Made by a program: the position numbers and the translations under genes. 64,000 nucleotides of DNA from the NCBI RefSeq assembly GCF_900457465.1, contig NZ_UAUU01000008.1, positions 372,001 to 436,000 of the forward strand, given 5' to 3'. Source of the DNA: Sphingobacterium multivorum (GTDB lineage: Bacteria > Bacteroidota > Bacteroidia > Sphingobacteriales > Sphingobacteriaceae). Below, piece after piece: positions 1 through 64,000 of the stretch (position 1 is the stretch's first letter; the number at the start of each line of letters is the position of its first letter). The notes beneath the pieces are model-generated. The model worked only from the letters and a program-made list of their open reading frames with translations. It was not told the DNA's origin and searched no databases.

Positions 1-643
1 TTGCGGCACCTTTTGTTGCTCTGTAGCGATTTACATTATTTAATGGCAAACAGTCAATTGCACGCAGGGTGTTATTGACAATACTGTCTATATTATCCTG
101 GATTAATGCTCTTGGGGGGACTTTATCAGTTACATTTGTCGTTGTTACCCATGGTAGTCCTAGGTCCGTATTTTTAGTATTTATATTATAGCTCTTTGCA
201 TACACTGTTAGGAGTGTAAAATAGGCATCTGCACGAGCTAATAAAGCCTCTCCCAGCACTTCTTTTTTCTTTTGATCATTGCTGCCGGTAGCAGACATTA
301 CATTGTTGATGATCACGTTTGCATCGTAGATGATCCTGTACAATTGCCCCCAGATAACCGGGCTCACCTGGTCATTAATATCTTTTTCCTCCCGCCAGAA
401 ATATAGGTTGGCGTTGACACTTTTATCTTTCGCGCTATAAGTGCCATAATAATCATCTGTACAATAAAGTAGGGCAGAAGGAAAAGACTGGGTCATTGTG
501 AAGGAATTTAACATGCTTTCAAAGTCAGTCAATTTTTCCGGCAGGACTACACCTTTGGGCTTTACTTCCAGAAAGTCTCCACAGGATAGAATACCTAGTA
601 GTGTTAATAAAATCAAAAATTTCAATAGTATTTTTTTCATCAT
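1..643 (-). CDS. SusD-like outer-membrane lipoprotein, 3' end outside window
   Basis: The minus frame is open from 643 to the window edge and gives about 214 residues. It begins MMKKILLKFL and has a lipobox-like LLGILSC, so Cys near residue 20 should be lipidated and the protein held at the outer membrane. The following GDFLEVKPKG and the later helix with LGEALLARADAYF are typical of the SusD/RagB family, whose members cap a SusC transporter and bind glycans. It lies directly downstream of the SusC gene on the same strand, the usual SusC-SusD order. The C-terminal half is missing only because the window ends. Start could be 640 or 643. The family is clear; the substrate cannot be read from it. 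Confidence 0.88.
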   Translation of the reverse strand, partial: MMKKILLKFLILLTLLGILSCGDFLEVKPKGVVLPEKLTDFESMLNSFTMTQSFPSALLYCTDDYYGTYSAKDKSVNANLYFWREEKDINDQVSPVIWGQLYRIIYDANVIINNVMSATGSNDQKKKEVLGEALLARADAYFTLLTVYAKSYNINTKNTDLGLPWVTTTNVTDKVPPRALIQDNIDSIVNNTLRAIDCLPLNNVNRYRATKGAA

Positions 644-755
644 TTTATAATGTATTATTCCATCAGGAAGATGGGTTTGGCTGTTTTATGGAACTTATTA
701 GCCAATTTAAAGTCATATTTTTCGATATTTATCTTTTTTGTTTTCCGAACAAAAG

Positions 756-3700
756 CTAGAATGTAGTGGAAAATGTCAAACTATAAAATGAAGTTTGTGG
801 CAGAGTCCTTATTCCTGTCCGTCTATCAATTGATTCGGGGTCTATATCATTTCCACTAAATGTATATTTGAATGGATTCTGAACCTGAAACCTAAATTGA
901 GTATTGGATAGACCGACCTTTTGCAGGAAGTCATTTTTCAAATTGTAGGTTAAGATGATATCTCTCAGCCGAATGTAGTCTGCTTTACGTACATATCTGT
1001 CTCCGTATGTATACCCATACCGCGCGGAATACATAAAGTCCTCAGGAGTTCCATACTCAGGGAGTCCCGGTATTGTAGTTACAAGCTCGTCTCCTGGCTT
1101 TTTCCAGTAGTTTGAAGAGCCTTTTATTGCATTTCCGCTCTGTAGTTCATCAGGATTGGGCTGTTGGACTCTCATAACATGGCCACCGTAATACATAAAA
1201 AGAAAAGACAAATCGAAAGAACCTACAGAAAACTGATTATTGAGACCGATCACATACTTGGGATTTGTTGTGCCACTGTAGACCAGATCATCAAAATCGA
1301 CATCAATGACGGCATCGTCGTATGTATTTAAAACTAACACATTACCGTTTCTATCGTAAACTCCAGGGTGTCCTAAATTATTCAGTCCAGCGTATCTATA
1401 ACTGAATAGTGCATTCATTGGATAATCTTTCTGTAGGTCTGTGCCTGATATGATATCTAGGGATGATGTTTTATCTTTTGCCTGTACTTCAATAACCCTA
1501 TTTTTATTGAAGGATGCAGTTGCACTTGTTCGCCATTTGAAGATGCTTTTATCAATATTTACGCTAGTCAGTAATATTTCAAGACCTTTATTCTCAATAG
1601 AAGCCGTATTAGCACTATATTGGTTAAATCCTAATGTTGGATCTGCGGACATCGTACCAAATACATCTTTTGTTCTTTTATAATAAAGGTCTACAGAACC
1701 TGATATTCTATTTTTTAATAATCCATAATCTAACCCCAGATTGTAGTTAGTTGTTGTTTCCCAGCGGATGGATTGGTTTTCAGGTGATAGTACATCATAA
1801 AAGACCTCTGAAGTGTTAAACCTATTATTAAGTCCGGATGTTAGGATCAGGAAAGGTCCGTTAAAGCTACTTGGAACATTGCCGTTAAAGCCGGAGGCGG
1901 CCCGAATCTGTAATGAATTGATCCAGGAAACAGATTTAATAAATTCCTCTTCGCCCATACGCCAATTCATTCCTAATGACCAAAGCGGTTTGTTTTTATA
2001 CTTATCGTCTACTCCGAACAGATTAGACTGGTCTATACGGATACTTCCAGTAGCGATATATTTATGCTTGAACATATAAGTTCCTTGTCCATAAAATGAA
2101 CGGAACCTTCTGTCGCTATATTTTTCTCCAAAATAGTCATTGCTATTAAAACTTGATCCGTAGTCTCCGACTTCTTTGAAGGCTGGTTTTATCCTTGAAT
2201 TAAGCACCTGAAGATTGACAGGTTTATTGATAAGAGACTGGTCATCGTAACCAAAGAATGTTGTTTTAAATGATTCAGCTTTTACTTGCCTTTGTTCAAT
2301 ACCAATGATTCCCGAAATACTATGTTTTTTATCTTTTGTTTCGTAATTGAGATTTGCCTGAGCACGTAGGGTGTAAGCTGTATTTTTAAGTGTTTCTTTT
2401 GTCAGAAAATTTCCCTGAGGCAGGTCAGTGAATAAAGGGGTTCCATTTGCTGGATCTTTTTTTGCCTTAGTATTTACCAGATACCTTACTCTATAAGAAT
2501 CCTCTGTTTTAAGCAGGTCGTTCACACCCTGTTCATTTTCAATAGCGCCGCCAAGATCGATATTTAGCCACTCAGTAATTTTGGCATTAAGGCGGCCTTG
2601 TGCCCTGAAAGAATTGAGTGATGTCTTTTGAGTCGTAGCGGACAATTCTCCGAATGGGTAATAAAGCTGGTCATACAAACCTAGGGATTGGGCTCTCTCG
2701 TTATAATCTTTATTTATTACATAAAATTTTTCTCTGAATTCACCAAAAGTAGCCGGGAGTGCATTACCATTTTCGTCGACAATCCTCTCAAAGGGGAGGA
2801 GGTCACTATAATCTGGTGTAGTACCATTTTTTATTCTGTTATTTGAATAAATTCCTTTAAAATCAAATGAAATATTCTTGTTGAACTTGTAAGTGTTGGC
2901 AACATTTAAAATGGTTTTTTTATTATCTGTACCTACTTTCTGAGCTCTTTCTCCGATATGGTTGACACCAATTAGATATGTGCTTTTTTCCGTACCTCCG
3001 CTGATATCAAAATTGATGTTATTGACAAGTCTACGTCTATAAAATAACCGTTTATACTCCGCAAGATTGTTGTAAGAAGCTATAGCGCCAATTTTCTCTT
3101 CTGCAAGCTTGTTATCTATAAGGCCATCTTTAAGATCGAATAGTATACTTGTAACTTGGTCAATTGGGTTATAATCTGAGTAAAAATATCTATCGTCACC
3201 GCCTGTACTGACCATATCACGCTGTAAGTCTATGAATTCCTTTGTATCGAGATAGCGCATATAATCGAAATCGGGCTTTGAATCAAAAGCAAAAGTGTTT
3301 CTAAAAGTGAACGTTGGTTTACCGGATTTTCCCCTTCTGGTTTCTATAACAATAACACCGTTTGATGCCTGGACACCGTAAATTGAAGCGGCGGCTGCAT
3401 CCCTTAACACGCTCACTGATATGATATCAGTTGGGTTTATGGAGTTTATGTCGATTTCAGTAGGAAAACCATCCAACACGATAAGTGGTTTTTTTACTGC
3501 GTCAAAAGTACTGACACCACGAATGGAAAGTTCTCCAGAAATACTATTGTAGACTAGTCCTGGGACTTTTCCTTCTAGATTTTCTAGAAAGTTACCGGTT
3601 ACGGCTACCCGCTGTTGGTAGTCCTTTTCGCTTAATGTGGAGGCAGCACCCGTAAGCTGTTCTTTCTTGATCTTCTGGTAACCAGTCGAAATTACATTCA

Positions 3701-4291
3701 CTTCGGCCAACTGATTATCCAATTTGGCCATCTTAATCTCCATAAATTCATCACCGGGCCTGACAATACAGTCCTTATAGCCGATATATGAAATTATAAG
3801 TTCTGTTACTTTATTCGATGCGGATATAGAGAAATGACCATTCTCGTCTGTAAAAAATACTCTTGGCTGGCCCTTTACTTTAATGCTGGCTCCAGATAGA
3901 GGCGATCTATCTTCGGTGATAACCCTTCCAACAATATTTCGCTGCTTATTTTCTAATTGTTTAATAACAACTATTCTGTTTTTGATATCGTAAGTGAGGG
4001 ACTTTCCATTTAGCGAATAATCTAGGATTTTCTCAATAGAGGCATTCTGCATTTGAATATTTACAGGATCTTTATCCGACAATAAGCTTTCCTTGTAAAA
4101 AAGTCGTAGCCACTCTGTTTGCGAATTTCCTGAAATAATTGTGGCAGTGTAATGTTCTGGCGCTGAATTGAAATCTGCGCAAAGGTTTTGGAATATGCCT
4201 GGAGCCCCCCCATGGCGACAAGGCAAACAAGTGATAAATTTACTCGCATAAAGAATCTCCGTCTTTCAACGGGAATAAATTTAAAAATCAT
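756..4291 (-). CDS. SusC-like TonB-dependent receptor with STN signalling domain (one frameshift)
   Basis: Outer-membrane TonB-dependent transporter of the SusC/RagA family, about 1170 residues. Residues 1-40 are a signal peptide, followed by an STN (secretin/TonB short N-terminal) domain, a carboxypeptidase-regulatory-like domain beginning NIVGRVITEDRSPLSGA, a plug domain and the beta-barrel ending in aromatic residues. The signal peptide and first half of the STN domain (4291 to about 4100) lie in a different frame from the rest. The frames meet at a run of six T (sense strand) near 4096-4101, where seven would restore SGYDFFYKESLL. An STN domain usually means the receptor signals to a FecR anti-sigma factor, and FecR and sigma genes lie just upstream. 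Start 4291 or 4249. Family certain; substrate unknown. Confidence 0.9.
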
Positions 4292-4421
4292 ATATTTGAT
4301 TAATTTGGGTTAGTGATTTGAATTGAGTTCGAGCTTCTATTTAACTACTTGATCCAAAGTTTTTTGATCTGGGATGTTAGCGCATTCCAGATTTCTTTTC
4401 TCAAGTAGTTTATCAATTTGT

Positions 4422-5538
4422 TTACATTATAATAGATATCCTCCTTCCTGTTAATTTAAATTTGATCTGTCCTGTTGATTCCAGCATTGTCAGTATAGCT
4501 GACAGATTGTTTTGATTTGGATATCATACCGCTGAAGGTGATATCTTCCTTTCTTGCTTATGAAATCCACATCTACTTGGTACCATCGGGAGACCTTTCG
4601 CATAATACTCTCAATATTTTCATTCTTGAAAATAAAGTCTCCTTCTTTCCAGGCCACATCGACCTGAGTGTCTACTTTTTTGACTGCTATTGTATTTCCA
4701 CTGATCAGGATCTGCTCTCCAGGTTTTAATACAACAGATCGATGTGAGATATTGTCGCTTACTGAGACGCTGCCTTCAATAAGCGTCGTACGGGCTATAC
4801 GCTCATCAGCGTATGAGCTGATATTAAAATGGGTTCCCAGTACTTTTACATTCTGTTCTTTAGTCCTAACAATGAAAGGTTTATTTCTATTTTTCGCAAC
4901 TTCAAAATAGGCTTCTCCAACTAGTTCGACCGAGCGGTTATCCTTAGCAAATCTTTCAGGAAATTTTAGCATAGACTGCGCGTTCAACCAAATATTGGTG
5001 CCATCTTCAAGGATGATTTTATATTGGCCTCCCTTTGGAGTTACAATGCTGTTCATCTTTTCAGAGAAAGATTTAAGTGGTCTATCTTGAACATTGAAAG
5101 TTATCTGCCCAACAGTATCGCAGTCGACTTTTATTCCACTCAGTTGTGTGATAGTACCTATTTTTGACGAGCCTAGATCAAATTGTTTTCCATCTGCGAG
5201 TATGAGGATAGCTTTATTCCCTCCGGCAGCAATTTCTTTATTATCAATCTTCTGGTTTGGTGCTTCTGAGGCAGATCACGTGAATAGTAAAGTATGCCAG
5301 TGAATGTTGCAAATGCAAGAATAGCGGCAGCATAGCGGTAGAACACCCTAGATTTTCTTTGGTAAAAGAGACGGCTGTCCAATTTGGCTTTTACTTTATA
5401 CAATTCAGACGATGCTGTGATATGCTCATTTTTATTCAGCATATGGAGGTACCAGTCTTCAACTAATTTTTTTTCCTCTATGGTACATTTACCTTTATTA
5501 TATCTTTCAAGAAGCTTTTCAGCTTTATTGTTGTCCAT
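4422..5538 (-). CDS. FecR-family anti-sigma factor (three frameshifts)
   Basis: Inner-membrane anti-sigma regulator of the FecR family, about 370 residues when the frames are joined. The N-terminal cytoplasmic part starts MDNNKAEKLLERYNKG. A membrane segment (YAAAILAFATFTGILYY) follows, then the periplasmic FecR domain with WLNAQSMLKFPERF and GEAYFEVAKN. The C-terminal DUF4974-type part is readable as ILTMLESTGQIKF before the stop at 4422. Frame changes occur near 5270, 4545 and 4515; each side matches the family, so these look like single-base errors. It sits between the ECF sigma gene and the STN-type SusC on one strand, the normal order for a receptor-FecR-sigma relay. Confidence 0.87.
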
Positions 5539-5626
5539 ATATTTCTTTATAGTCTAAACTCTATAATATAAAGACAGGCGGAAAGAGTGAAAGTATACGT
5601 TGATTTTAAAAAAAAAACAAAAAATT

Positions 5627-6211
5627 TTAGAAAAGGAATGTTATTAGTGTGTTTAGCTTCTTTTTTAACTGTGAAACTGCTCTGTGAAGAACCGTTTTTA
5701 CCGTATTCTCAGTTATATTCAGCTCTTTTGCTATTTTTTTGTAAGACAATCCTTCATTTCTACTCTTTAAGAAGATCTCACGCATTTTTGGGGGTAAATT
5801 TTCGATTTCAGATTCGAATTTTTTTAATAGCTCTTTAAAATATAGTTCCTCCTCTGTTGACGAACGGTAAATATCCACAAATTCATTTAAAGAATCTATA
5901 TACATACTTCGTGTCTTGCTTTTTTCAATAGCATTTAAGGAAGAGTTTCTCACAGAGGTAAATAAATAAGCTTTTAATGAAGATTGCACGACGAGACTTC
6001 CAGCCTTATTCCATAAATTCTCAAAAACATTCTGGATGGAATCCAATGCTTCATCTTCATGTTGTAATATACGAAAGGCATGCACATATAAAACGGACCA
6101 ATATCGTTCATAGATTTCTGTATAAGCATTATGATCGTACTGATTGAGTAGGTCAATAAGTTCTATATCACTCAGTTTGTTGTACACGGTTGTAGATATT
6201 AGGTGCGGCAA
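5627..6211 (-). CDS. ECF-type RNA polymerase sigma factor
   Basis: Intact sigma-70 family protein of the extracytoplasmic-function type, up to 194 residues. Region 2 covers roughly residues 15-85 (ELIDLLNQYDHNAYTEIYER). Region 4 covers roughly 135-190 and includes LPPKMREIFLKSRNEGLSY and a helix-turn-helix ending ITENTVKTVLHRAV. It should direct transcription of the SusC/SusD genes downstream once FecR releases it. The longest frame starts with TTG at 6211. A GTG at 6187, giving MYNKLSDIEL, fits the usual family N-terminus better. It is first in the minus-strand cluster sigma, FecR, SusC, SusD. Confidence 0.92.
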   Translation of the reverse strand: MPHLISTTVYNKLSDIELIDLLNQYDHNAYTEIYERYWSVLYVHAFRILQHEDEALDSIQNVFENLWNKAGSLVVQSSLKAYLFTSVRNSSLNAIEKSKTRSMYIDSLNEFVDIYRSSTEEELYFKELLKKFESEIENLPPKMREIFLKSRNEGLSYKKIAKELNITENTVKTVLHRAVSQLKKKLNTLITFLF

Positions 6212-6583
6212 TATACGAAAGTTTTAAATATTGAAGGGCTTTGTTCGTAAACATTTTGTTTGAAAGGTTTTCGAAAGTATGCATGAAGCTCATTGCTAGT
6301 GTGTTTTGTTCCGTTTCAAACTGAATTTAGATTGTACTGGATCATCGATTAAATTATTCGCTTGTGTTTTGTTCTCTTGTTGATCATTTATAAAATGGAA
6401 CTTGAACCATCTAATTACCGACCTTTTAAAACAAATTTATTATGTTTTTAGCTAGCATCTATTTTTGTGAATTATCCATATTGAAATCTACCCTCAATTT
6501 GGTTAGAAATATCCACGATTCAACTACAACTGACCGCTCGTAGATGTGGAACTTTGTCTTGTTACATTTAAACTAATTTTAAC
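6212..6583. other. Intergenic region between divergent loci
   Basis: AT-rich stretch between the minus-strand sigma gene and the plus-strand small frame and AraC gene. It must carry the promoter of the sigma operon. I do not see a clean TAnnTTTG element, any RNA gene or a strong hairpin. Confidence 0.4.
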
Positions 6584-6752
6584 ATGCAGACAAATGAAAT
6601 AAAAGTAGCTATAATAGCCAATAATTTTGGCTAACGGAAGAGTTCTATACGCAGAGAATCCAAATTATGAAACTCTTGCTGAAGCGATGAATTTCTATGT
6701 TGGTTTTGTTCGAATGCATCTAAGCAAAGATGAAGGGCAGCTTCGAAGTTGA
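6584..6752 (+). other. Possible small protein gene, about 56 residues, frame break inside
   Basis: From ATG at 6584 the frame reads MQTNEIKVAIIANNFG and stops. A one-base shift near 6633 continues as NGRVLYAENPNYETLAEA and on to a TGA at 6750-6752. The amino-acid composition looks protein-like in both halves. The break resembles the single-base errors in neighbouring genes. I do not recognise the family. It could equally be a remnant of a longer gene or chance coding. It precedes the AraC regulator on the same strand. Confidence 0.3.
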
Positions 6753-6881
6753 TTTACCATGAATAAATTAGTTGGTACCTCTTGAATATAACGCCATAAT
6801 TTTATTTATTTTTAAATTCAAAAAAATAAACGACATTTGGACATTTATTATTTAAGTCCAATTCGCCTTTCAATTCCGTCT

Positions 6882-7754
6882 ATGATATTAAGAGAAGTCA
6901 CACCGCTATCCGATAAAGATTGTTTCATGGTATTTGCCAGAAAGAAGTCACGTTTTGATTTTCCAATTCATGTACATTCAGAATTTGAACTCAACTTCAT
7001 TGAAAATGCTGCTGGCGCACAACGCATCGTAGGGGACAGTATAGAGGAAATCGATGAACTTGAATTAACACTGATCGCAAATGCGAATCTGGAGCACGGG
7101 TGGTTTGATCACAAATGTCAGTCTACCAATATTTCGGAGATCACCATACAGTTCCAGCCAGATTTATTTGGTGAAACACTGCTCAATAAAAATCAATTTC
7201 GTTCGATTAAACAATTGTTCGAAAAAGCGGTGTACGGCGTGACGTTCAGTATGCAAACAATTTTGGTTGTACAGGAAGCCATAAAAAAGCTCTCCCATGA
7301 AAAAGACGGTTTCTATTCTGTCGTTGGTTTGTATGATATCCTATTTAAGTTGTCGCAGGATGAAAATATGAGGGAACTCTGCAGCCGTTCTTTCCATAGT
7401 AGTACCGGAAAACACGATAGTCGTCGTGTCGAAAAAGTATTGCGTTACCTTTCTAAAAATTATCAGAAAGAAGTGTCTCTCGGTGAAGCGGCAGATCTGA
7501 TTGGGATGACGGATGTGTCTTTAAGTCGATTTCTTAAACAACGTACGGGCAGAACTTTTGTCGATACCCTAAATGATATTCGCTTGGGACACGCCAGCCG
7601 CATGCTTGTCGATACAACACACAGTATTGCCGAAATCGCATTATTGTCGGGGTTTAACAATCTGTCCAATTTTAATCGGATCTTTATGAAGAAAAAGGGA
7701 GCAACTCCAACGGACTTCCGGAATAAATACCGAAATTCAAAATTCTATTTGTGA
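6882..7754 (+). CDS. AraC-family transcriptional regulator
   Basis: About 290 residues from ATG at 6882. The open frame extends back to a TTG at 6837, but MILREVTPLSDKDCF is the usual start of this Bacteroidota subgroup. The N-terminal half is a cupin-like sensor (FDFPIHVHSEFELNFIE). The C-terminal third, about residues 190-285, holds two helix-turn-helix motifs typical of AraC, with LGEAADLIGMTDVSLSRFLK and IAEIALLSGFNNLSNFNRIF. It is codirectional with, and 180 bases upstream of, the mannan operon, so it is the best candidate for its regulator. That link is an inference; the ligand could be a manno-oligosaccharide. Confidence 0.9.
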   Translation: MILREVTPLSDKDCFMVFARKKSRFDFPIHVHSEFELNFIENAAGAQRIVGDSIEEIDELELTLIANANLEHGWFDHKCQSTNISEITIQFQPDLFGETLLNKNQFRSIKQLFEKAVYGVTFSMQTILVVQEAIKKLSHEKDGFYSVVGLYDILFKLSQDENMRELCSRSFHSSTGKHDSRRVEKVLRYLSKNYQKEVSLGEAADLIGMTDVSLSRFLKQRTGRTFVDTLNDIRLGHASRMLVDTTHSIAEIALLSGFNNLSNFNRIFMKKKGATPTDFRNKYRNSKFYL

Positions 7755-7795
7755 ACAGCAGGCCATACATGCTGTTAAAAAAATATAGGCCATAC
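7754..7795 (+). promoter_or_regulatory. Inverted and direct repeats upstream of the mannan operon
   Basis: AACAGCA (7754-7760) and TGCTGTT (7770-7776) form a perfect 7-base inverted repeat overlapping the end of the AraC gene. AGGCCATAC occurs twice, at 7760-7768 and 7787-7795, 27 bases apart. AraC proteins commonly bind direct repeats, so this is a plausible operator. The hairpin lacks a following T tract and is a poor terminator. Confidence 0.4.
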
Positions 7796-7881
7796 CTCAC
7801 TTTAAAAAGTCATGAAAGCCATTGGTTGAAATAGCATAAGAAGAAGATAAAAAAGTATTATCCTTGAATATGCATTCTCCT

Positions 7882-7889
7882 TAGTTTTG
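7882..7889 (+). promoter_or_regulatory. Putative -7 promoter element for the mannan operon
   Basis: TAGTTTTG matches the Bacteroidota -7 consensus TAnnTTTG and lies 48 bases before the SusC ATG at 7937. A TTG at 7864-7866 could serve as the -33 element, though the 15-base spacing is shorter than usual. No other match is closer to the gene. Confidence 0.45.
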
Positions 7890-7936
7890 GAATAAGTTAA
7901 AGCAATTTAAATAACCAATTTTAAGGGAACTCAAAA

Positions 7937-10900
7937 ATGATCAAGAAAATCTTTTATGCCTGTATGGTTGCTGGCCTTACTCCGATGCTTACTTTTGCCC
8001 AGAAACTGCAGCTATCGGACAGGTAATTAATCAACAAATCAATTTACCAATAGCCGGTGCGACAGTGCGCAGTGGCGCAGGAAAAACTGCGCTGACAGAC
8101 GAGAAGGGAAATTACCAACTTGAGGTCAGTGTAGGGGATAATCTCTATGTATCGTTTCTAGGTATGGAGACTCGTACTTTAAAAGTCACCACTCGGGAGT
8201 CAATCAAAGTTTTTCTAAATCCGAAATCGGATGTCTTGGACGAGGTCGTCGTCGTAGGTTACGGCAAAGTGAAAAAAAGAGATCTATCCGGAGCCGTAAG
8301 CCAAGTGAAGGCTGCTGATATTTTGGCGGGAAATCCCGCTCCCAGTATCAACCAGGCGCTACAGGGACGTATGGCAGGCGTTACAGTCAACCAGAATGAT
8401 GGCGCTCCTGGCGCAGGTGTTTCTATTACCATACGGGGAACGAACTCCTTCTCAACAAATTCACAGCCCCTCTATATTGTTGATGGAATTCCCTTTGACA
8501 TGGCTTCTACACCAGCGAGCAGTGCCAATGAAAATATTAACCAAACCGCTAATGCGCTTGCATCGATCAATCCCAATGATATTGAATCGATCGAAGTGTT
8601 AAAAGACGCTTCCGCTACAGCTATCTATGGCTCAAGGGGCGCAAATGGGGTGGTATTGATTACAACAAAGCGAGGTGAAAATGGAAACGAAAGGTTGAGC
8701 TAAATGCTAATTTTGGAATGGCCACACTTGGACGGAAAGTCAAAATGCTCGGACCTTTCGATTATGCATCTTATATTAACGAACAGGCTGTAAATAGTAA
8801 AAATTATGAAGGAGTGGATTATCAGCTATTACCTTATCCGGGCACCTGGTCCTATCCGACAATAAACGGCCAGCCGGTAACGACATCGGGAAAATATCAG
8901 CCCTCACCGGAAGATTTTTTAAATCAGGGGCTGCGTACCGATCAGTATGGTAATCAGACATTGGTGCAAGGGGCTGACTGGCAGGATGAAATTTATCAAA
9001 ATGGATTTTCCCAAGAATATAATCTTAGTGTATCAGGTGGCAGTGAAAAAGGTTGGCACATGTTTTCAGGAAATTTTCTGAATCAGGGTGGAACTATAAA
9101 AAACTCAGATTACCAACGCGTTGCCCTACGTACTAATATCGGTCGAAAAGTGAGGTCTTGGCTTGAACTGGGTGCCAATATCAACTATACAAATGGACTC
9201 ACGAATTTTGCGAAATCAAATGCATACGATTACGGGATTATTCGTTCGGCATTGATATTTCCTGTGACTTATGGCCCTGACATGAGTACCATAGAGTCGG
9301 ATCAGCTGAACTGGTTGGCTTCCAACCCGGGCGTTTATGTCAATACAGCGAAGGATCAGCTGCGGGCTAACAATGTTTTCAGTTCGTCGTACGCAAGTGT
9401 CAAGCTATTACCATTCTTAACCTTCCGCCAGAACTTGGGATTTTCGTACTCCAATAATAACCGAAATACGTATTATAACCGCAATACGCAGGAGGGAAGA
9501 ACGCCAAAAAATGGAAGTGCCGGACAGAGTGACAATTGGTACCAGAGTCTAACGAGTGAATCCTTGCTAACTTTTGATAAAACTTTTCAGCAAGTTCATA
9601 GCCTAAATGCGGTAGCAGGTTTTACCTATGAGCAGGCAAATTACTCGGCCAAATCCATGACAGCTACCAATTTTCCGAATGATATTACAGGCGAGTTTGA
9701 TATGGCTGCGGGCTTAAATCCAGGCCCGTTGGTGAGTAGCCGTGGGCGGACGCAGCTGGCTTCCGTGTTAGCTAGGGCAAATTATTCATACAAAGGTAAG
9801 TACATCGCTACAGCATCTTTTCGCCGTGACGGTTCGAGTCGATTGACCGAAGGACAGAAATTTGCCAATTTTCTCTCCGGAGCACTGGCCTGGAGAATCT
9901 CTGAGGAGCAATTCGTGAAAAATCTTGGTGTTTTAAATGATCTAAAATTGCGTGCAAGTTATGGGCGTACGGGTAATCAGGGCGTCAATGCGTATCAGAC
10001 AAGAGCTTATCTGGCCGTAGCCAACTATCCTTTGGGCGGAGCGCTTAGCAGTGGTTTTGCGGAGGTAGACTGGCGTGGTGCATTAAATAAAACTCTCAAA
10101 TGGGAGACCACAGACCAGTATAACCTCGGATTGGACATGGCTTTTCTAAATAACCGTATCCAATTTACCATCGATGCATATTATAAAAAGACCAACGACC
10201 TGTTGCAGAATGTAAATATTGCTTCAAGCAACGGAATGAGAACACAGTGGGTCAATTCGGGATATGTCACCAATAAGGGGCTTGAGTTAACAGGTAAATT
10301 CGTTGCTGTTGACCGCGATGCCTTTAAATGGAATATCGATGCTAATATCTCATTCAATCGGAATGCAATCGGTGGCCTTGCAGCAGATCGCTTTGCCGAA
10401 CGGTTATGGTACAATGCCGATAATATCTTTATCCAGCGAAATGGCATGCCGATAGGTTCTATGTTCGGTTATATCGAAGATGGCTTTTACGATAATGAAG
10501 CCGAAGTTCGTGCAGATCAGACCTATGCTAACGCCAGCAATGCCGTTGTGCGGTCCAAACTGGGCGAAATTAAATACCGCGACTTGAATGGTGATGGTCA
10601 AATTACAGCTAGTGACCGTACAATAATCGGAAATACAAATCCAGATTTCGTTTTTGGTCTGACCAATAATTTTAAATATAAGGATTTTACGCTCGGTTTC
10701 TTCTGGCAGGGATCTATCGGTAACGATATTTTCAATGGCAACCTGATCGATATGAAAATGGCCAATTTGGGTAATATCACACAGGATATTTATAACACGC
10801 GCTGGACGGAAGAAAACAATGAAAACGCTTTATGGCCTAAAGCGGTCTCCACGTACAACCGTACCATGTTAACTTCGGATCGTTATGTTGAGAATGGCTC

Positions 10901-11132
10901 TTATGTTCGGCTAAAGAACGTCAATCTGGGTTATACATTTAAGATACCTTTTAAAGGGCTTAATTCGCTTTATCTCTATGCAAGTGCGACCAATCTTTTG
11001 ACTATCACGGACTATAGCTGGTTCGACCCGGATGTAAATGCATTTGGTGGTGACGCTTCGCGAAAAGGGGTGGATATTTATTCTTACCCAAGCAGCAGAA
11101 CTTTCTCACTGGGAATTAAAGCCGATTTTTAA
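7937..11132 (+). CDS. SusC-like TonB-dependent receptor of the mannan locus (two frameshifts)
   Basis: Outer-membrane TonB-dependent transporter, about 1065 residues, without an STN domain. The signal peptide is MIKKIFYACMVAGLTPML; a carboxypeptidase-regulatory-like domain follows (IAGATVRSGAGKTALTDEKG), then the SusC hallmark DEVVVVGYGKV, the plug with IEVLKDASATAIYGSRGANG and the barrel ending TFSLGIKADF. Two single-base losses break the frame: near 8004 (AAA before CTGCAG) and near 8690 (AAA before GGTTGAG). Adding one A at each joins the frames smoothly. It is the first gene of the mannan operon and should import manno-oligosaccharides with its SusD partner. Confidence 0.92.
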
Positions 11133-11139
11133 CCTAATT

Positions 11140-12923
11140 ATGATGATCATGACTACTAAAAATTACAAACAATATATAAAATATGCCTTATTGGCATCGA
11201 TCAGTCTTGCGGGATTAAGTTCATGTGAGAAAATGCTCGAAGAAAAAAAGTTTGATTTTATAGATCCGCAAGATATCCCGGATTCGGATGAAGGGGTCAA
11301 CCAATGGGTTGTAGGAACTTATAGCAAACTGCTTGACGATATGTTTCGCTGGAACCTTTTTTCCACCAGCACTGGAATTTGACTGTGATTACATGACTGG
11401 ACCGGATTGGTCATTTGGAACTTTGGGTGCAGGAAATTTTCAGAACAATGAATATACTTCTGCTATGTGGGAAAAGCCTTATGCCATTATTCATCGGGCA
11501 AACTTAGCGCTAGAAAATATCGAACCCATGACCAAAGCTTCGGAAGCAGCCAAAAACAACGGGATCGGTGAGCTCTATTTTCTAAAGGCTTATTCTTACT
11601 TTCTTTTGGTACGTGCCTTTGGCGAAGTGCCCATCCGTAATGCTTCCGTCAACTCCGGTGCCGATCTCAATCAGCCACGCCAGCCGATCAGTAAGGTGTA
11701 TGAGCATATCATCGAATTGCTTACCAAGGCCGAAGGATTGCTCTATAAAAACACGGATAGCAAATTTCAGGAAGGGCGAGCTTCAGCAGGAGCGGCCGCG
11801 TCCTTATTGGCAAAAGTTTATGTCACCATGGCTTCAGGATCTTTGGCATCAGGCAACGTTACAGTAAGAGGAGGGCAGCCTTACAGCATGAATGGCAGTG
11901 AAAAGGTGTACACCAATCCTGTATCTTTTGTGGTTTCTAAAAAGGTAGTTGCCGGTTATGAAGGAATTAATGCAAAAGAGTATTTTGGTAAAGCACGTGA
12001 CAAGGCGCTGCAGGTCATTAATGGGGAGTTTTGGTAATTATAGTTTGCTGAGCTATGATAACCTCTGGTCGCGTGCCAATAGAAATAAAACCGAACATAT
12101 ATGGACTTTACAGTCTATGTCTGCTGATGAAAAGTATGGGGTCACTTTTTCACAAGGTTATAATGGAACCTTCAATGATCAAGGCAACATACAGACCGGG
12201 CTATGGTGGGGCATGCGCGATCACTGGTATAAATTGTTTGAAAGTAAAGATTTGCGCGTGGTAAAAGGGGTGATTCACCGCTGGATCAGACAAGGAGATG
12301 ATTCCAGCTGGGGTGGCGGATCGTATTACCCGAATAACGAAGAGTATACGAACAAAGCAAAGGGCTATACCGATGATAAGGGTAATTGGGTACCGCCGGT
12401 AGCACCGTTTAATGACGGCGCACAATACCGAAGTGAAAAATCACCGGCCTTTTTGGCTTATCTCACAAAATATAGTGATGTGAGCAACAATAAGCTGGAA
12501 CGTACAGATGCACCATGGTATTTCCTTCGATTTGCGGATGTGTTACTCATCTATGCAGAGGCTGCCAATGAGGCAGACAACAGTACCGCAGCACGTACAT
12601 TGGCCTTGGCAAAGCTCAATCAGGTACGCGAAAGAAGCAATGCGACGCCCCGTAGACTCATTGGAGATGGAAATATCGATAATCAAAGCGGATTCCGCTC
12701 TGCAGTGCTAGAGGAGAGGGCAATGGAATTTGCACTGGAAGGCGACCGCCGCTGGGATTTGATCCGTTGGGGGATTTACCTTGATGTCATGAATAAAATT
12801 GGTGGAACCGATGAGGTGGGGGTTGTGAAAATACGCACTGAAAAGCATTTGCTTTACCCAATCCCCAATTCTGAAGTGGGCGTCAATACCACAATCACTT
12901 CAAATAATCCCGGTTGGAACTAA
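11140..12923 (+). CDS. SusD-like glycan-binding lipoprotein of the mannan locus (two frameshifts)
   Basis: RagB/SusD family lipoprotein, about 593 residues. Lipobox ASISLAGLSSC lies near residue 25, then SusD signatures such as ELYFLKAYSYFLLVRAFGEVP, LRFADVLLIYAEAANEA and the C-terminal LEGDRRWDLIRWG. Frame changes near 11352 (six T where five fit) and near 12032 (TTTT where TTT fits) are both single-base insertions, and the protein reads on normally across them. It follows the SusC gene by 7 bases. The N-terminus could begin at any of the ATGs at 11140, 11143 or 11149. Confidence 0.9.
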
Positions 12924-12946
12924 CGTAAACCTAAATTTGAATAACC

Positions 12947-14101
12947 ATGAAATTATTAAATCAATCCATATTATTTACCATATTGTCAGGTTACCTTTCC
13001 CTAGGAATGATCTCCTGCCAGAAGGATATTGTTAACTATAACGACGGCTATGACGATCAGTTGAGCTCAGATGGCCCACCTGTTATCGAAAAAGTCTCAA
13101 CAGCAGCAGATCTCAATGCGACAATTACCAGTGCAGCGCTTACAGATATGATCGTCTTACAGGGTAATAATCTTGCTGAGCTTAAGTCCATAAAATTAAA
13201 CGATGTGGAGGTAGACCTAGCGACGGTCTATGCTGTCAGATCCCGTATTACGTTACCTATACCGCGTATCGTTCCGACTGAGGTAAATAATAAGGTCACT
13301 GTTGAGACGGCAAAAGGAATTACGGAATTTCCTTTTGAAGTAAAAATTCCCAATCTGGTGATTGAAGGGCTATACAATGAGTTTATTGCTGCTGGAGATA
13401 CGGCCATTCTCGTAGGTAAATATTTGGATCTCTATAAATTGGATGTATTGGAGGGAAAATTCTTACTTAATAACACTGAAATCAAACCTCTTCGCAGTGT
13501 CGCAGACTCTGTCTATTTTATTTTTCCTTCCAGTACGGCCGATGGTGCAACGCTATCGTTTTCAAGCCCACTGATTGAGGTGCCGAGACAAGTAAAATTT
13601 AGAGAGAAAGGAATTTCCATGCTGGATATCAAATCTTTGTCCGCCTACGTTACCGATGGAAAAGCAAGCGGTGACCCGGCAATTTTGCCCGGCTTTGATC
13701 GCTTTTTGCGGATCCGTCAATCTTTCGGTGCTTGGTCCTGGAACGGTATTTTCTGGTCAGGTTTTGATTTGAATGAAGCTGCGGTATTGGCCAATCCCAA
13801 AGATTACTATGTCAAATTTGAGATCAACACCAAAAGTACGGCTTCGATTAGCCAGGGGAATTTTATATTGGGCGGCGACAGACAGGAGACACGTTACAAT
13901 CCTGCCGAGAATGGTGCCCTGAATACGTATGGCCAATGGAAGACGATGCGCGTTGATTTGACAGAGTTTTATAAAGATGCCTCCCAGGGTAATGGGACCT
14001 ATCTGAAAACGGGTTGGAATACCTTTGTTTTCTCTTACCAACCTACGGTCGATGTCAATGACGACTTCAGCGTGTGCAATTTCAGGATCGTTAAAAAATA
14101 G
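12947..14101 (+). CDS. Surface glycan-binding protein, SGBP-B type
   Basis: Intact 384-residue lipoprotein (GMISC near residue 24). After the lipobox come IPT/TIG-like immunoglobulin folds, about residues 45-220 (PPVIEKVSTAADLN and similar beta-rich segments). The C-terminal domain, about 225-384, is the XBD type described for surface glycan-binding proteins of polysaccharide loci and is rich in Trp and Tyr (FGAWSWNGIFWSGFDL). Such proteins hold the polysaccharide at the cell surface for the SusCD complex. Its place right after SusD is the usual one. The precise glycan is inferred from the enzymes downstream. Confidence 0.85.
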   Translation: MKLLNQSILFTILSGYLSLGMISCQKDIVNYNDGYDDQLSSDGPPVIEKVSTAADLNATITSAALTDMIVLQGNNLAELKSIKLNDVEVDLATVYAVRSRITLPIPRIVPTEVNNKVTVETAKGITEFPFEVKIPNLVIEGLYNEFIAAGDTAILVGKYLDLYKLDVLEGKFLLNNTEIKPLRSVADSVYFIFPSSTADGATLSFSSPLIEVPRQVKFREKGISMLDIKSLSAYVTDGKASGDPAILPGFDRFLRIRQSFGAWSWNGIFWSGFDLNEAAVLANPKDYYVKFEINTKSTASISQGNFILGGDRQETRYNPAENGALNTYGQWKTMRVDLTEFYKDASQGNGTYLKTGWNTFVFSYQPTVDVNDDFSVCNFRIVKK

Positions 14102-14109
14102 GAGCACAG

Positions 14110-15096
14110 TTGAAAAGATATGTATACTGCATACTGATGGTAACTATGTTGCTGACGGTGGCCTGTCGATCTGCATGGATCAACCCCAAGCCTAATTCCA
14201 AAACAGTTGTCGCCAGGCACGGTCAGCTCCGTGTATCGGGTACAGCGCTTGTCGATGCGCACGCCGATACGCTGGCTCTTCATGGTGTCAGCCTGGGCTG
14301 GCACAACTGGTGGCCGCGCTTTTATACTGCCGAGACCATCAATTGGCTTAAAAAAGACTGGAATGTTCAGGTGGTCCGTGCAGCTATCGGTGTAGAGCCT
14401 GACCAGGCTTACTTACAAAATCCTGAGGCAGCGCTCAAGCAATTATATGCCGTGGTCGATGCGGCAATAGCAGCGGGCGTATATGTGATTGTGGATTGGC
14501 ATGCACACCATCTGCATACGCCGCAGGCAAAGGAATTCTTTCGCACTGTAGCGAGCAAGTACGGGCGTTATCCAAATGTCATCTATGAGATATTCAATGA
14601 ACCCATGGAGACAAGCTGGGACGAAATTCAAGCCTATGCAAAGGAAGTGATCCCCGTCATTAGGGCCATAGACCCAGATAATATCATTTTGGTCGGATGC
14701 CCCAATTGGGATCAGGATATACACCTGGTCGCTGATAAGCCTATCGAAGGATTCAGCAACCTGATGTATACAGTACACTTCTATGCAGGTACACATAAGC
14801 AGTTTCTACGTGACCGTGCTGATTATGCCCTGGCCAAAGGTATTCCGATTTTTGTGTCGGAATGTGCAGGGATGAATGCCGATGGTGACGGACCGATAGA
14901 TCAAAAGGAATGGACAATCTGGAAGGAATGGATGGCTCTGCATCAAATCAGCTGGATAGCCTGGTCTATCGCTGATAAAAATGAAAGCTGCTCCATGATT
15001 GCGGATCAGCAGGTGCCGGCGAATGGCTGGTCTGACAAGCAGCTCAAGCCTTGGGGAAAAATGGTGAGACAAGATTTAAAAACGATCAATAAATGA
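14110..15096 (+). CDS. Glycoside hydrolase family 5 endo-glycanase
   Basis: 328-residue GH5 enzyme with a lipoprotein-like N-terminus (LMVTMLLTVAC), starting with TTG at 14110. The TIM-barrel motifs are clear: VDWHAHH, then IYEIFNEPM with Glu164 as acid/base and IFVSECAG with Glu251 as nucleophile. The sequence around the first motif (AKEFFRTVASKYGRYPNV) is most like the subfamily 2 beta-1,4-glucanases. Between a mannan-binding protein and mannan enzymes it probably attacks glucomannan, either as a glucanase or a mannanase; sequence alone does not settle which. Its TGA overlaps the ATG of the next gene, so the two are translationally coupled. Confidence 0.88.
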   Translation: MKRYVYCILMVTMLLTVACRSAWINPKPNSKTVVARHGQLRVSGTALVDAHADTLALHGVSLGWHNWWPRFYTAETINWLKKDWNVQVVRAAIGVEPDQAYLQNPEAALKQLYAVVDAAIAAGVYVIVDWHAHHLHTPQAKEFFRTVASKYGRYPNVIYEIFNEPMETSWDEIQAYAKEVIPVIRAIDPDNIILVGCPNWDQDIHLVADKPIEGFSNLMYTVHFYAGTHKQFLRDRADYALAKGIPIFVSECAGMNADGDGPIDQKEWTIWKEWMALHQISWIAWSIADKNESCSMIADQQVPANGWSDKQLKPWGKMVRQDLKTINK

Positions 15097-16877
15097 GCAA
15101 TTCTATAAAAACTGCCCTGTTAATCTCGTTGTGCGGAGCAGCATTCCTACTAGAATGTCACGCACAGATGCAGCCTAAAAATAGCGCAACACATGATTTT
15201 GGTACCGATTGGAGGTTTCATGCCGGCGAGGGAAGGGACAGCAGCTGGAACACGAAAGATTACCGGGATAAACACTGGGCAACCGTCGTATCGAACAAAC
15301 CGCTCAAAGAACAGGGGAAATTGTTGGAACAGGGCTTTGGCTGGTATCGCAAGCAGCTGGCTTTTCCTGCCCAGATGCAGCAAAAAATTGTCGAGGCTGA
15401 AGGTGTTGAAATTGATCTCGGTAAATTTGCCGCCTGTGAGGAAGTGTATGTCAATGGTCATTTAGTTGGTAAAACGGGAGAATTTCCACATAATTTCGCT
15501 GGCTACTTTGATCATGAACGCCGGTATTTCGTCCCCTTGGAAGTGCTTGACCTTACCGGTGAAAATGTGATTGCTATCAAATTTTTTGATGGTTGGAGTG
15601 CCAATGGCGGCTTCTTAAATGCAGCGGTTATGCAGGTACAGCCGGCCTCAACAGTGGATAAACTGAAGCTGAAAGTCAATGTCCTGGATGACGATTATAT
15701 TTTCCTGGGCAAAGATAGTATCGCTATAGCGCCAACGATAGAAAATAGAGGTAAAAAATCACTGAAGGCAAGCTTGAAAATTTCGTTGACGACGGATGCG
15801 TACAAACCGATCAAATCACAGGAATTGAAGGTCGATATTCCTGCGCATGCAACAGCTCCTTTGGGTACCTTTGGATTAAAGAATGTCGAACCGGGATTTT
15901 ACCGCTATAAGGTGTCTGTGGAGATCGACGGTGGACACAAACTGGAAGAACAGGTCAATGTGGGCTATGAGCCTGAAAAGATTGCTTCGCCAAACGATGA
16001 GGCAACAGATTTTGATAAATTCTGGAAAGCAAATAGAGCCCAGCTCGCTAACATAAAGCCTGATTATCAGTTGATGTTGATTCCGGAGCAGTCCAAGCTG
16101 GATTATGAAATGTACCATGTGTCCATGCGTTCGCTGGATAATGAGCTTATTATGGGCTACTACGCTAAACCTAAAAAAGCAGGAAAGCACCCAGTCATTG
16201 TCGAATATATGGGCTATGGATCAAAACCTTATTTTCCGAATCAGAGCTGGGATGGATTCGCCTATTTTGTACTTTCCATCCGGGGACAGGCATTGAATGA
16301 AAAATCAAATCATTTCGGTACTTGGTTTACCTATGGCATAGACAGTAAAGAAACGTATTACTATCGCGGGGCGTTTATGGATGTGCTGCGTGCACTGGAT
16401 TTTGTCAGCTCAAGAGATGAAATTGATGGTGAACGTATTGCTGTGCGTGGATCGAGTCAGGGGGGTGCATTGTCGGTTGTTGCGGCATCGCTGGATTCAC
16501 GTGTAAAAGCACTGGCAATTGGTATTCCTTTTCTATCGGATTTTCAGGATTATTTCAACATTGCACCCTGGCCAAAATCGGATGTAGATCACTACAGGGC
16601 TCAACACCCGGAACTGAGCTGGAAACAGGTGTACAAGACCCTTTCTTATTTTGATATTAAAAATCTGGCTTCCCGTATCCGGGTGCCATTGGTCATGGGA
16701 ATCGGGGTGCAGGATAATGTTTGCCCGCCACATATCAATTTTGCAGCGTATAATCAGGTGAAAAGTGAAAAATCCTGGATGGCTTTTCCATTGCATGGAC
16801 ATAGCACCGGAAATGCATTTCATGTCGCGGGATTGGACCTCTTTAGACGTGTCCTCCATGTTGAACAATCAAGATAA
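15093..16877 (+). CDS. Acetyl esterase of the AXE1/CE7 family with N-terminal accessory domain
   Basis: 594-residue secreted protein with signal peptide MSNSIKTALLISLCGAAF. Residues about 35-190 look like a galactose-binding-like beta-sandwich (WRFHAGEG, WYRKQL, VYVNGHLVGKTG). A linker follows, and residues about 300-590 form the CE7 alpha/beta hydrolase. The nucleophile motif is RGSSQGG with Ser455, then GVQDNVCPP supplies the Asp and FPLHGHSTG the His. CE7 enzymes remove acetyl groups from oligosaccharides. In this operon the likely role is de-acetylation of acetylated mannan or glucomannan. The extra N-terminal domain is not in the classical 320-residue CE7 enzymes. Confidence 0.87.
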   Translation: MSNSIKTALLISLCGAAFLLECHAQMQPKNSATHDFGTDWRFHAGEGRDSSWNTKDYRDKHWATVVSNKPLKEQGKLLEQGFGWYRKQLAFPAQMQQKIVEAEGVEIDLGKFAACEEVYVNGHLVGKTGEFPHNFAGYFDHERRYFVPLEVLDLTGENVIAIKFFDGWSANGGFLNAAVMQVQPASTVDKLKLKVNVLDDDYIFLGKDSIAIAPTIENRGKKSLKASLKISLTTDAYKPIKSQELKVDIPAHATAPLGTFGLKNVEPGFYRYKVSVEIDGGHKLEEQVNVGYEPEKIASPNDEATDFDKFWKANRAQLANIKPDYQLMLIPEQSKLDYEMYHVSMRSLDNELIMGYYAKPKKAGKHPVIVEYMGYGSKPYFPNQSWDGFAYFVLSIRGQALNEKSNHFGTWFTYGIDSKETYYYRGAFMDVLRALDFVSSRDEIDGERIAVRGSSQGGALSVVAASLDSRVKALAIGIPFLSDFQDYFNIAPWPKSDVDHYRAQHPELSWKQVYKTLSYFDIKNLASRIRVPLVMGIGVQDNVCPPHINFAAYNQVKSEKSWMAFPLHGHSTGNAFHVAGLDLFRRVLHVEQSR

Positions 16878-16919
16878 ATAAAACATAAAAAAGAACTTAC
16901 TTTATATTTAATTCGAATC

Positions 16920-18089
16920 ATGAGTACACTATTTGAACAACGTCTAAAAGATGTTGAAGCAGATCACTTTGCCCTATTAGAAAGAAAAAACCATCCTGTG
17001 AAGGAGCACAACGGTATTTACCAGCGCTATGAACATCCTGTCTTGACAGCAGCTCATACCCCGCTTTTCTGGCGGTATGATTTAAATGAGCAAAGCAATC
17101 CATTTTTGATGGAACGATTTGGTATTAACGGAACTTTTAATGCCGGTGCGATCAAGTGGAACGATAAATACGTATTGGTCGTACGGGTCGAAGGAAATGA
17201 CCGTAAGTCCTTCTTTGCAATAGCTGAAAGCGCAAACGGAATTGACAATTTTAAGTTCTGGGATTTTCCGGTCGATCTTCCCGAGACGAATGATCCGGAT
17301 ACAAATGTCTATGATATGCGCCTGACGGCCCATGAAGATGGCTGGATTTATGGTATTTTCTGTACCGAACGGAAAGATCCGGCAGCGGCTTCCGGAGACC
17401 TTTCTTCGGCAGTGGCCGCAGCAGGAATCGTGCGTACAAAAGATCTAAAACACTGGGAAAGGCTACCGGATCTGAGATCCAAGAGCCAACAGCGAAATGT
17501 GGTTCTGCACCCCGAATTTGTCGACGGTAAATATGCCTTATATACCCGCCCGCAGGATGGATTTATCGATACCGGAAGTGGCGGCGGTATTGGCTGGGGC
17601 TTGGTAGATAGCATGGAGAATGCAATAGTATACGAGGAAAGAATCATAAACCATCGGTATTACCACACGATCAAAGAGCTGAAAAATGGAGAAGGGCCAG
17701 CACCTATCAAAACAGACAAAGGCTGGTTGCACCTCGCGCACGGCGTGCGCGCATGTGCTGCTGGACTGCGCTATGTCCTGTATGTCTATCTGACTGATCT
17801 TGCTGCGCCAGAAAAACTGATTGCCGAACCGGCAGGTCATCTGATGGCTCCAATGGGTGAGGAACGCGTTGGTGATGTCTCAAACGTGCTTTTTAGTAAC
17901 GGCTGGATTGCAGATGATGATGGTACAGTTTATCTTTATTATGCCTCGAGTGATACCCGTATGCATGTGGCCGTATCTTCGGTTGAAAAACTGTTGGACT
18001 ACTGCTTGTCTACAACTGGAGATGGCATGCGATCAAAAACATCGGTTGAAACACTTGTCGGGATTATTTCAAAGAACTTAGCACAATAA
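16920..18089 (+). CDS. 4-O-beta-D-mannosyl-D-glucose phosphorylase (GH130)
   Basis: 389 residues, no signal peptide, so cytoplasmic. The sequence is closely like characterised mannosylglucose phosphorylases of GH130 subfamily 1, including the N-terminal [20 protein letters not shown] and the catalytic [14 protein letters not shown] with Asp132 as proton donor. The enzyme splits beta-1,4-mannosyl-glucose with phosphate into mannose 1-phosphate and glucose. Its substrate is made by the epimerase encoded two genes downstream, and the GPH symporter between them can import mannobiose. Family assignment and reaction are well supported; kinetics cannot be inferred. Confidence 0.93.
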
Positions 18090-18116
18090 AATGTTTAAAT
18101 TTATTGCAAAACGAGA

Positions 18117-19513
18117 ATGATGAGTAAAACGGAGCGTATTACATTAAAGGAAAAAATCGGTTATGGACTAGGGGACGCTGCTTCGTCCATGTTCTGGAAA
18201 TTGTTTGGCATGTATCTCATGTTCTTCTATACAGATATATTCGGGATGGAAGCAAAAGTGGTCGGCACCATGTTTCTGGTCACGCGCGTCTGGGATTCTT
18301 TGTTTGATCCTATTATTGGTGTACTGTCCGATCGTACACAATCGAAATGGGGTAAATTCAGACCTTACCTACTGTACGTTGCGGTACCATTTGGTGTAAT
18401 TGGTGTGTTCACGTTTTATACCCCTGCACTCGCTGAAAGTGGAAAAGTTGTGTATGCTTATCTTACTTATTCGGTCATGATGATGGTTTATTCGGCTATT
18501 AATGTTCCCTATGCGTCTTTATTGGGGGTAATAAGTTCGTCGCCCAAAACCAGGAGTGTGCTGGCCACCTTCCGAATGAGCTTTGCATATCTTGGCAGTT
18601 TCGTAACGTTATTGCTCTTCAATCCAATGGTCAATTTTTTCAGTGGCCACAGGCAGGATATTCAGGCCCAGCAGCAGGGCTGGGTGATGGCAGTGGCTGT
18701 TATAGCGCTCTGTTCCGTCGTTCTATTTCTGCTCTGTTTTGCTTGGACACGCGAACGGGTCCAACCAGTAACGGATAGTAAAAGTAGTTTAAAGCAGGAT
18801 GTCAGGGATCTGCTGAATAATAGTCCTTGGTGGATTTTATTGGGAGCGGGAGTCTCCACGTTGGTCTTCAATTCGGTAAGGGATGGCGCAGCACTGTACT
18901 ATTTCAAATATTACGTACACGAAGAAAATTATGGCCAGATCGTACTTCTGAACATTCCATTTGTATTGAGTGGACTCTACCTTGCATTGGGCAGGCCGCC
19001 AATATTCTAGGTGTTATTTTGGCGGCTCCAGTAAGCAACAAAATTGGAAAGAAAAATACATTTATCTTAACCATGCTCTTGGCAACTGTTGGCAGCATAC
19101 TGTTTTACTGGCTCGACAAAAGCCAGGTATGGGAAATTTTTGCATTGCAGGTCATCATCAGTATCTGCGCTGGAGCGGTATTCCCATTACTCTGGTCGAT
19201 GTATGCCGACTGCGTGGATTATTCAGAGCTGAAGACAGGCAATAGGGCAACAGGTCTAATTTTTAGCTCCTCTTCCATGAGCCAAAAATTGGGCTGGGCA
19301 CTTGGAACAGCGGTAACGGGCTGGCTCCTGGCTTATTTTGGTTTCCAGGCCAATCAACTACAGTCCGAGGAGACGCTTAGTGGTATAAAAATGTTTTTGA
19401 GCCTATTTCCGGCAATAGGAACACTCTTATCAATCCTGTTTATCAGCTTTTATCCGCTGACAGAAAAGAGGATGCAAAAGATTACTGCGGAGCTTGAGGA
19501 GCGTCGCAATTAA
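18117..19513 (+). CDS. GPH/MFS-type sugar:cation symporter (one frameshift)
   Basis: About 465 residues with 12 predicted membrane helices, of the glycoside-pentoside-hexuronide:cation symporter family (MelB-like). The N-terminal KIGYGLGDAASSMFWKLFG and DPIIGVLSDRTQSKWGKFRP are family signatures. Two overlapping frames meet near 18993, at LGQAANILGV: a GGG run needs one more G. Both halves are otherwise well preserved. It lies between the GH130 phosphorylase and the epimerase and most likely brings mannobiose and related disaccharides across the inner membrane. Confidence 0.88.
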
Positions 19514-19537
19514 TCTAAAGTGTAATGAAGAAAAGCA

Positions 19538-20704
19538 ATGAAAGGATTTAAAGAAGAAATTGAAAATAATATCCTTCCGTATTGGATGGATAAAATGGTT
19601 GATACGGAGCATGGTGGTTTTTATGGCCGTATCGACGGTGACAATGTACTGGATAGGATGGCCAACAAAGGCGTCGTCATGCATGCCCGGATCCTGTGGA
19701 CATTTGCTGCGTCCTACCGTGTGCTGGGCCACAGTGCCTACCGGCAGATCGCAGAACGCGCATACCTGTACCTCAGGGACTACTTTATGGATAAAGAATA
19801 TGGCGGAGTATTTGGGAACTTGATTTCCGAGGCCGCCCCGTAAACCCGCAAAAAACAGACGTATGCACAAGGGTTTGCGCTCTATGCGTTTTCGGAATAT
19901 TACCGTGCAACGGGCTGTACTGAAGCCCTGGACTATGCAAAGAAACAATTTTATCAGATCGAACGCTGTAAAGACGATGAATTGGGTGGTTACTGGGAGG
20001 CATTTACCGAGGATTGGCAGCCTATTGCCGATATGCGTCTCAGCGAGAAAGATGAAAACGAAGCTAAAACCATGAATACGCATCTCCATATTTTAGAACC
20101 TTATACCAACCTTCTTCGGGTATGGATCGATGCAGATTTGGTAAAGGCACATACTGATTTGATATCCTTATTCCTGGAACGTATATATAGTAAGGCTACC
20201 GGACACCTGCAGCTTTTCTTTGATGCAAAATGGCAGGTAAAAGGTCAGATGCAATCCTTTGGACATGATATTGAAGCTGCCTGGCTACTCTTGGAGGCGG
20301 TCAAAGTACTGGGTGATCCGGATCTGGAGGAAAAAGTGAAAACTGTCATTCCTCATATTGCTCATGCAGCATTGGAAGGGATCTTGCCCGATGGTAGTCT
20401 CGCTTATGAAAGAAACAATGCACATTGGGACCGCGAACGCCATTGGTGGGTACAGGCCGAAGCTGTGCTCGGATTTTCATACCTAGGGAAGCTGCTGAAT
20501 GACAAGCTCTATCAGGAAAAGGCAGAAGGTATATGGGCCTATATCCGGTCGAATCTAATTGATAGCGAGGAGGGCGAGTGGTATTGGAGCAGGCTTGAGA
20601 ACGGGGAAGTAAATAGAGCTGAAGATAAGGCAGGCTTCTGGAAGTGCCCTTATCATAATGGACGCATGTGTCTGGAAATGATCGAAAATTTTGGAATAAA
20701 ATGA
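19538..20704 (+). CDS. Cellobiose 2-epimerase (AGE family, two compensating frameshifts)
   Basis: About 388 residues of the N-acylglucosamine 2-epimerase/cellobiose 2-epimerase fold, cytoplasmic. Signatures include HGGFYGRIDGDN near residue 25, NTHLHILEPYTNLLRVW in the middle, RHWWVQAEAVLGF and the C-terminal FWKCPYHNGRMCLEM. The frame is lost near 19812 (one T missing) and regained near 19851 (one A too many). Within that stretch the alternative frame reads QTYAQGFALYAFSEYYRA, which fits the family. The enzyme converts beta-1,4-mannobiose to mannosyl-glucose, feeding the GH130 phosphorylase. Its TGA overlaps the ATG of the next gene. Confidence 0.9.
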
Positions 20705-21837
20705 TGAACAATAACGTTGTTTTCTACTTGGTCTTGGTAGCAATGCTCTTGAACTATAGTCTTTCGGCGCAGACCAATGTCCCTATTGACCGTATAGCCA
20801 CTAGCGAAACTGTCGCATTGTACAAATACTTAAAATCAGTCCAATCGCAAGGAAAGGTTCTTTTAGGCCAGCAGGATGCGCTTTGCTATGGAAGGCATTG
20901 GAAGGGAGAGCCAGACCGTAGTGATATAAAAGAAGTGACAGGAAGTCACCCAGTAGTGCTGGGCCTCGATTTTCAGCCGTTGACTCATGAGGACAAGGTC
21001 TATCGGGAAAGTGAAACCAAAAGACTGGTCAATGTGGTCAAGGACATGTATCGTAGGGGGGGAATTATTACGTTCTCCTGGCACATGTCAAATCCTGTAA
21101 ACGGTGGCTCCTATGAATGGAAAAATAACCCACAGCTCGCGGTGAGAGAAATTTTACCCGGAGGCAGGTCAAATGCTGCCTATCAGTCTTACCTACGTCG
21201 AATAGGTGCTTTCTTAGCGCAATGTAAAGGATCGAGGGGCGAGGCTATTCCGATTATTTTCAGACCTTTTCATGAGTTCGATGGTGATTGGTTCTGGTGG
21301 GGGAAGGGGCATGCCACTCCGGCGGAATTTATTCATTTATGGCGCTATACAGTTAATTATCTTCGGCAAGATCTGGGCATACACCAGTTGCTCTTTGCAT
21401 TCTCTCCGGACTGTAAGTTTCGGGACCGGACGGAATATCTTGCGCAATTTCCGGGCGATGATTATGTCGATATTTTAGGTATGGACAATTATTGGGATTT
21501 TCGCCCCGATGGTGCAAATGATCCAGCAGCAGCAGCGTTCAAGATGGGAATTGTTTCGGCTATAGCCCAGGAAAAAAGTAAGATTGCGGCAATGACCGAA
21601 ACGGGGCTCGAACGGATTACCGATCCAAACTGGTTTACACAGATTTTACAACCGATATTGGCAAAATGGCCACTGGCTTATTGCATGCTCTGGCGAAACG
21701 CAGACGATATTCCGACTCATTATTATGTACCTACCAAAGATCATCCGGCAGCAGCAGATTTTAAGAAATTTTGCCAGTCAGCGGATATCATTCTTTTAAA
21801 CAACAATAAACTTATTTATAATGCAGCAGCAAAATGA
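20701..21837 (+). CDS. Beta-mannanase, glycoside hydrolase family 26 (first copy)
   Basis: About 379 residues from ATG at 20701, with signal peptide ending near YSLSAQ. GH26 TIM barrel: ITFSWHMSNPVNGG, then FRPFHEFDGDWFWWG with Glu192 as acid/base and AAMTETGLE with Glu300 as nucleophile. The C-terminal YCMLWRNADD and THYYVPTKDHP are also family-typical. It hydrolyses beta-1,4-mannan, probably in the periplasm or at the surface. It overlaps the epimerase by 4 bases and the second GH26 by 4 bases, so these three genes are translationally coupled. Confidence 0.92.
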   Translation: MMNNNVVFYLVLVAMLLNYSLSAQTNVPIDRIATSETVALYKYLKSVQSQGKVLLGQQDALCYGRHWKGEPDRSDIKEVTGSHPVVLGLDFQPLTHEDKVYRESETKRLVNVVKDMYRRGGIITFSWHMSNPVNGGSYEWKNNPQLAVREILPGGRSNAAYQSYLRRIGAFLAQCKGSRGEAIPIIFRPFHEFDGDWFWWGKGHATPAEFIHLWRYTVNYLRQDLGIHQLLFAFSPDCKFRDRTEYLAQFPGDDYVDILGMDNYWDFRPDGANDPAAAAFKMGIVSAIAQEKSKIAAMTETGLERITDPNWFTQILQPILAKWPLAYCMLWRNADDIPTHYYVPTKDHPAAADFKKFCQSADIILLNNNKLIYNAAAK

Positions 21838-22982
21838 GAAAGACTAAAATAAAAAGATATCTTGGACAGCTAATCCTATGTGGTATATTTACCGTAGCTG
21901 TATTCAGCCTCCGGGGGCAACAGCCGGCAGACCTTCATGCGACCGAAGAAACTAAAGATCTGTATCAAACAATCAATTCAAGGCGTGCAAAAGGGATTTC
22001 TGTAGGACATCAGGATGCGCTGGCCTATGGCCATGGCTGGTATAAAGTGAAAGGGCGCAGTGATCTGAAGGATGTGGCTGGTAAGCACCCCACTGTCATT
22101 GGCTGGGAAATAGGGGATATTGAACTTGGTAAACCGTACAATTTAGATTCCGTGTATTTTGACGACATGCGCCGCTACATCGTAGATACGCAAAAACGTG
22201 GCGGTATAACGAGCTTGAGCTGGCATGCCAATAACATCGTGTCAGGCAAAAACGCCTGGGATTGTGCGCAGGACACTGTCGTTCGCTCCATTCTTCCGGC
22301 AGGAAGCAACCACATAAAATACTTAAAATGGTTAGACCGGACCGCGGAGTTTTTGTTAAGTCTAAAGGATAATCAAGGGACTTTAATTCCGGTCGTGCTG
22401 AGACCTTATCACGAACATACCGGATCTTGGTTTTGGTGGGGGGCTAAACAGTGTACACCCGAGGAATATAAGGCGCTCTGGAAAATGACCGTCGATTACT
22501 TTCAGCAGAAACACGGTATCCATCACCTTCTTTACTGTTATTCGCCATCTGAAACCGAAAATGAAGCTGAGTTCTTAACACGGTATCCCGGCGATGCTTA
22601 TGTGGACCTGGTCGCATTTGACTGTTATGTACCCGGAGATGGTACGCCCAAAGATATTGAAAAATACAAAATTGCTATGGCAAAAAATATTGCCATTGTA
22701 ACGGACTATGCCGCCAGATCCGGGAAAATTCCGACAATCGGAGAAACGGGGCTCGAAGGTGTCAAAGATCCGACTTATTTTACCCAGGTGGTTTACCCTT
22801 TGGTCAAAGATAAGGGCTTGGCCTGGATATTATTCTGGCGGAATGCTTATGAAAAGGATAAACCAAATCACTATTATGTGCCCTTCAAAGGTCACCCTGC
22901 TGCTGGGGATTTAAAGAAATTTACCAGAAATCCGCGGTATTGTTTTAATGCCAAGAGGTGTACATTCAGTTGTATATGTTAA
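21834..22982 (+). CDS. Beta-mannanase or mannobiohydrolase, glycoside hydrolase family 26 (second copy)
   Basis: 382 residues with a hydrophobic signal segment (LILCGIFTVAVFSLRGQ). GH26 motifs: SLSWHANNIVSG, LRPYHEHTGSWFWWG with Glu194 as acid/base, IGETGLEG with Glu304 as nucleophile, and NHYYVPFKGHP near the end. It is clearly a paralogue of the preceding gene but differs around the active site (HEHTGSW versus HEFDGDW, VGHQDALAYGHGW versus LGQQDALCYGRHW), which suggests different chain-length preferences. The last about 20 residues, after KKFTRNP, do not look family-like and may be read out of frame. End of the mannan operon. Confidence 0.9.
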   Translation: MRKTKIKRYLGQLILCGIFTVAVFSLRGQQPADLHATEETKDLYQTINSRRAKGISVGHQDALAYGHGWYKVKGRSDLKDVAGKHPTVIGWEIGDIELGKPYNLDSVYFDDMRRYIVDTQKRGGITSLSWHANNIVSGKNAWDCAQDTVVRSILPAGSNHIKYLKWLDRTAEFLLSLKDNQGTLIPVVLRPYHEHTGSWFWWGAKQCTPEEYKALWKMTVDYFQQKHGIHHLLYCYSPSETENEAEFLTRYPGDAYVDLVAFDCYVPGDGTPKDIEKYKIAMAKNIAIVTDYAARSGKIPTIGETGLEGVKDPTYFTQVVYPLVKDKGLAWILFWRNAYEKDKPNHYYVPFKGHPAAGDLKKFTRNPRYCFNAKRCTFSCIC

Positions 22983-23051
22983 TTTAGTATTTAATTAACA
23001 TAATTTTAATCTAATTTACACTCCTTAATATTCATTAACACTTGTTGTTGT

Positions 23052-23059
23052 TAGCTTTG
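23052..23059 (+). promoter_or_regulatory. Putative -7 promoter element
   Basis: TAGCTTTG is an exact match to TAnnTTTG, 21 bases before the ATG at 23080. No good -33 TTTG is seen at the expected distance. It suggests the carbohydrate-binding lipoprotein can be transcribed separately from the mannan operon. Confidence 0.5.
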
Positions 23060-23079
23060 AAACAATAAAAGGTAAACTT

Positions 23080-24621
23080 ATGTTAAGGAAAGTCATATTT
23101 TATGGAATGGTACTGATTGTGGGAGTTTCCATAGCTGCATGTTCAAAAGATGAAAAAACAGAATCAGAGTCAGGGGAGGTTATCGAAACCGGTACTGCGA
23201 TAAACATTAGCTCGATTTCAAAAAGTGGTGCGGTTGAAGGTAGCCAGGAGACTGGAGCGGACGACGATGATCTTATAGCAAACTCCACTTTCAACAGTAC
23301 CGTAAAAATAAACTACGATGGCAATTCGGCCACTATTGAAAATCCAGCTTCCGGGGTTACAGTCACTCAAACTGGAGCTGATGTCGTTGTAAACTCTTCT
23401 GCAAGCGGTGTTGCCTATGAGTTAACAGGCTCAACAACAAGTGGATCATTCAAGATCTATTCGGATAAGAAATTCAAGGTTATCTTAAATGCGGTCTCTA
23501 TTACAAATAACGACGGCCCTGCAATCAATATTCAGTCTGGAAAGAGGGCATTTATCATACTTGCCGACGGGACGGAAAACAAACTTACAGATGCAGCTAG
23601 CTATGCAACATCTGCTGAAGATCAAAAAGGCACAATTTTTAGTGAAGGGCAATTGATATTTTCTGGGACCGGCACATTAACTATTTCTGGCAAAACGAAG
23701 CACGCCATAGCCAGTGATGATTATATACGCGTTGTGGAGGGTACGATCCAAGTTTCCGATGCTATTTCGGATGGCTTACACAGTAACGACGGTATTTATA
23801 TTGATGGCGGGAAATTAAATATCGTGGCAAATTCTGATGGTATTGAAGCTGAAAAAGGTCGGATTATTGTCAATGGAGGGGAAATTACCTTAAAAGTTGC
23901 TGACGATGGTATTGTTGCGTCCTATGAGGATGGGGACGAAACTATAATACCCGATGTGATTATAAATGGCGGAAAAATAAATATCGAAACCACTGGATCA
24001 GGTGGGGAGGGAATTGAGAGCAAGGCGACCCTTAGCATCAATAATGGTGAAATTTACATCAAAGCTATTGATGATGCGATCAACGCCGGGAAAGCAATTT
24101 ATATTAATGGAGGAACAATCGTAGCCTATAGTACCACAAACGATGGTATAGATTCCAATGGAACGATGACTATTACTGGAGGGCATATTTTTGCTATCGG
24201 TGCAAAGAGTCCAGAAGAAGGGTTCGATTGTGATAACAACACCTTTAAGATTACCGGAGGGCTTATGGTCGGCGTGGGAGGAGCCACAAGTTCTCCAACT
24301 GCAAGTGTTTCTACACAGCCCTCGGCAATTTTAAGTGGCGGTCAAGCTAGTCAGATATATAGTGTTCTTGACAAGGACAACAATGAGGTCCTGACATTTA
24401 AATCGCCTGTTTCTTTTTCAACATTACTGATCTCCAATGCTAGCTTTTCAGTAGGTGCATCCTACAAGCTCGTAAATGTATCTTCAGTTGCGGAAGCCAA
24501 TGCGTTTAACGGACTATACTTAAGTGGAACATTTAGCAATCCAACAGTTACCTCATCGTTTACATTATCAGCTATGGTCAGTAATTTAGGAGGAAACCTA
24601 GGACCGGGTGGAGGAAGATAG
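23080..24621 (+). CDS. Carbohydrate-binding beta-helix lipoprotein (Cthe_2159-type domain)
   Basis: 513 residues. The N-terminus is a lipoprotein signal (MVLIVGVSIAACSKD). From about residue 75 to 400 the protein is a series of short beta repeats built on Asp-Gly-Ile and Asn-Gly-Gly turns (SDGLHSNDGIYIDGG, SDGIEAEKGRIIVNGG, DDGIVAS, NDGIDSNG). This is the pattern of the carbohydrate-binding domain family whose prototype, Cthe_2159, is a right-handed beta-helix that binds acidic sugars and cellulose. The C-terminus ends in Gly-rich GGNLGPGGGR. It lies 97 bases after the mannan operon with its own likely promoter, so a link to mannan is possible but not shown. Confidence 0.8.
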   Translation: MLRKVIFYGMVLIVGVSIAACSKDEKTESESGEVIETGTAINISSISKSGAVEGSQETGADDDDLIANSTFNSTVKINYDGNSATIENPASGVTVTQTGADVVVNSSASGVAYELTGSTTSGSFKIYSDKKFKVILNAVSITNNDGPAINIQSGKRAFIILADGTENKLTDAASYATSAEDQKGTIFSEGQLIFSGTGTLTISGKTKHAIASDDYIRVVEGTIQVSDAISDGLHSNDGIYIDGGKLNIVANSDGIEAEKGRIIVNGGEITLKVADDGIVASYEDGDETIIPDVIINGGKINIETTGSGGEGIESKATLSINNGEIYIKAIDDAINAGKAIYINGGTIVAYSTTNDGIDSNGTMTITGGHIFAIGAKSPEEGFDCDNNTFKITGGLMVGVGGATSSPTASVSTQPSAILSGGQASQIYSVLDKDNNEVLTFKSPVSFSTLLISNASFSVGASYKLVNVSSVAEANAFNGLYLSGTFSNPTVTSSFTLSAMVSNLGGNLGPGGGR

Positions 24622-24632
24622 AAAAGAATTAA

Positions 24633-24713
24633 AGTGACCTGCTCAAGCAGGAAACGGGCAAAACGGCCATGGAGCTGATCCATATTTTTATGGTCTCAGA
24701 AGCGACGAACTTA
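24633..24713 (+). pseudogene. Remnant of an AraC-family helix-turn-helix domain
   Basis: About 27 residues reading SDLLKQETGKTAMELIHIF and on to MVSEATNL match the middle of the DNA-binding domain of Bacteroidota AraC regulators. An in-frame stop precedes it, and the expected second helix-turn-helix does not follow. It abuts the end of the UvrA fragment on the other strand. Short but distinctive; probably a deletion scar. Confidence 0.5.
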
Positions 24714-24744
24714 TTCCTATTTTACCCGGCTTTTACGTATAAAA

Positions 24745-25314
24745 TCATTTTTCGGAATGGATATGTTGCCGTAAACAGGCCGCCGTTCGCGAGACAGTAT
24801 CTTTGAGCAAATCGGCAACGGTACCTGTGAACACCACATTTAACGATTTTTGTTTGTCGATAAGGCTATCCACATCAATGGTCTGCACAATGCCCAGTCC
24901 TTCACATGCCTTGCACATGCCCAAAGGATTATTGAATGAAAAAGCACTTGAATAGCCTACAAAGGGTGTTCCCATGCGCGAGAAAAGCAGGCGCAAGGAA
25001 GCATATATGTCGGTAGCCGTTCCTACAGTCGAGCGTGCATTACCGCCCAATCTTTTTTGATTGATAATAATAGGGACATTCAGGTTGTCGATTTTGTCCA
25101 CATCCGGAACGCCGATGTGCTGCAGCCGGTTTCGGATAAAACTGCCCTGTGTTTCGCTGAACTGCCTTTGGGCTTCAGCAACTATGGTTTCAAAGACCAA
25201 AGACGACTTGCCCGATCCGGAGACTCCTGTAAAAACAGTGATCTTTTTCTTGGCGATCTGGAGAGAAATATTCTTGAGATTATTTTGTCGGGCATGTATA
25301 ATGTGACTTGCGTT
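24745..25314 (-). pseudogene. UvrA-like ATPase with large internal deletion
   Basis: About 190 residues where a UvrA paralogue should have more than 700. The frame opens with HIIHARQNNLKNISLQI, continues through the Walker A VFTGVSGSGKSSLVFE, then QKRLGGNARSTVGTATDIYA and FSFNNPLGMCKACEGLG, all typical of the N-terminal part of the UvrA2-like proteins of Bacteroidota. Right after KQKSLN it switches to VVFTGTVADLLKD and CLRQHI, which resemble the extreme C-terminus of the same family. The middle (second zinc module, signature and Walker B regions) is absent. The true start is unclear because an in-frame stop lies at 25315-25317; a frameshift there may hide a few more residues. It cannot be a working UvrA. 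Confidence 0.72.
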
Positions 25315-25368
25315 TCAAGTATAGTCCCTTTTATAGCGCTCCGTAGGTAAGGTATATTTTATGCTGTT

Positions 25369-25726
25369 TTAACTATTTCTTTTAACCACATCGACCATAT
25401 GATCTAAATCAAAGGGTTTTTCAATAAAGTCGTCGGCTTTACATTCGGCGGCGGTTTTTGCAATATCGCTGGCTGTCGATGTCAGGACAGATGGAAGCTC
25501 TTCGGTATCTGGATCAGCTTTGAGTTCCTTGATCACCTCGGATCCTTTTTTACTTCCTTTAATATGGTCATCCACTATAAGAATGTCGGGATCAATAAGC
25601 AAGCTCTTCTATTGGTTCAGTCGTAAGCGATGGAATCACATCAAAACCCTCATCAACTAAGACCTCATCCATGATATTCAAGATATCTTCATTATCTTGA
25701 ATAACTATAGCCTTCTTTTTCGTCAT
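25369..25726 (-). CDS. Single-domain response regulator (one frameshift)
   Basis: CheY-like receiver, about 119 residues when joined. The N-terminal MTKKKAIVIQDNEDILNIMD is in one frame (25726 to about 25605) and the rest, LLIDPDILIVDDHIKGS onward, in another; a one-base error near 25610 explains it. The phospho-acceptor region is DILIVDDHI, the conserved Lys is in DDFIEKPFD and the Ser/Thr in LTSTAS. The first acidic cluster is weak (QDNED instead of the usual DDDED). There is no output domain, so it would pass a phosphoryl signal to a partner. One of four receiver-type genes in the window. Confidence 0.75.
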
Positions 25727-25892
25727 TTCTATTGAAATTTATCGCGTAAATATAGGAAAAAAGCGGATACAAAAAACAGGGGAACGCGCAATTTTCAGTT
25801 CGGAGAAACAGAACAAAAGTAAGGCTATCAGTGAGCTGATAGCAATGTAGGCTATTAGGGGGGGTAGGTCGTCGTTTTTGGCTAATTTTTTA

Positions 25893-25926
25893 ACAAAAAA
25901 AAAACAGATAACATGAATGTTATCTG
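25893..25926 (-). terminator. Rho-independent terminator of the cold-shock gene
   Basis: CAGATAACAT (25905-25914) and ATGTTATCTG (25917-25926) form a perfect 10-base inverted repeat. On the minus strand it is followed by ten T. It lies 45 bases beyond the stop of the cold-shock gene. Confidence 0.85.
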
Positions 25927-25970
25927 CTGAACTTAACTTAAAGAAGTTTTTAAACTTCCTACTTAATTAA

Positions 25971-26162
25971 TTATGCTATTCGCACATTAACTGCGTTAAT
26001 GCCCTTTTTACCGTTTTCTAGATCGAATGTTACAGTATCGTTTTCACGTACATGATTGATTAAACCTGACGAGTGTACGAAAACATCTTGACCGCCATCT
26101 GTTGGTGTAATAAAACCAAAACCTTTGGTGTCATTAAAGAATTTTACTGTTCCTTGTTGCAT
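25971..26162 (-). CDS. cspA: Cold-shock domain protein
   Basis: 63-residue single cold-shock domain, the normal size. It has the two RNA-binding motifs, KGFGFI (RNP1) and VFVHSS (RNP2), and starts [10 protein letters not shown]. Such proteins bind single-stranded RNA and DNA and act as RNA chaperones. The gene stands alone with its own terminator and a long upstream region (26163 to about 26300) that may act as a structured leader, as is common for cold-shock genes. The symbol is used in the general family sense. Confidence 0.95.
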
Positions 26163-26466
26163 TGTATATATGTATTAAATTATGTATTTATTAGAACGCT
26201 TTTGCAGCATACCTTTCCTTTAACCATACGCGTTAGTAAAGGATAAATCGATCTGTCAACAAAAAATGAAGTTTGCAATTTTTCGTATTGACACTATCAA
26301 TCTGAAAAAGTCAATTGACTTTATATGTTGATAACAGAATAGCAGCTGGAAAAACGAAGACTGAGAAGAATGAGTAAACTCAAAAGTGTCAGAAGAAGTA
26401 ATGGCAGAAGCCTGATTATTATTCAAATGTAGTTATAAATTATTGAAAAACAAAGTTTTTTATTTT
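26163..26466. other. Upstream region of the cold-shock gene, no gene seen
   Basis: Probably holds the promoter and 5' leader of the minus-strand cold-shock gene. On the minus strand GGTTAAAGGAAAGG lies about 50 bases upstream of its ATG. The part beyond 26300 contains short stop-rich frames and no gene that I recognise. Confidence 0.4.
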
Positions 26467-26588
26467 CTTCTGCTAATGTCAGCAAGCGCTAGAGGCGAAA
26501 GAGTTGCCGCCGATGCGGAGCAGATGTTTTGCTGGCAGAGCCATTTGAACTTGAAGATCGTTATGATTTAATAGAGAAAACGTTCTAA
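26467..26588 (+). pseudogene. C-terminal remnant of a response-regulator receiver domain
   Basis: One frame reads LLLMSASARGERVAAD, and a shifted frame continues GADVLLAEPFELEDRYDLI to the stop at 26586-26588. This matches the last third of the receiver encoded at 53462-53818 (MMSASSRGKQIASESGADA, then FLAKPFELDD). The conserved Lys is replaced by Glu (LAEPFE). No N-terminal two-thirds can be found upstream. Confidence 0.6.
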
Positions 26589-26652
26589 GCGTAGTTTTAG
26601 ATTTTAAGGTTGAATCAGGCCACTAGGCGATTGAATGAGTTGGAAAAGCAGA

Positions 26653-26685
26653 AGCGGACCAAACTTAAAGATAGTTTGGTCCGCT
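26653..26685. other. Strong hairpin without a T tract
   Basis: AGCGGACCAAACT (26653-26665) and AGTTTGGTCCGCT (26673-26685) are perfect 13-base complements around a 7-base loop. Neither side has the T run expected of an intrinsic terminator on its strand, although eight A follow at 26691. It may be an RNA structure, a terminator of an unusual type or a relic. Confidence 0.6.
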
Positions 26686-26823
26686 AGGTTAAAAAAAATA
26701 TCATGCATTAATAATTCTTACCCATGTTTTTATTTTTATCCTGCTTTGTTATACGTTAGCTCAACGGTATTTTGAAACAATGCATGCTATTGATTGCGCA
26801 TGGGATTATACCTTGATCAAACG

Positions 26824-27075
26824 CTATGAATGGCTTAACTGTAATTTTCCAATAAAGGGGCGATTATCAACCGTTAGAATAGCTTCTTTAAGGGAATAGC
26901 ATAGCTGGTAGCTTTCGCTCAGTGCCTTTTTGCTAGCTTCTATTTTGTCTTTTTCAACCTTGTCAACAATCCAGGTTGGGTTTAACGGATCGGAATTAAA
27001 TTTGGTGATTAATACGGTAAATCCTTCTTTCTGAGCACTGATTAAAGTGTCTTTTGTGATGTCTACTATTTTCAT
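26824..27075 (-). CDS. Hypothetical 83-residue protein
   Basis: Intact short frame starting MKIVDITKDTLISAQKEGF, with an acidic/basic helical middle (DKVEKDKIEASKKALSES) and ending QLSHS. No signal peptide, membrane segment or motif that I recognise. Codon use and composition look like a real cytoplasmic protein. It stands alone among damaged genes. Confidence 0.55.
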   Translation of the reverse strand: MKIVDITKDTLISAQKEGFTVLITKFNSDPLNPTWIVDKVEKDKIEASKKALSESYQLCYSLKEAILTVDNRPFIGKLQLSHS

Positions 27076-27276
27076 AGTGAGATAATATACAAAAAAAATA
27101 TGAAACAGGATGTGCCAAGTTGAGTTGATGACCTGTTCGACGTCCGGACAATTTTAACGCAAATGTACCTTCTTTTATGGATCCGGCGCTAAAATTTGGC
27201 GATTCAGGCATCGGAATACCCATCGTAAAGCAGCTCACAAAAAAAATTATATGTAACTAAACTTTTTATCTTAATT

Positions 27277-28379
27277 CTATTCTCCATTGAGGTGGTCGCG
27301 CACAAAATTTAGCCAATTCTTAGGATCAATGGTTTTATCAATAAAGACGTCTGGTTGTAATCCGATATCGTCTACAGGGAAGTCCGGAATACGGTAACTT
27401 TTAGATAATCCATAATACAGTTCAATATCGCCCACAAGGAGATGTGACGATATTTACATTAGAAATATCAAGCATCCCTTTTTGTTGTTCGACCGTACAA
27501 TTTTACCTTTTTACTTTGCATGGCAGTCAATAGAAATTGCTCTGTCGTGCTCCCGTTATTTTCATTGATAACGATTCCTATGTTTTTGGGTAGGGCTGAA
27601 TGGTATCCAGCTTGGTTATGTTTACTTTTTTATTGAATAAATCAACATACTCACCTTTATTGGCCTGCAATTTTTCGTAGTAGTTTTTGAATGTTTTTTT
27701 AGACTCCTCGTCAAAATCGGGGTTTTGACTCAGCTCCAACATGCGTTGATTATTTAAATCAGTCGAATAAAATAATGCACCTACGGTTCTGATCGGTTGC
27801 GTGTATAAGAAGGGGATAAGGCTACCATAACTCGCATCACTTCCACCTGGATTATTTCTGACGTCAATAATAAAGTTTTCGGTCGATAAGATGGTTGCTC
27901 GGTTGGCCAATATAAGGCTGTCAATCGCCTTCTTTTCGGATATTTCAAAATCAGGAATACGGAGGTAAACCGTGTTTTCATTTAATTTTTCGAAAAATGG
28001 CTTTGTGGCGTTTAATGGATTCAGGTCCTTTTCGATCGGCTGTTTATGTTGTTCGGTAGCCTTTTTGACGTTCTTTGTTTTTCCAATATAATTTACGCCG
28101 ATATGTCCATTACGGAAGAAACGGATCCATTGATTGAGCAATGTAGCACATTCCTGATTATTGGGCAATTGTTTTACTTTTTTTAGATATAGCGCATTGT
28201 GCAATTCATAAGCATCCCGGCCTTTCTTGCTGATGATGTATTGAAAACCGGCATCATTCTCTTCAAACGTTTTTTTTTACCCACAAAAAATTGGATTCAC
28301 AATTGCAGTTTTGGGCGAAATTTAAGATAGGTAAACTTAGCAATAGCCATAAAAATAGGACGCGTGTGTTCAGGTGCAT
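27277..28379 (-). CDS. S41-family (tail-specific-protease-like) peptidase, several frameshifts
   Basis: About 365 residues when the frames are joined. Signal peptide MHLNTRVLFLWLLLSLPILNF. The core matches the S41 peptidase fold: FIIDVRNNPGGSD, then NIGIVINENNGSTTEQFLL, where the Ser of GSTTEQ is in the place of the nucleophile, and the C-terminal GLSKSYRIPDFPVDDIGLQ and FVRDHLNGE. Frame changes are seen near 28278 (a long A run), 27592, about 27500 and about 27435. It could be a decaying gene or a badly read one; the surroundings contain true remnants, so I do not decide. Confidence 0.7.
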
Positions 28380-28657
28380 AATCAAAATTGTTAATAATTG
28401 TCGATTGCACAAATATAGACTAAAAATGGAAAATACCCTCGTAACCGAACAAAAGATTATTCAGGATGTCAAGGGCCCATTTTTTAGGTATATTTGCACC
28501 AGATCGAAGCTTTGCCATTAGAAAAAAGCTGCAAGAATTATTGAAAAATACAAGGCAATTCCTGCTGCAGGTCCTAGCGATAAAAAGGGCAGCAATAAGC
28601 TTAAAACAACTCAAAAATAGGGGAGTAATAATAACTCAGCCAAATGTAATGCACGAT

Positions 28658-29113
28658 ATGGAATCACTCTTTAACGCATGGAAAACGAGCAGAATGGCTT
28701 ACCTCAAGTTTTTTGAAAACTATTCATTGGAACAGCTCAATCACATTCCGGAAGGATTCAGTAACAACCTGATATGGAATATTGGGCACATCATTGCCAC
28801 ACAGCATAAATTGATTCATATCGGATCTGATGTAAAAGGGCATATTCCCGAAGAAATTTTTAACAATTATGAGTCGGGAACAAAGCCGACAGTCCCCGTA
28901 TCCCAACAGGAGGCAGACTTACTGAAAAGACTGCTCCTTGAACAAATTGAGCCAACTATCCGTGATTTTAATAGCAAAAAATTTGTCACCTATCAGGAAC
29001 GGACAACCGGGACAGGATTTCATCTCACTTCAATATACGACACCTTCGAATGGAACAATTTTCATGAAGGACTTCATCTAGGCTATATGATTCGCTTTTT
29101 ACCCATAGCATGA
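28658..29113 (+). CDS. DinB-like protein, copy 1
   Basis: About 151 residues of the DinB_2 superfamily, a four-helix bundle that often binds a metal with three His. Visible His-containing segments are IWNIGHIIATQHKLIHIG and NNFHEGLHLGY, the usual metal-site positions. I start at the ATG at 28658 because it aligns with the start of the second copy at 56458 (MESLFNAWKTSRMAYLKFF versus MDSLFRAWQKSRMAYLKFF). The frame is open further upstream, to 28466, without recognisable homology. The tail after LHLGYM (IRFLPIA) differs from copy 2 (MSIRKFVVDRQ) and may be altered. Confidence 0.85.
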   Translation: MESLFNAWKTSRMAYLKFFENYSLEQLNHIPEGFSNNLIWNIGHIIATQHKLIHIGSDVKGHIPEEIFNNYESGTKPTVPVSQQEADLLKRLLLEQIEPTIRDFNSKKFVTYQERTTGTGFHLTSIYDTFEWNNFHEGLHLGYMIRFLPIA

Positions 29114-29473
29114 TCAATATGGCAGCTGTCATTCCAGAAGCTAACCCTACACTATTTATCGTAGTAAAACCTTTATTCTTTCATAGATGACGAAAGGCTA
29201 TTTTAAAATAATTCGCAAGCATAGTAAATTGTTATGGATTAACCTTTGCCAATTCATTGCCAATAAATTAAAGTGTTGAAAATAAGGTGTTAAAGTTTTT
29301 TTCTAATCAGTTGCATGTTCGAACACGAACGGTCTTTGTTCGAAAGCGGACAATTTCGGGCAAAAGTTTCGTAGGACTTTATCTACCCCCACGGATGTAG
29401 TTTGGGGATTGGATTCGTGTCCAAAAGTAGCGCAGTTGTATGCCGTCCTGGTAGTTATTTATGATTGTGAGGT
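29114..29473. other. Intergenic region, no intact gene seen
   Basis: About 360 bases between DinB copy 1 and the terminator of the 98-residue gene. It holds the pair of palindromes listed at 29316-29352. I could not find a gene that these would control; a short frame starting MFEHERSLFESGQF runs through them but looks like chance. Confidence 0.4.
29316..29352. promoter_or_regulatory. Twin operator-like palindromes
   Basis: TGTTCG-AACA-CGAACG (29316-29331) and TGTTCG-AAAG-CGGACA (29337-29352) are two imperfect palindromes with the same half-site and 4-base spacers. Their starts are 21 bases apart, which puts them on the same face of the helix. The layout is that of a tandem operator for a dimeric regulator. 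No promoter or gene downstream on either strand fits. Confidence 0.45.
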
Positions 29474-29507
29474 ATCAATGAGGTAGTTGTAAGACTACCT
29501 TATTGAT
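29474..29507. terminator. Hairpin terminator overlapping the end of the 98-residue gene
   Basis: ATCAATGAGGTAGT (29474-29487) pairs with ACTACCTTATTGAT (29494-29507) with one G-T position and a 6-base loop. The stem includes the stop codon of the minus-strand gene. The same structure, with a perfect stem, stands at the same place after the paralogue at 54709. Confidence 0.6.
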
Positions 29508-29796
29508 GTCTATTGCCTTTATGGTAATAAGCGATATTTTTGTTAATCCCTTGCGCCGCATCGTTTTTATCCGGTGATGCCATTGCGGGAGCATATTGCA
29601 ATGATACAATATCAGTGCTGTCCATTTCGGGCATTTTAAGCGGGCGATACCAGGAAGGTGGGTTCGTGAGGTTACCCGTGTTTTTGTGATCAGTCTGTTC
29701 GGTTGATTCCTGTACAGAACGTTGTTTCCAGCGTCTATATACGAGCAGTGCTGCTCCAGCAACTGCAGTGATAACGAGTCCGATTTGTGCTTTCAT
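29500..29796 (-). CDS. Small membrane-anchored protein, copy 1
   Basis: 98 residues with one N-terminal membrane segment (IGLVITAVAGAALLVYRRW) and a polar tail containing NPPSWYRPLKMPEMDS and GINKNIAYYHKGN. The sequence is very close to the protein encoded at 54709-55005, including its flanking DNA. I do not know the family. It is intact and has a hairpin terminator. Probably an envelope protein of unknown role. Confidence 0.75.
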   Translation of the reverse strand: MKAQIGLVITAVAGAALLVYRRWKQRSVQESTEQTDHKNTGNLTNPPSWYRPLKMPEMDSTDIVSLQYAPAMASPDKNDAAQGINKNIAYYHKGNRHQ

Positions 29797-29856
29797 TTCT
29801 TCTTTTTTAAGAATTGAACAAAGTTCCCTTCAAAAAAGTTCAACAAAAAACAAATC

Positions 29857-29893
29857 AGCTATTTCTGGCGTAGGTGCCAGAAATAGCTTTTTA
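29857..29893 (+). terminator. Strong hairpin followed by T run
   Basis: AGCTATTTCTGGC (29857-29869) and GCCAGAAATAGCT (29876-29888) form a perfect 13-base stem with a 6-base loop, followed on the plus strand by TTTTTA. No intact plus-strand gene precedes it, so it may have lost its gene or may act on the minus-strand remnant beyond. Confidence 0.6.
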
Positions 29894-29954
29894 TAAATCA
29901 TCGTCATCAGGCAAAGTGATGACAGCAACTTCGGCAATGACTACGACCGCTTGA

Positions 29955-30213
29955 TCACAGTCCCATAAATTTAAAGGGTTCTGCTTTTTTTAAGGTGTCC
30001 ATTGCTCAGTCCAGTGTAAGTTTTGTTTTGCTCGACATCAAGTTTGAGAACCTTACCTTTCTCGCTCAGATCCAAATCTTTTAGATTGATCCAGAAAGTT
30101 CCCGGACTAGTCGCTGTTTCAAAATAGTAAACCAAATCTTTGTGATTGGCTACCGAGCGCCATCTTGTCGTGGAGATATTGGGTTCTTCTTCGTTAAGGA
30201 GTCTGTGCTTGTG
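29955..30213 (-). pseudogene. C-terminal remnant of a choloylglycine-hydrolase/linear-amide C-N hydrolase
   Basis: The minus frame reads NEEEPNISTTRWRSVANHK, then DLVYYFETATSPGTFWINLK and, after a shift near 29986, AEPFKFMGL to a stop at 29955. This is the conserved C-terminal region of Ntn-type hydrolases of the bile-salt hydrolase/penicillin V acylase family. The catalytic N-terminal Cys and the first about 250 residues are absent, and the upstream sequence does not match the family. Non-functional remnant. Confidence 0.65.
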
Positions 30214-30379
30214 TCATTAAGAAAAATGAAACTGAGTTGGCCACAAGGACTTCGTAGTGCTATTGGCAAAAACAAGGTTTTTGGAACTGGCTGTTAAATT
30301 GAGCGGTGTAGAAACTTCAATAAAGGGAATCACTCCTTAGCTTAGAGAAAACGAATAGAAAGGCTAAACTCAAGTTTTA

Positions 30380-30418
30380 GGTTTGCAGCTGGGGTATATG
30401 ATGAGCGGTAGAGAGTTT
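30380..30418 (+). pseudogene. Tail fragment of a third DinB-like gene
   Basis: Thirteen codons read GLQLGYMMSGREF, matching GLHLGYMMSIRKF at the end of the DinB gene at 56458 at most positions, with clear similarity at DNA level. Nothing of the rest of the gene is found upstream. Confidence 0.45.
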
Positions 30419-30485
30419 CTTACAGCGTACTCATGCGGGAGAAAAAAGGTGGGCTAAAGCAGATGTATTTCTGTAATATAAAAAA

Positions 30486-30529
30486 TACGAAAACGTTATA
30501 GTTAAATTACGAAAACGTTGTAGTTAAAT
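30486..30529 (+). repeat. Tandem 22-base direct repeat, operator-like
   Basis: Two adjacent copies of TACGAAAACGTTATAGTTAAAT (30486-30507 and 30508-30529, each written here within limit as TACGAAAACGTT plus ten bases) differ at one position (A or G after CGTT). Each contains AACGTT. A 22-base period is close to two helical turns, as in direct-repeat operators. Confidence 0.55.
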
Positions 30530-30673
30530 TTTGGCTCCTGTGCTTTTTAGGCGTTTTTTTAGCAACTCTGTCGCCATCATCATTCAATTGTTTATTTTTT
30601 TATATCGAAAATCGTGTTATTGAGACAAAATAGCACTTTTTTGATACGATCTAGTTCTGTTTTTCTAATTGCT

Positions 30674-30752
30674 AATATTCACTTTTACAGTTAAAATTCC
30701 TTTATCAAAGGAAGCCAATTATAAAATTACTAAATCACCCATAGTGAATATT
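30674..30752 (+). promoter_or_regulatory. Nested inverted repeats in the leader of the third SusC gene
   Basis: AATATTCACT (30674-30683) and AGTGAATATT (30743-30752) are perfect complements 59 bases apart; the second arm ends five bases before the ATG. Between them TTCCTTT-ATC-AAAGGAA (30697-30713) is a further perfect hairpin. If transcribed, the outer stem would enclose the translation start region and could control it. Confidence 0.4.
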
Positions 30753-30757
30753 TCTTT

Positions 30758-33700
30758 ATGAGAAACAATTGTAAACTAAAACAAAGTCGCTTTTATGGCT
30801 TCGGCGCAGGCAAATGGATACCCTGTTCCTGCCTGCTTTGTCTGGTCGCTCTAGCTAGTCCTGCCGCTGCATTAAAAGCCAATGTACCCCTGATTTCGAC
30901 GGCAAACGGGACGGTACAGAACCGCGAAATCACAGGTAAAATATCGGACGGCAATGGGCAGCCGCTGGCCTCCGTGACAGTCAGTGTGCTGGGCAGCAAG
31001 GTCAGCACAGCCTCAAAAGCTGATGGTACGTATACCATTTCGGTGCCGCTTGAAGCAAAAAAACTGGTGTTCAAACTGTTGGGCTACAATAGCCAGGAAG
31101 TCGACCTTACCCCATCCAAGGTCGTTAATGTGGTCCTTAGTTCGTCCGCCGATGAGCTTGACGAGGTAGTGGTGGTGGGCTATGGTACCATGCGCAAAAA
31201 GGATCTGACAGGTTCCGTGACCCAGATCCATCCAGACCGCATTGCCAATGAAAACCCAAAAACCGTACAGGATATCCTCCGCGGATCGGCAGGACTGAAT
31301 ATCGGTTACGATGCCTCGGCAAAAGGGGGCGGCTCCATTGAAGTGCGGGGTAAACGCTCGGTCTACGATAGCAACAGCGGGCACAACAACCCCTTGCTGG
31401 TACTCGATGGCATGATTTTCTACGGCGAGCTTTCTGAAATCAATCCGGATGATATCGAGCAGATCGATGTGCTGAAAGATGCTTCGGCCGCCGCTGTTTA
31501 CGGCTCGAAAGCAGCAAGTGGTGTGATTATTATCAGTACAAAAAAAGGGAAGCAGGGCAAACCGACGATCAATATGACCATGAATGCCGGAGCAACACAA
31601 TTGAGTGAATATCGCAAAAGATTCAGCCCGGAAGCTTACCTGCAACACCGCGAGGATTGGTATACCAAGAATACCTACGGCATCAATCCGACAACGGGTC
31701 TATATGAGGCTTACCAGACGCGGGATGATAATGGCAACCTTACTGTGCCTTACGGTTTTTACTTCAATCCGGGGCAGCTGCCTTCGTCATTATCACTGGA
31801 TTCTTGGCGCGCGCAGTCGACCAACGAGGACGGGGAGTCCGACCGAAGTATCTGGGGCCGCCGCCTGGGCCTGCAGGGAAATGCTCTGCAGAATTTTTTG
31901 GATGGGAAAACGGTCGATTGGGCCGATCATACCTTCCGAACGGGCTTTAACCAGGATTACAACGCGAGCATCAGCGGCGCGAGCGACCGCGTCAATTATT
32001 ACTTGTCCATGGGATACCTGAAAAATGAGGGAACCGTTGTCAGCGATACCTACAAGGCTGTGCGGGCAAACATGAAGATCAATGCGCATGTGACCAACTG
32101 GCTAGAATTGGGCGCCAATGTGAATTTTCAGGATCGCTCCGACGGCAATATTGATATTGATATCGACCAGACATTGCGCAACAGCCCTTACGCCGATTAT
32201 GCCGATGCCAGTGGCAATCCTTTACAATATCCGCTCAGTGAGCAGTTTAGCCAGCGCGGGTATAATTATGATTTTCAACGGAAATACCTGGAGCTGGACA
32301 AGGGCTATTCGGTCTTCAATTCCATTTTTAATGCGAAAGTCAAGCTGCCCTTTAACATTACCTATTCCTTTAACGCTTCGCCGCGGCTACAATATTTTCA
32401 TGACCGTTATTTTATGTCGGCCGAGCTGCCGGGTTCTAATCCGGCCGATCGCGGAGCAAACCGCGAGCAGACTAAACGTTTTGACTGGTCGCTCAACAAC
32501 ACCATCAGCTGGGAACAGAGCTTTGCGGATAAGCACCGCCTGATGGTAACCTTGGTACAGGAGGCGGAGGAACAGCAGTCCTGGAAAGATCGTATTGAAG
32601 CGCGCAATATTTTGCCTTCGGATGCACTGGGATTTCACAATACCAAAAATGGATCAAAGGAGAATAGCAGCTTTGATAGCTACGATACGCACCAAACGGC
32701 GGATGCTTTGCTCGCCCGTTTATTTTATTCCTACGATGACCGCTATATGCTCACGACCTCAATTCGGCGGGATGGCTATTCGGCTTTTGGTACCTCCAAT
32801 CCCTACGCGACTTTCCCTTCTGTGGCCCTGGCCTGGAATTTTACCAAAGAGAAATTCTTTAAATGGACCGATGTGATGGATTATGGTAAACTGCGTGTTT
32901 CCTATGGTAAAAATGGGAACCGGCAGCTGGCAGATCCCAATCTGGCGCTCGCCAACTTGTATTCGGGCAGCGGCAAGATGCATGGCTACCTCAACTCGGC
33001 TGGTGAACTGGTCCAATACCGCTACCTGATGGTAGACCGCCTGGCCAATCCGAACCTGCAATGGGAAAAAACCACGGCATGGAATTTTGGACTGGACTTT
33101 GGATTCTTAAAAAATCGCATTTCGGGTACCCTGGAATATTACCTGATGCAGACCCACGACATGATCATGGAGCAAAAACTGCCCAATTTTACAGGATTCA
33201 GCAGCATCACCACCAATCTGGGGCAAGTGGACAACAAGGGGATTGAATTGACCTTAAATACCGTCAACTTGAAAAAGGAAAATCTGCAATGGTCTACCAC
33301 CTTTAATTTTTCGTACAATAAGAATCAGATTGTACATCTCTACAAGAACTACCAGGATGTACTGGATGCCGATGGAAATGTGGTTGGCCGCAAAGAAATG
33401 GACGAAATTTCGAATGGCTGGTTTATCGAGCAGCCCATCGGCGCGATCTGGAATTACCAGGTTACGGGCATCTGGCAGGCCAATGAAGCTGCAGAAGCCG
33501 CCAAATATGGGCAGGCTCCAGGTGACCCGAAAGTGGCCAATGTATATACAGCAGATGATGCCGTGAATGGGGATAGCAGAAAGCCTGTGTATAATAATAA
33601 CGATAAGGTCTTTCTGGGCAGACGGATCCGCGTTTCCGCTGGTCGATGCGCAATGAGTTTACGCTATGGAAGGACCTCAGCTTTTCGTTTAATATTTATT

Positions 33701-34091
33701 CATACATGGGGCACAAAAGCTTGTCGGGCAATTACCTGAATAACGACGATGATGGCGGGCGCATGGCTTATGGCTGGCCAATCTGCCAGCAAAGGAATAT
33801 TGGACCGCCGGACAAGCCAACGGACCGCTACGGCCGTATCGAGGCTAAGGGACCGATCGGCGCGGAGGGCGCTGCGCGGCTGTATGACCGCTCGTTTATC
33901 CGGCTCGACAATATTTCGGTAGGCTATACATTACAACAGCCTTGACCTCCAAGTATAACCTCAATCGGGTGAAGCTGTATGGGACGGTGCGCAATGTGGC
34001 CACCTGGACCAAAGAATGGGAATACGGCGATCCGGAGACGGGATCCTGGGCTTCAAGGGTCTTTACTTTCGGTGTGAATTTATCTTTATAA
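30758..34091 (+). CDS. SusC-like TonB-dependent receptor, third locus (several frameshifts)
   Basis: About 1110 residues. Long signal region (WIPCSCLLCLVALASPAAAL), carboxypeptidase-regulatory-like domain (REITGKISDGNGQPLASV), hallmark DELDEVVVVGYGTM, plug with IDVLKDASAAAVYGSKAASG and the barrel ending VFTFGVNLSL. The frame is sound to about 33615, where a lost G (expected LGQTDPRFRWSMRNEF) shifts it. Further changes near 33770, 33828 and 33940 are needed to reach the true C-terminus. This locus uses more G- and C-ending codons than the first SusC locus, by eye. Pairs with the SusD downstream. Confidence 0.9.
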
Positions 34092-34105
34092 CCTGATTAA
34101 TTGTG

Positions 34106-36121
34106 ATGAATATGAACAATACACTAAAAAAATCCAGATCCGCAGGCAGAGGCATCGCCTTTTTGCTCGCCGGTACGCTAGCGATAAGCAGCTGCTCGAA
34201 GGAATTTCTGCAGCCCGATCCGCTGTCAATCTATATCCCTAACGAAACTTTTAACACCGAATCGGGCTTACTGTCGGCCATGGCCATCTGTGACCGTCAC
34301 CTCAAGGGTATTGGGCCACAGATCATAACGAGATGCTGACGCTAGGCACAGAGTATATCTTTTCCGAACTGATGGTGGCCAGTAATACCGACAAACGCAG
34401 CATGCTGGCGGATGTCGCCAACATGCTGACCCGACAAGTGACAACTCTACGCATCAAAACCTCGACCGTCCAACAGCCTCTGGTATCTGTGGGACGAAAC
34501 CTACAAGGGGATCAGTTATGCCAATACCATTATCAAATATGTAGACCAGGTACAGACATGAGTGAGCAGGATAGGAATGCCTACAAAGGGCGGGCGTATT
34601 TCCATCGGGCTTTCCGCTATATGGCCTTGGTCTTTGAATACGGCGATGTGCCTTTGGTGACGACCATCATCGACGTACCCAAACAAAATTACCGGAGCAC
34701 CAAGCGTGATGCCATTCTGCAGATGATCACCAAGGATATGGAGTTTGCTGTACAATGGGTGCCTGATCAGAAAAATATGAACCTGATCGGCCTGATCAAC
34801 AAGGGGGCTGCCGCATGCTTTTGGCAAAATGTTACCTCGCCATAGGGAGTATCAGAAAGCCAAAGAGCAGACGGATATCCTGATTGACCAGTCGGGCTAT
34901 GCTCTGATGACCGAAAGCTTCGGAACCTTTAACGATGGAGGGAGGCGCAGACCTGGCCCATCACACGTAACGTGATCTGGGATATGCACCGCCCGAAAAC
35001 AAGCTGATCGCCAGCAACCGTGAGGTGATCATGGGGATGCCCAACCGTGGTGCCGATGCGGAGTCTTTCGTTAAAATGCTGACCATGCGAATCTTATATC
35101 CCTTTGTCTTTGACAGCCGCATACAGACTGCCGATGGTAAACAGGCTTTGTTGAACATCAAACGGAACAGCGGGGATTACAATCCAAAATATGACTATAT
35201 GCGCGCCTTTGGCCGCGGGATCGCAACGTTCCGCCCTACATCATTCCAGACGCAGGGCGTATGGTCTGTCAATGGCAAGCCGGATGAAGGCGACCTGCGC
35301 CACAGTTCAAAGATGGGTAACTGGGTACGGATGGAAGATTACAAAGTGAACAACAAAGCTTCCAAAGATTTTGGGAAACCGGTCACACTGAAAGATCCGC
35401 AACGGGCAAACTCCTTTGCAGCGATACCATTCGTCGCTGGTACGATGTGCCGCATTATAAATTTTTCTTGGATGATCCTGTAAGTGAAGCCAATATCAGC
35501 GGTTCAGACGGTTCACGGGGTGCTACCAATGGGGGAATCGCCGACTGGTACCTCTATCGCCTGGCAGAGGCTTACCTTTTGCGCGCCGAAGCGAAATATT
35601 ATATTAATCCGGCCGATGGAACGATAAAAGATGATTTAAATGCCGTCCGCCAGCGCGCAAAATGTACCGAGCTTTATCAGGGTGCGGTAAGCATCGGAGA
35701 TATTATGAACGAGAGGGCCCGTGAGCTCTACTGGGAGGAGTGGCGCAACGTGGAATTGAAACGGGTGTCCCTCTGCTTGGCACGTAGTGGTAAACCTGAT
35801 GAATGGGGAAATGCGTACAATCTGGACAATTTTGATAAGCAGAGCGGTACAGATGCCAATGGCGGAAGTTACTGGTACCAGCGCATCATGCATTATAGCC
35901 TTTACAATAAAGGTATTATTCATGTCAATGCCACTGGACTAAGCGATATCAAATACACGATGGATAAAAAGAATATGTACTGGCCGATTCCCAATGTCGC
36001 GATTACCTCCAATATTAAAGGGCAGCTAAAGCAAAATTACGGCTACGACGGTTATAATCCTGCTACTCCAGTATGGGATAAATGGGAGGATGCCTTAGCG
36101 GATGAAGCCAAAGCAGAATAA
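34106..36121 (+). CDS. SusD-like lipoprotein, third locus (many frameshifts)
   Basis: About 670 residues if joined; lipobox LAGTLAISSC near residue 28. Recognisable parts include YFHRAFRYMALVFEYGDVP, GIADWYLYRLAEAYLLRAEA, and NERARELYWEEWRNVELKR near the C-terminus, all typical SusD. At least six frame changes lie between 34310 and 35450 (for example near 34312, 34435, 34810, 34945 and 35420). The density is higher than elsewhere, so either read quality is poor here or the gene is decaying. It starts 14 bases after the SusC stop. Confidence 0.83.
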
Positions 36122-36134
36122 TCCGTTTAATAGG

Positions 36135-36180
36135 TCCCGAACCGATATTTATTAGAGAAGATCGATTCGGGATTTCTTTG
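36135..36180 (+). terminator. Probable terminator after the third SusD
   Basis: TCCCGAACCGAT (36135-36146) pairs with ATCGATTCGGGA (36161-36172) with one mismatch, followed by TTTCTTTG. It separates the SusC/SusD pair from the GH105 gene. Confidence 0.65.
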
Positions 36181-36196
36181 AACATCGTATTTTATA

Positions 36197-36236
36197 ACAT
36201 AAAACCAGTTCGTAATTACATAAAAACCAGTTTGTA
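36197..36236 (+). promoter_or_regulatory. Direct repeats just upstream of the GH105 gene
   Basis: ACATAAAACCAGTTCGTA (36197-36214) and ACATAAAAACCAGTTTGTA (36218-36236) are near-identical direct repeats with a 21-base period; the second touches the ATG. The spacing suits AraC-type or other direct-repeat binders and would block translation or transcription at the start. Confidence 0.45.
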
Positions 36237-37345
36237 TGATCAAGAAAATCTTTTTGTTTTTATTGTTTCTCCCGGTTCAATTTTTAAGTGCACAGACAGA
36301 CCTGGCAAATTTTCCTGCCGGGGCGGATCCCAAGGAGGTCGGCCATCGCATTGCACACCGCTTTATCGCGGGCAAACATATGCTGCATGCAGGGAAATGG
36401 ATCAGTTATCCCGAGACCTTCTATTGGACGGGAGCCATTAATTACGCCCATTTAATGGGCGATCAGCAGTTGATGCAGGCTATGAAAGAGCGATTCACCA
36501 AATTAACAGTAAGTGAGCCGCAGCTGCTGCCTATTAAAAACCATGTCGATTTGAATATGTTTGGCAGCCTGCCTTTGCGGCTTTACCAGCTGACCAAAGA
36601 GAAAAGCTATCTCGACCTGGGCTTGCCCTATGCCGATACGCAATGGGAACTTCCGCAAAATGCCAGTCAGGAAGGGAAGGCCTGGGCGGAAAAAGGATAC
36701 TCCTGGCAGACCCGTCTCTGGATCGACGATATGTACATGATCACGATCGTGCAGACCGCTGCTTTTAAAGCAACGGGCAAAGCCGAATACCTGGACCGTG
36801 CAGCCCGGGAGATGGTACTTTATCTGGATGAGCTGCAGCGTCCAAACGGACTGTTCTACCATGCACCCGATGTCCCTTACTACTGGGGGCGAGGCAATGG
36901 TTGGATGGCCGCGGGTATGACTGAATTGCTGCGTATGCTTCCGAAGGATCATCCCAGTCGACCCCGTATATTAAAGGGCTACCTGACGATGATGAAGAGC
37001 CTGAAAAAACAGCAGCGCAAGAGCGGTATGTGGAATCAGTTGATAGACGAGGCAGACTGCTGGGCAGAAACCTCCGGTTCGGCGATGTTTGCCTATGCGA
37101 TCATATCGGGTGTAAAGCAGGGCTGGCTAAGTGATAATCAGTATGGTCCCGTTGCCCGCAGGGCTTGGCTGGCGCTTGCAAAATATGTGGACGATCAGGG
37201 GGCAGTGTCGGAAATCTGCGTAGGTACCAATAAAAAGAACGATAAACAGTATTATTATGACCGCCCTCGCCATACTGGTGATTATCATGGGCAGGCGGCC
37301 TATATGTGGTGTATCAATGCATTGCTGGAGGGAAGCACCCCTTAG
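36236..37345 (+). CDS. Unsaturated rhamnogalacturonyl/glucuronyl hydrolase, GH105 (YteR-like)
   Basis: 369 residues with signal peptide MIKKIFLFLLFLPVQFLSA. The (alpha/alpha)6-barrel family GH88/GH105 is shown by FYWTGAINYAHLMGD, WQTRLWIDDMYMITI with the catalytic Asp164/165 pair, YYWGRGNGWMAAGMTELL and DRPRHTGDYHGQAAYMW. Such enzymes remove the unsaturated uronic acid that polysaccharide lyases leave on pectin-type oligosaccharides. No lyase is visible in the window. It follows the third SusC/SusD pair, which may therefore serve rhamnogalacturonan or a similar acidic glycan. Signal peptide implies a periplasmic site. Confidence 0.88.
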   Translation: MIKKIFLFLLFLPVQFLSAQTDLANFPAGADPKEVGHRIAHRFIAGKHMLHAGKWISYPETFYWTGAINYAHLMGDQQLMQAMKERFTKLTVSEPQLLPIKNHVDLNMFGSLPLRLYQLTKEKSYLDLGLPYADTQWELPQNASQEGKAWAEKGYSWQTRLWIDDMYMITIVQTAAFKATGKAEYLDRAAREMVLYLDELQRPNGLFYHAPDVPYYWGRGNGWMAAGMTELLRMLPKDHPSRPRILKGYLTMMKSLKKQQRKSGMWNQLIDEADCWAETSGSAMFAYAIISGVKQGWLSDNQYGPVARRAWLALAKYVDDQGAVSEICVGTNKKNDKQYYYDRPRHTGDYHGQAAYMWCINALLEGSTP

Positions 37346-37374
37346 GTTTTTGACCGGCTGGCAGTTTGAACAGA

Positions 37375-37842
37375 TTATTTTTTGATTTTGCTGAATTCAA
37401 AAGGAATCTGCAGGCTGTCGCCGGCTACATTTGCCTTTAGCTTTTCGCCATCCCGCCAGTAGGTAATCTTTTTTGGGAAGGGTAGGGAGTCATTATTGCA
37501 TTCGAATAGCCCGTCTTTCTGCATGGTCATTTCAAAGGCGATGAAATCCTTTTCATCGGTTGTTTTCACCTTTAATTGCCAGTTTCTATCGGATTTCAGC
37601 AGCGCCATTTTTTCCTGATTGACCGTATCGTTGTTGTGTAGCGTAAAGGCCAAGCCTGCATATTCAGCATCGTTAATTTTGACCCAATATTCAAAGGTCT
37701 TTTTACCTGGCGTTTCGTTGGTACGCTGCCATTTGCCCAGTAACCAGTCGAAGTTCTCCGAAGGGTCATGTTCACTGCCCATACATTGTACAAAAACAAG
37801 GAAAATGGATAAGAGGACTAGCACTTTACATAATTTTATCAT
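37375..37842 (-). CDS. Small lipoprotein, copy 1 (DUF6265-like)
   Basis: 155 residues with a lipoprotein signal (LLSIFLVFVQC, Cys near 20). The mature part begins SENFDWLLGKWQRTNE and includes KKITYWRDGEKLKANVAGD, a lipocalin-like beta-rich sequence resembling the DUF6265 family; that assignment is tentative. A close paralogue lies at 57409-57876, and similar AT-rich DNA (TTAAATTTAATAAAA type) stands upstream of both. Function unknown. It is convergent with the GH105 gene. Confidence 0.8.
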   Translation of the reverse strand: MIKLCKVLVLLSIFLVFVQCMGSEHDPSENFDWLLGKWQRTNETPGKKTFEYWVKINDAEYAGLAFTLHNNDTVNQEKMALLKSDRNWQLKVKTTDEKDFIAFEMTMQKDGLFECNNDSLPFPKKITYWRDGEKLKANVAGDSLQIPFEFSKIKK

Positions 37843-37961
37843 CTGGAGTTATATCAAAGGCTTAAAAATGATTGCTGTTACCGCTGGGTGAAAGCTTTAA
37901 AAAGGTTACCATGCGGCGATAATTAACTAAATTTAATAAAAAATTTGCACTCGCAGCGCAC

Positions 37962-37993
37962 AAAAAAACTGATGCAGACTTGCATCAGTTTTT
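37962..37993 (-). terminator. Terminator of the msrAB gene
   Basis: AAAACTGATGCA (37965-37976) and TGCATCAGTTTT (37981-37992) form a perfect 12-base stem with a 4-base loop. On the minus strand it is followed by further T. It lies 24 bases after the msrAB stop. Confidence 0.8.
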
Positions 37994-38016
37994 CGCTAAG
38001 AGCTATGCTATACCAT

Positions 38017-39123
38017 TTACTTCTTGGCTAGCAAGGGCAAGTATTTTGCATAACCCTTGGCTTTCATTTCTTCTTTAGGCACAAATTGGAGAGAGGCACT
38101 ATTGATGCAATAGCGTAGCCCGCCTTTGTCAGCAGGGCCGTCATCAAAGACATGTCCTAGGTGAGCGTCGCCAGTTTTGCTACGTACTTCCGTGCGGCGC
38201 ATGCCGTGAGAATTATCCGCTAATTCTTCGACTAAGTCTGGATTGATCGGTTTGGAAAAGCTGGGCCATCCACAACCTGATTCAAACTTGTCGGTCGAGA
38301 CAAATAGTGGTTCACCGGTAGTAATATCTACATAAATGCCATCTCTGAACTCATCATTATATGCGTTATCAAAGGCACGCTCGGTTGCCTGATGCTGCGT
38401 GACATCATATTGCAGTGGTGTAAGTTCTTTTTTTAATGTGCTTTGGTCTTTCCTTTTATAAGTTTGCTGCGCGGATGAATCTTTGGCGGGAGAAGGATTG
38501 GCTTTTCGTGCCAACTCGAATAATTCCGGATCAATATGGCAGTAGCCACCTGGGTTTTTGTCGAGATATTTTTGATGGTATGTCTCAGCGTCGTAGTAAT
38601 TTTGTAAGGGTTCCAGTTCAACAACTATTTTTGCCGGATATTTTTTGGCCAGTTCGGCAAGGCTTTCCTTGATAACCGGAACGGCTGAATCGCTTGTATA
38701 GTATATGCCGGTACGATATTGTGTTCCGATATCGTTTCCTTGCTTATTGAGCGAGGTCGGGTCAATAGTCTTTAGGAATAAATCTACGAGCAGTTTTAAG
38801 TCGACGACTTGTGGATCGTAAGTGACTTTGACAGTCTCCGCAAAGCCCGTTTTTCCTGTGGAAACCTGCTCATAGCTTGGGTTTTTTAGATTGCCATTGG
38901 CATAACCAACTTCGGTAGCGGTCACCCCACGGACCTGCTTAAAAAAATGCTCCGTACCCCAAAAACATCCCCCTGCAAAATAAATAACCTGATCTTTCTC
39001 GCCAGTAGGGTTCATAGCTTGTTTTTTAATTATTTTGGAATCACCAGTTTTCTGTGAAAAGCCAAATTTGCTGAGCATAAATAAGCCTAATCCTAGTAAT
39101 AATAATAAAAATACCTGTTTCAT
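38017..39123 (-). CDS. msrAB: Bifunctional peptide methionine sulfoxide reductase MsrA-MsrB
   Basis: 368 residues with an N-terminal export signal ([19 protein letters not shown]). MsrA domain about 45-205, with catalytic Cys53 in [10 protein letters not shown] and [15 protein letters not shown]. MsrB domain about 225-355, with [19 protein letters not shown] and catalytic Cys339 in RYCINSASL. The domains reduce the S and R forms of methionine sulfoxide in oxidised proteins, here outside the cytoplasm. The CxxC zinc pairs of many MsrB proteins are not seen. Alone in its operon, with its own terminator. Confidence 0.95.
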
Positions 39124-39395
39124 AGCGTTTCTCCATTCTTGTTTTTTAATATACGATGTAAAGGTCCGAATTGGTTTTTGATCAATTTAAAATTGAGGAT
39201 CTTTGCTTCGTTATTGGTAAGATATGTCTAGAGATGGAATTCCATAAACATCCATGGAGAATTTTTAGACAGAGGTACTTTTTTACCTGAAGCAGACAAT
39301 ACGATACAGTTACCGATAGAAATCTATAGTTGAGTTGCTAAAAGTTGACGGATAGTGCTTCCCATTTTTAAACTTAAATGGATGTTTATTGTTTC

Positions 39396-41213
39396 CTATT
39401 CGAGATAATGCCCCTGGCGGATTAGCAATGCCCGATATTTATTAAACACACTTGATTTTGACACAAAACCCATATACTTATTCTCAAGTCCGAGCACAGG
39501 TAGGATCCAGGTATCTTCTTTATTCATTTTGTTCATCACGGATTCCATATTTTCATTTATCAGCACAATATCATTGGGTTTCTGGGCGAGTTTTTCAAAG
39601 GTACTTTCCAGTCCTTCCAATTCGCCAAGTAGAATCGAGAATAGATATTCGCTGTTGACCAGCCCGATGAATTTGCCATCATGGCTCACAATAGGAAATA
39701 TATTTCGTTTGCTATGAATAATATCGTGCTGCCTAGATTTAGGGGTTTCATCGGGACGTAAAATCACAAAGTTGGTTTCCAGAACGTATTTGATGCGCAT
39801 CATGCTTAATACGGAACGGTCTTTATCTTCATAAGATATTAGGTCTCCCGATTCTGCGAGCACTTTGGTATAGATCGAATGTTTGAGCACTGTTCTATTG
39901 ATAAGGTAAGATATCGAACAGACAAGCATCAAAGGAACCATCAATGTATAGCCTCCGGTCACCTCTGCAATAAGGAACATGCCGGTTAAAGGTGCATGCA
40001 TGATGCCGCTCAGGGCACCGGCCATGCCAGCTACGACAAAATTAGGAACGTTCAGCTCTGCAAACCCTGTCAGATTGATTCCATAAGAAAATGCAAAGCC
40101 CATTAGTCCACCCATAACCAGACTTGGGCCGAATACGCCACCATTGCCACCACCATTCAGGGTAAAAAGTGCGGCAAATGATTTTCCGAAGAGCGTCAAT
40201 AGGGTATAACCGAATACTACGAAACCCATATTGTGGTATTCGGAGAATAAACTATTCTTGACAATTGCGTTGAACTGCCCATTCAAAATTTGCTGTATGG
40301 TCAGATAGCCCTCGCCGTATAGCGCAGGAAATACCAGGATCATAAGACCCAGCGCAACACCGCTCACCCATACCTTGTTATAAGGGTTTTTGATTTTCCG
40401 AAACCATTGGTTGACAACGACAGATACGCGCGCAAAATATACGGTGTATAAGCCTATCAGTACAGCCATTAGCAGGTAGAAGAATAAGGCGGATACCTGC
40501 CAGTAGGAATTAAAGTTCGTAAATAGGGGTTCACTGTAGAGCAGCCGCGAAACCACCGATGCCATTGCAGAGGAAATTAGCAGTGGAATAAACACAGGGA
40601 TGGAAAATTCGGGTAGCAGAATTTCAATGGCAAAGATCATTCCTGCCAAAGGACTATTAAATGCGCCAGCAATACCTGCAGCTGCGCCGCAGGCCAGTAG
40701 CATGGTCACTTCTTTATATTGTAATCCAAAAAAACGCGCAATGTTTGAACCAATAGAAGATCCGCCCAAGGCAACGGGAGCCTCCAAACCACAGGAACCT
40801 CCAAATCCGACAGTGATCGCTGAAGTCACCACCTGTGAATAAATATTACTGGGATCCAGTCGGCTTCCTTTTCGGCTGATAGCGTAGATAATGGGTGTTA
40901 TGCCATGTTCTATCTTTTTGCCTTTGATAAATTTTCGGACAAATAATACACTCAGCAGAATACCGATCAACGGAAAAACCAGATACAAAGAATACTTTAA
41001 TTTCCAGTCAATATCGTTCTGAATACTGGTCGCAATAAAATGAGTCAGTCTTTTTAAAACGGATGCCATGAGTCCGCCAACAATACCGACCAAAAAGGCC
41101 AAGATGATGATAAAGTTCCGATTAGAAACTTTTCTCATACGCCATTGGTTGATATGGTCTATTTTTTTATAGAAGGTCTTTTTAAAATTTGCCATTTTTG
41201 AAATATTCAGCAC
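39396..41213 (-). CDS. ClC-type chloride channel or H+/Cl- exchanger with CBS domains
   Basis: About 600 residues. The membrane part (about 25-440) carries ClC signatures: GGSCGLEAPVALGGSSIGSN, whose Glu is the gating residue, and GGNGGVFGPSLVMGG. A pair of CBS domains fills about 455-600 (NIFPIVSHDGKFIGLVNS, TWILPVLGLENKYMGFVS). It moves chloride across the inner membrane, as a channel or proton exchanger. Start is 41213 or the ATG at 41195 (MANFKKTF). First of a group of ion transporters; the genes around it run on the same strand up to the potassium uptake pair. Confidence 0.92.
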   Translation of the reverse strand: MLNISKMANFKKTFYKKIDHINQWRMRKVSNRNFIIILAFLVGIVGGLMASVLKRLTHFIATSIQNDIDWKLKYSLYLVFPLIGILLSVLFVRKFIKGKKIEHGITPIIYAISRKGSRLDPSNIYSQVVTSAITVGFGGSCGLEAPVALGGSSIGSNIARFFGLQYKEVTMLLACGAAAGIAGAFNSPLAGMIFAIEILLPEFSIPVFIPLLISSAMASVVSRLLYSEPLFTNFNSYWQVSALFFYLLMAVLIGLYTVYFARVSVVVNQWFRKIKNPYNKVWVSGVALGLMILVFPALYGEGYLTIQQILNGQFNAIVKNSLFSEYHNMGFVVFGYTLLTLFGKSFAALFTLNGGGNGGVFGPSLVMGGLMGFAFSYGINLTGFAELNVPNFVVAGMAGALSGIMHAPLTGMFLIAEVTGGYTLMVPLMLVCSISYLINRTVLKHSIYTKVLAESGDLISYEDKDRSVLSMMRIKYVLETNFVILRPDETPKSRQHDIIHSKRNIFPIVSHDGKFIGLVNSEYLFSILLGELEGLESTFEKLAQKPNDIVLINENMESVMNKMNKEDTWILPVLGLENKYMGFVSKSSVFNKYRALLIRQGHYLE

Positions 41214-41327
41214 ACTAACTTACGGACAGCTGAAGTAGCGTGCGCCAAGATAGTCATTATTGGAAGCAAATAGTTTGTATCGTCTTATAGTAGGTATTAA
41301 TACTAACGTATTGTTACATACACAGGC

Positions 41328-42503
41328 TTATACACTACTCTTTTTGCCGAACACCGACAATACCATATAACCTAAAATTCCCGCCAGCAGGGAGGTCAGC
41401 AGAATCGATAACTTCGCTTCATTGATATGCAGCGCATCGCTGAAGGACAGGATGGAAATAAATATAGACATGGTAAAGCCAATTCCAGCCAATAAACCCA
41501 CACCCAGGATATGTTTGAATGAGCTTCCTTCCGGTAGACTACTAATCCCAAGTTTAGAGCAGACAAAAGTCATGATTAAAATGCCCAACGGCTTGCCCAG
41601 TAATAAGCCAAGGCTAATACCTAGCCCCATCGGCGCGACCAATCCTGTAAGCATTTCACTTTCAATGCTGATATTGGTATTGGCAAATGCAAATAAGGGG
41701 ATAATCAAAAAATTGACAGGCTTGACAAGCGCATGCTCCAGACGTTCTAAGGGCGACTCAAGGTCTGTATCATTGGTCGGGATGGTCATCGCTACCATCA
41801 CACCAGCAATAGTAGCATGTATACCCGAATGATGAATAAAATACCAGATAAATACACCTGGTATCAGATACAGATAGGGGTTTTGTATATTCATGCGGTT
41901 CATGACAAACAGAATAACCATACCGATCCCGGCATACAGTAAGTAGGTGGTTTCAATACCTGAAGAATAGAAAAAAGCAATCACCAAAATGGCGATCAGA
42001 TCGTCCACGATAGCCAAAGCGGCCAAAAATACCTTTAAACTTGCTGGAATCCGGTTACCTAGCATACCGATTACGGCTAATGCAAAGGCGATATCTGTCG
42101 CCATGGGTATACCCCAGCCACCTGCTGTCGCCTGCCCTGAATTGAAGCTTAAAAAGATGAGCGCCGGAACAATGGCTCCGCCAATAGCGCAGAGGATTGG
42201 GAGGGATGCCTGTTTGGGCGAGGAGAGTTCCCCTTCCACGATCTCGCGCTTGATCTCCAGTCCCACGAGCAGAAAAAAGATAGCCATTAATCCATCATTG
42301 ATCCAAAGCAGTATGCTATATTTTAAATGTACGGTGTCAGTATCGAAACCAATAGGTGTATCTAAAAATGACTGCAGCCCAGGACCAGCAGCAGTATTGG
42401 CTACGATGAGGGATAAAATGACGCAGATAAATAATAAAATGCCGCCAGCGTTACTTGACTTGAAAAAATTTTTAAATACGGTAAGATTAATCAATTGGCT
42501 CAT
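41328..42503 (-). CDS. nhaA: Na+/H+ antiporter NhaA
   Basis: 391 residues from the ATG at 42503 (MSQLINLTVFKNFF); an open frame extends upstream into the symporter gene but without homology. Twelve membrane helices. Key residues match NhaA: the Asp in MATDIAFALAVIG and the adjacent Asp pair in ALAIVDDLIAILVIA, which bind sodium, and the helix X-like GVGLLAGIGFTMSIFISIL. It exchanges external protons for internal sodium. Its start overlaps the end of the upstream AGCS gene by 17 bases, so the two are cotranscribed. Confidence 0.95.
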   Translation of the reverse strand: MSQLINLTVFKNFFKSSNAGGILLFICVILSLIVANTAAGPGLQSFLDTPIGFDTDTVHLKYSILLWINDGLMAIFFLLVGLEIKREIVEGELSSPKQASLPILCAIGGAIVPALIFLSFNSGQATAGGWGIPMATDIAFALAVIGMLGNRIPASLKVFLAALAIVDDLIAILVIAFFYSSGIETTYLLYAGIGMVILFVMNRMNIQNPYLYLIPGVFIWYFIHHSGIHATIAGVMVAMTIPTNDTDLESPLERLEHALVKPVNFLIIPLFAFANTNISIESEMLTGLVAPMGLGISLGLLLGKPLGILIMTFVCSKLGISSLPEGSSFKHILGVGLLAGIGFTMSIFISILSFSDALHINEAKLSILLTSLLAGILGYMVLSVFGKKSSV

Positions 42504-43933
42504 GGTGTTGCATGTTGTTTTTGGACCATAGGTCCATGTTCGGAAACTGAAATTTGGAATTGTCGAATACAGGGTCTTTCTTGGACTTCTGCTGCTCGCG
42601 ATAGTCTGCATAAATAGCGACAACTTTTTTGTGAAGCAGGAGTATTGCAATCAGGTTGAGCCAAGCCATAAGCCCGACACCAATGTCGCCCAGTGTCCAG
42701 GCAGATTTGGCTGTACTGATACATCCGACATAGGTGGATACTAATATAAGCAGTCGCAGAATCCAGATAAGCACGGTTTTATGTTGTTTTTTTCGGCTAA
42801 CAAAGCTGATGTTGGTTTCGGCGATATAGTAATAAGCCATAATGGTCGTGAACGCAAAAAAGGCCAGCGCCAACGCGACGAAAGCATTTCCAATGCTGGG
42901 GAAATGATGTGAAACGGCCTGTTGGGTAAAGGCGGGTCCCATTTCCGTCGCCGGAAGATGTTGGACGAGAAATCCTCCGGCTGGATTTTCAACATTATAT
43001 TGCCCTGTAAAGAGAATCATCAAAGCTGTTGCGGTGCACACAAACATGGTGTCGACGTAAACAGAAAACCCCTGTACCAGGCCTTGCTTGATCGGATGGG
43101 ATACTCGGCTGCTGCCGCCGCATGTGTGCTGTGCCCTGTCCGGCCTCGTTGCTATAGATACCCCGTTTAACACCCCATGAAATTGCCATGCCGGCAATTG
43201 CGCAAAGTAGCTTCCATGTTCAAGGCAGATTTTACTATCAGGGCGATAACGCCGGATCTCCGTAAAATTGAGGGCAATAATAACTAGAGCCATAAGAATA
43301 TAGGCGCCCGCCATAAACGGTACAACGTATTCGGCAACGGTGCTGATCCGCTTTACTCCACGATGATAATAATCGCCAATAGTCCGGCAATAGCCAATCC
43401 GGTTATACTCGCGACACATGGAAAGCGGACTCGACTGCTGCGCTATACTGTTGCTCTGCACCCCGGCAATAAAAATCCGTACTGATGATCGTCACAATCG
43501 CAAAGGTCCAAGCAAAAGTCTTGGATCGCAATCCTTTTAGATATAGAATGCAGGTCCGCCCCGGTATTCCCATCGTTTACCTCCTTGTACATCTGACCAA
43601 GGGTAGCTTCGACAATGGCCGACGCACTGCCTAAAAACGCAATTACCCACATCCAAAAAATAGCTCCTGGGCCGCCCATAGCAATCGCTGTAGCGACGCC
43701 AGCGATATTTGCCTGTGCCAACGCGCCCCGAAATAGCAAGCGAAAAGGCCTGAAACGAAGAGATGCCTTTGTCGGAACTGCTTCCATTAAATAGCAATCG
43801 CACCATTTCTCTTATCTGCATAAGCTGCGGGCAGCGAAAATCGTACCGTAAAGTAGATGCCCGTCAGTAGACAGAGGTAGACAAGTGCATCACTCCAGAT
43901 GATATCATAAATTTTATTGATTATTACGTCCAT
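42487..43933 (-). CDS. AGCS-family amino acid:cation symporter (many frameshifts)
   Basis: About 480 residues when joined, starting MDVIINKIYDIIWSDALVY at 43933. Family hallmarks of the alanine/glycine:cation symporters appear in changing frames: NIAGVATAIAMGGPGAIFWM, GVKRGIYSNEAGQGTAHMA and FAFTTIMAYYYIAETN. Frame changes occur near 43800, 43725, 43590, 43450, 43190 and 43110 at least. By chance one frame stays open from 43461 to the stop, so automatic annotation would give a wrong N-terminal half. It would import small amino acids with sodium. Confidence 0.82.
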
Positions 43934-44166
43934 GTTGTATCATTGAATTCGTAGGCTGGGCTAAAAGTAGGGAAAACCAGCCAAGGCTGCTTTAAAATAT
44001 CGAATAGATTTTGTTTATGTATTTTAAATATCTAATACGTATAATTTATATGTGTCCTTTGCCGCATCTACAAGGAATATTTTTGCTATTGAAAATTTTT
44101 ATATTGTTTCCGGCTTGCGCCGGATAATTTATTTTTTTTAATTTTACCGGTATACCTTAAAATATT

Positions 44167-45553
44167 TTGATCAAAAAACGATTCTATAATCCGGCGCAAT
44201 TGTTCATCTTTAGTTTCCTTGGCATTGGATTGTTATGGGAACTATGTTGTTGAAACTTCCCATTGCCCTTAATAAACCAATCTCCTGGACTGATTCGCTT
44301 TTCCACTGCAACGAGTGCAGTTTGTGTTACAGGGCTTGTTGTTGTTGACACAGCTACCCATTTCACTGGCTGGGGCCAAGTTTTTAATTTTATTGCTGAT
44401 TCAAGCTGGTGGAATAGGAATACTATCTTTTGCTGGTCTTTTCGCCTATTTTTTAAAAGGGGGAAGCAGTTATGAAAATCAGCTTGCCATACGGGATTTC
44501 TCGAACACGCAACGACTGGGTGAAGTATTTACTTTACTCAAGCGCACGATCGCAATTACATTCGGAATAGAAGCTGTCGGTGCTGCCGTCATCTTTTGGA
44601 CTATGGATGGTTTTAACGGGGCAGGTACTGCCGAACGCATTTTTATTGCTGTATTTCATTCGGTGTCTTCGTTCTGCAACGCTGGTTTTTCGACGTTGTC
44701 AAATGGCCTGATGCATCAACAGGTTTATTATAATTATGGGTTCCAACTGGCGGTAGCCAGTATATATATATTTGGCGGTTTAGGATTTCCAATTGTTATA
44801 AATGTACTTAAATATATCAAACACTTGATAAATAGGTTGTTCCATAAATGGACAACGAAGGAAAATTATTACCGTCCTTGGGTAATGACCATTAACAGCA
44901 AGCTCAATCTGATTACGACGTCTTGTATCACTGCGTTTGCGACTTTGGTGCTCTTTATCTCCGAATATAATCATGTTTTTGCTGATCATAGTGGTATAGG
45001 AAAATGGGTAGTAGCTTTCGCAACGGCGACAACACCGCGAACGGCAGGCTTCAACAGTATTGATTTTGCACAGCTGCATTTTTCAAGCATTTTGTTTATT
45101 ATGCTATTAATGTGGATAGGAGCATCGCCAAACTCCACAGGCGGGGGGATAAAAACGAGTACATTTGCGCTCGCCATACTGAATGCGATCAGCTTGGCAA
45201 AAGGGAAAGACCGAACTGAAATATTTAGACGCGAAATAGCAGGGATCTCAATTCAGCGTGCTTTTGCTACGATGTTTCTCTCGCTTATAATTATAGGGAT
45301 GGGAGTATACGCAATTTCATTTTTTGAGCGCAATCGGCCTTTGTTAGAGATCGCATTTGAATGTTTTTCGGCATACAGTACCGTTGGCCTTTCTTTGGGA
45401 GTTACAGGTGATCTGGCGGAAGGAAGCAAAGTCATATTAATTCTTTTGATGTTTATTGGACGAGTAACCATGCTATCGGTATTAATCGCTTTTATCAAAA
45501 AGGCGCGCTATACGCACTATCGATATGCTGAAGAAGAATTGACAATATATTAG
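44167..45553 (+). CDS. ktrB: Potassium uptake protein, KtrB/TrkH family (two frameshifts)
   Basis: About 460 residues, starting TTG at 44167 (MIKKRFYNPAQLFIFSFLGI). The four selectivity-filter loops are present: TATSAVCVTGLVVVDT, SSFCNAGFSTLSNG, ATTPRTAGFNSID and FSAYSTVGLSLG. Frame changes near 44237 and 44385 separate the first 25 residues and the first loop from the rest; both look like single-base errors. It is the membrane subunit of a Ktr-type potassium system with the RCK protein encoded next. It is divergent from the AGCS/NhaA/ClC group. Confidence 0.92.
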
Positions 45554-45625
45554 GTAAAGGTTCCCGTATTAGTTTTAATAACTATGGGAAGGGATGTACG
45601 TATAATTTGTAAAGAACATACAAGA

Positions 45626-46303
45626 ATGAAATTTATCATTTTAGGATTGGGGAACTTTGGAGCTTCTCTGGCAGAAAAGCTCACTGCACAAGGCAATGAA
45701 GTAATAGGTGTTGATCGTCAGATCGCTAAAGTGACGGCATTGAAGGAAAAGATTACACATACGATTTGTTTGGACGCAACCGACGAAACGGCTTTTCACT
45801 CTTTACCGTTAAAAAATACGGATGTTGTGGTCGTCGCGATCGGTGAGGATGAAGGTGCCAATATTATGGTCAGTGCTTTGTGTAAAGAGGCTAACGTGAA
45901 ACGCCTGATCAGTAGGGCCGTAAACAGACTGCATGAAAAAGTACTAGGTGCGCTAGGGGTGTCAGAGATAGCTCATCCGGAAGAAGAGTCTGCAGAACGG
46001 TGGTCCAAGCGCTTGTGTATGACCGGGTTTGTAGATTCTTTTGAACTTAATAGTAATTATTCGATTGTAGAAGCCATCGTCCCTAAAAAATATGTAGGAC
46101 AAACGATTCAGGAGATCGGTTTCCGAGAAAAGTATGAACTATTAGTGCTTACGATATTAAAAAATACGGAAAAAAAGACTTCATTTGGAAAAAGTGTTGT
46201 AACCACAGTACTCCATGGTATTCCTCGTCCGGATACGCGATTGCGGGAAGGAGATATTTTGGTGATTTATGGCTACAACGATCATATCAAAGCGTTCCTC
46301 TAA
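45626..46303 (+). CDS. ktrA: Potassium uptake regulatory subunit, KtrA/TrkA (RCK) family
   Basis: 225 residues from the ATG at 45626 (MKFIILGLGNFGASLAEKL); a longer start at 45584 adds 14 unlikely residues. The N-terminal RCK domain has the Rossmann GLGNFGASL loop and the acidic VIGVDRQ, binding nucleotide; the RCK_C domain occupies about 140-225 (NYSIVEAIVPKKYVGQTI). It gates the KtrB subunit encoded 72 bases upstream. The stop is 2 bases from the stop of the convergent DUF389 gene. Confidence 0.95.
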   Translation: MKFIILGLGNFGASLAEKLTAQGNEVIGVDRQIAKVTALKEKITHTICLDATDETAFHSLPLKNTDVVVVAIGEDEGANIMVSALCKEANVKRLISRAVNRLHEKVLGALGVSEIAHPEEESAERWSKRLCMTGFVDSFELNSNYSIVEAIVPKKYVGQTIQEIGFREKYELLVLTILKNTEKKTSFGKSVVTTVLHGIPRPDTRLREGDILVIYGYNDHIKAFL

Positions 46304-46305
46304 TG

Positions 46306-47598
46306 CTATCTTTTAATGATTTCGACACTGTCTTTTGGAAAGTGGTTTTTTAGCCATTTTTGCAATTTATCTTGTTGGATTTGTGTTAACGCGGCGGGGG
46401 AAGTATAAATAAATGCAATGAGATTTGCCACGCTATCGGTTTTTGCGTAATGCTGTTGCATTCCCATGCTATATGAATTTAATTCAGGGAACAGAACCTT
46501 AATATCCCGATCGAGCTCCGGACTTACGACCTGGTATTTTGTAAGTTCGTTGTTTAACGCGCGAATCGTTAGATCTTTCTCACTGACAGCTGCGGTACGT
46601 TTGTCTATTTCGCTAAGAATACTAGACTTTAAATCCAGGCTATCTTGGTGAATAATAAGTTTGGTGTTTTCAATTCCGAATGTATGCATTGTTTGTTCCA
46701 ATGATTTTATCTCTTGACTACTGAACTTTTTTGCCAAAAAGGCTAATTCTAGCTTTTTCGGTTTACTGTTGAGCTGCATTTTTTCATAAATGACAGTATA
46801 CCCTTTGTTGCTTAGTTCCTGCTGTACAAATTGCTTCACTTTATTGGTGTATTTTTTTTCCTGCAGCAGATTGTAAGCAAAATATATACTTGGTATGACG
46901 AGCGTTAGCGTGATAATTGTTATGCTTTGCGTAATCCTTTTTTCTCGTTGCTGATCTACATAATGAGTTTTTGGATAACGCAAATATTTAACAATAATAA
47001 AAGTCGCTATATAGATAAATACACAGTTGATAATATACAAAAACAATGCCCCTGCAAAATAGGCAAAATTGCCAATTGCAAGACCATAGCCCGCTGTACA
47101 TAGGGGAGGCATAAGGGCTGTTGCAATGGCTACCCCAGGGATTGGATTGCCTTTGTCAACCCGAGTAATGGCTATAACGCCCACGAGGCCACCAAATATG
47201 GCAATCATTACATCATAAATATTTGGAGATGTGCGCGCGAGCAATTCGGATTGGGCTTCTTTGAATGGACTAAGCAGGAAATAGATAAAAGATACAACAA
47301 GACTGATGACTGTCGCAATCAGTAGATTTTTAATGGATTTTTTAAGCAAAGGAAAATCAAATGTTCCTAATGCGAATCCTGCTCCGACGATAGGGCCCAT
47401 AAGTGGAGAAATCAACATAGCTCCAATAATTACTGCTGTTGAGTTGACATTTAAGCCCACAGAAGCTATGACAATAGCACAGGCCAAGATCCAAGCATTG
47501 GAACCCCGAAAGGAAATGTTTGCAACGACGTTTTCTAATACCGTCTCCTTTTTTTCTTCACCTTGATGCAGATCAAAAAAGCTCAAAATTTTATTCAT
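46306..47598 (-). CDS. DUF389 membrane protein (TIGR00341-like)
   Basis: 430 residues. The N-terminal half (about 20-230) has six to seven membrane helices with the DUF389 signatures STAVIIGAMLISPLMGPIVG and PGVAIATALMPPLCTAGYGL. The C-terminal half is soluble and mostly helical/beta with no named domain. The family is widespread but its transport role, if any, is not established. Intact. It lies between potassium uptake and the mechanosensitive channel. Confidence 0.88.
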   Translation of the reverse strand: MNKILSFFDLHQGEEKKETVLENVVANISFRGSNAWILACAIVIASVGLNVNSTAVIIGAMLISPLMGPIVGAGFALGTFDFPLLKKSIKNLLIATVISLVVSFIYFLLSPFKEAQSELLARTSPNIYDVMIAIFGGLVGVIAITRVDKGNPIPGVAIATALMPPLCTAGYGLAIGNFAYFAGALFLYIINCVFIYIATFIIVKYLRYPKTHYVDQQREKRITQSITIITLTLVIPSIYFAYNLLQEKKYTNKVKQFVQQELSNKGYTVIYEKMQLNSKPKKLELAFLAKKFSSQEIKSLEQTMHTFGIENTKLIIHQDSLDLKSSILSEIDKRTAAVSEKDLTIRALNNELTKYQVVSPELDRDIKVLFPELNSYSMGMQQHYAKTDSVANLIAFIYTSPAALTQIQQDKLQKWLKNHFPKDSVEIIKR

Positions 47599-47694
47599 AC
47601 ACTTTTCACCTTAGATTTAAACGAATATAGTAAACATCCTTTATCTTATAGAGCATACGACCAAATTATTTGGAAAAGCGTGGTATAATAGCTA

Positions 47695-47766
47695 CAGGTT
47701 TTCAAACCTGAAAAAGATAAATTTCGTTTTTGGGTTTTTAACAAACAATTAGGCAAACTAATTGTT
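47695..47766. promoter_or_regulatory. Two palindromes in the divergent DUF389-mscS promoter region
   Basis: CAGGTTT-TC-AAACCTG (47695-47710) is a perfect palindrome with 7-base arms. AACAATTAG (47744-47752) and CTAATTGTT (47758-47766) form a second, 9-base stem. Both lie between divergently transcribed genes, so operators are more likely than terminators. Confidence 0.4.
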
Positions 47767-47857
47767 GAAATTATAATCATTGGTATATTAATTTGTGATT
47801 ATAACAATAAATAAATATATTAAGCCCTACGCCTTACATTTTTAATAAAATATAACT

Positions 47858-48706
47858 ATGAACAATTTAGCATTGAACGACGTCCAGGAACATTGGAATA
47901 ATTTTATTTCCTCAGCCATTGCCTGGGCACCACGAATTATTACTGCCGTAATTTCAGCTTTACTGATATATTTAATTGGATCATGGATCATTCGACTGGT
48001 CAAGCGCATGATTGATAAGGCTTTCGAACGCCGGCAGATGGATGTCTCCTTGCAGCGTTTTTTAAGTAATCTGATCAGCTGGATTTTAAATATATTGTTA
48101 TTTATCGTTGTAGTCACACAGTTGGGCGTTCAAACCTCAGCATTTGTTGCCATTATTGGAGCTGCAGGTTTAGCCATAGGTTTGGCCCTGCAGGGATCTT
48201 TATCCAATTTTGCCGGTGGAATACTGATCTTGTTATTGAAACCTTTTCGGGTAGGGGATTATATCACGTCCAGTTCAAATGTTTCGGGTACGGTCACCGA
48301 AATTGATATTTTCAATACCAAATTAAATACGCCTCAAAATCAGCAAGTGGTAGTTCCAAATGGGGTATTGTCTAATAGCAGCATTACAAATTATACCCAG
48401 TTGGGCACACGCCGCACTTGGTTCGATATTGGTGTCGCCTACAACGCTGACTTAAAACAGGCGAAAGAAATTCTGATGGAAGTGGTTCGAAATAATGATT
48501 ATGCTTTTAAGGAGCCAGCTCCGCAGGTTGTGGTAACCGAACTTGGCGACAGCGCAATTAATCTTTCGGTGCGTGTCACCACGTCAAACGAAAACTTTTG
48601 GACCATGCAGGAACAGTTGATTATTAATTGTAAAGAGGCATTGGATCAAGCTGGTATTGAAATACCATTTCCACAAAGGGATATCCATATTCGCAGCAAT
48701 GCATGA
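47858..48706 (+). CDS. mscS: Small mechanosensitive channel, MscS family
   Basis: 282 residues, the usual length. Three N-terminal helices; the pore helix reads ASfVA-like as IGAAGLAIGLALQGSLSNFAGG, with the Gly/Ala pattern of MscS, followed by KPFRVGDYI and the beta domain (VVVPNGVLSNSSITNY). The cytoplasmic alpha/beta cage ends IPFPQRDIHIRS. It releases solutes on hypo-osmotic shock. It precedes the BCCT transporter by 74 bases on the same strand, pairing solute release with solute uptake. Confidence 0.94.
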   Translation: MNNLALNDVQEHWNNFISSAIAWAPRIITAVISALLIYLIGSWIIRLVKRMIDKAFERRQMDVSLQRFLSNLISWILNILLFIVVVTQLGVQTSAFVAIIGAAGLAIGLALQGSLSNFAGGILILLLKPFRVGDYITSSSNVSGTVTEIDIFNTKLNTPQNQQVVVPNGVLSNSSITNYTQLGTRRTWFDIGVAYNADLKQAKEILMEVVRNNDYAFKEPAPQVVVTELGDSAINLSVRVTTSNENFWTMQEQLIINCKEALDQAGIEIPFPQRDIHIRSNA

Positions 48707-48780
48707 TTTGTGCGTAATAATGCATACGATTAACGTAATGATTGGTCGAAAGACCATAATGTAAACCAAATTTAATTCAA

Positions 48781-50790
48781 GTGATTTTGTCAAAATCGAC
48801 ATTTAATAAAGGAATCATTATTCCAAGCCTGCTCTTCATTATAGGGGTTTGCCTGCTAGCGGTGTTTTTTCCAACGTTGACAGTAAGTATTCTAGATACA
48901 ATAAAACAGTTTATCTTTGTGAACCTCAATTGGGTATATGTCTGGGCTGTGACACTTTTTGTCATTTTCCTGGTTTACCTCATGTTTAGCAAGTTTGGTA
49001 ATATCAAGCTCGGAAGTAACGACAGTAAGGCCAGAATATACCTTCTTTTCTTGGATTTCTATGTTATTTGCTGCAGGTATGGGAATCGGATTGATGTATT
49101 TCAGTGTCGCAGAGCCGATGCAACATTTTTTCGACCGAGGCTTTTGCCGGTAATCACTATATTAACCGAGCCAAAAATGCGCAGCTGTATACTTTTTTTC
49201 ATTGGGGGTATGCATGCTTGGGCAATTTATGGTGTGGTCGGTTTGGCATTATCATATTTTGCATACCGCTATCGGCTTCCGCTTTCACTTCGTAGTTGCT
49301 TCTATCCTTTATTGAAAAACAAAATCAATGGAAAATGGGGTAATGCGATTGATGTATTTGCACTTTGCAGTACATTTTTCGGTATCACGACTACGTTGGG
49401 GTTCGGAGTGGTTCAAGTAAATGCTGGCTTGCAGACCCTGGGGCTAGTACCCGATAATAATTTTACCTATCAGATCATGATTGTTGGCGTGTTAACGCTG
49501 TTGGCTGTTTTATCTGCCACGTCAGGGGTCGATAAAGGTGTAAAGATATTAAGTAATATCAATATACTAACTGTTATTATTCTGTTGCTATTTGTTCTTT
49601 TCCTTGGACCTACAGTTTACCTTATTGGCAGTTTTACAGAAGGAATAGGCAATTATGTAAACAATTTCTTTAGTTTGACTTTTGATACACATGTTTATGA
49701 CGAGGCAACATTACCCTGGTTTTATAACTGGACAATTCTATACTGGGCCTGGTGGATATCATGGTCTCCCTATGTGGGGCTGTTTATTGCTAAAATCTCC
49801 AAAGGGCGGACCATTCGTGAATTTATTGCTGCGGTACTTATTATTCCGACCATATTTAATTTTATCTGGATGTCTGTTTTTGGAAATAGTGCCATGTGGT
49901 TTGATATTAATATCGCTAAAGGCGCTTTGAGTTCTTTAGCAGATAATCCAGATGCCTTGATGTTTCGATTTTTAGACTACTTGCCTTTGTCGGAAATTGT
50001 CAGTTATCTGGTTATCCTTATTATTATTATCTTTTTTGTAACCTCGGCTGATTCGGGCATATTTGTTATGAATAGTATTGCTACCAAGAATGCTCCAAAG
50101 TCCCCAAAATGGCAAATGGTTTTTTGGGGCGCTTTGTTGGCCATCTTAGCGCTCATGTTATTGAACACGGGTGGACTGCAGGCATTACAAACTATGACAC
50201 TTATAACAGCATTGCCATTTTCAATTATCATGTTGCTTTTTTGCGTCAGTTTGGTAAAAGCATTGACGATTGACCGAAGTTATTATGAGCGTGATTTTTC
50301 GGTGAGTACTGTGCCCTGGTCGGGCGAATTTTGGAAAGATCGCCTGCAACAGATTGTTTCTTTTAAAAGCCGTGAGTCGGTCGATGAATTTATGAGGAGT
50401 ACAGTGAAGGCAGCGTTCGAAGATTTGCAGGCTGAGTTTAAGGAGAATGGTATTGAATCAAAGATTCATGAGTTGGATAAACCAAATCGGATAGCTATTG
50501 AAATCCGACACGACCTAATCAACAATTTTATATATGGGGTCAAAAATCATTTTAAAGTGGTGTCCGATTATGTCGTCGAAGAAGAAAATCTCCCTGATAT
50601 AGCCGATAAGAAAACTTATTTTCCGAAATCTTATTTTGGAGATGCTCGTGAGGGTTATGATATTCAGTATTTTACAAAAAATGAGCTGATAAGTGATGTT
50701 TTGAAGCATTATGAGCGCTTTTTAGAAATAATTTCAGAAGAAAAAAATGAAATGTTTATTAGCAGCAATGCCAACAAAAATCTGAGATGA
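48781..50790 (+). CDS. BCCT-family betaine/choline/carnitine transporter (hidden frameshifts)
   Basis: About 669 residues starting GTG at 48781. The family signature is complete: [19 protein letters not shown] then [13 protein letters not shown], and [17 protein letters not shown]-terminal cytoplasmic extension of about 130 residues follows the last helix. Between 49020 and 49200 the open frame gives non-family sequence, while the other frames there give [20 protein letters not shown] and then [16 protein letters not shown], the expected helix region. So at least two offsetting indels are hidden inside an open frame. It takes up compatible solutes such as glycine betaine. Confidence 0.9.
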
Positions 50791-51003
50791 TCAGCAGGCT
50801 ACGACGCATTGCTTAATATGTGAGATAGCTTGTGCCTAACCAAATCGAAGCTGCTTAATACCATTTTTATTCCGCGTTAAGCTATCCATTACTGGGGGAG
50901 GAATTTTATGAAAGAGCTCGAAAATCGGGCCAGCAGTCGATATTTAGTTCGTTTTTCTTCGGGTTTAAAGTGAAAGATGCAAATTTCGATAGGTCAGAAT
51001 ATT

Positions 51004-51018
51004 TTACTAATTTAGTAA
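51004..51018. promoter_or_regulatory. Perfect palindrome upstream of the phytochrome gene
   Basis: TTACTAA-T-TTAGTAA is a perfect 15-base palindrome 72 bases before the phytochrome ATG, in the otherwise empty 299-base gap 50791-51089. Its size and position suit an operator. No clear promoter element was found beside it. Confidence 0.4.
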
Positions 51019-51089
51019 CATATGATAGCATTGATGGAGGATAGTACTGTTGATTTTACCATATTTTTATTTAATAGATCAGTAACTTT

Positions 51090-53291
51090 ATGCGTGAAAT
51101 CAATTGTCATGAGGAAAAAATTCACCTGTGTGGAAATATACAGTCTTTTGGGTATTTATTTATCTTTGAAGACGATAAGTGTATTGCGGTAAGTGAAAAC
51201 TGTGTAGCTATTGCAGGTGAAGATTACTCCGAAATACTCGGCATGACAGTAGACGATGTTCTTCATCGGATTGTTCCATCTTTTGAACTTCGTGGAGAGA
51301 GCATAGAACATGCTGTTTCAGACAACATGTTTGCCAGGTATGCCGATCGTGTAGCTATCCATGCTAACGATTATTTTTTAAGTCTCTATAGGTATGATGG
51401 CAAAATTTATCTTGAAATAGAGACCTGCAATCCACTTGCTGTCAAAACCACCAAATTATATTATTATGCCAAGCATTTAGATGACCGTAGCGGGGGCAAC
51501 TCTTGCTGGCAGGCATTGACTGAATTGATTAAGGACATTATTCACTATGATCGGGTGATGGTATATCGCTTTTTGGAAGATAATAGTGGACAAGTTATTG
51601 CAGAGAGCAGGAGCGCTGATCTGGAATCTTTGATGAATTACCGTTATCCGGAATTCGATATTCCTGCACAGGCGCGCGAGCTTTACCGTATTTTTCATGC
51701 CCGCCATACGGCGGATGTCAATGCGGAAGCGATTCCGCTGATGGGGCGTAGTGCCGATGATCTGGATCTTACACGCTGCAGCCTTCGGGCGCTTTCACCC
51801 ATGCATTTACAATACCTTAAAAATGCCGGCGTAAAGGGGAGTGCAAGTTTTAGCATTATCGTGGACGATGAGCTTTGGGGGCTTGTAGCCTGTCAGAATC
51901 GGGAGCCAATGCATGTCGATCTTTCACAGCGCCATCTATGTACTTTTCTTACAAAATACGCTGTAAACAATTATCTGGCAGATTTTCAGAAGAAACAGGT
52001 GAAAGTTCAGAAAAATCTATCACAGCTGAAGCATGATCTAAAAAGTGATTTGTTGGTCAAGCGCGACTTGTATGACGTGTTGGAAAAGTATGCCCTGCGT
52101 ATTATGGAGGTAATGAATGGGCAGGGTCTACTCATTAAACGTGATCGTGCGATCATGATAGTGGGTGAGGTGCCTGATAAAAAAATGCTCCGAGAAATTG
52201 ATAAAAAAATAGCCACTGCAGAGTTTTTTGCGACTGATAGATTTAAGGAGGATGGTCCTTCCGAAGATGTTGAAATGTTTCCCGGTGTACTACGCATCAG
52301 TATTCTGCCCGCAAATAACTGGTACGTATATGTTTTTAGAAAAGAACGCCTGATAGAAGAGACCTGGGCAGGGAAGCCAGAAAAGGTGATGCAGGTTGAC
52401 GAAGATAGAAAGATCACCTTTCCCTCGCCACGTTCGTCATTCGAGGCATGGAAAAAAATTACAAAAGGAAAAGCCGAAAAATGGCAATCTTCTGAACTCG
52501 CTTTTATTGAGGATATTACACAAATTATTCAGCAAGCGGTAGCACAACGTGGTGGAGAGATTGATGAATTGAACAAGAAACTGGTGCGCTCTAATAATGC
52601 GCTTGATACTTTTGGCTACACACTGACCCATGATCTTAAAAATCCGCTGACGACGATACAGCTCACTGCACAAATGTTGCTCCATAAAAAAGACATCTCT
52701 GAGGAACTGCTTGCAAAGTCAATGAAAAATATCTTAGATGGGACGCAGCTGATGCGGGATATGATGGATAGAGTCTACCAAATGTCAAAGGTAAATCATG
52801 TCGACTTTGTGTTCGAACCAATTAATCCAAAGTCCAAGATTGTCAATATCGTTGAAAATTGCAAACAGCAATACCAGGTCCCGCATTTAGAATTTATAAT
52901 GGGCGAAACACTGCCTGTATTGGGGGAGAGAACATTGATCTATCAATTGTTTCTGAACCTTGTTGGCAATGCCATAAAATACAGCAGCAAAAGGCAAAAC
53001 CCGCAGGTGTCCGTTAAGAGCATGCGGCAGGGAAATACGGTCCGGTATGATATCAAGGATAATGGAATCGGAATTGATTTGAAGGAGGGCGACAAAATTT
53101 TTGAAATCTTTGCCCGAATGCCCAATTCAGAAGGCTTTGAGGGTTCGGGGGTTGGCCTGTCCATTGTTAAACAAATTGCGAGTAAGCTCAACGCAACTAT
53201 TCATGTAGAAAGCGAATTAGATGTCGGTACTACATTTTCAGTCGTCTTCAAAGATGTGCCTGAAGCAGATCGTATGCATTTAGTATCTTAA
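51090..53291 (+). CDS. Bacteriophytochrome-type light-sensing histidine kinase
   Basis: 733 residues, intact. Order: PAS (about 1-110), GAF (about 130-300), PHY (about 320-490), HisKA (about 500-570) and HATPase (about 610-725). The N-terminus has the biliverdin-attachment pattern, Cys6 followed by EKIHLCGNIQSFG. The GAF domain has YPEFDIPAQARELYRIFH and LRALSPMHLQYLKNAGVKGS, and the PHY tongue has PRSSFEAW. Kinase motifs: His514 in THDLKNPLTTI, NLVGNAIKYSS, DNGIGID and GSGVGLSIVKQI. It should sense red/far-red light with bound biliverdin and phosphorylate a response regulator. The next gene is a single-domain regulator. No haem oxygenase gene is seen in the window. Confidence 0.93.
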   Translation: MREINCHEEKIHLCGNIQSFGYLFIFEDDKCIAVSENCVAIAGEDYSEILGMTVDDVLHRIVPSFELRGESIEHAVSDNMFARYADRVAIHANDYFLSLYRYDGKIYLEIETCNPLAVKTTKLYYYAKHLDDRSGGNSCWQALTELIKDIIHYDRVMVYRFLEDNSGQVIAESRSADLESLMNYRYPEFDIPAQARELYRIFHARHTADVNAEAIPLMGRSADDLDLTRCSLRALSPMHLQYLKNAGVKGSASFSIIVDDELWGLVACQNREPMHVDLSQRHLCTFLTKYAVNNYLADFQKKQVKVQKNLSQLKHDLKSDLLVKRDLYDVLEKYALRIMEVMNGQGLLIKRDRAIMIVGEVPDKKMLREIDKKIATAEFFATDRFKEDGPSEDVEMFPGVLRISILPANNWYVYVFRKERLIEETWAGKPEKVMQVDEDRKITFPSPRSSFEAWKKITKGKAEKWQSSELAFIEDITQIIQQAVAQRGGEIDELNKKLVRSNNALDTFGYTLTHDLKNPLTTIQLTAQMLLHKKDISEELLAKSMKNILDGTQLMRDMMDRVYQMSKVNHVDFVFEPINPKSKIVNIVENCKQQYQVPHLEFIMGETLPVLGERTLIYQLFLNLVGNAIKYSSKRQNPQVSVKSMRQGNTVRYDIKDNGIGIDLKEGDKIFEIFARMPNSEGFEGSGVGLSIVKQIASKLNATIHVESELDVGTTFSVVFKDVPEADRMHLVS

Positions 53292-53461
53292 TCAAAGGAA
53301 CGTAAACTTTTATCCAATAAATTGTCTATCTTGTAAAATCTCAAAGAAAGATTATATAAACGGTTTGGTAACCAACTATCTGCCCAGCTTAGGTCTATAT
53401 TTTAAATCCCCCCACAAGACCATATTTTTCAATCATTGCGGTGTTTTTAAACAATCAAAAA

Positions 53462-53818
53462 ATGAAAAAGAAAATTGTTGTTTGTGATGATGAAACCTTC
53501 ATCCTTAACGTTTTAGAGCTGGCTTTAAAGAATGAATTCAGAGAAGTTTATTTAGTTTCAAAAAGCAGAGAACTTATTGCATCTGTCGAAGAAATTGAGC
53601 CTGATATTATATTGTTGGATATTGAAATGCCATGGCTGTCAGGTGACGATATCCTTCGTGAACTCCGAAGTTCGGAAAAAAATCGAAATATTCCAGTGAT
53701 CATGATGTCTGCAAGCTCGCGTGGGAAGCAGATTGCTTCTGAGAGCGGAGCTGACGCCTTTTTGGCCAAACCATTTGAACTGGACGATCTTTTACTTCTC
53801 GTTGATAAATTAGGCTAA
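53462..53818 (+). CDS. Single-domain response regulator, likely partner of the phytochrome
   Basis: 118 residues from ATG at 53462 (MKKKIVVCDDETFILNVLE). Receiver domain only: acidic pair in CDDE, phospho-acceptor Asp in IILLDIEMPW, Ser in MMSASS, Lys in FLAKPFELDD. The layout, a phytochrome kinase followed by a CheY-like regulator, is the same as the cyanobacterial Cph1-Rcp1 pair, so phosphotransfer is likely. Gap to the kinase gene is 170 bases, so it may have its own promoter. A perfect bidirectional terminator follows. Confidence 0.93.
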   Translation: MKKKIVVCDDETFILNVLELALKNEFREVYLVSKSRELIASVEEIEPDIILLDIEMPWLSGDDILRELRSSEKNRNIPVIMMSASSRGKQIASESGADAFLAKPFELDDLLLLVDKLG

Positions 53819-53854
53819 GCGTAAGCGTTTGTCTTAGGATGATCCCATCAGCTG

Positions 53855-53890
53855 CATAAAAGCACTTTTTAAAGAAAAAGTGCTTTTATG
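53855..53890. terminator. Bidirectional terminator
   Basis: CATAAAAGCACTTTTT (53855-53870) and AAAAAGTGCTTTTATG (53875-53890) form a perfect 16-base stem with a 4-base loop, T-rich on both strands. It lies between two convergent response-regulator genes and serves both. Confidence 0.9.
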
Positions 53891-53917
53891 TGTACTTCGT
53901 CAGCATGTACTTGCCGG

Positions 53918-54195
53918 CTAGTTGTTCAGTATGCTATTAAGTTTATCTGTGATATCTGTTAAATCAAAAGGTTTGGCGATAAAGCCATTTGCGCCTAAAT
54001 TTCCTGCGATTTCAGGTCCATCGACGCTTGCTGATAGCACAATGATAGGAGTTTCTTTAATTTTGGGTGTGCTGCGGATAATTTTAATCAACTGGTCACC
54101 AGAAATTATTGGCATTCAGAGGTCCAGCAGCAAGAGGTCTGGCTTATGGGAAATTAATTGCTTCGTCAGGTGGGTGCTATTTATTTCGCATATAA
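53918..54195 (-). pseudogene. Response-regulator receiver remnant lacking its N-terminus
   Basis: From 54115 the frame reads MPIISGDQLIKIIRSTPKI and continues through IIVLSASVDGPEIAGNL and GFIAKPFDLTDIT, the C-terminal half of a receiver. Just upstream the same frame reads HKPDLLLLDL followed by a TGA, where an ordinary codon would give the LLDLxMP motif. Homology goes back to about 54195 (VICEIN) and then stops; the first about 30 residues with the acidic pair are missing. It faces head-to-head a thioredoxin-like gene that also lacks its start. Confidence 0.72.
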
Positions 54196-54665
54196 CAGCG
54201 GAGTTTCAGAAGATCATCGGCAGTACACCTCTTTCAAAAGACCTCAGCATCGTTGATATGGACAAAAAGCCCTTGCTTAAGGCGGAACTTGCGGGCAAGA
54301 TCGTTGTCATTGATTTTTGGGCAACCTGGTGCAAACCCTGCATAGCCTCTTTTCCTTATCTACATCAGGTGTACAAAAAATATGCGGATGACCCGCAGGT
54401 GAAATTCGTTGTGCTCAATTCGGGCAGTGGAAATAGCTGGGACGACGCCTACAAATGGGCGCAGGCCAAACCCGAATTTGACTTTCCATTTTATTACAAC
54501 CAAGATAAAAAGCTGAGCAGTAAACTGGAAATAACCTCCATTCCGAGAACGTTGATCTTGGATAAAAAAGGGAACATCCGTTTCCGAAAGGTGGGCTTTG
54601 AAGGTGAAAAGTTGCTGCAGAGCCTCGATGCTATGATCGAATACCTGAAAGAACTGGATAGATAG
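54192..54665 (+). pseudogene. TlpA-like thiol-disulfide oxidoreductase lacking its N-terminus
   Basis: About 157 residues of a thioredoxin-fold domain: KIVVIDFWATWCKPCIASF with the CxxC active site, SIPRTLILDKKGNIRFRKVG, and a terminal helix ending YLKELDR. In Bacteroidota such domains normally end a longer lipoprotein with an N-terminal domain and signal; here recognisable sequence begins at about ITAEFQKIIG (54192). The frame is open further left only because it runs antisense through the response-regulator remnant. Without an export signal it is probably not functional. Confidence 0.7.
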
Positions 54666-54684
54666 CTATACGATAATAGGATAG

Positions 54685-54714
54685 CAATAAGGTAGTTATA
54701 CAACTACCTTATTG
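54685..54714. terminator. Perfect hairpin terminator at the end of the second 98-residue gene
   Basis: CAATAAGGTAGTT (54685-54697) and AACTACCTTATTG (54702-54714) are perfect 13-base complements with a 4-base loop, overlapping the stop of the minus-strand gene. It also follows the plus-strand TlpA remnant. Its near copy stands at 29474-29507. Confidence 0.7.
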
Positions 54715-55005
54715 GTATCTATTACCTTTGTGGTAATACGAAATGTTTTTGTTGATCCCTTGCGCCGCATCATTTCTGTCGGGCGATACCGTTGCGGGAG
54801 CATATTGCAATGACACAATATCGCTGCTGTCGATGTCGGGCATTTTAAGCGGGCGGTACCACGAAGGTGGGTTTGATAGATTACCCGTTTGCTTGCGATC
54901 TGTTGTTTCGGTTGATTCTTGTACCGAACGCTGTTTCCAGCGTTTGTATACCAGTAGTGCTGCTCCAGCGACTGCCGTGATAACGAGTCCGATTTGTGCT
55001 TTCAT
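54709..55005 (-). CDS. Small membrane-anchored protein, copy 2
   Basis: 98 residues, close paralogue of the protein at 29500-29796: same N-terminal membrane segment (IGLVITAVAGAALLVYKRW) and same NPPSWYRPLKMP and AAQGINKNISYYHKGN motifs. Similarity goes on into the upstream DNA (an AAATCAGCT motif occurs in both) and into the terminator hairpin, so a whole transcription unit was duplicated. Function unknown. Confidence 0.75.
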   Translation of the reverse strand: MKAQIGLVITAVAGAALLVYKRWKQRSVQESTETTDRKQTGNLSNPPSWYRPLKMPDIDSSDIVSLQYAPATVSPDRNDAAQGINKNISYYHKGNRYQ

Positions 55006-55133
55006 ACTTTCTTCTTTACCAATTGAAAAAAATTCCTTTCCAATTGAACAAAGCTCCTTTCAAAAAGTTCAATAAAAATCAAATCAGCTTTTTGGTCTAG
55101 CGCAATAAGGTCTTCCAACAGAGCATTCGAACG

Positions 55134-55925
55134 TTAGTCCACCAGTGTCACCAGCATATCAGCCAATTTTGTAGGTGCTGTGAGCATGGCATCGTGGCCC
55201 GTCGCGATCTCCCGATAGTGCCAGTTGAGCTTGTGGTCGGCGCGTACCTTTTCGCTCATCTCCTTCATAATGGGCAGCTGGGGGTCGGTGCATGCGATAT
55301 AGACCAAGGGTAATCCATTGCCATACTTGTTTTTTAAGTGCAGCCGCTGTGCAAATGTGCCAAAGGGTTGTGCTCTGAGCCTTTCCTTGACCCAAGAAAC
55401 CATGCCGGGGGCTGTAACACCAAATAGTGCAACGTCAAAAGGCGCAAAATTCTCTTTCCGCTGAATGTTTTTGAGCTGAATTTCTTGCACTGCCTTGGGT
55501 TGCAATGAAATGGGGCTCTGGCCGTCTTCAATAATCATGGCGTCGAGAAAAATCAACTTGTGTAATCGTGAGGGAATGCGATCGGCAACTCCGGCAATCA
55601 CAGCACCGGCATAGCTGTGCCCAACGAGATACACATCATGCAGATCTTCCATCTCGATCAGGTTGACAATGTCCTGGATATGGGTGTCGATGTCGACCGA
55701 AGGCTCGATCAGGTGTTTACGTTCACCAAGCCCCGTCAGCGTAGGGGCGTAGACCCTGTAGTGAGCATCTGTGAGCTGTTGTGCGACGGCCTGCCAGCAC
55801 CAGCCGCCATGCCAGGCCCCGTGAACCAGCACATAGGTAGGCCGATGATCTTGGTGTTGAGCGTATCCACTTAACATACCGCAGCTTAGCAGGACAAGCA
55901 GAAATAAAGTTCGCAGTTGTTTCAT
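55134..55925 (-). CDS. Secreted alpha/beta hydrolase
   Basis: 263 residues with signal peptide MKQLRTLFLLVLLSCGMLSG. Alpha/beta hydrolase fold: oxyanion-hole segment VLVHGAWHGGWCW, nucleophile Ser104 in VGHSYAGAV, and the catalytic His near 244 in ATGHDAM. The sequence resembles esterases of the salicylate-esterase/hydroxynitrile-lyase type, though the natural substrate cannot be told. It is divergent from an HxlR-type regulator, which probably controls it. Intact. Confidence 0.88.
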   Translation of the reverse strand: MKQLRTLFLLVLLSCGMLSGYAQHQDHRPTYVLVHGAWHGGWCWQAVAQQLTDAHYRVYAPTLTGLGERKHLIEPSVDIDTHIQDIVNLIEMEDLHDVYLVGHSYAGAVIAGVADRIPSRLHKLIFLDAMIIEDGQSPISLQPKAVQEIQLKNIQRKENFAPFDVALFGVTAPGMVSWVKERLRAQPFGTFAQRLHLKNKYGNGLPLVYIACTDPQLPIMKEMSEKVRADHKLNWHYREIATGHDAMLTAPTKLADMLVTLVD

Positions 55926-56031
55926 TTTTTTATAATTTTATACTGTTTTTAATACCTGACAAAGGTATAGGCAAGCTTTTGTCCGCACAATAACTCATCC
56001 TGAAGTGAGTGGCTATAACTCGATATTTAAA

Positions 56032-56442
56032 ATGGCAACACCCCGAAAAAAACAATCCACCAACACGGAGAATCTACAGACTTTGGCACAGGCATGTGAT
56101 GTGAACGAAGTACTGGCGCAAATAGCGTTGCGTTGGAAAATGCAGATTCTATACTGTATTGCAGCGGATGTATCGCAATTCAGCACCTTAAAAAAAATGT
56201 TTCCGACACTTTCAGATCAGGTACTGAGCAAACGTTTAAAGGAGCTGAAAGAAGAATCGCTTGTCGTTACCGAAGAAATTGAAAACACCGTACCGCCTCA
56301 GATACGCTATAGCCCAACAGAAAAGGGTAAGGAACTGTTGAAGATTATCCTGAATCTGCATCACTGGGGACTAAAATGGAAAACTACAGGCAATAACTAT
56401 TGCCAAGTGCATTCGGAAAGCGATCAGGATCGCGTTTTTTAA
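56032..56442 (+). CDS. HxlR-family transcriptional regulator
   Basis: 136 residues from ATG at 56032 (MATPRKKQSTNTENLQTLAQ); a GTG at 56005 is possible but less likely. Winged helix-turn-helix of the HxlR/MarR type: LAQIALRWKMQILYCIA, then FPTLSDQVLSKRLKELKEE and the wing VPPQIRYSPTEKGKELL. Such regulators often respond to redox or electrophiles and repress a divergent enzyme gene, here the alpha/beta hydrolase 107 bases away. A Cys near residue 24 (QACDVNE) is in the usual sensor position. Confidence 0.88.
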   Translation: MATPRKKQSTNTENLQTLAQACDVNEVLAQIALRWKMQILYCIAADVSQFSTLKKMFPTLSDQVLSKRLKELKEESLVVTEEIENTVPPQIRYSPTEKGKELLKIILNLHHWGLKWKTTGNNYCQVHSESDQDRVF

Positions 56443-56457
56443 CCCTATTTAAATCTT

Positions 56458-56925
56458 ATGGATTCACTCTTTCGCGCCTGGCAAAAAAGCCGCATGGCTT
56501 ACCTTAAGTTCTTCGACAATTATTCTTTGGAACAGCTTAACCGCATTCCCGAAGGCTTTAGCAACAACCTGATCTGGAATATCGGGCACATCATTGCCAC
56601 ACAGCATAAATTAATTTATATCGGATCTGGGGTAGCGGGACATATCCCCGGGGAAGTGTTTGTGAATTATCAGTCCGGAACACGGCCTTCAGCGGCTGTA
56701 TCGCAACAGGAAGCCGATCTGCTTAAAAGATTACTCCTCGAGCAGATTGAGCCGACCATCGGTGATTTTAATAACAAAAAGTTTGTCCACTATCAGGAAC
56801 GTACAACCGGAACGGGCTTTCATCTCACTTCAATAGCGGATGCCTTCGAATGGAATAATTTTCATGAAGGGCTGCATTTGGGGTATATGATGAGTATTAG
56901 AAAGTTTGTTGTTGACCGACAATAA
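56458..56925 (+). CDS. DinB-like protein, copy 2
   Basis: 155 residues of the DinB_2 four-helix-bundle superfamily, close paralogue of the gene at 28658. Probable metal ligands lie in IWNIGHIIATQHKLIYIG and NNFHEGLHLGYM. It starts 15 bases after the HxlR stop and is likely cotranscribed with it. The complete C-terminus (MSIRKFVVDRQ) shows what the first copy has lost. Family members include thiol-dependent transferases; no substrate can be inferred. Confidence 0.9.
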   Translation: MDSLFRAWQKSRMAYLKFFDNYSLEQLNRIPEGFSNNLIWNIGHIIATQHKLIYIGSGVAGHIPGEVFVNYQSGTRPSAAVSQQEADLLKRLLLEQIEPTIGDFNNKKFVHYQERTTGTGFHLTSIADAFEWNNFHEGLHLGYMMSIRKFVVDRQ

Positions 56926-56988
56926 TCTAGGGGTTTTATTTTCAACGGTTTGTACATGTAGTACGAAAGGTTAAATAGGTAAACACGA

Positions 56989-57366
56989 ATGATTTTTAAA
57001 GCTCTTCGGTCGAATATGGATGTCGATGACAGTGTATTTGATGATATATACCCTTCCAAAATAAAACAATTGGCTGAACGCCACTGGACACCTGTTCATG
57101 TCGCAAAAATGGCTGCCGAGTACCTGGTTGAATCTCCCATGGACAAAGTCCTGGATATTGGTGCCGGAGCAGGGAAATTTTGCCTTGTTGGCGCTTCTTG
57201 CACCCAGGGAATGTTTTATGGTGTGGAACAGCGCGAATCGCTGGTGGAGCTTTCCAATGGATTGGCCGAGAAACATCAGGTGCACAATGTAGCCTTTATT
57301 CATGGCAATATTGACGAGATCTGTTTTTCCTACTATGACGCATTTTATTTTGGAATTTGGTCTTAA
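56989..57366 (+). pseudogene. Truncated SAM-dependent methyltransferase
   Basis: About 125 residues with the class I methyltransferase start: WTPVHVAKMAAEYLV, motif I VLDIGAGAGKFCL and the acidic VEQRE, then VAFIHGNIDEI. It stops soon after YDAFYF, where the family continues for another 70-80 residues. The last codons (GIWS) are not family-like. Downstream 42 bases lead straight into the end of the second small lipoprotein gene. Start 56989 or 57016. Either a deletion or a frameshift at 57355 truncates it. Confidence 0.65.
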
Positions 57367-57408
57367 ATAGATCGACAAAGTATAAAGGTGTTTTTGACAG
57401 GAATATGT

Positions 57409-57876
57409 TTATTTTGAAATCTTAGCAAAGGTGAAGGGAATTTGGAGGCTGTCGCCCGCCACATTTGCTTTCAGCTTTTCACCGTCCCGCCAGTAGGTAA
57501 TTTTTTTAGGAAAGGGGAGCGAGTCATTCGTACATTCAAACAGACCGTTCTTCATCATGGTCATCTCAAAAGTGATAAAATCTTTTTCATCGGGTGTTTT
57601 AACCTTTAAATTCCAGCTACCGTCGGATTTTGATAACTGCATTTTTTCCTGATGTATGGTATCCAGGTTATGTAGGGTAAAAGCAAAACCGACATATTCA
57701 GCGTCTTTGATTTTCTTCCAATATTCAAAGGTCCTTTTATCCTTGGTTTCGTTGGTACGCTGCCATTTTCCCACGAGCCAATCGAAATTTTCAGATGGCT
57801 CATTTTGAAGCCCTGAACATCGTACCAAAACGAGTAGAATCAATAGTGAAACTCCAACTTTGATTAATTTTGCCAT
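57409..57876 (-). CDS. Small lipoprotein, copy 2 (DUF6265-like)
   Basis: 155 residues, close paralogue of the product of 37375-37842. Lipoprotein signal with SLLILLVLVRC; mature part SENFDWLVGKWQRTNET and the identical block FPKKITYWRDGEKLKANVAG. Same length and no frame damage in either copy, so both may be expressed. The upstream AT-rich ATTAAATTTAATAAAA-type segment is shared too. Function unknown. Confidence 0.8.
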   Translation of the reverse strand: MAKLIKVGVSLLILLVLVRCSGLQNEPSENFDWLVGKWQRTNETKDKRTFEYWKKIKDAEYVGFAFTLHNLDTIHQEKMQLSKSDGSWNLKVKTPDEKDFITFEMTMMKNGLFECTNDSLPFPKKITYWRDGEKLKANVAGDSLQIPFTFAKISK

Positions 57877-58546
57877 CTTCTGTTTTGTTTTAAAGGTTGA
57901 GCAGCCAACATAGGCGCTGCTGAGACGGGCCCAAATGTTGACAGGAGGCTCTGTTGCCCCTATGCGATTAAATTTAATAAAAAAAACGGAGTTTGAAAAG
58001 TATCGGCTTGGTCATCCTAGTCCATTATGTCTCTTTTTGGCGCTATCCAATGGCTTTTTGGCACTTGTATTATGAGAAAAAACGACTCCTATTGCTGCCC
58101 TGCGTAGCGTGCATGATCTGACTGGTAATTGTCTGTATTCAAATGTACATATTCCCGCCCGCTCTTCTACATTGATTGACTCTATTTTTGGTCAGGAAAA
58201 AGATTATTGAAAATAAAGTCTACTAATATTATAGAATTTATTTTATGTTTACTATATTTGTTTTATCAACCTAGGAGATAAGCCTGTCTTGCGTACAAGC
58301 CGTATCTTCCGCACGTAATGATCACAATGTTTTACTTAATTCATTATTTATGAACGGCAAATTTTATCTAAATCCTTTCCAACCGAGCGCAGGTCTGCGC
58401 AATGGTACATCCTTTTGTTCTGATTTCAATAAGCGAATGTGTAGCTGCGGTTAAAGGGAAGTACTTCTTTCCATAAAAAGCAGCTTTTCTGACAAGTAAT
58501 CAATTGGCGTTGGCACTTGTAAATATTCACTGTTAAAATTTTACCT
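57877..58546. other. Long upstream region and leader of the fourth SusC gene
   Basis: 670 bases with no recognisable gene. A TATATTTG at 58253-58260 could be the promoter, which would leave a leader of about 280 bases. That leader contains the palindrome GCGCAG-GT-CTGCGC (58387-58400) and AATATTCACT-GTTAAAATT (58522-58540), a motif also found before the third SusC. Confidence 0.45.
58253..58260 (+). promoter_or_regulatory. Putative -7 promoter element for the fourth SusC/SusD operon
   Basis: TATATTTG matches TAnnTTTG exactly. It is 287 bases before the ATG, so the mRNA would have a long leader. No TTTG at the ideal -33 distance. Confidence 0.35.
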
Positions 58547-61500
58547 ATGAAAAATAGCGTATGGAAGTACGCCGTGACAATTTTTTTGTCACATGGTTTG
58601 CTATTGCCTGCATTTTCGCAGCAAGCTGAGCCCCTTATTAACGCTACCTTAAAAGGTGTTGTATTGGATTCGATTACCAATCGGCCTATTGAAGGCGTTA
58701 CCATAAAGCTCGAAGGCGTGACGCACCAAGTAAAGACCGACGCGTCGGGGAGATTTCAGTTTGTCACGGGGCAACGGCTTCCGTTGACATTCTCCACTTC
58801 ATTTTTGGGATATAAAGGTCGAAAGATTACCGCACGGGAGGCGCAGATTCAGATCTTGCTTCAACCGAGCGTTTCCGACCTGGATGAAGTGGTTGTTGTG
58901 GGCTACGGTATACAAAAACGAAGAAGCCTAACGGGCGCAGTTGCCAAGATCGACGCTGCCGAAGTCAACAAAATTCCGGTAGCCAGTTTTGATGCCCAGT
59001 TGCAGGGTAAACTCTCGGGAGTGCAGGTTTCCACCAACTCGGGTGTCCCTGGCGAAAGTATCTTTCTGCGGGTTCGCGGAACAACATCCATCAACTCCAG
59101 TAGCGATCCCTTATATATTATCGATGGGGTAATCTTAAACAATACCTCGCTTCAGAATATCGGGCTCGGTGGACGGACCAGTTCGCCGCTCACAGATATC
59201 AACCCGGCAGATATCGAGTCGATTGAAGTGCTGAAAGATGCATCTGCTACCGCAATCTATGGTTCCCGGGGGCCAATGGTGTGATTATCATTACCACCAA
59301 AAAGGGAAGCTACGGTGGCCGGACCAAAATTGATCTCAACCTGCAGGGGGGCTGGGCTGAAGCCAATAAATCCCTGTTGCCCAAACTGGCTACAGGTCCC
59401 GAAACGGCAACCCTCGCCAACGAGTGGTGGATAAACTCCGGACTGGACAATCCGGCATTGAAACAGACTTTCGCCAACAGGCCTCACCGTCCTGTTTCGG
59501 AAGGCGGGAAAGGAAATCCCGAAGATCAGCCTACTTACGATCGCCTTGGTTTCCTCTTGCGCCACGGGAAGCTGCAGGATTATAACATCGGCATCCAAGG
59601 GGGCGGAGACAAATCGCGTTTTTATATTGGTGCGGGCTACACGGGCCAGGAAGCTTTTATCAAGGTGATCGACTTCTCACGTACTAATCTCAAGTTTAAT
59701 TTTGACCATCAGCTCAGCAGTCGTGTGAAGATCGGCGTGACCAATAATTTTTCCAGAACCTACCGCAATCAGGCACGTACAGGCGATGGCCCACAGGTAA
59801 GCCTGTTTAATTCGGCCGTTTCTTCGGCAACGAATGTGCCGATATTCAATACCGATGGATCAATCAATGGTACCGATAACACCTATACCCTGGTAGACAA
59901 CTACGATGTCAATACCACAAGCCTACGCTATATAGGAAGTGCCTTTGCGGAAATCGATCTGCTGAAGGGACTGAAATTCAAATCCAGCTTTAGTGCCGAC
60001 TATAACCTCTACGACGAATCACAATACTGGAACAGCAAAACCAGTATCGGTATCGCAAATAACAATCAGGCGACGTCGGGAATATCGCGAAATGCAACCT
60101 GGATCAATGAGCAAACCCTGACCTACCAGCATACGTTCGGCAAGCATAGCCTCAATGCTATTTTGGGAAATACCTTGCAGAGCAATGTACTTGATTACAA
60201 GTATTTGGAGGGGAATGGTTTTGCCAATGATTCCTTTAAACAGATTTCCTCGGCAGCCAATATCATTGCCGCCGACAACTGGACTAAATATACCATTGCT
60301 TCCTATTTTGGAAGGGTAGGCTATAGCTATGCCGACCGTTATTTTGCAGAGGCAACCCTGCGGGCAGATGGCTCGTCCAAGTTTGGTGCCAACAACCGAT
60401 GGGGGTATTTTCCCGCTTTTTCGGCGGGCTGGCGGATTAGTCAAGAAGCCTTTCTGGCAGATCAAACCTGGTTAAACGACCTGAAAATAAGGGCTTCCTA
60501 TGGATTGACGGGCAATCAGGCCGGAATCAGCAATTTCGCCGCCAGAGGTCTTTGGTCGGGCAATGAAAAATATGCGGACAGCTACGGCAAGGTGTTGCCA
60601 AGTACAGGTCCTTTCCAGTTGGGTAACGAAAATCTGCGCTGGGAGAAAACAGCACAGGCCGATCTTGGACTGGATGTGGCGCTCTTTAAAAATCGCCTGT
60701 CCATTACCGTAGACCTTTACCATAAATATACCTCCGATCTGCTGCTCGAACGACCTATTGTCGGCAGTTCCGGTTTTTCAAAGTATTGGGCCAATGTGGG
60801 TGAAATCAGCAACAAAGGCTATGAAGTGTTGATCAACTCGCTCAACGTGAAAACAAAAGACTTTGCCTGGAATACAAGCTTCAACATCTCGGGCAATAAA
60901 AATAAAATTGAGAAACTGCCCACGCAAATCACCCAGTATACCCGCGATTGGGTGATTATGAAAGAAGGTTATTCGCTCAACTCATTCTGGCTGTATGAAC
61001 AGTTGTATGTCGATCCGCAGACCGGAAAGGTGGTATTTGACGGACAGCTGAGCGATGGTTCTTTGCCGACTTCGGCGCGGAAGGTGTTTCGCAATGCCTA
61101 TCCCAAGTTTTACGGAGGTATAGGTAATACCTTTACCTATAAAAACTTCGATCTGGGCGTAGACTTTAGTTTCCAATATGGCAACTACGCGGTGAACCTC
61201 AACCGCTATTTCAGGGAGCGTAATCCCAGCAGTGGTGGCGTGTCTCAAAATGTGCTGAACAGGTGGCAGCAGCCCGGGGACATCACCGATGTGCCCCGAC
61301 TGACATCGGAAGGGCTCAACTATACTATCGATGCCAATAGCCGTTATCTCGAAGATGCCTCGTTTTTGAAGCTGAGACAGCTTTCTTTTGGATATAAACT
61401 GCCGAAAGAGCTGGTAGAGCGGGCGAAGCTGTCTGCAGCGCGGATCTATTTTGTAGGATCAAACCTCTTTATCTGGAGCAAATATACAGGCGATCCCGAA

Positions 61501-61599
61501 TCGAATGTCACCAGCAACCCAAATGCGCAGGGGATAGGCACATTTGGAACTCCACCGCAGCCCCGTACGTTTCAGCTTGGGCTCAATGTAACCCTTTAA
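58547..61599 (+). CDS. SusC-like TonB-dependent receptor, fourth locus (one frameshift)
   Basis: About 1018 residues. Signal peptide ends near LLLPAFSQQ; carboxypeptidase-regulatory-like domain (LKGVVLDSITNRPIEGVTI), hallmark DLDEVVVVGYGIQKRRSLTG, plug IEVLKDASATAIYGSRGANG, barrel ending FQLGLNVTL. The frame breaks at 59271, where one G is missing from a GGGGG run within SRGANGVIII. Otherwise sound. It lacks an STN domain, so it is not a sigma-signalling receptor. Paired with the SusD that starts 25 bases downstream; the substrate is unknown because no enzyme follows in the window. Confidence 0.93.
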
Positions 61600-61624
61600 A
61601 CGTTAACCTTAATCCGTAAAGCTC

Positions 61625-62992
61625 ATGAAAAAAATTATATATTTCCTTTATCCGCTTCTTGTCCTTCAGCTCAGTGGCTGCAGTTCTTTTTTGGATGTGG
61701 AGCCCAGGAGTTCAGTATCTGATGAAGTGACTATCGTCGATGCGAGTTCTGCCGCAACAGCAGTACGCGGCATTTACTCTGCACTTCGGTCCAACGATTA
61801 TTATGGCTATAGCTTTCAGTTACTGGGATTCTTTTCGGCAGACAACATCGTGTATCGTGGCAGTCAGACTGTTCATCAGACGCTGACCAATCATACGGTC
61901 AAATCCGACCTCGCTGTGTTGGCTACGGCTTGGAACCAGATCTATGCCACCATCAACAGGACCAACCATGTGATCAGCAAAGTACCCAACCTCGCGCTGA
62001 CGACGACTTTCACCGAAGCCTACCGCAACCAGCTTGTGGGGGAAGCCTATTTTGTGCGCGCACTGGCGTATTTTGATCTGGCCAGAACTTGGGGTGGTGT
62101 ACAGATCGTGTTGCAGCCGACAACTTCGGCCAGCAGTCTGCCGCAGGTCAAAAGAAGCTCCCTGGCCGACACCTATGCGCAGGTGTTGCAGGACCTGCAA
62201 AAAGCAGAACAGCTCTTGCCCAATGACACCAATCGCATCCGCGCTACCAAGAAAACGGCCCGCGCGCTGCTGGCAAGATTCTACCTCTACCAGAAAAACT
62301 GGAGCGAAGCCATAAAATATGCATCCTATATTATTGACGACAACGCCAATTATAGCTTGGTCAATCCATACCGCTCGTTTTATGCCAACAATACCTCCAA
62401 CACCAAAGAGTCTGTCTTCGAACTGGTCTATGATATCAACAATACCAGTGGTCAGACCAGTCAATGGTTGTCGGGCAATAATGGCGGAACTGCCTGGATC
62501 AGACCTTCGCAGGGCATCTACGACCTACTAGTGGATCCTACGATCGGAGGGGATCGTGCTGCGCTCGTGTCCAAAACCACTTCATCCACAGATCCAAATA
62601 TCCTGATCGGCAATCTCTATTCCCGAACAGACCGTACTGACCCCGCTTTTTTGATCCGTACGGCCGAGCTCTATCTGATCCGCGCCGAGGCATTGGCTCA
62701 GCGGAATGGCCCGGGCGATCTGACTGCGGCATTGGCCGACTTAAATGCCATACGCTCGCGCGCAAATATTAAGCCCTTGCAAGGACTCGGAGCTGCGGCA
62801 CTGCTGCAGGCTGTGGAAGATGAGAACCGCGTGGAATTTGCCCTGGAGAACCATCGCTGGTACGATCTTTTGCGGACGGGACGTGCACAGCAGGTGCTTA
62901 ATATTTCTTCCGTGAATAGGCTTTTGCTGCCGATACCGTACGCTCAGGTTTCGATAGATCCGGATCTACAGCAAAATCCTGGTTTGGATTGA
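61625..62992 (+). CDS. SusD-like lipoprotein, fourth locus
   Basis: 455 residues, intact. Lipobox LVLQLSGC at about residue 19. SusD signatures: NQLVGEAYFVRALAYFDLAR, TKKTARALLARFYLYQKNW, LIRTAELYLIRAEALAQ and the C-terminal VEFALENHRWYDLLRTG. It caps the SusC encoded upstream. Shorter than the SusD of the third locus and undamaged, so this locus is probably active. Confidence 0.95.
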   Translation: MKKIIYFLYPLLVLQLSGCSSFLDVEPRSSVSDEVTIVDASSAATAVRGIYSALRSNDYYGYSFQLLGFFSADNIVYRGSQTVHQTLTNHTVKSDLAVLATAWNQIYATINRTNHVISKVPNLALTTTFTEAYRNQLVGEAYFVRALAYFDLARTWGGVQIVLQPTTSASSLPQVKRSSLADTYAQVLQDLQKAEQLLPNDTNRIRATKKTARALLARFYLYQKNWSEAIKYASYIIDDNANYSLVNPYRSFYANNTSNTKESVFELVYDINNTSGQTSQWLSGNNGGTAWIRPSQGIYDLLVDPTIGGDRAALVSKTTSSTDPNILIGNLYSRTDRTDPAFLIRTAELYLIRAEALAQRNGPGDLTAALADLNAIRSRANIKPLQGLGAAALLQAVEDENRVEFALENHRWYDLLRTGRAQQVLNISSVNRLLLPIPYAQVSIDPDLQQNPGLD

Positions 62993-63034
62993 TCCGCATG
63001 AATCAGGTGTTTTTTTTCATTTAATCGTATTGAA

Positions 63035-64000
63035 ATGACCATATTAACAGACTCTCATTTTTTTAAGCGCCATCGCTCAGCGATTGTATACATTGGCCTG
63101 ATTTTCTTTTTGATACTCAGTATCCCTTACGACCCTAATCTTTTTAGGGACCGTTCATTTGGGGATCTGTTTTCCTTGGAGAACTGGTTTGCGTTGGCGA
63201 CTTACCGCACTTCTTTTATTGCCGAGAGCCCTTACGTCGGTACGGACGTGCGCGGATATTACAACTGGGCTATTGCGCTGCTGCTCGCGTTGTTGCAATT
63301 TTGGGCCTTTGGCCGTAAAATCAGGCAATCTTTTCAGGTCAATGATGATAGCGTATTTTATTGGCTGCGCGTGCTGCTACGCTATCGTTTAGCCTTAGCA
63401 ATGATCTTTATCGGTCTCGTCAAAATCATCCCTATACAACTTCCCGAACCAACCATTAGCGAGCTGCATACCGAATATGGTGATTTTCTGCTCTGGAAGC
63501 TCTATTACCTGACCAACGGCATTGCAACCGCGGGTTATCTACCGGTAATTGGTGCGCTAGAAATTGTGAGTGGACTCTTTTTATTGAACCGGCGCACAGC
63601 AATCATCGGGTCGGGGCTGCTTATCGCTGTATTGCTCAATGTTGTTATCGTCAACTATGTGTACGAAATCGGTGAACAGGTGTATAGTTCATTTTTACTA
63701 CTGCTTGCGGTCGTGATCTTTTCGTACGACTGGCCCCGTTTTTATCAGCTCCTGATTAAAAAGGGAGCAACTGTCCCCGATGGGTTTTGGCCTGAGTATG
63801 GACGCCGCATTGCGCGCATTCGCCCTTATCTGAAGGTCTTATTCCTGCTGCTGATCGCTGTATTTAGCGTGCAGGCTTACCTGAGCTGGAAGAATTCGGA
63901 TTATCCCTTCCCCGATGAAAAAGGGTTGGAAGGAGCAGCAGGGGTGTACAATGTGAAAGATTTCGTGTGGAAGGGCGATACCATCCCGTATTCGCTGAGC
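63035..64000 (+). CDS. DoxX-like integral membrane protein, 3' end outside window
   Basis: Open from ATG at 63035 to the window edge, 322 residues. Several hydrophobic segments: IVYIGLIFFLILSIPY, ALLLALLQFWAFG, LALAMIFIGLVKIIP, IGSGLLIAVLLNVVIVNY and LFLLLIAVFSVQAYL. The pattern IGLVKIIP with a following soluble loop and GALEIVSGLFLL is like DoxX/DoxD-type membrane proteins. It follows SusD by 42 bases on the same strand, so it may belong to that operon. Function unknown; the assignment is by general pattern. Confidence 0.7.
   Translation, partial: MTILTDSHFFKRHRSAIVYIGLIFFLILSIPYDPNLFRDRSFGDLFSLENWFALATYRTSFIAESPYVGTDVRGYYNWAIALLLALLQFWAFGRKIRQSFQVNDDSVFYWLRVLLRYRLALAMIFIGLVKIIPIQLPEPTISELHTEYGDFLLWKLYYLTNGIATAGYLPVIGALEIVSGLFLLNRRTAIIGSGLLIAVLLNVVIVNYVYEIGEQVYSSFLLLLAVVIFSYDWPRFYQLLIKKGATVPDGFWPEYGRRIARIRPYLKVLFLLLIAVFSVQAYLSWKNSDYPFPDEKGLEGAAGVYNVKDFVWKGDTIPYSLS

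What the first reader, a model, noticed from the sequence alone, without database searches (positions are those of the whole stretch)
7937..22982. Self-contained beta-mannan operon with the epimerase-phosphorylase route
One operon carries capture (SusC, SusD, SGBP), cleavage (GH5, two GH26), de-acetylation (CE7), inner-membrane uptake (GPH symporter), cellobiose 2-epimerase and mannosylglucose phosphorylase. The last three form the known mannobiose to mannosyl-glucose to mannose 1-phosphate plus glucose path. There is no alpha-galactosidase, beta-mannosidase or beta-glucosidase, and an esterase plus a GH5 is present. This points to acetylated glucomannan rather than galactomannan, which is an inference.
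Basis: partly seen in the sequence, partly recalled or inferred. Interest (0 to 1): 0.6.

Follow-up and report, generated by a model that had tools for sequence, protein, structure and literature searches.

The report
Ordinary bacterial glucomannan-eating operon
A bacterium related to Sphingobacterium carries a compact ten-gene set for taking in and digesting a plant cell-wall sugar polymer (most likely acetylated glucomannan) by a route already known from other bacteria; several of its genes look broken here, most likely only because of assembly errors.

Summary
The gene content is real: window 7937-22948 (+) holds SusC, SusD, SGBP, GH5, CE7, GH130, GPH symporter, epimerase, GH26a and GH26b, with an AraC gene upstream. 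The GH130 is 73% identical to the Bacteroides fragilis mannosylglucose phosphorylase and keeps its named active-site residues; the epimerase belongs with cellobiose 2-epimerases. The proposed route is well supported by sequence. Refinements: (1) five of the ten frames are cut by eight one-base indels; intact relatives, homopolymer context and purifying selection point to assembly error. (2) The GH5 is endoglucanase-like (GH5_2 type), not a mannanase; GH26b keeps the exo-loop of mannobiose-releasing enzymes, GH26a does not. This favours glucomannan. (3) The genome has a second mannan-type locus with its own GH130, symporter and epimerase, so 'self-contained' is unproven. Close analogues are published (Segatella copri PUL 7, B. 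cellulosilyticus MUL, B. ovatus, Muricauda). New member of a known kind; low interest.

The parts
6837..7754 (+). AraC-family regulator (305 aa; start codon uncertain), probable local regulator
   Evidence: Pfam HTH_18 4.7e-21; same place in six relatives
7846..7889 (+). Conserved blocks GATAAAAAAGTATTA (7846-7860) and TAGTTTTG (7882-7889) ahead of SusC: candidate promoter
   Evidence: Both identical in the seven aligned AraC-SusC gaps; sequence; the -7 element TAnnTTTG of Bacteroidota is recalled
7937..11132 (+). SusC-type TonB-dependent transporter; frame breaks near 8016 and 8689
   Evidence: Pfam Plug 3.7e-23 and barrel 1.9e-17 on the two large pieces; intact 1063-1065-aa relatives
11137..12923 (+). 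SusD-type lipoprotein; frame breaks near 11364 and 12028
   Evidence: Pfam SusD-like_3 2.4e-24 and SusD_RagB 3.9e-36 on the two large pieces
12947..14101 (+). Surface glycan-binding protein, lipoprotein
   Evidence: Pfam SGBP_B_XBD 3.1e-19; lipobox ISCQKD by eye
14110..15096 (+). GH5, endoglucanase-like (GH5_2 type), lipoprotein
   Evidence: Pfam Cellulase 4.2e-57; best solved relatives are cellulases/endoglucanases, e.g. 5i2u 3.4e-115; NEP and SE motifs and lipobox by eye
15093..16877 (+). CE7 acetyl esterase with about 300 extra N-terminal residues
   Evidence: Pfam AXE1 8.6e-64 at residues 301-577; GSSQG at 453
16920..18089 (+). GH130_1 4-O-beta-mannosyl-glucose phosphorylase
   Evidence: 281 of 385 aligned residues identical to 3was; N73, R94, Y130, D131, D344 kept
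18117..19513 (+). GPH-type (MFS_2) sugar symporter; frame break near 18988
   Evidence: Pfam MFS_2 1.5e-62 and 1.7e-42 on the two pieces
19538..20704 (+). Cellobiose 2-epimerase; a minus and a plus break near 19810 and 19844, with one TAA between
   Evidence: Best solved relatives are cellobiose 2-epimerases; reading with the stop left in
20716..21837 (+). GH26a beta-mannanase, secreted, without the exo-loop
   Evidence: Pfam Glyco_hydro_26 2.4e-45; CjMan26C about 1e-78; loop absent
21834..22948 (+). GH26b, mannobiose-releasing type; frame break near 22925 changes the last residues
   Evidence: Pfam Glyco_hydro_26 7.8e-44; 4zxo BoMan26A 4.8e-95; exo-loop kept

Best explanation
A Sphingobacterium-type beta-mannan utilisation locus, most likely for acetylated glucomannan. 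SusC/SusD and the SGBP capture and import the polymer or its pieces. CE7 removes acetyl groups. The GH5_2-type glucanase opens the chain at glucose-containing stretches. GH26a cuts mannan stretches and GH26b trims off mannobiose in the periplasm. The symporter takes the disaccharide into the cytoplasm, where the epimerase turns mannobiose into mannosyl-glucose and the GH130 splits that with phosphate into mannose 1-phosphate and glucose. Shown here: gene content, order, family, conserved residues, conservation under selection. Inferred: substrate, localisation, order of steps, control by the AraC protein.
For: Families. GH130: 281 of 385 residues identical to BfMGP, with N73, R94, Y130, D131 and D344 kept (residues named in PMC4264767 and PMC4599007, passages). 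Epimerase: nine solved relatives at E below 1e-60, all cellobiose 2-epimerases (intact L005 gene as query). GH26b: 4zxo 4.8e-95 and loop 2 kept. GH5: leading solved relatives are endoglucanases/cellulases. Ten-gene order intact in 5 of 6 relatives, the sixth lacking GH26b. dN/dS 0.017-0.050 against L005 in ten segments of six genes. Linkage elsewhere: 41 of 80 GH130 loci also hold symporter and epimerase, 32 of 80 also a GH26 (lower bounds, many loci are cut by contig ends). Published, partly biochemically tested analogues: PMC12704710, PMC13276840, PMC5217682, PMC9860051 (passages).
Against: No activity or induction data. By eye the GH5 lipoprotein lacks the acidic residues after the cysteine that SusD and SGBP have, so a surface endo-enzyme may be missing. 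The window copy as assembled has five broken frames. Galactomannan is not excluded: GH97 genes exist elsewhere, and exo-enzymes can lie outside such loci. BoMan26A, the nearest solved relative of GH26b, did not hydrolyse galactoglucomannan (abstract of PMC5217682), which does not favour galactose-rich acetylated mannans as its direct substrate.
Confidence: 0.82

Rival explanations
1. The locus is a general beta-mannan (galactomannan/galactoglucomannan) system, with galactose removed by an enzyme encoded elsewhere.
For: Similar loci respond to several mannans: B. ovatus to galacto- and glucomannans (abstract of PMC5217682), Muricauda most to galacto- and glucomannan (passage of PMC9860051). Two GH97 genes over cut-off lie elsewhere in the genome; whether they are alpha-galactosidases was not tested. 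In B. cellulosilyticus a GH36 outside the locus goes up on mannans.
Against: No GH36 or GH27 match in the whole genome; the GH5 is glucanase-like; an esterase is present.
Confidence: 0.25
2. The window's copy is a decaying pseudo-operon: the eight frameshifts are real.
For: Five of ten genes are interrupted.
Against: All eight indels are one base; in seven of eight the longer version has a run of three or more identical bases (my reading), though only 20% of the operon's bases lie in such runs. No in-frame stop and dN/dS of 0.017-0.050 in the ten segments scored (AraC, SusC, SusD, SGBP, GH130, symporter). At least four other genes of the window show frame changes against G087. Six relatives have intact frames. 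Real but recent breaks cannot be excluded without reads.
Confidence: 0.08
3. The operon does not work alone: chain opening at the surface is done by the GH26 lipoprotein of the second mannan-type locus on contig C9, and this operon processes the products.
For: The C9 locus has a GH26 with an apparent lipobox (TACTKADPATD); the GH5 here has no acidic residue in the first five positions after its cysteine in any of the seven sequences; both GH26 here have ordinary signal peptides by eye.
Against: Rules for surface export are not established for this genus and were not tested; the C9 locus has its own AraC, SusC/D, GH130, symporter and epimerase, as this one has.
Confidence: 0.25

Closest known systems
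Segatella copri PUL 7 with adjacent epimerase (PMC12704710; passages read)
   Same: SusC/D, GH26 enzymes, GH130 mannosylglucose phosphorylase, CE7 active on glucomannan products, epimerase; induced by glucomannan
   Different: It has a fused GH26-GH5_4 as surface enzyme and one GH26 without catalytic residues; here GH5 is a separate GH5_2-type protein and both GH26 keep their catalytic glutamates
Bacteroides cellulosilyticus MUL / PUL32 (PMC13276840 section 18 and passages; PMC13357471 passages)
   Same: Two GH26, GH5_2, CE7, GH130_1, MFS transporter, SusC/D; an epimerase also more abundant on mannan; CE7 with an extra N-terminal fold
   Different: Also has GH5_7 and GH3 in the locus; the epimerase was on another contig; in strain WH2 one GH26 has an internal binding module
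Bacteroides ovatus mannan PUL (PMC5217682; abstract and passages)
   Same: Periplasmic mannobiose-releasing GH26 (BoMan26A, best solved relative of GH26b) and a second GH26
   Different: Has GH36 alpha-galactosidase and a surface GH26; no GH5_2 or CE7 was seen in the passages I read
Muricauda sp. [quoted passage not shown] abstract and passages)
   Same: GH26 enzymes, GH5 glucanase, predicted esterase, GH130, symporter, AraC regulator
   Different: 22 induced proteins, GH27 alpha-galactosidase, GH5_26 rather than GH5_2 type

Membership tests
Bacteroidota SusC/D-type polysaccharide utilisation locus for beta-mannan | Adjacent SusC/SusD pair with co-directional mannan enzymes | tested here: met
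Bacteroidota SusC/D-type polysaccharide utilisation locus for beta-mannan | Induction by and growth on a beta-mannan | not testable with these tools
   needs culture and transcriptomics
GH130_1 mannosylglucose phosphorylase | Close match to BfMGP, Tyr-Asp pair and substrate-site residues | tested here: met
   281 of 385 identical; N73, R94, Y130, D131, D344 kept
GH130_1 mannosylglucose phosphorylase | Phosphorolysis of Man-beta-1,4-Glc | not testable with these tools
   needs assay
Cellobiose 2-epimerase | Best solved relatives are cellobiose, not N-acylglucosamine, 2-epimerases; active-site His/Arg/Trp kept | tested here: met
   the residue list (R66, H200, H259, W322, W385, H390 of the R. 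marinus enzyme) is recalled; the first part of the protein (about 150 residues) was scored only on the intact L005 gene
GH26 mannobiose-releasing type (BoMan26A/CjMan26C) | GH26b: loop 2 closing the site beyond subsite -2 and both catalytic Glu | tested here: met
   IELGKPYNLDSV against IELGGTHNLDKV in BoMan26A; both Glu kept
GH26 mannobiose-releasing type (BoMan26A/CjMan26C) | GH26a: same loop | tested here: not met
   GH26a has LTHEDKVYRESET at this place; both Glu kept
GH5_7 beta-mannanase | Nearest relatives are GH5_7 mannanases | tested here: not met
   39 solved relatives listed, the leading ones named endoglucanase or cellulase, none named mannanase
GH5_2 endo-beta-1,4-glucanase | Nearest relatives in GH5_2 | tested here: inconclusive
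   matches the 1a3h/2a3h enzyme among others, and PMC3526467 gives 2A3H as the GH5_2 representative; no subfamily model was available
CE7 mannan acetyl esterase | AXE1 domain with catalytic serine motif | tested here: met
   (8.6e-64); GSSQG at residue 453
CE7 mannan acetyl esterase | Deacetylation of glucomannan | not testable with these tools
   needs assay

The most novel reading that the evidence does not exclude
A glucomannan-only locus in which a GH5_2 glucanase, not an endo-mannanase, opens the chain, so that only glucose-containing mannans can be used, working beside a second, differently equipped mannan-type locus (GH26, GH30, DUF5060-GH5, esterase) in the same genome: two loci that share the epimerase-phosphorylase core but divide mannan types between them.
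Probability: 0.25. Interest if true: 0.35.

Novelty: new member of a known kind. Interest (0 to 1): 0.2.

Why it matters
It extends a mannan strategy described in gut and marine Bacteroidota to Sphingobacterium-type bacteria, gives a compact natural set of enzymes for acetylated glucomannan, and supplies a natural test of what GH5_2 enzymes do in mannan loci, a role that the B. cellulosilyticus paper left undrawn for lack of functional information (PMC13276840, passage). It also shows how assembly errors can make a probably working operon look broken.

Tried and rejected
Rejected: GH5 as mannanase. Not found: alpha-galactosidase of GH27 or GH36 in the genome, and GH94 phosphorylase; each of these three searches rang in at least one control genome. 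Rejected as unlikely: real pseudogenes. Rejected as operon member: the Cthe_2159-like gene at 23080-24621, present in G087 and G050 but not in the stretches fetched from the other four relatives. Led nowhere: plasmid search (no match), tRNA scan (none), promoter/terminator consensus scan, no excess over shuffles (33 promoter-like against 38.2 expected, 19 terminator-like against 16.1). A paper search for Sphingobacterium with mannan, PUL and GH26 returned one review on rapeseed meal, seen in the listing only. No structure prediction was run, since sequence matches were already strong; the exo or endo mode of GH26a therefore rests on loop sequence alone.

Rows dropped before counts: one search shows only plus-strand pieces between 6500 and 23200; and 62 matches under 40% of the query length or with E above 1e-15 were dropped; tblastn pieces of 70% identity or less and proteins covered by half or less were dropped; CE7, GH5, the epimerase, both GH26 and the first 27-residue SusC piece were not scored, and 24 bases were trimmed at broken ends (60 at the start of the second SusC piece). 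L005 and L128 come from the same record (contig length 198031) and are counted once. In one search four rows flagged BROKEN (o24, o28, o42, o44) are paralogous double hits, and o29 is interrupted by extra DNA in the same frame; these five are not counted as frame breaks.
Full report
WHAT IS THERE. The window is G000:C10:372001-436000 of a 5.98-Mb assembly in 11 contigs, 98.28% complete, 6.45% contamination. Its nearest named relative among the loci found is a Sphingobacterium sp. MAG (L005, GH130 92% identical). Between 7937 and about 22948 on the + strand lie SusC, SusD, a surface glycan-binding protein, GH5, CE7, GH130, a GPH-type symporter, a cellobiose 2-epimerase and two GH26 genes, each with a Pfam match well over cut-off. 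Gaps between neighbours are at most 42 bases. An AraC-family gene precedes them.

BROKEN FRAMES. As assembled, SusC, SusD, symporter, epimerase and the end of GH26b are interrupted. Against the intact copy in G087 (98.4% nucleotide identity over 15,197 aligned bases) the operon shows eight indels, each of one base, near 8016, 8689, 11364, 12028, 18988, 19810, 19844 and 22925, and no other indel inside the operon. In seven of the eight the longer version has a run of three or more identical bases (my reading), although only 20% of the bases of the operon lie in such runs. In ten ungapped segments against L005, from broken genes (SusC, SusD, symporter, both sides of a break) and unbroken ones (AraC, SGBP, GH130), there is no in-frame stop and dN/dS is 0.017-0.050; the other genes were not scored. 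At least four other genes of the window change frame against G087 (rows o23, o25, o26 and o48). The simplest reading is assembly error; recent real breaks cannot be excluded without reads.

CONSERVATION. Of 93 genomes of the genus searched (the window's own included), the large SusC piece (804 aa) matched at 75% or more over nearly its whole length in six others: G050, G087, G069, G086, G005, G060; the next best was 49%. In five of these six all ten genes and the AraC gene are present, with open frames and in the same order; G060 has all but GH26b. The gap between AraC and SusC holds two blocks identical in the seven sequences aligned, GATAAAAAAGTATTA and TAGTTTTG, the latter like the -7 element TAnnTTTG recalled for Bacteroidota.

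THE CATABOLIC CORE. The GH130 is identical to the B. fragilis mannosylglucose phosphorylase (3was) at 281 of 385 aligned residues, and keeps N73, D131 and D344 (mannose recognition; PMC4264767, passages), Y130 (marks GH130_1 and _2; same source) and R94 (contacts glucose; PMC4599007, passages). The epimerase of L005 matches nine solved proteins at E below 1e-60, all cellobiose 2-epimerases; the second part of the window's own gene puts the same nine ahead of the N-acylglucosamine 2-epimerases. Of 80 loci found by GH130 similarity, 41 also hold symporter and epimerase, and 32 these and a GH26; these are lower bounds, because many loci are cut by contig ends: of the 38 loci longer than 21 kb, 25 hold symporter and epimerase and 22 also GH26.

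THE DEPOLYMERASES. The GH5 matches solved endoglucanases and cellulases; none of the 39 listed relatives is named a mannanase. It is therefore GH5_2-like rather than GH5_7, although no subfamily model was run. Many characterised GH5_2 members are endo-beta-1,4-glucanases (PMC3526467, passages). It has a lipobox by eye in the seven genomes, but not the acidic residues after the cysteine that SusD (six relatives) and SGBP show, so whether it sits on the surface is open. GH26b is closest to BoMan26A (4zxo) and keeps loop 2 with the Asn-Leu-Asp of the exo-loop (loop described in PMC5217682, passages; BoMan26A itself still showed some endo action and did not hydrolyse galactoglucomannan, same source). 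GH26a is closest to CjMan26C overall but lacks that loop; both keep the two catalytic glutamates. The CE7 has the AXE1 domain after about 300 N-terminal residues; an extra N-terminal fold is also described for the B. cellulosilyticus CE7 (PMC13276840).

GENOME CONTEXT. A second mannan-type locus lies at C9:230407-249213: AraC, SusC, SusD, an unassigned lipoprotein, GH26 with lipobox, a GH5-like protein with DUF5060, a second GH26, a protein of unknown family, GH30, a CBM48-esterase gene in two pieces, GH130, symporter, epimerase (the symporter by 74% identity; the 400-residue unknown was not searched). No GH36, GH27 or GH94 match was found in the genome. GH3 (5 over cut-off), GH2 (10) and GH97 (2 over cut-off) genes exist elsewhere. 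So sugars that the epimerase-phosphorylase pair cannot handle could be hydrolysed by enzymes encoded elsewhere (inference).

COMPARISON WITH WHAT IS KNOWN. The enzyme set resembles published loci: S. copri PUL 7 with its adjacent epimerase, whose GH26A, CE7, epimerase and GH130 were tested biochemically and which is induced by glucomannan (PMC12704710, passages); the B. cellulosilyticus MUL with GH26A, GH26B, GH5_2, GH5_7, GH3, CE7 and GH130_1, abundant on konjac and spruce mannan (PMC13276840, section 18); B. ovatus (PMC5217682); Muricauda (PMC9860051). What differs is the exact combination and order: GH5_2 and CE7 with two GH26 and no GH5_7, GH3 or alpha-galactosidase. Among the 80 GH130 loci, three (L005, L006 Dysgonomonas hofstadii, L020) hold GH5_2, CE7, symporter, epimerase and GH26 together. 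I did not search PULDB, so an identical published prediction cannot be excluded.

VERDICT. A real, conserved and ordinary member of a known kind. Substrate: beta-mannan almost surely; acetylated glucomannan most likely (about 0.6, my estimate). Interest 0.2.

Noticed in passing
G000:C9:230407-249213 (L101:8407 to L102:7213): Second mannan-type locus with its own AraC, SusC/D, two GH26, DUF5060-GH5, GH30, esterase, GH130, symporter and epimerase; relatives of its GH5 and GH30 lie in the same locus as GH130 in L029, L049 and L065. What GH30 does there is unclear.
   Followed up: partly
window 27280-28412, 33616, 35399, 59270: Further frame changes against G087 outside the operon, so gene calls in this assembly need care.
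   Followed up: partly
window 23080-24621: Gene for a Cthe_2159-type carbohydrate-binding protein right after the operon; in two of six relatives at the same place.
   Followed up: partly
window 7846-7889: Two blocks identical in seven genomes ahead of SusC: candidate promoter and regulator site.
   Followed up: partly
window 24745-25200: Reverse-strand fragment that reads like UvrA (by eye, no family search); in G087 extra DNA lies between the homologous parts.
   Followed up: no
G000:C10:678390-679301 and G000:C8:143158-143916: A further GH130 with one stop inside and a GH97 with two stops inside: possibly the same kind of assembly error.
   Followed up: no
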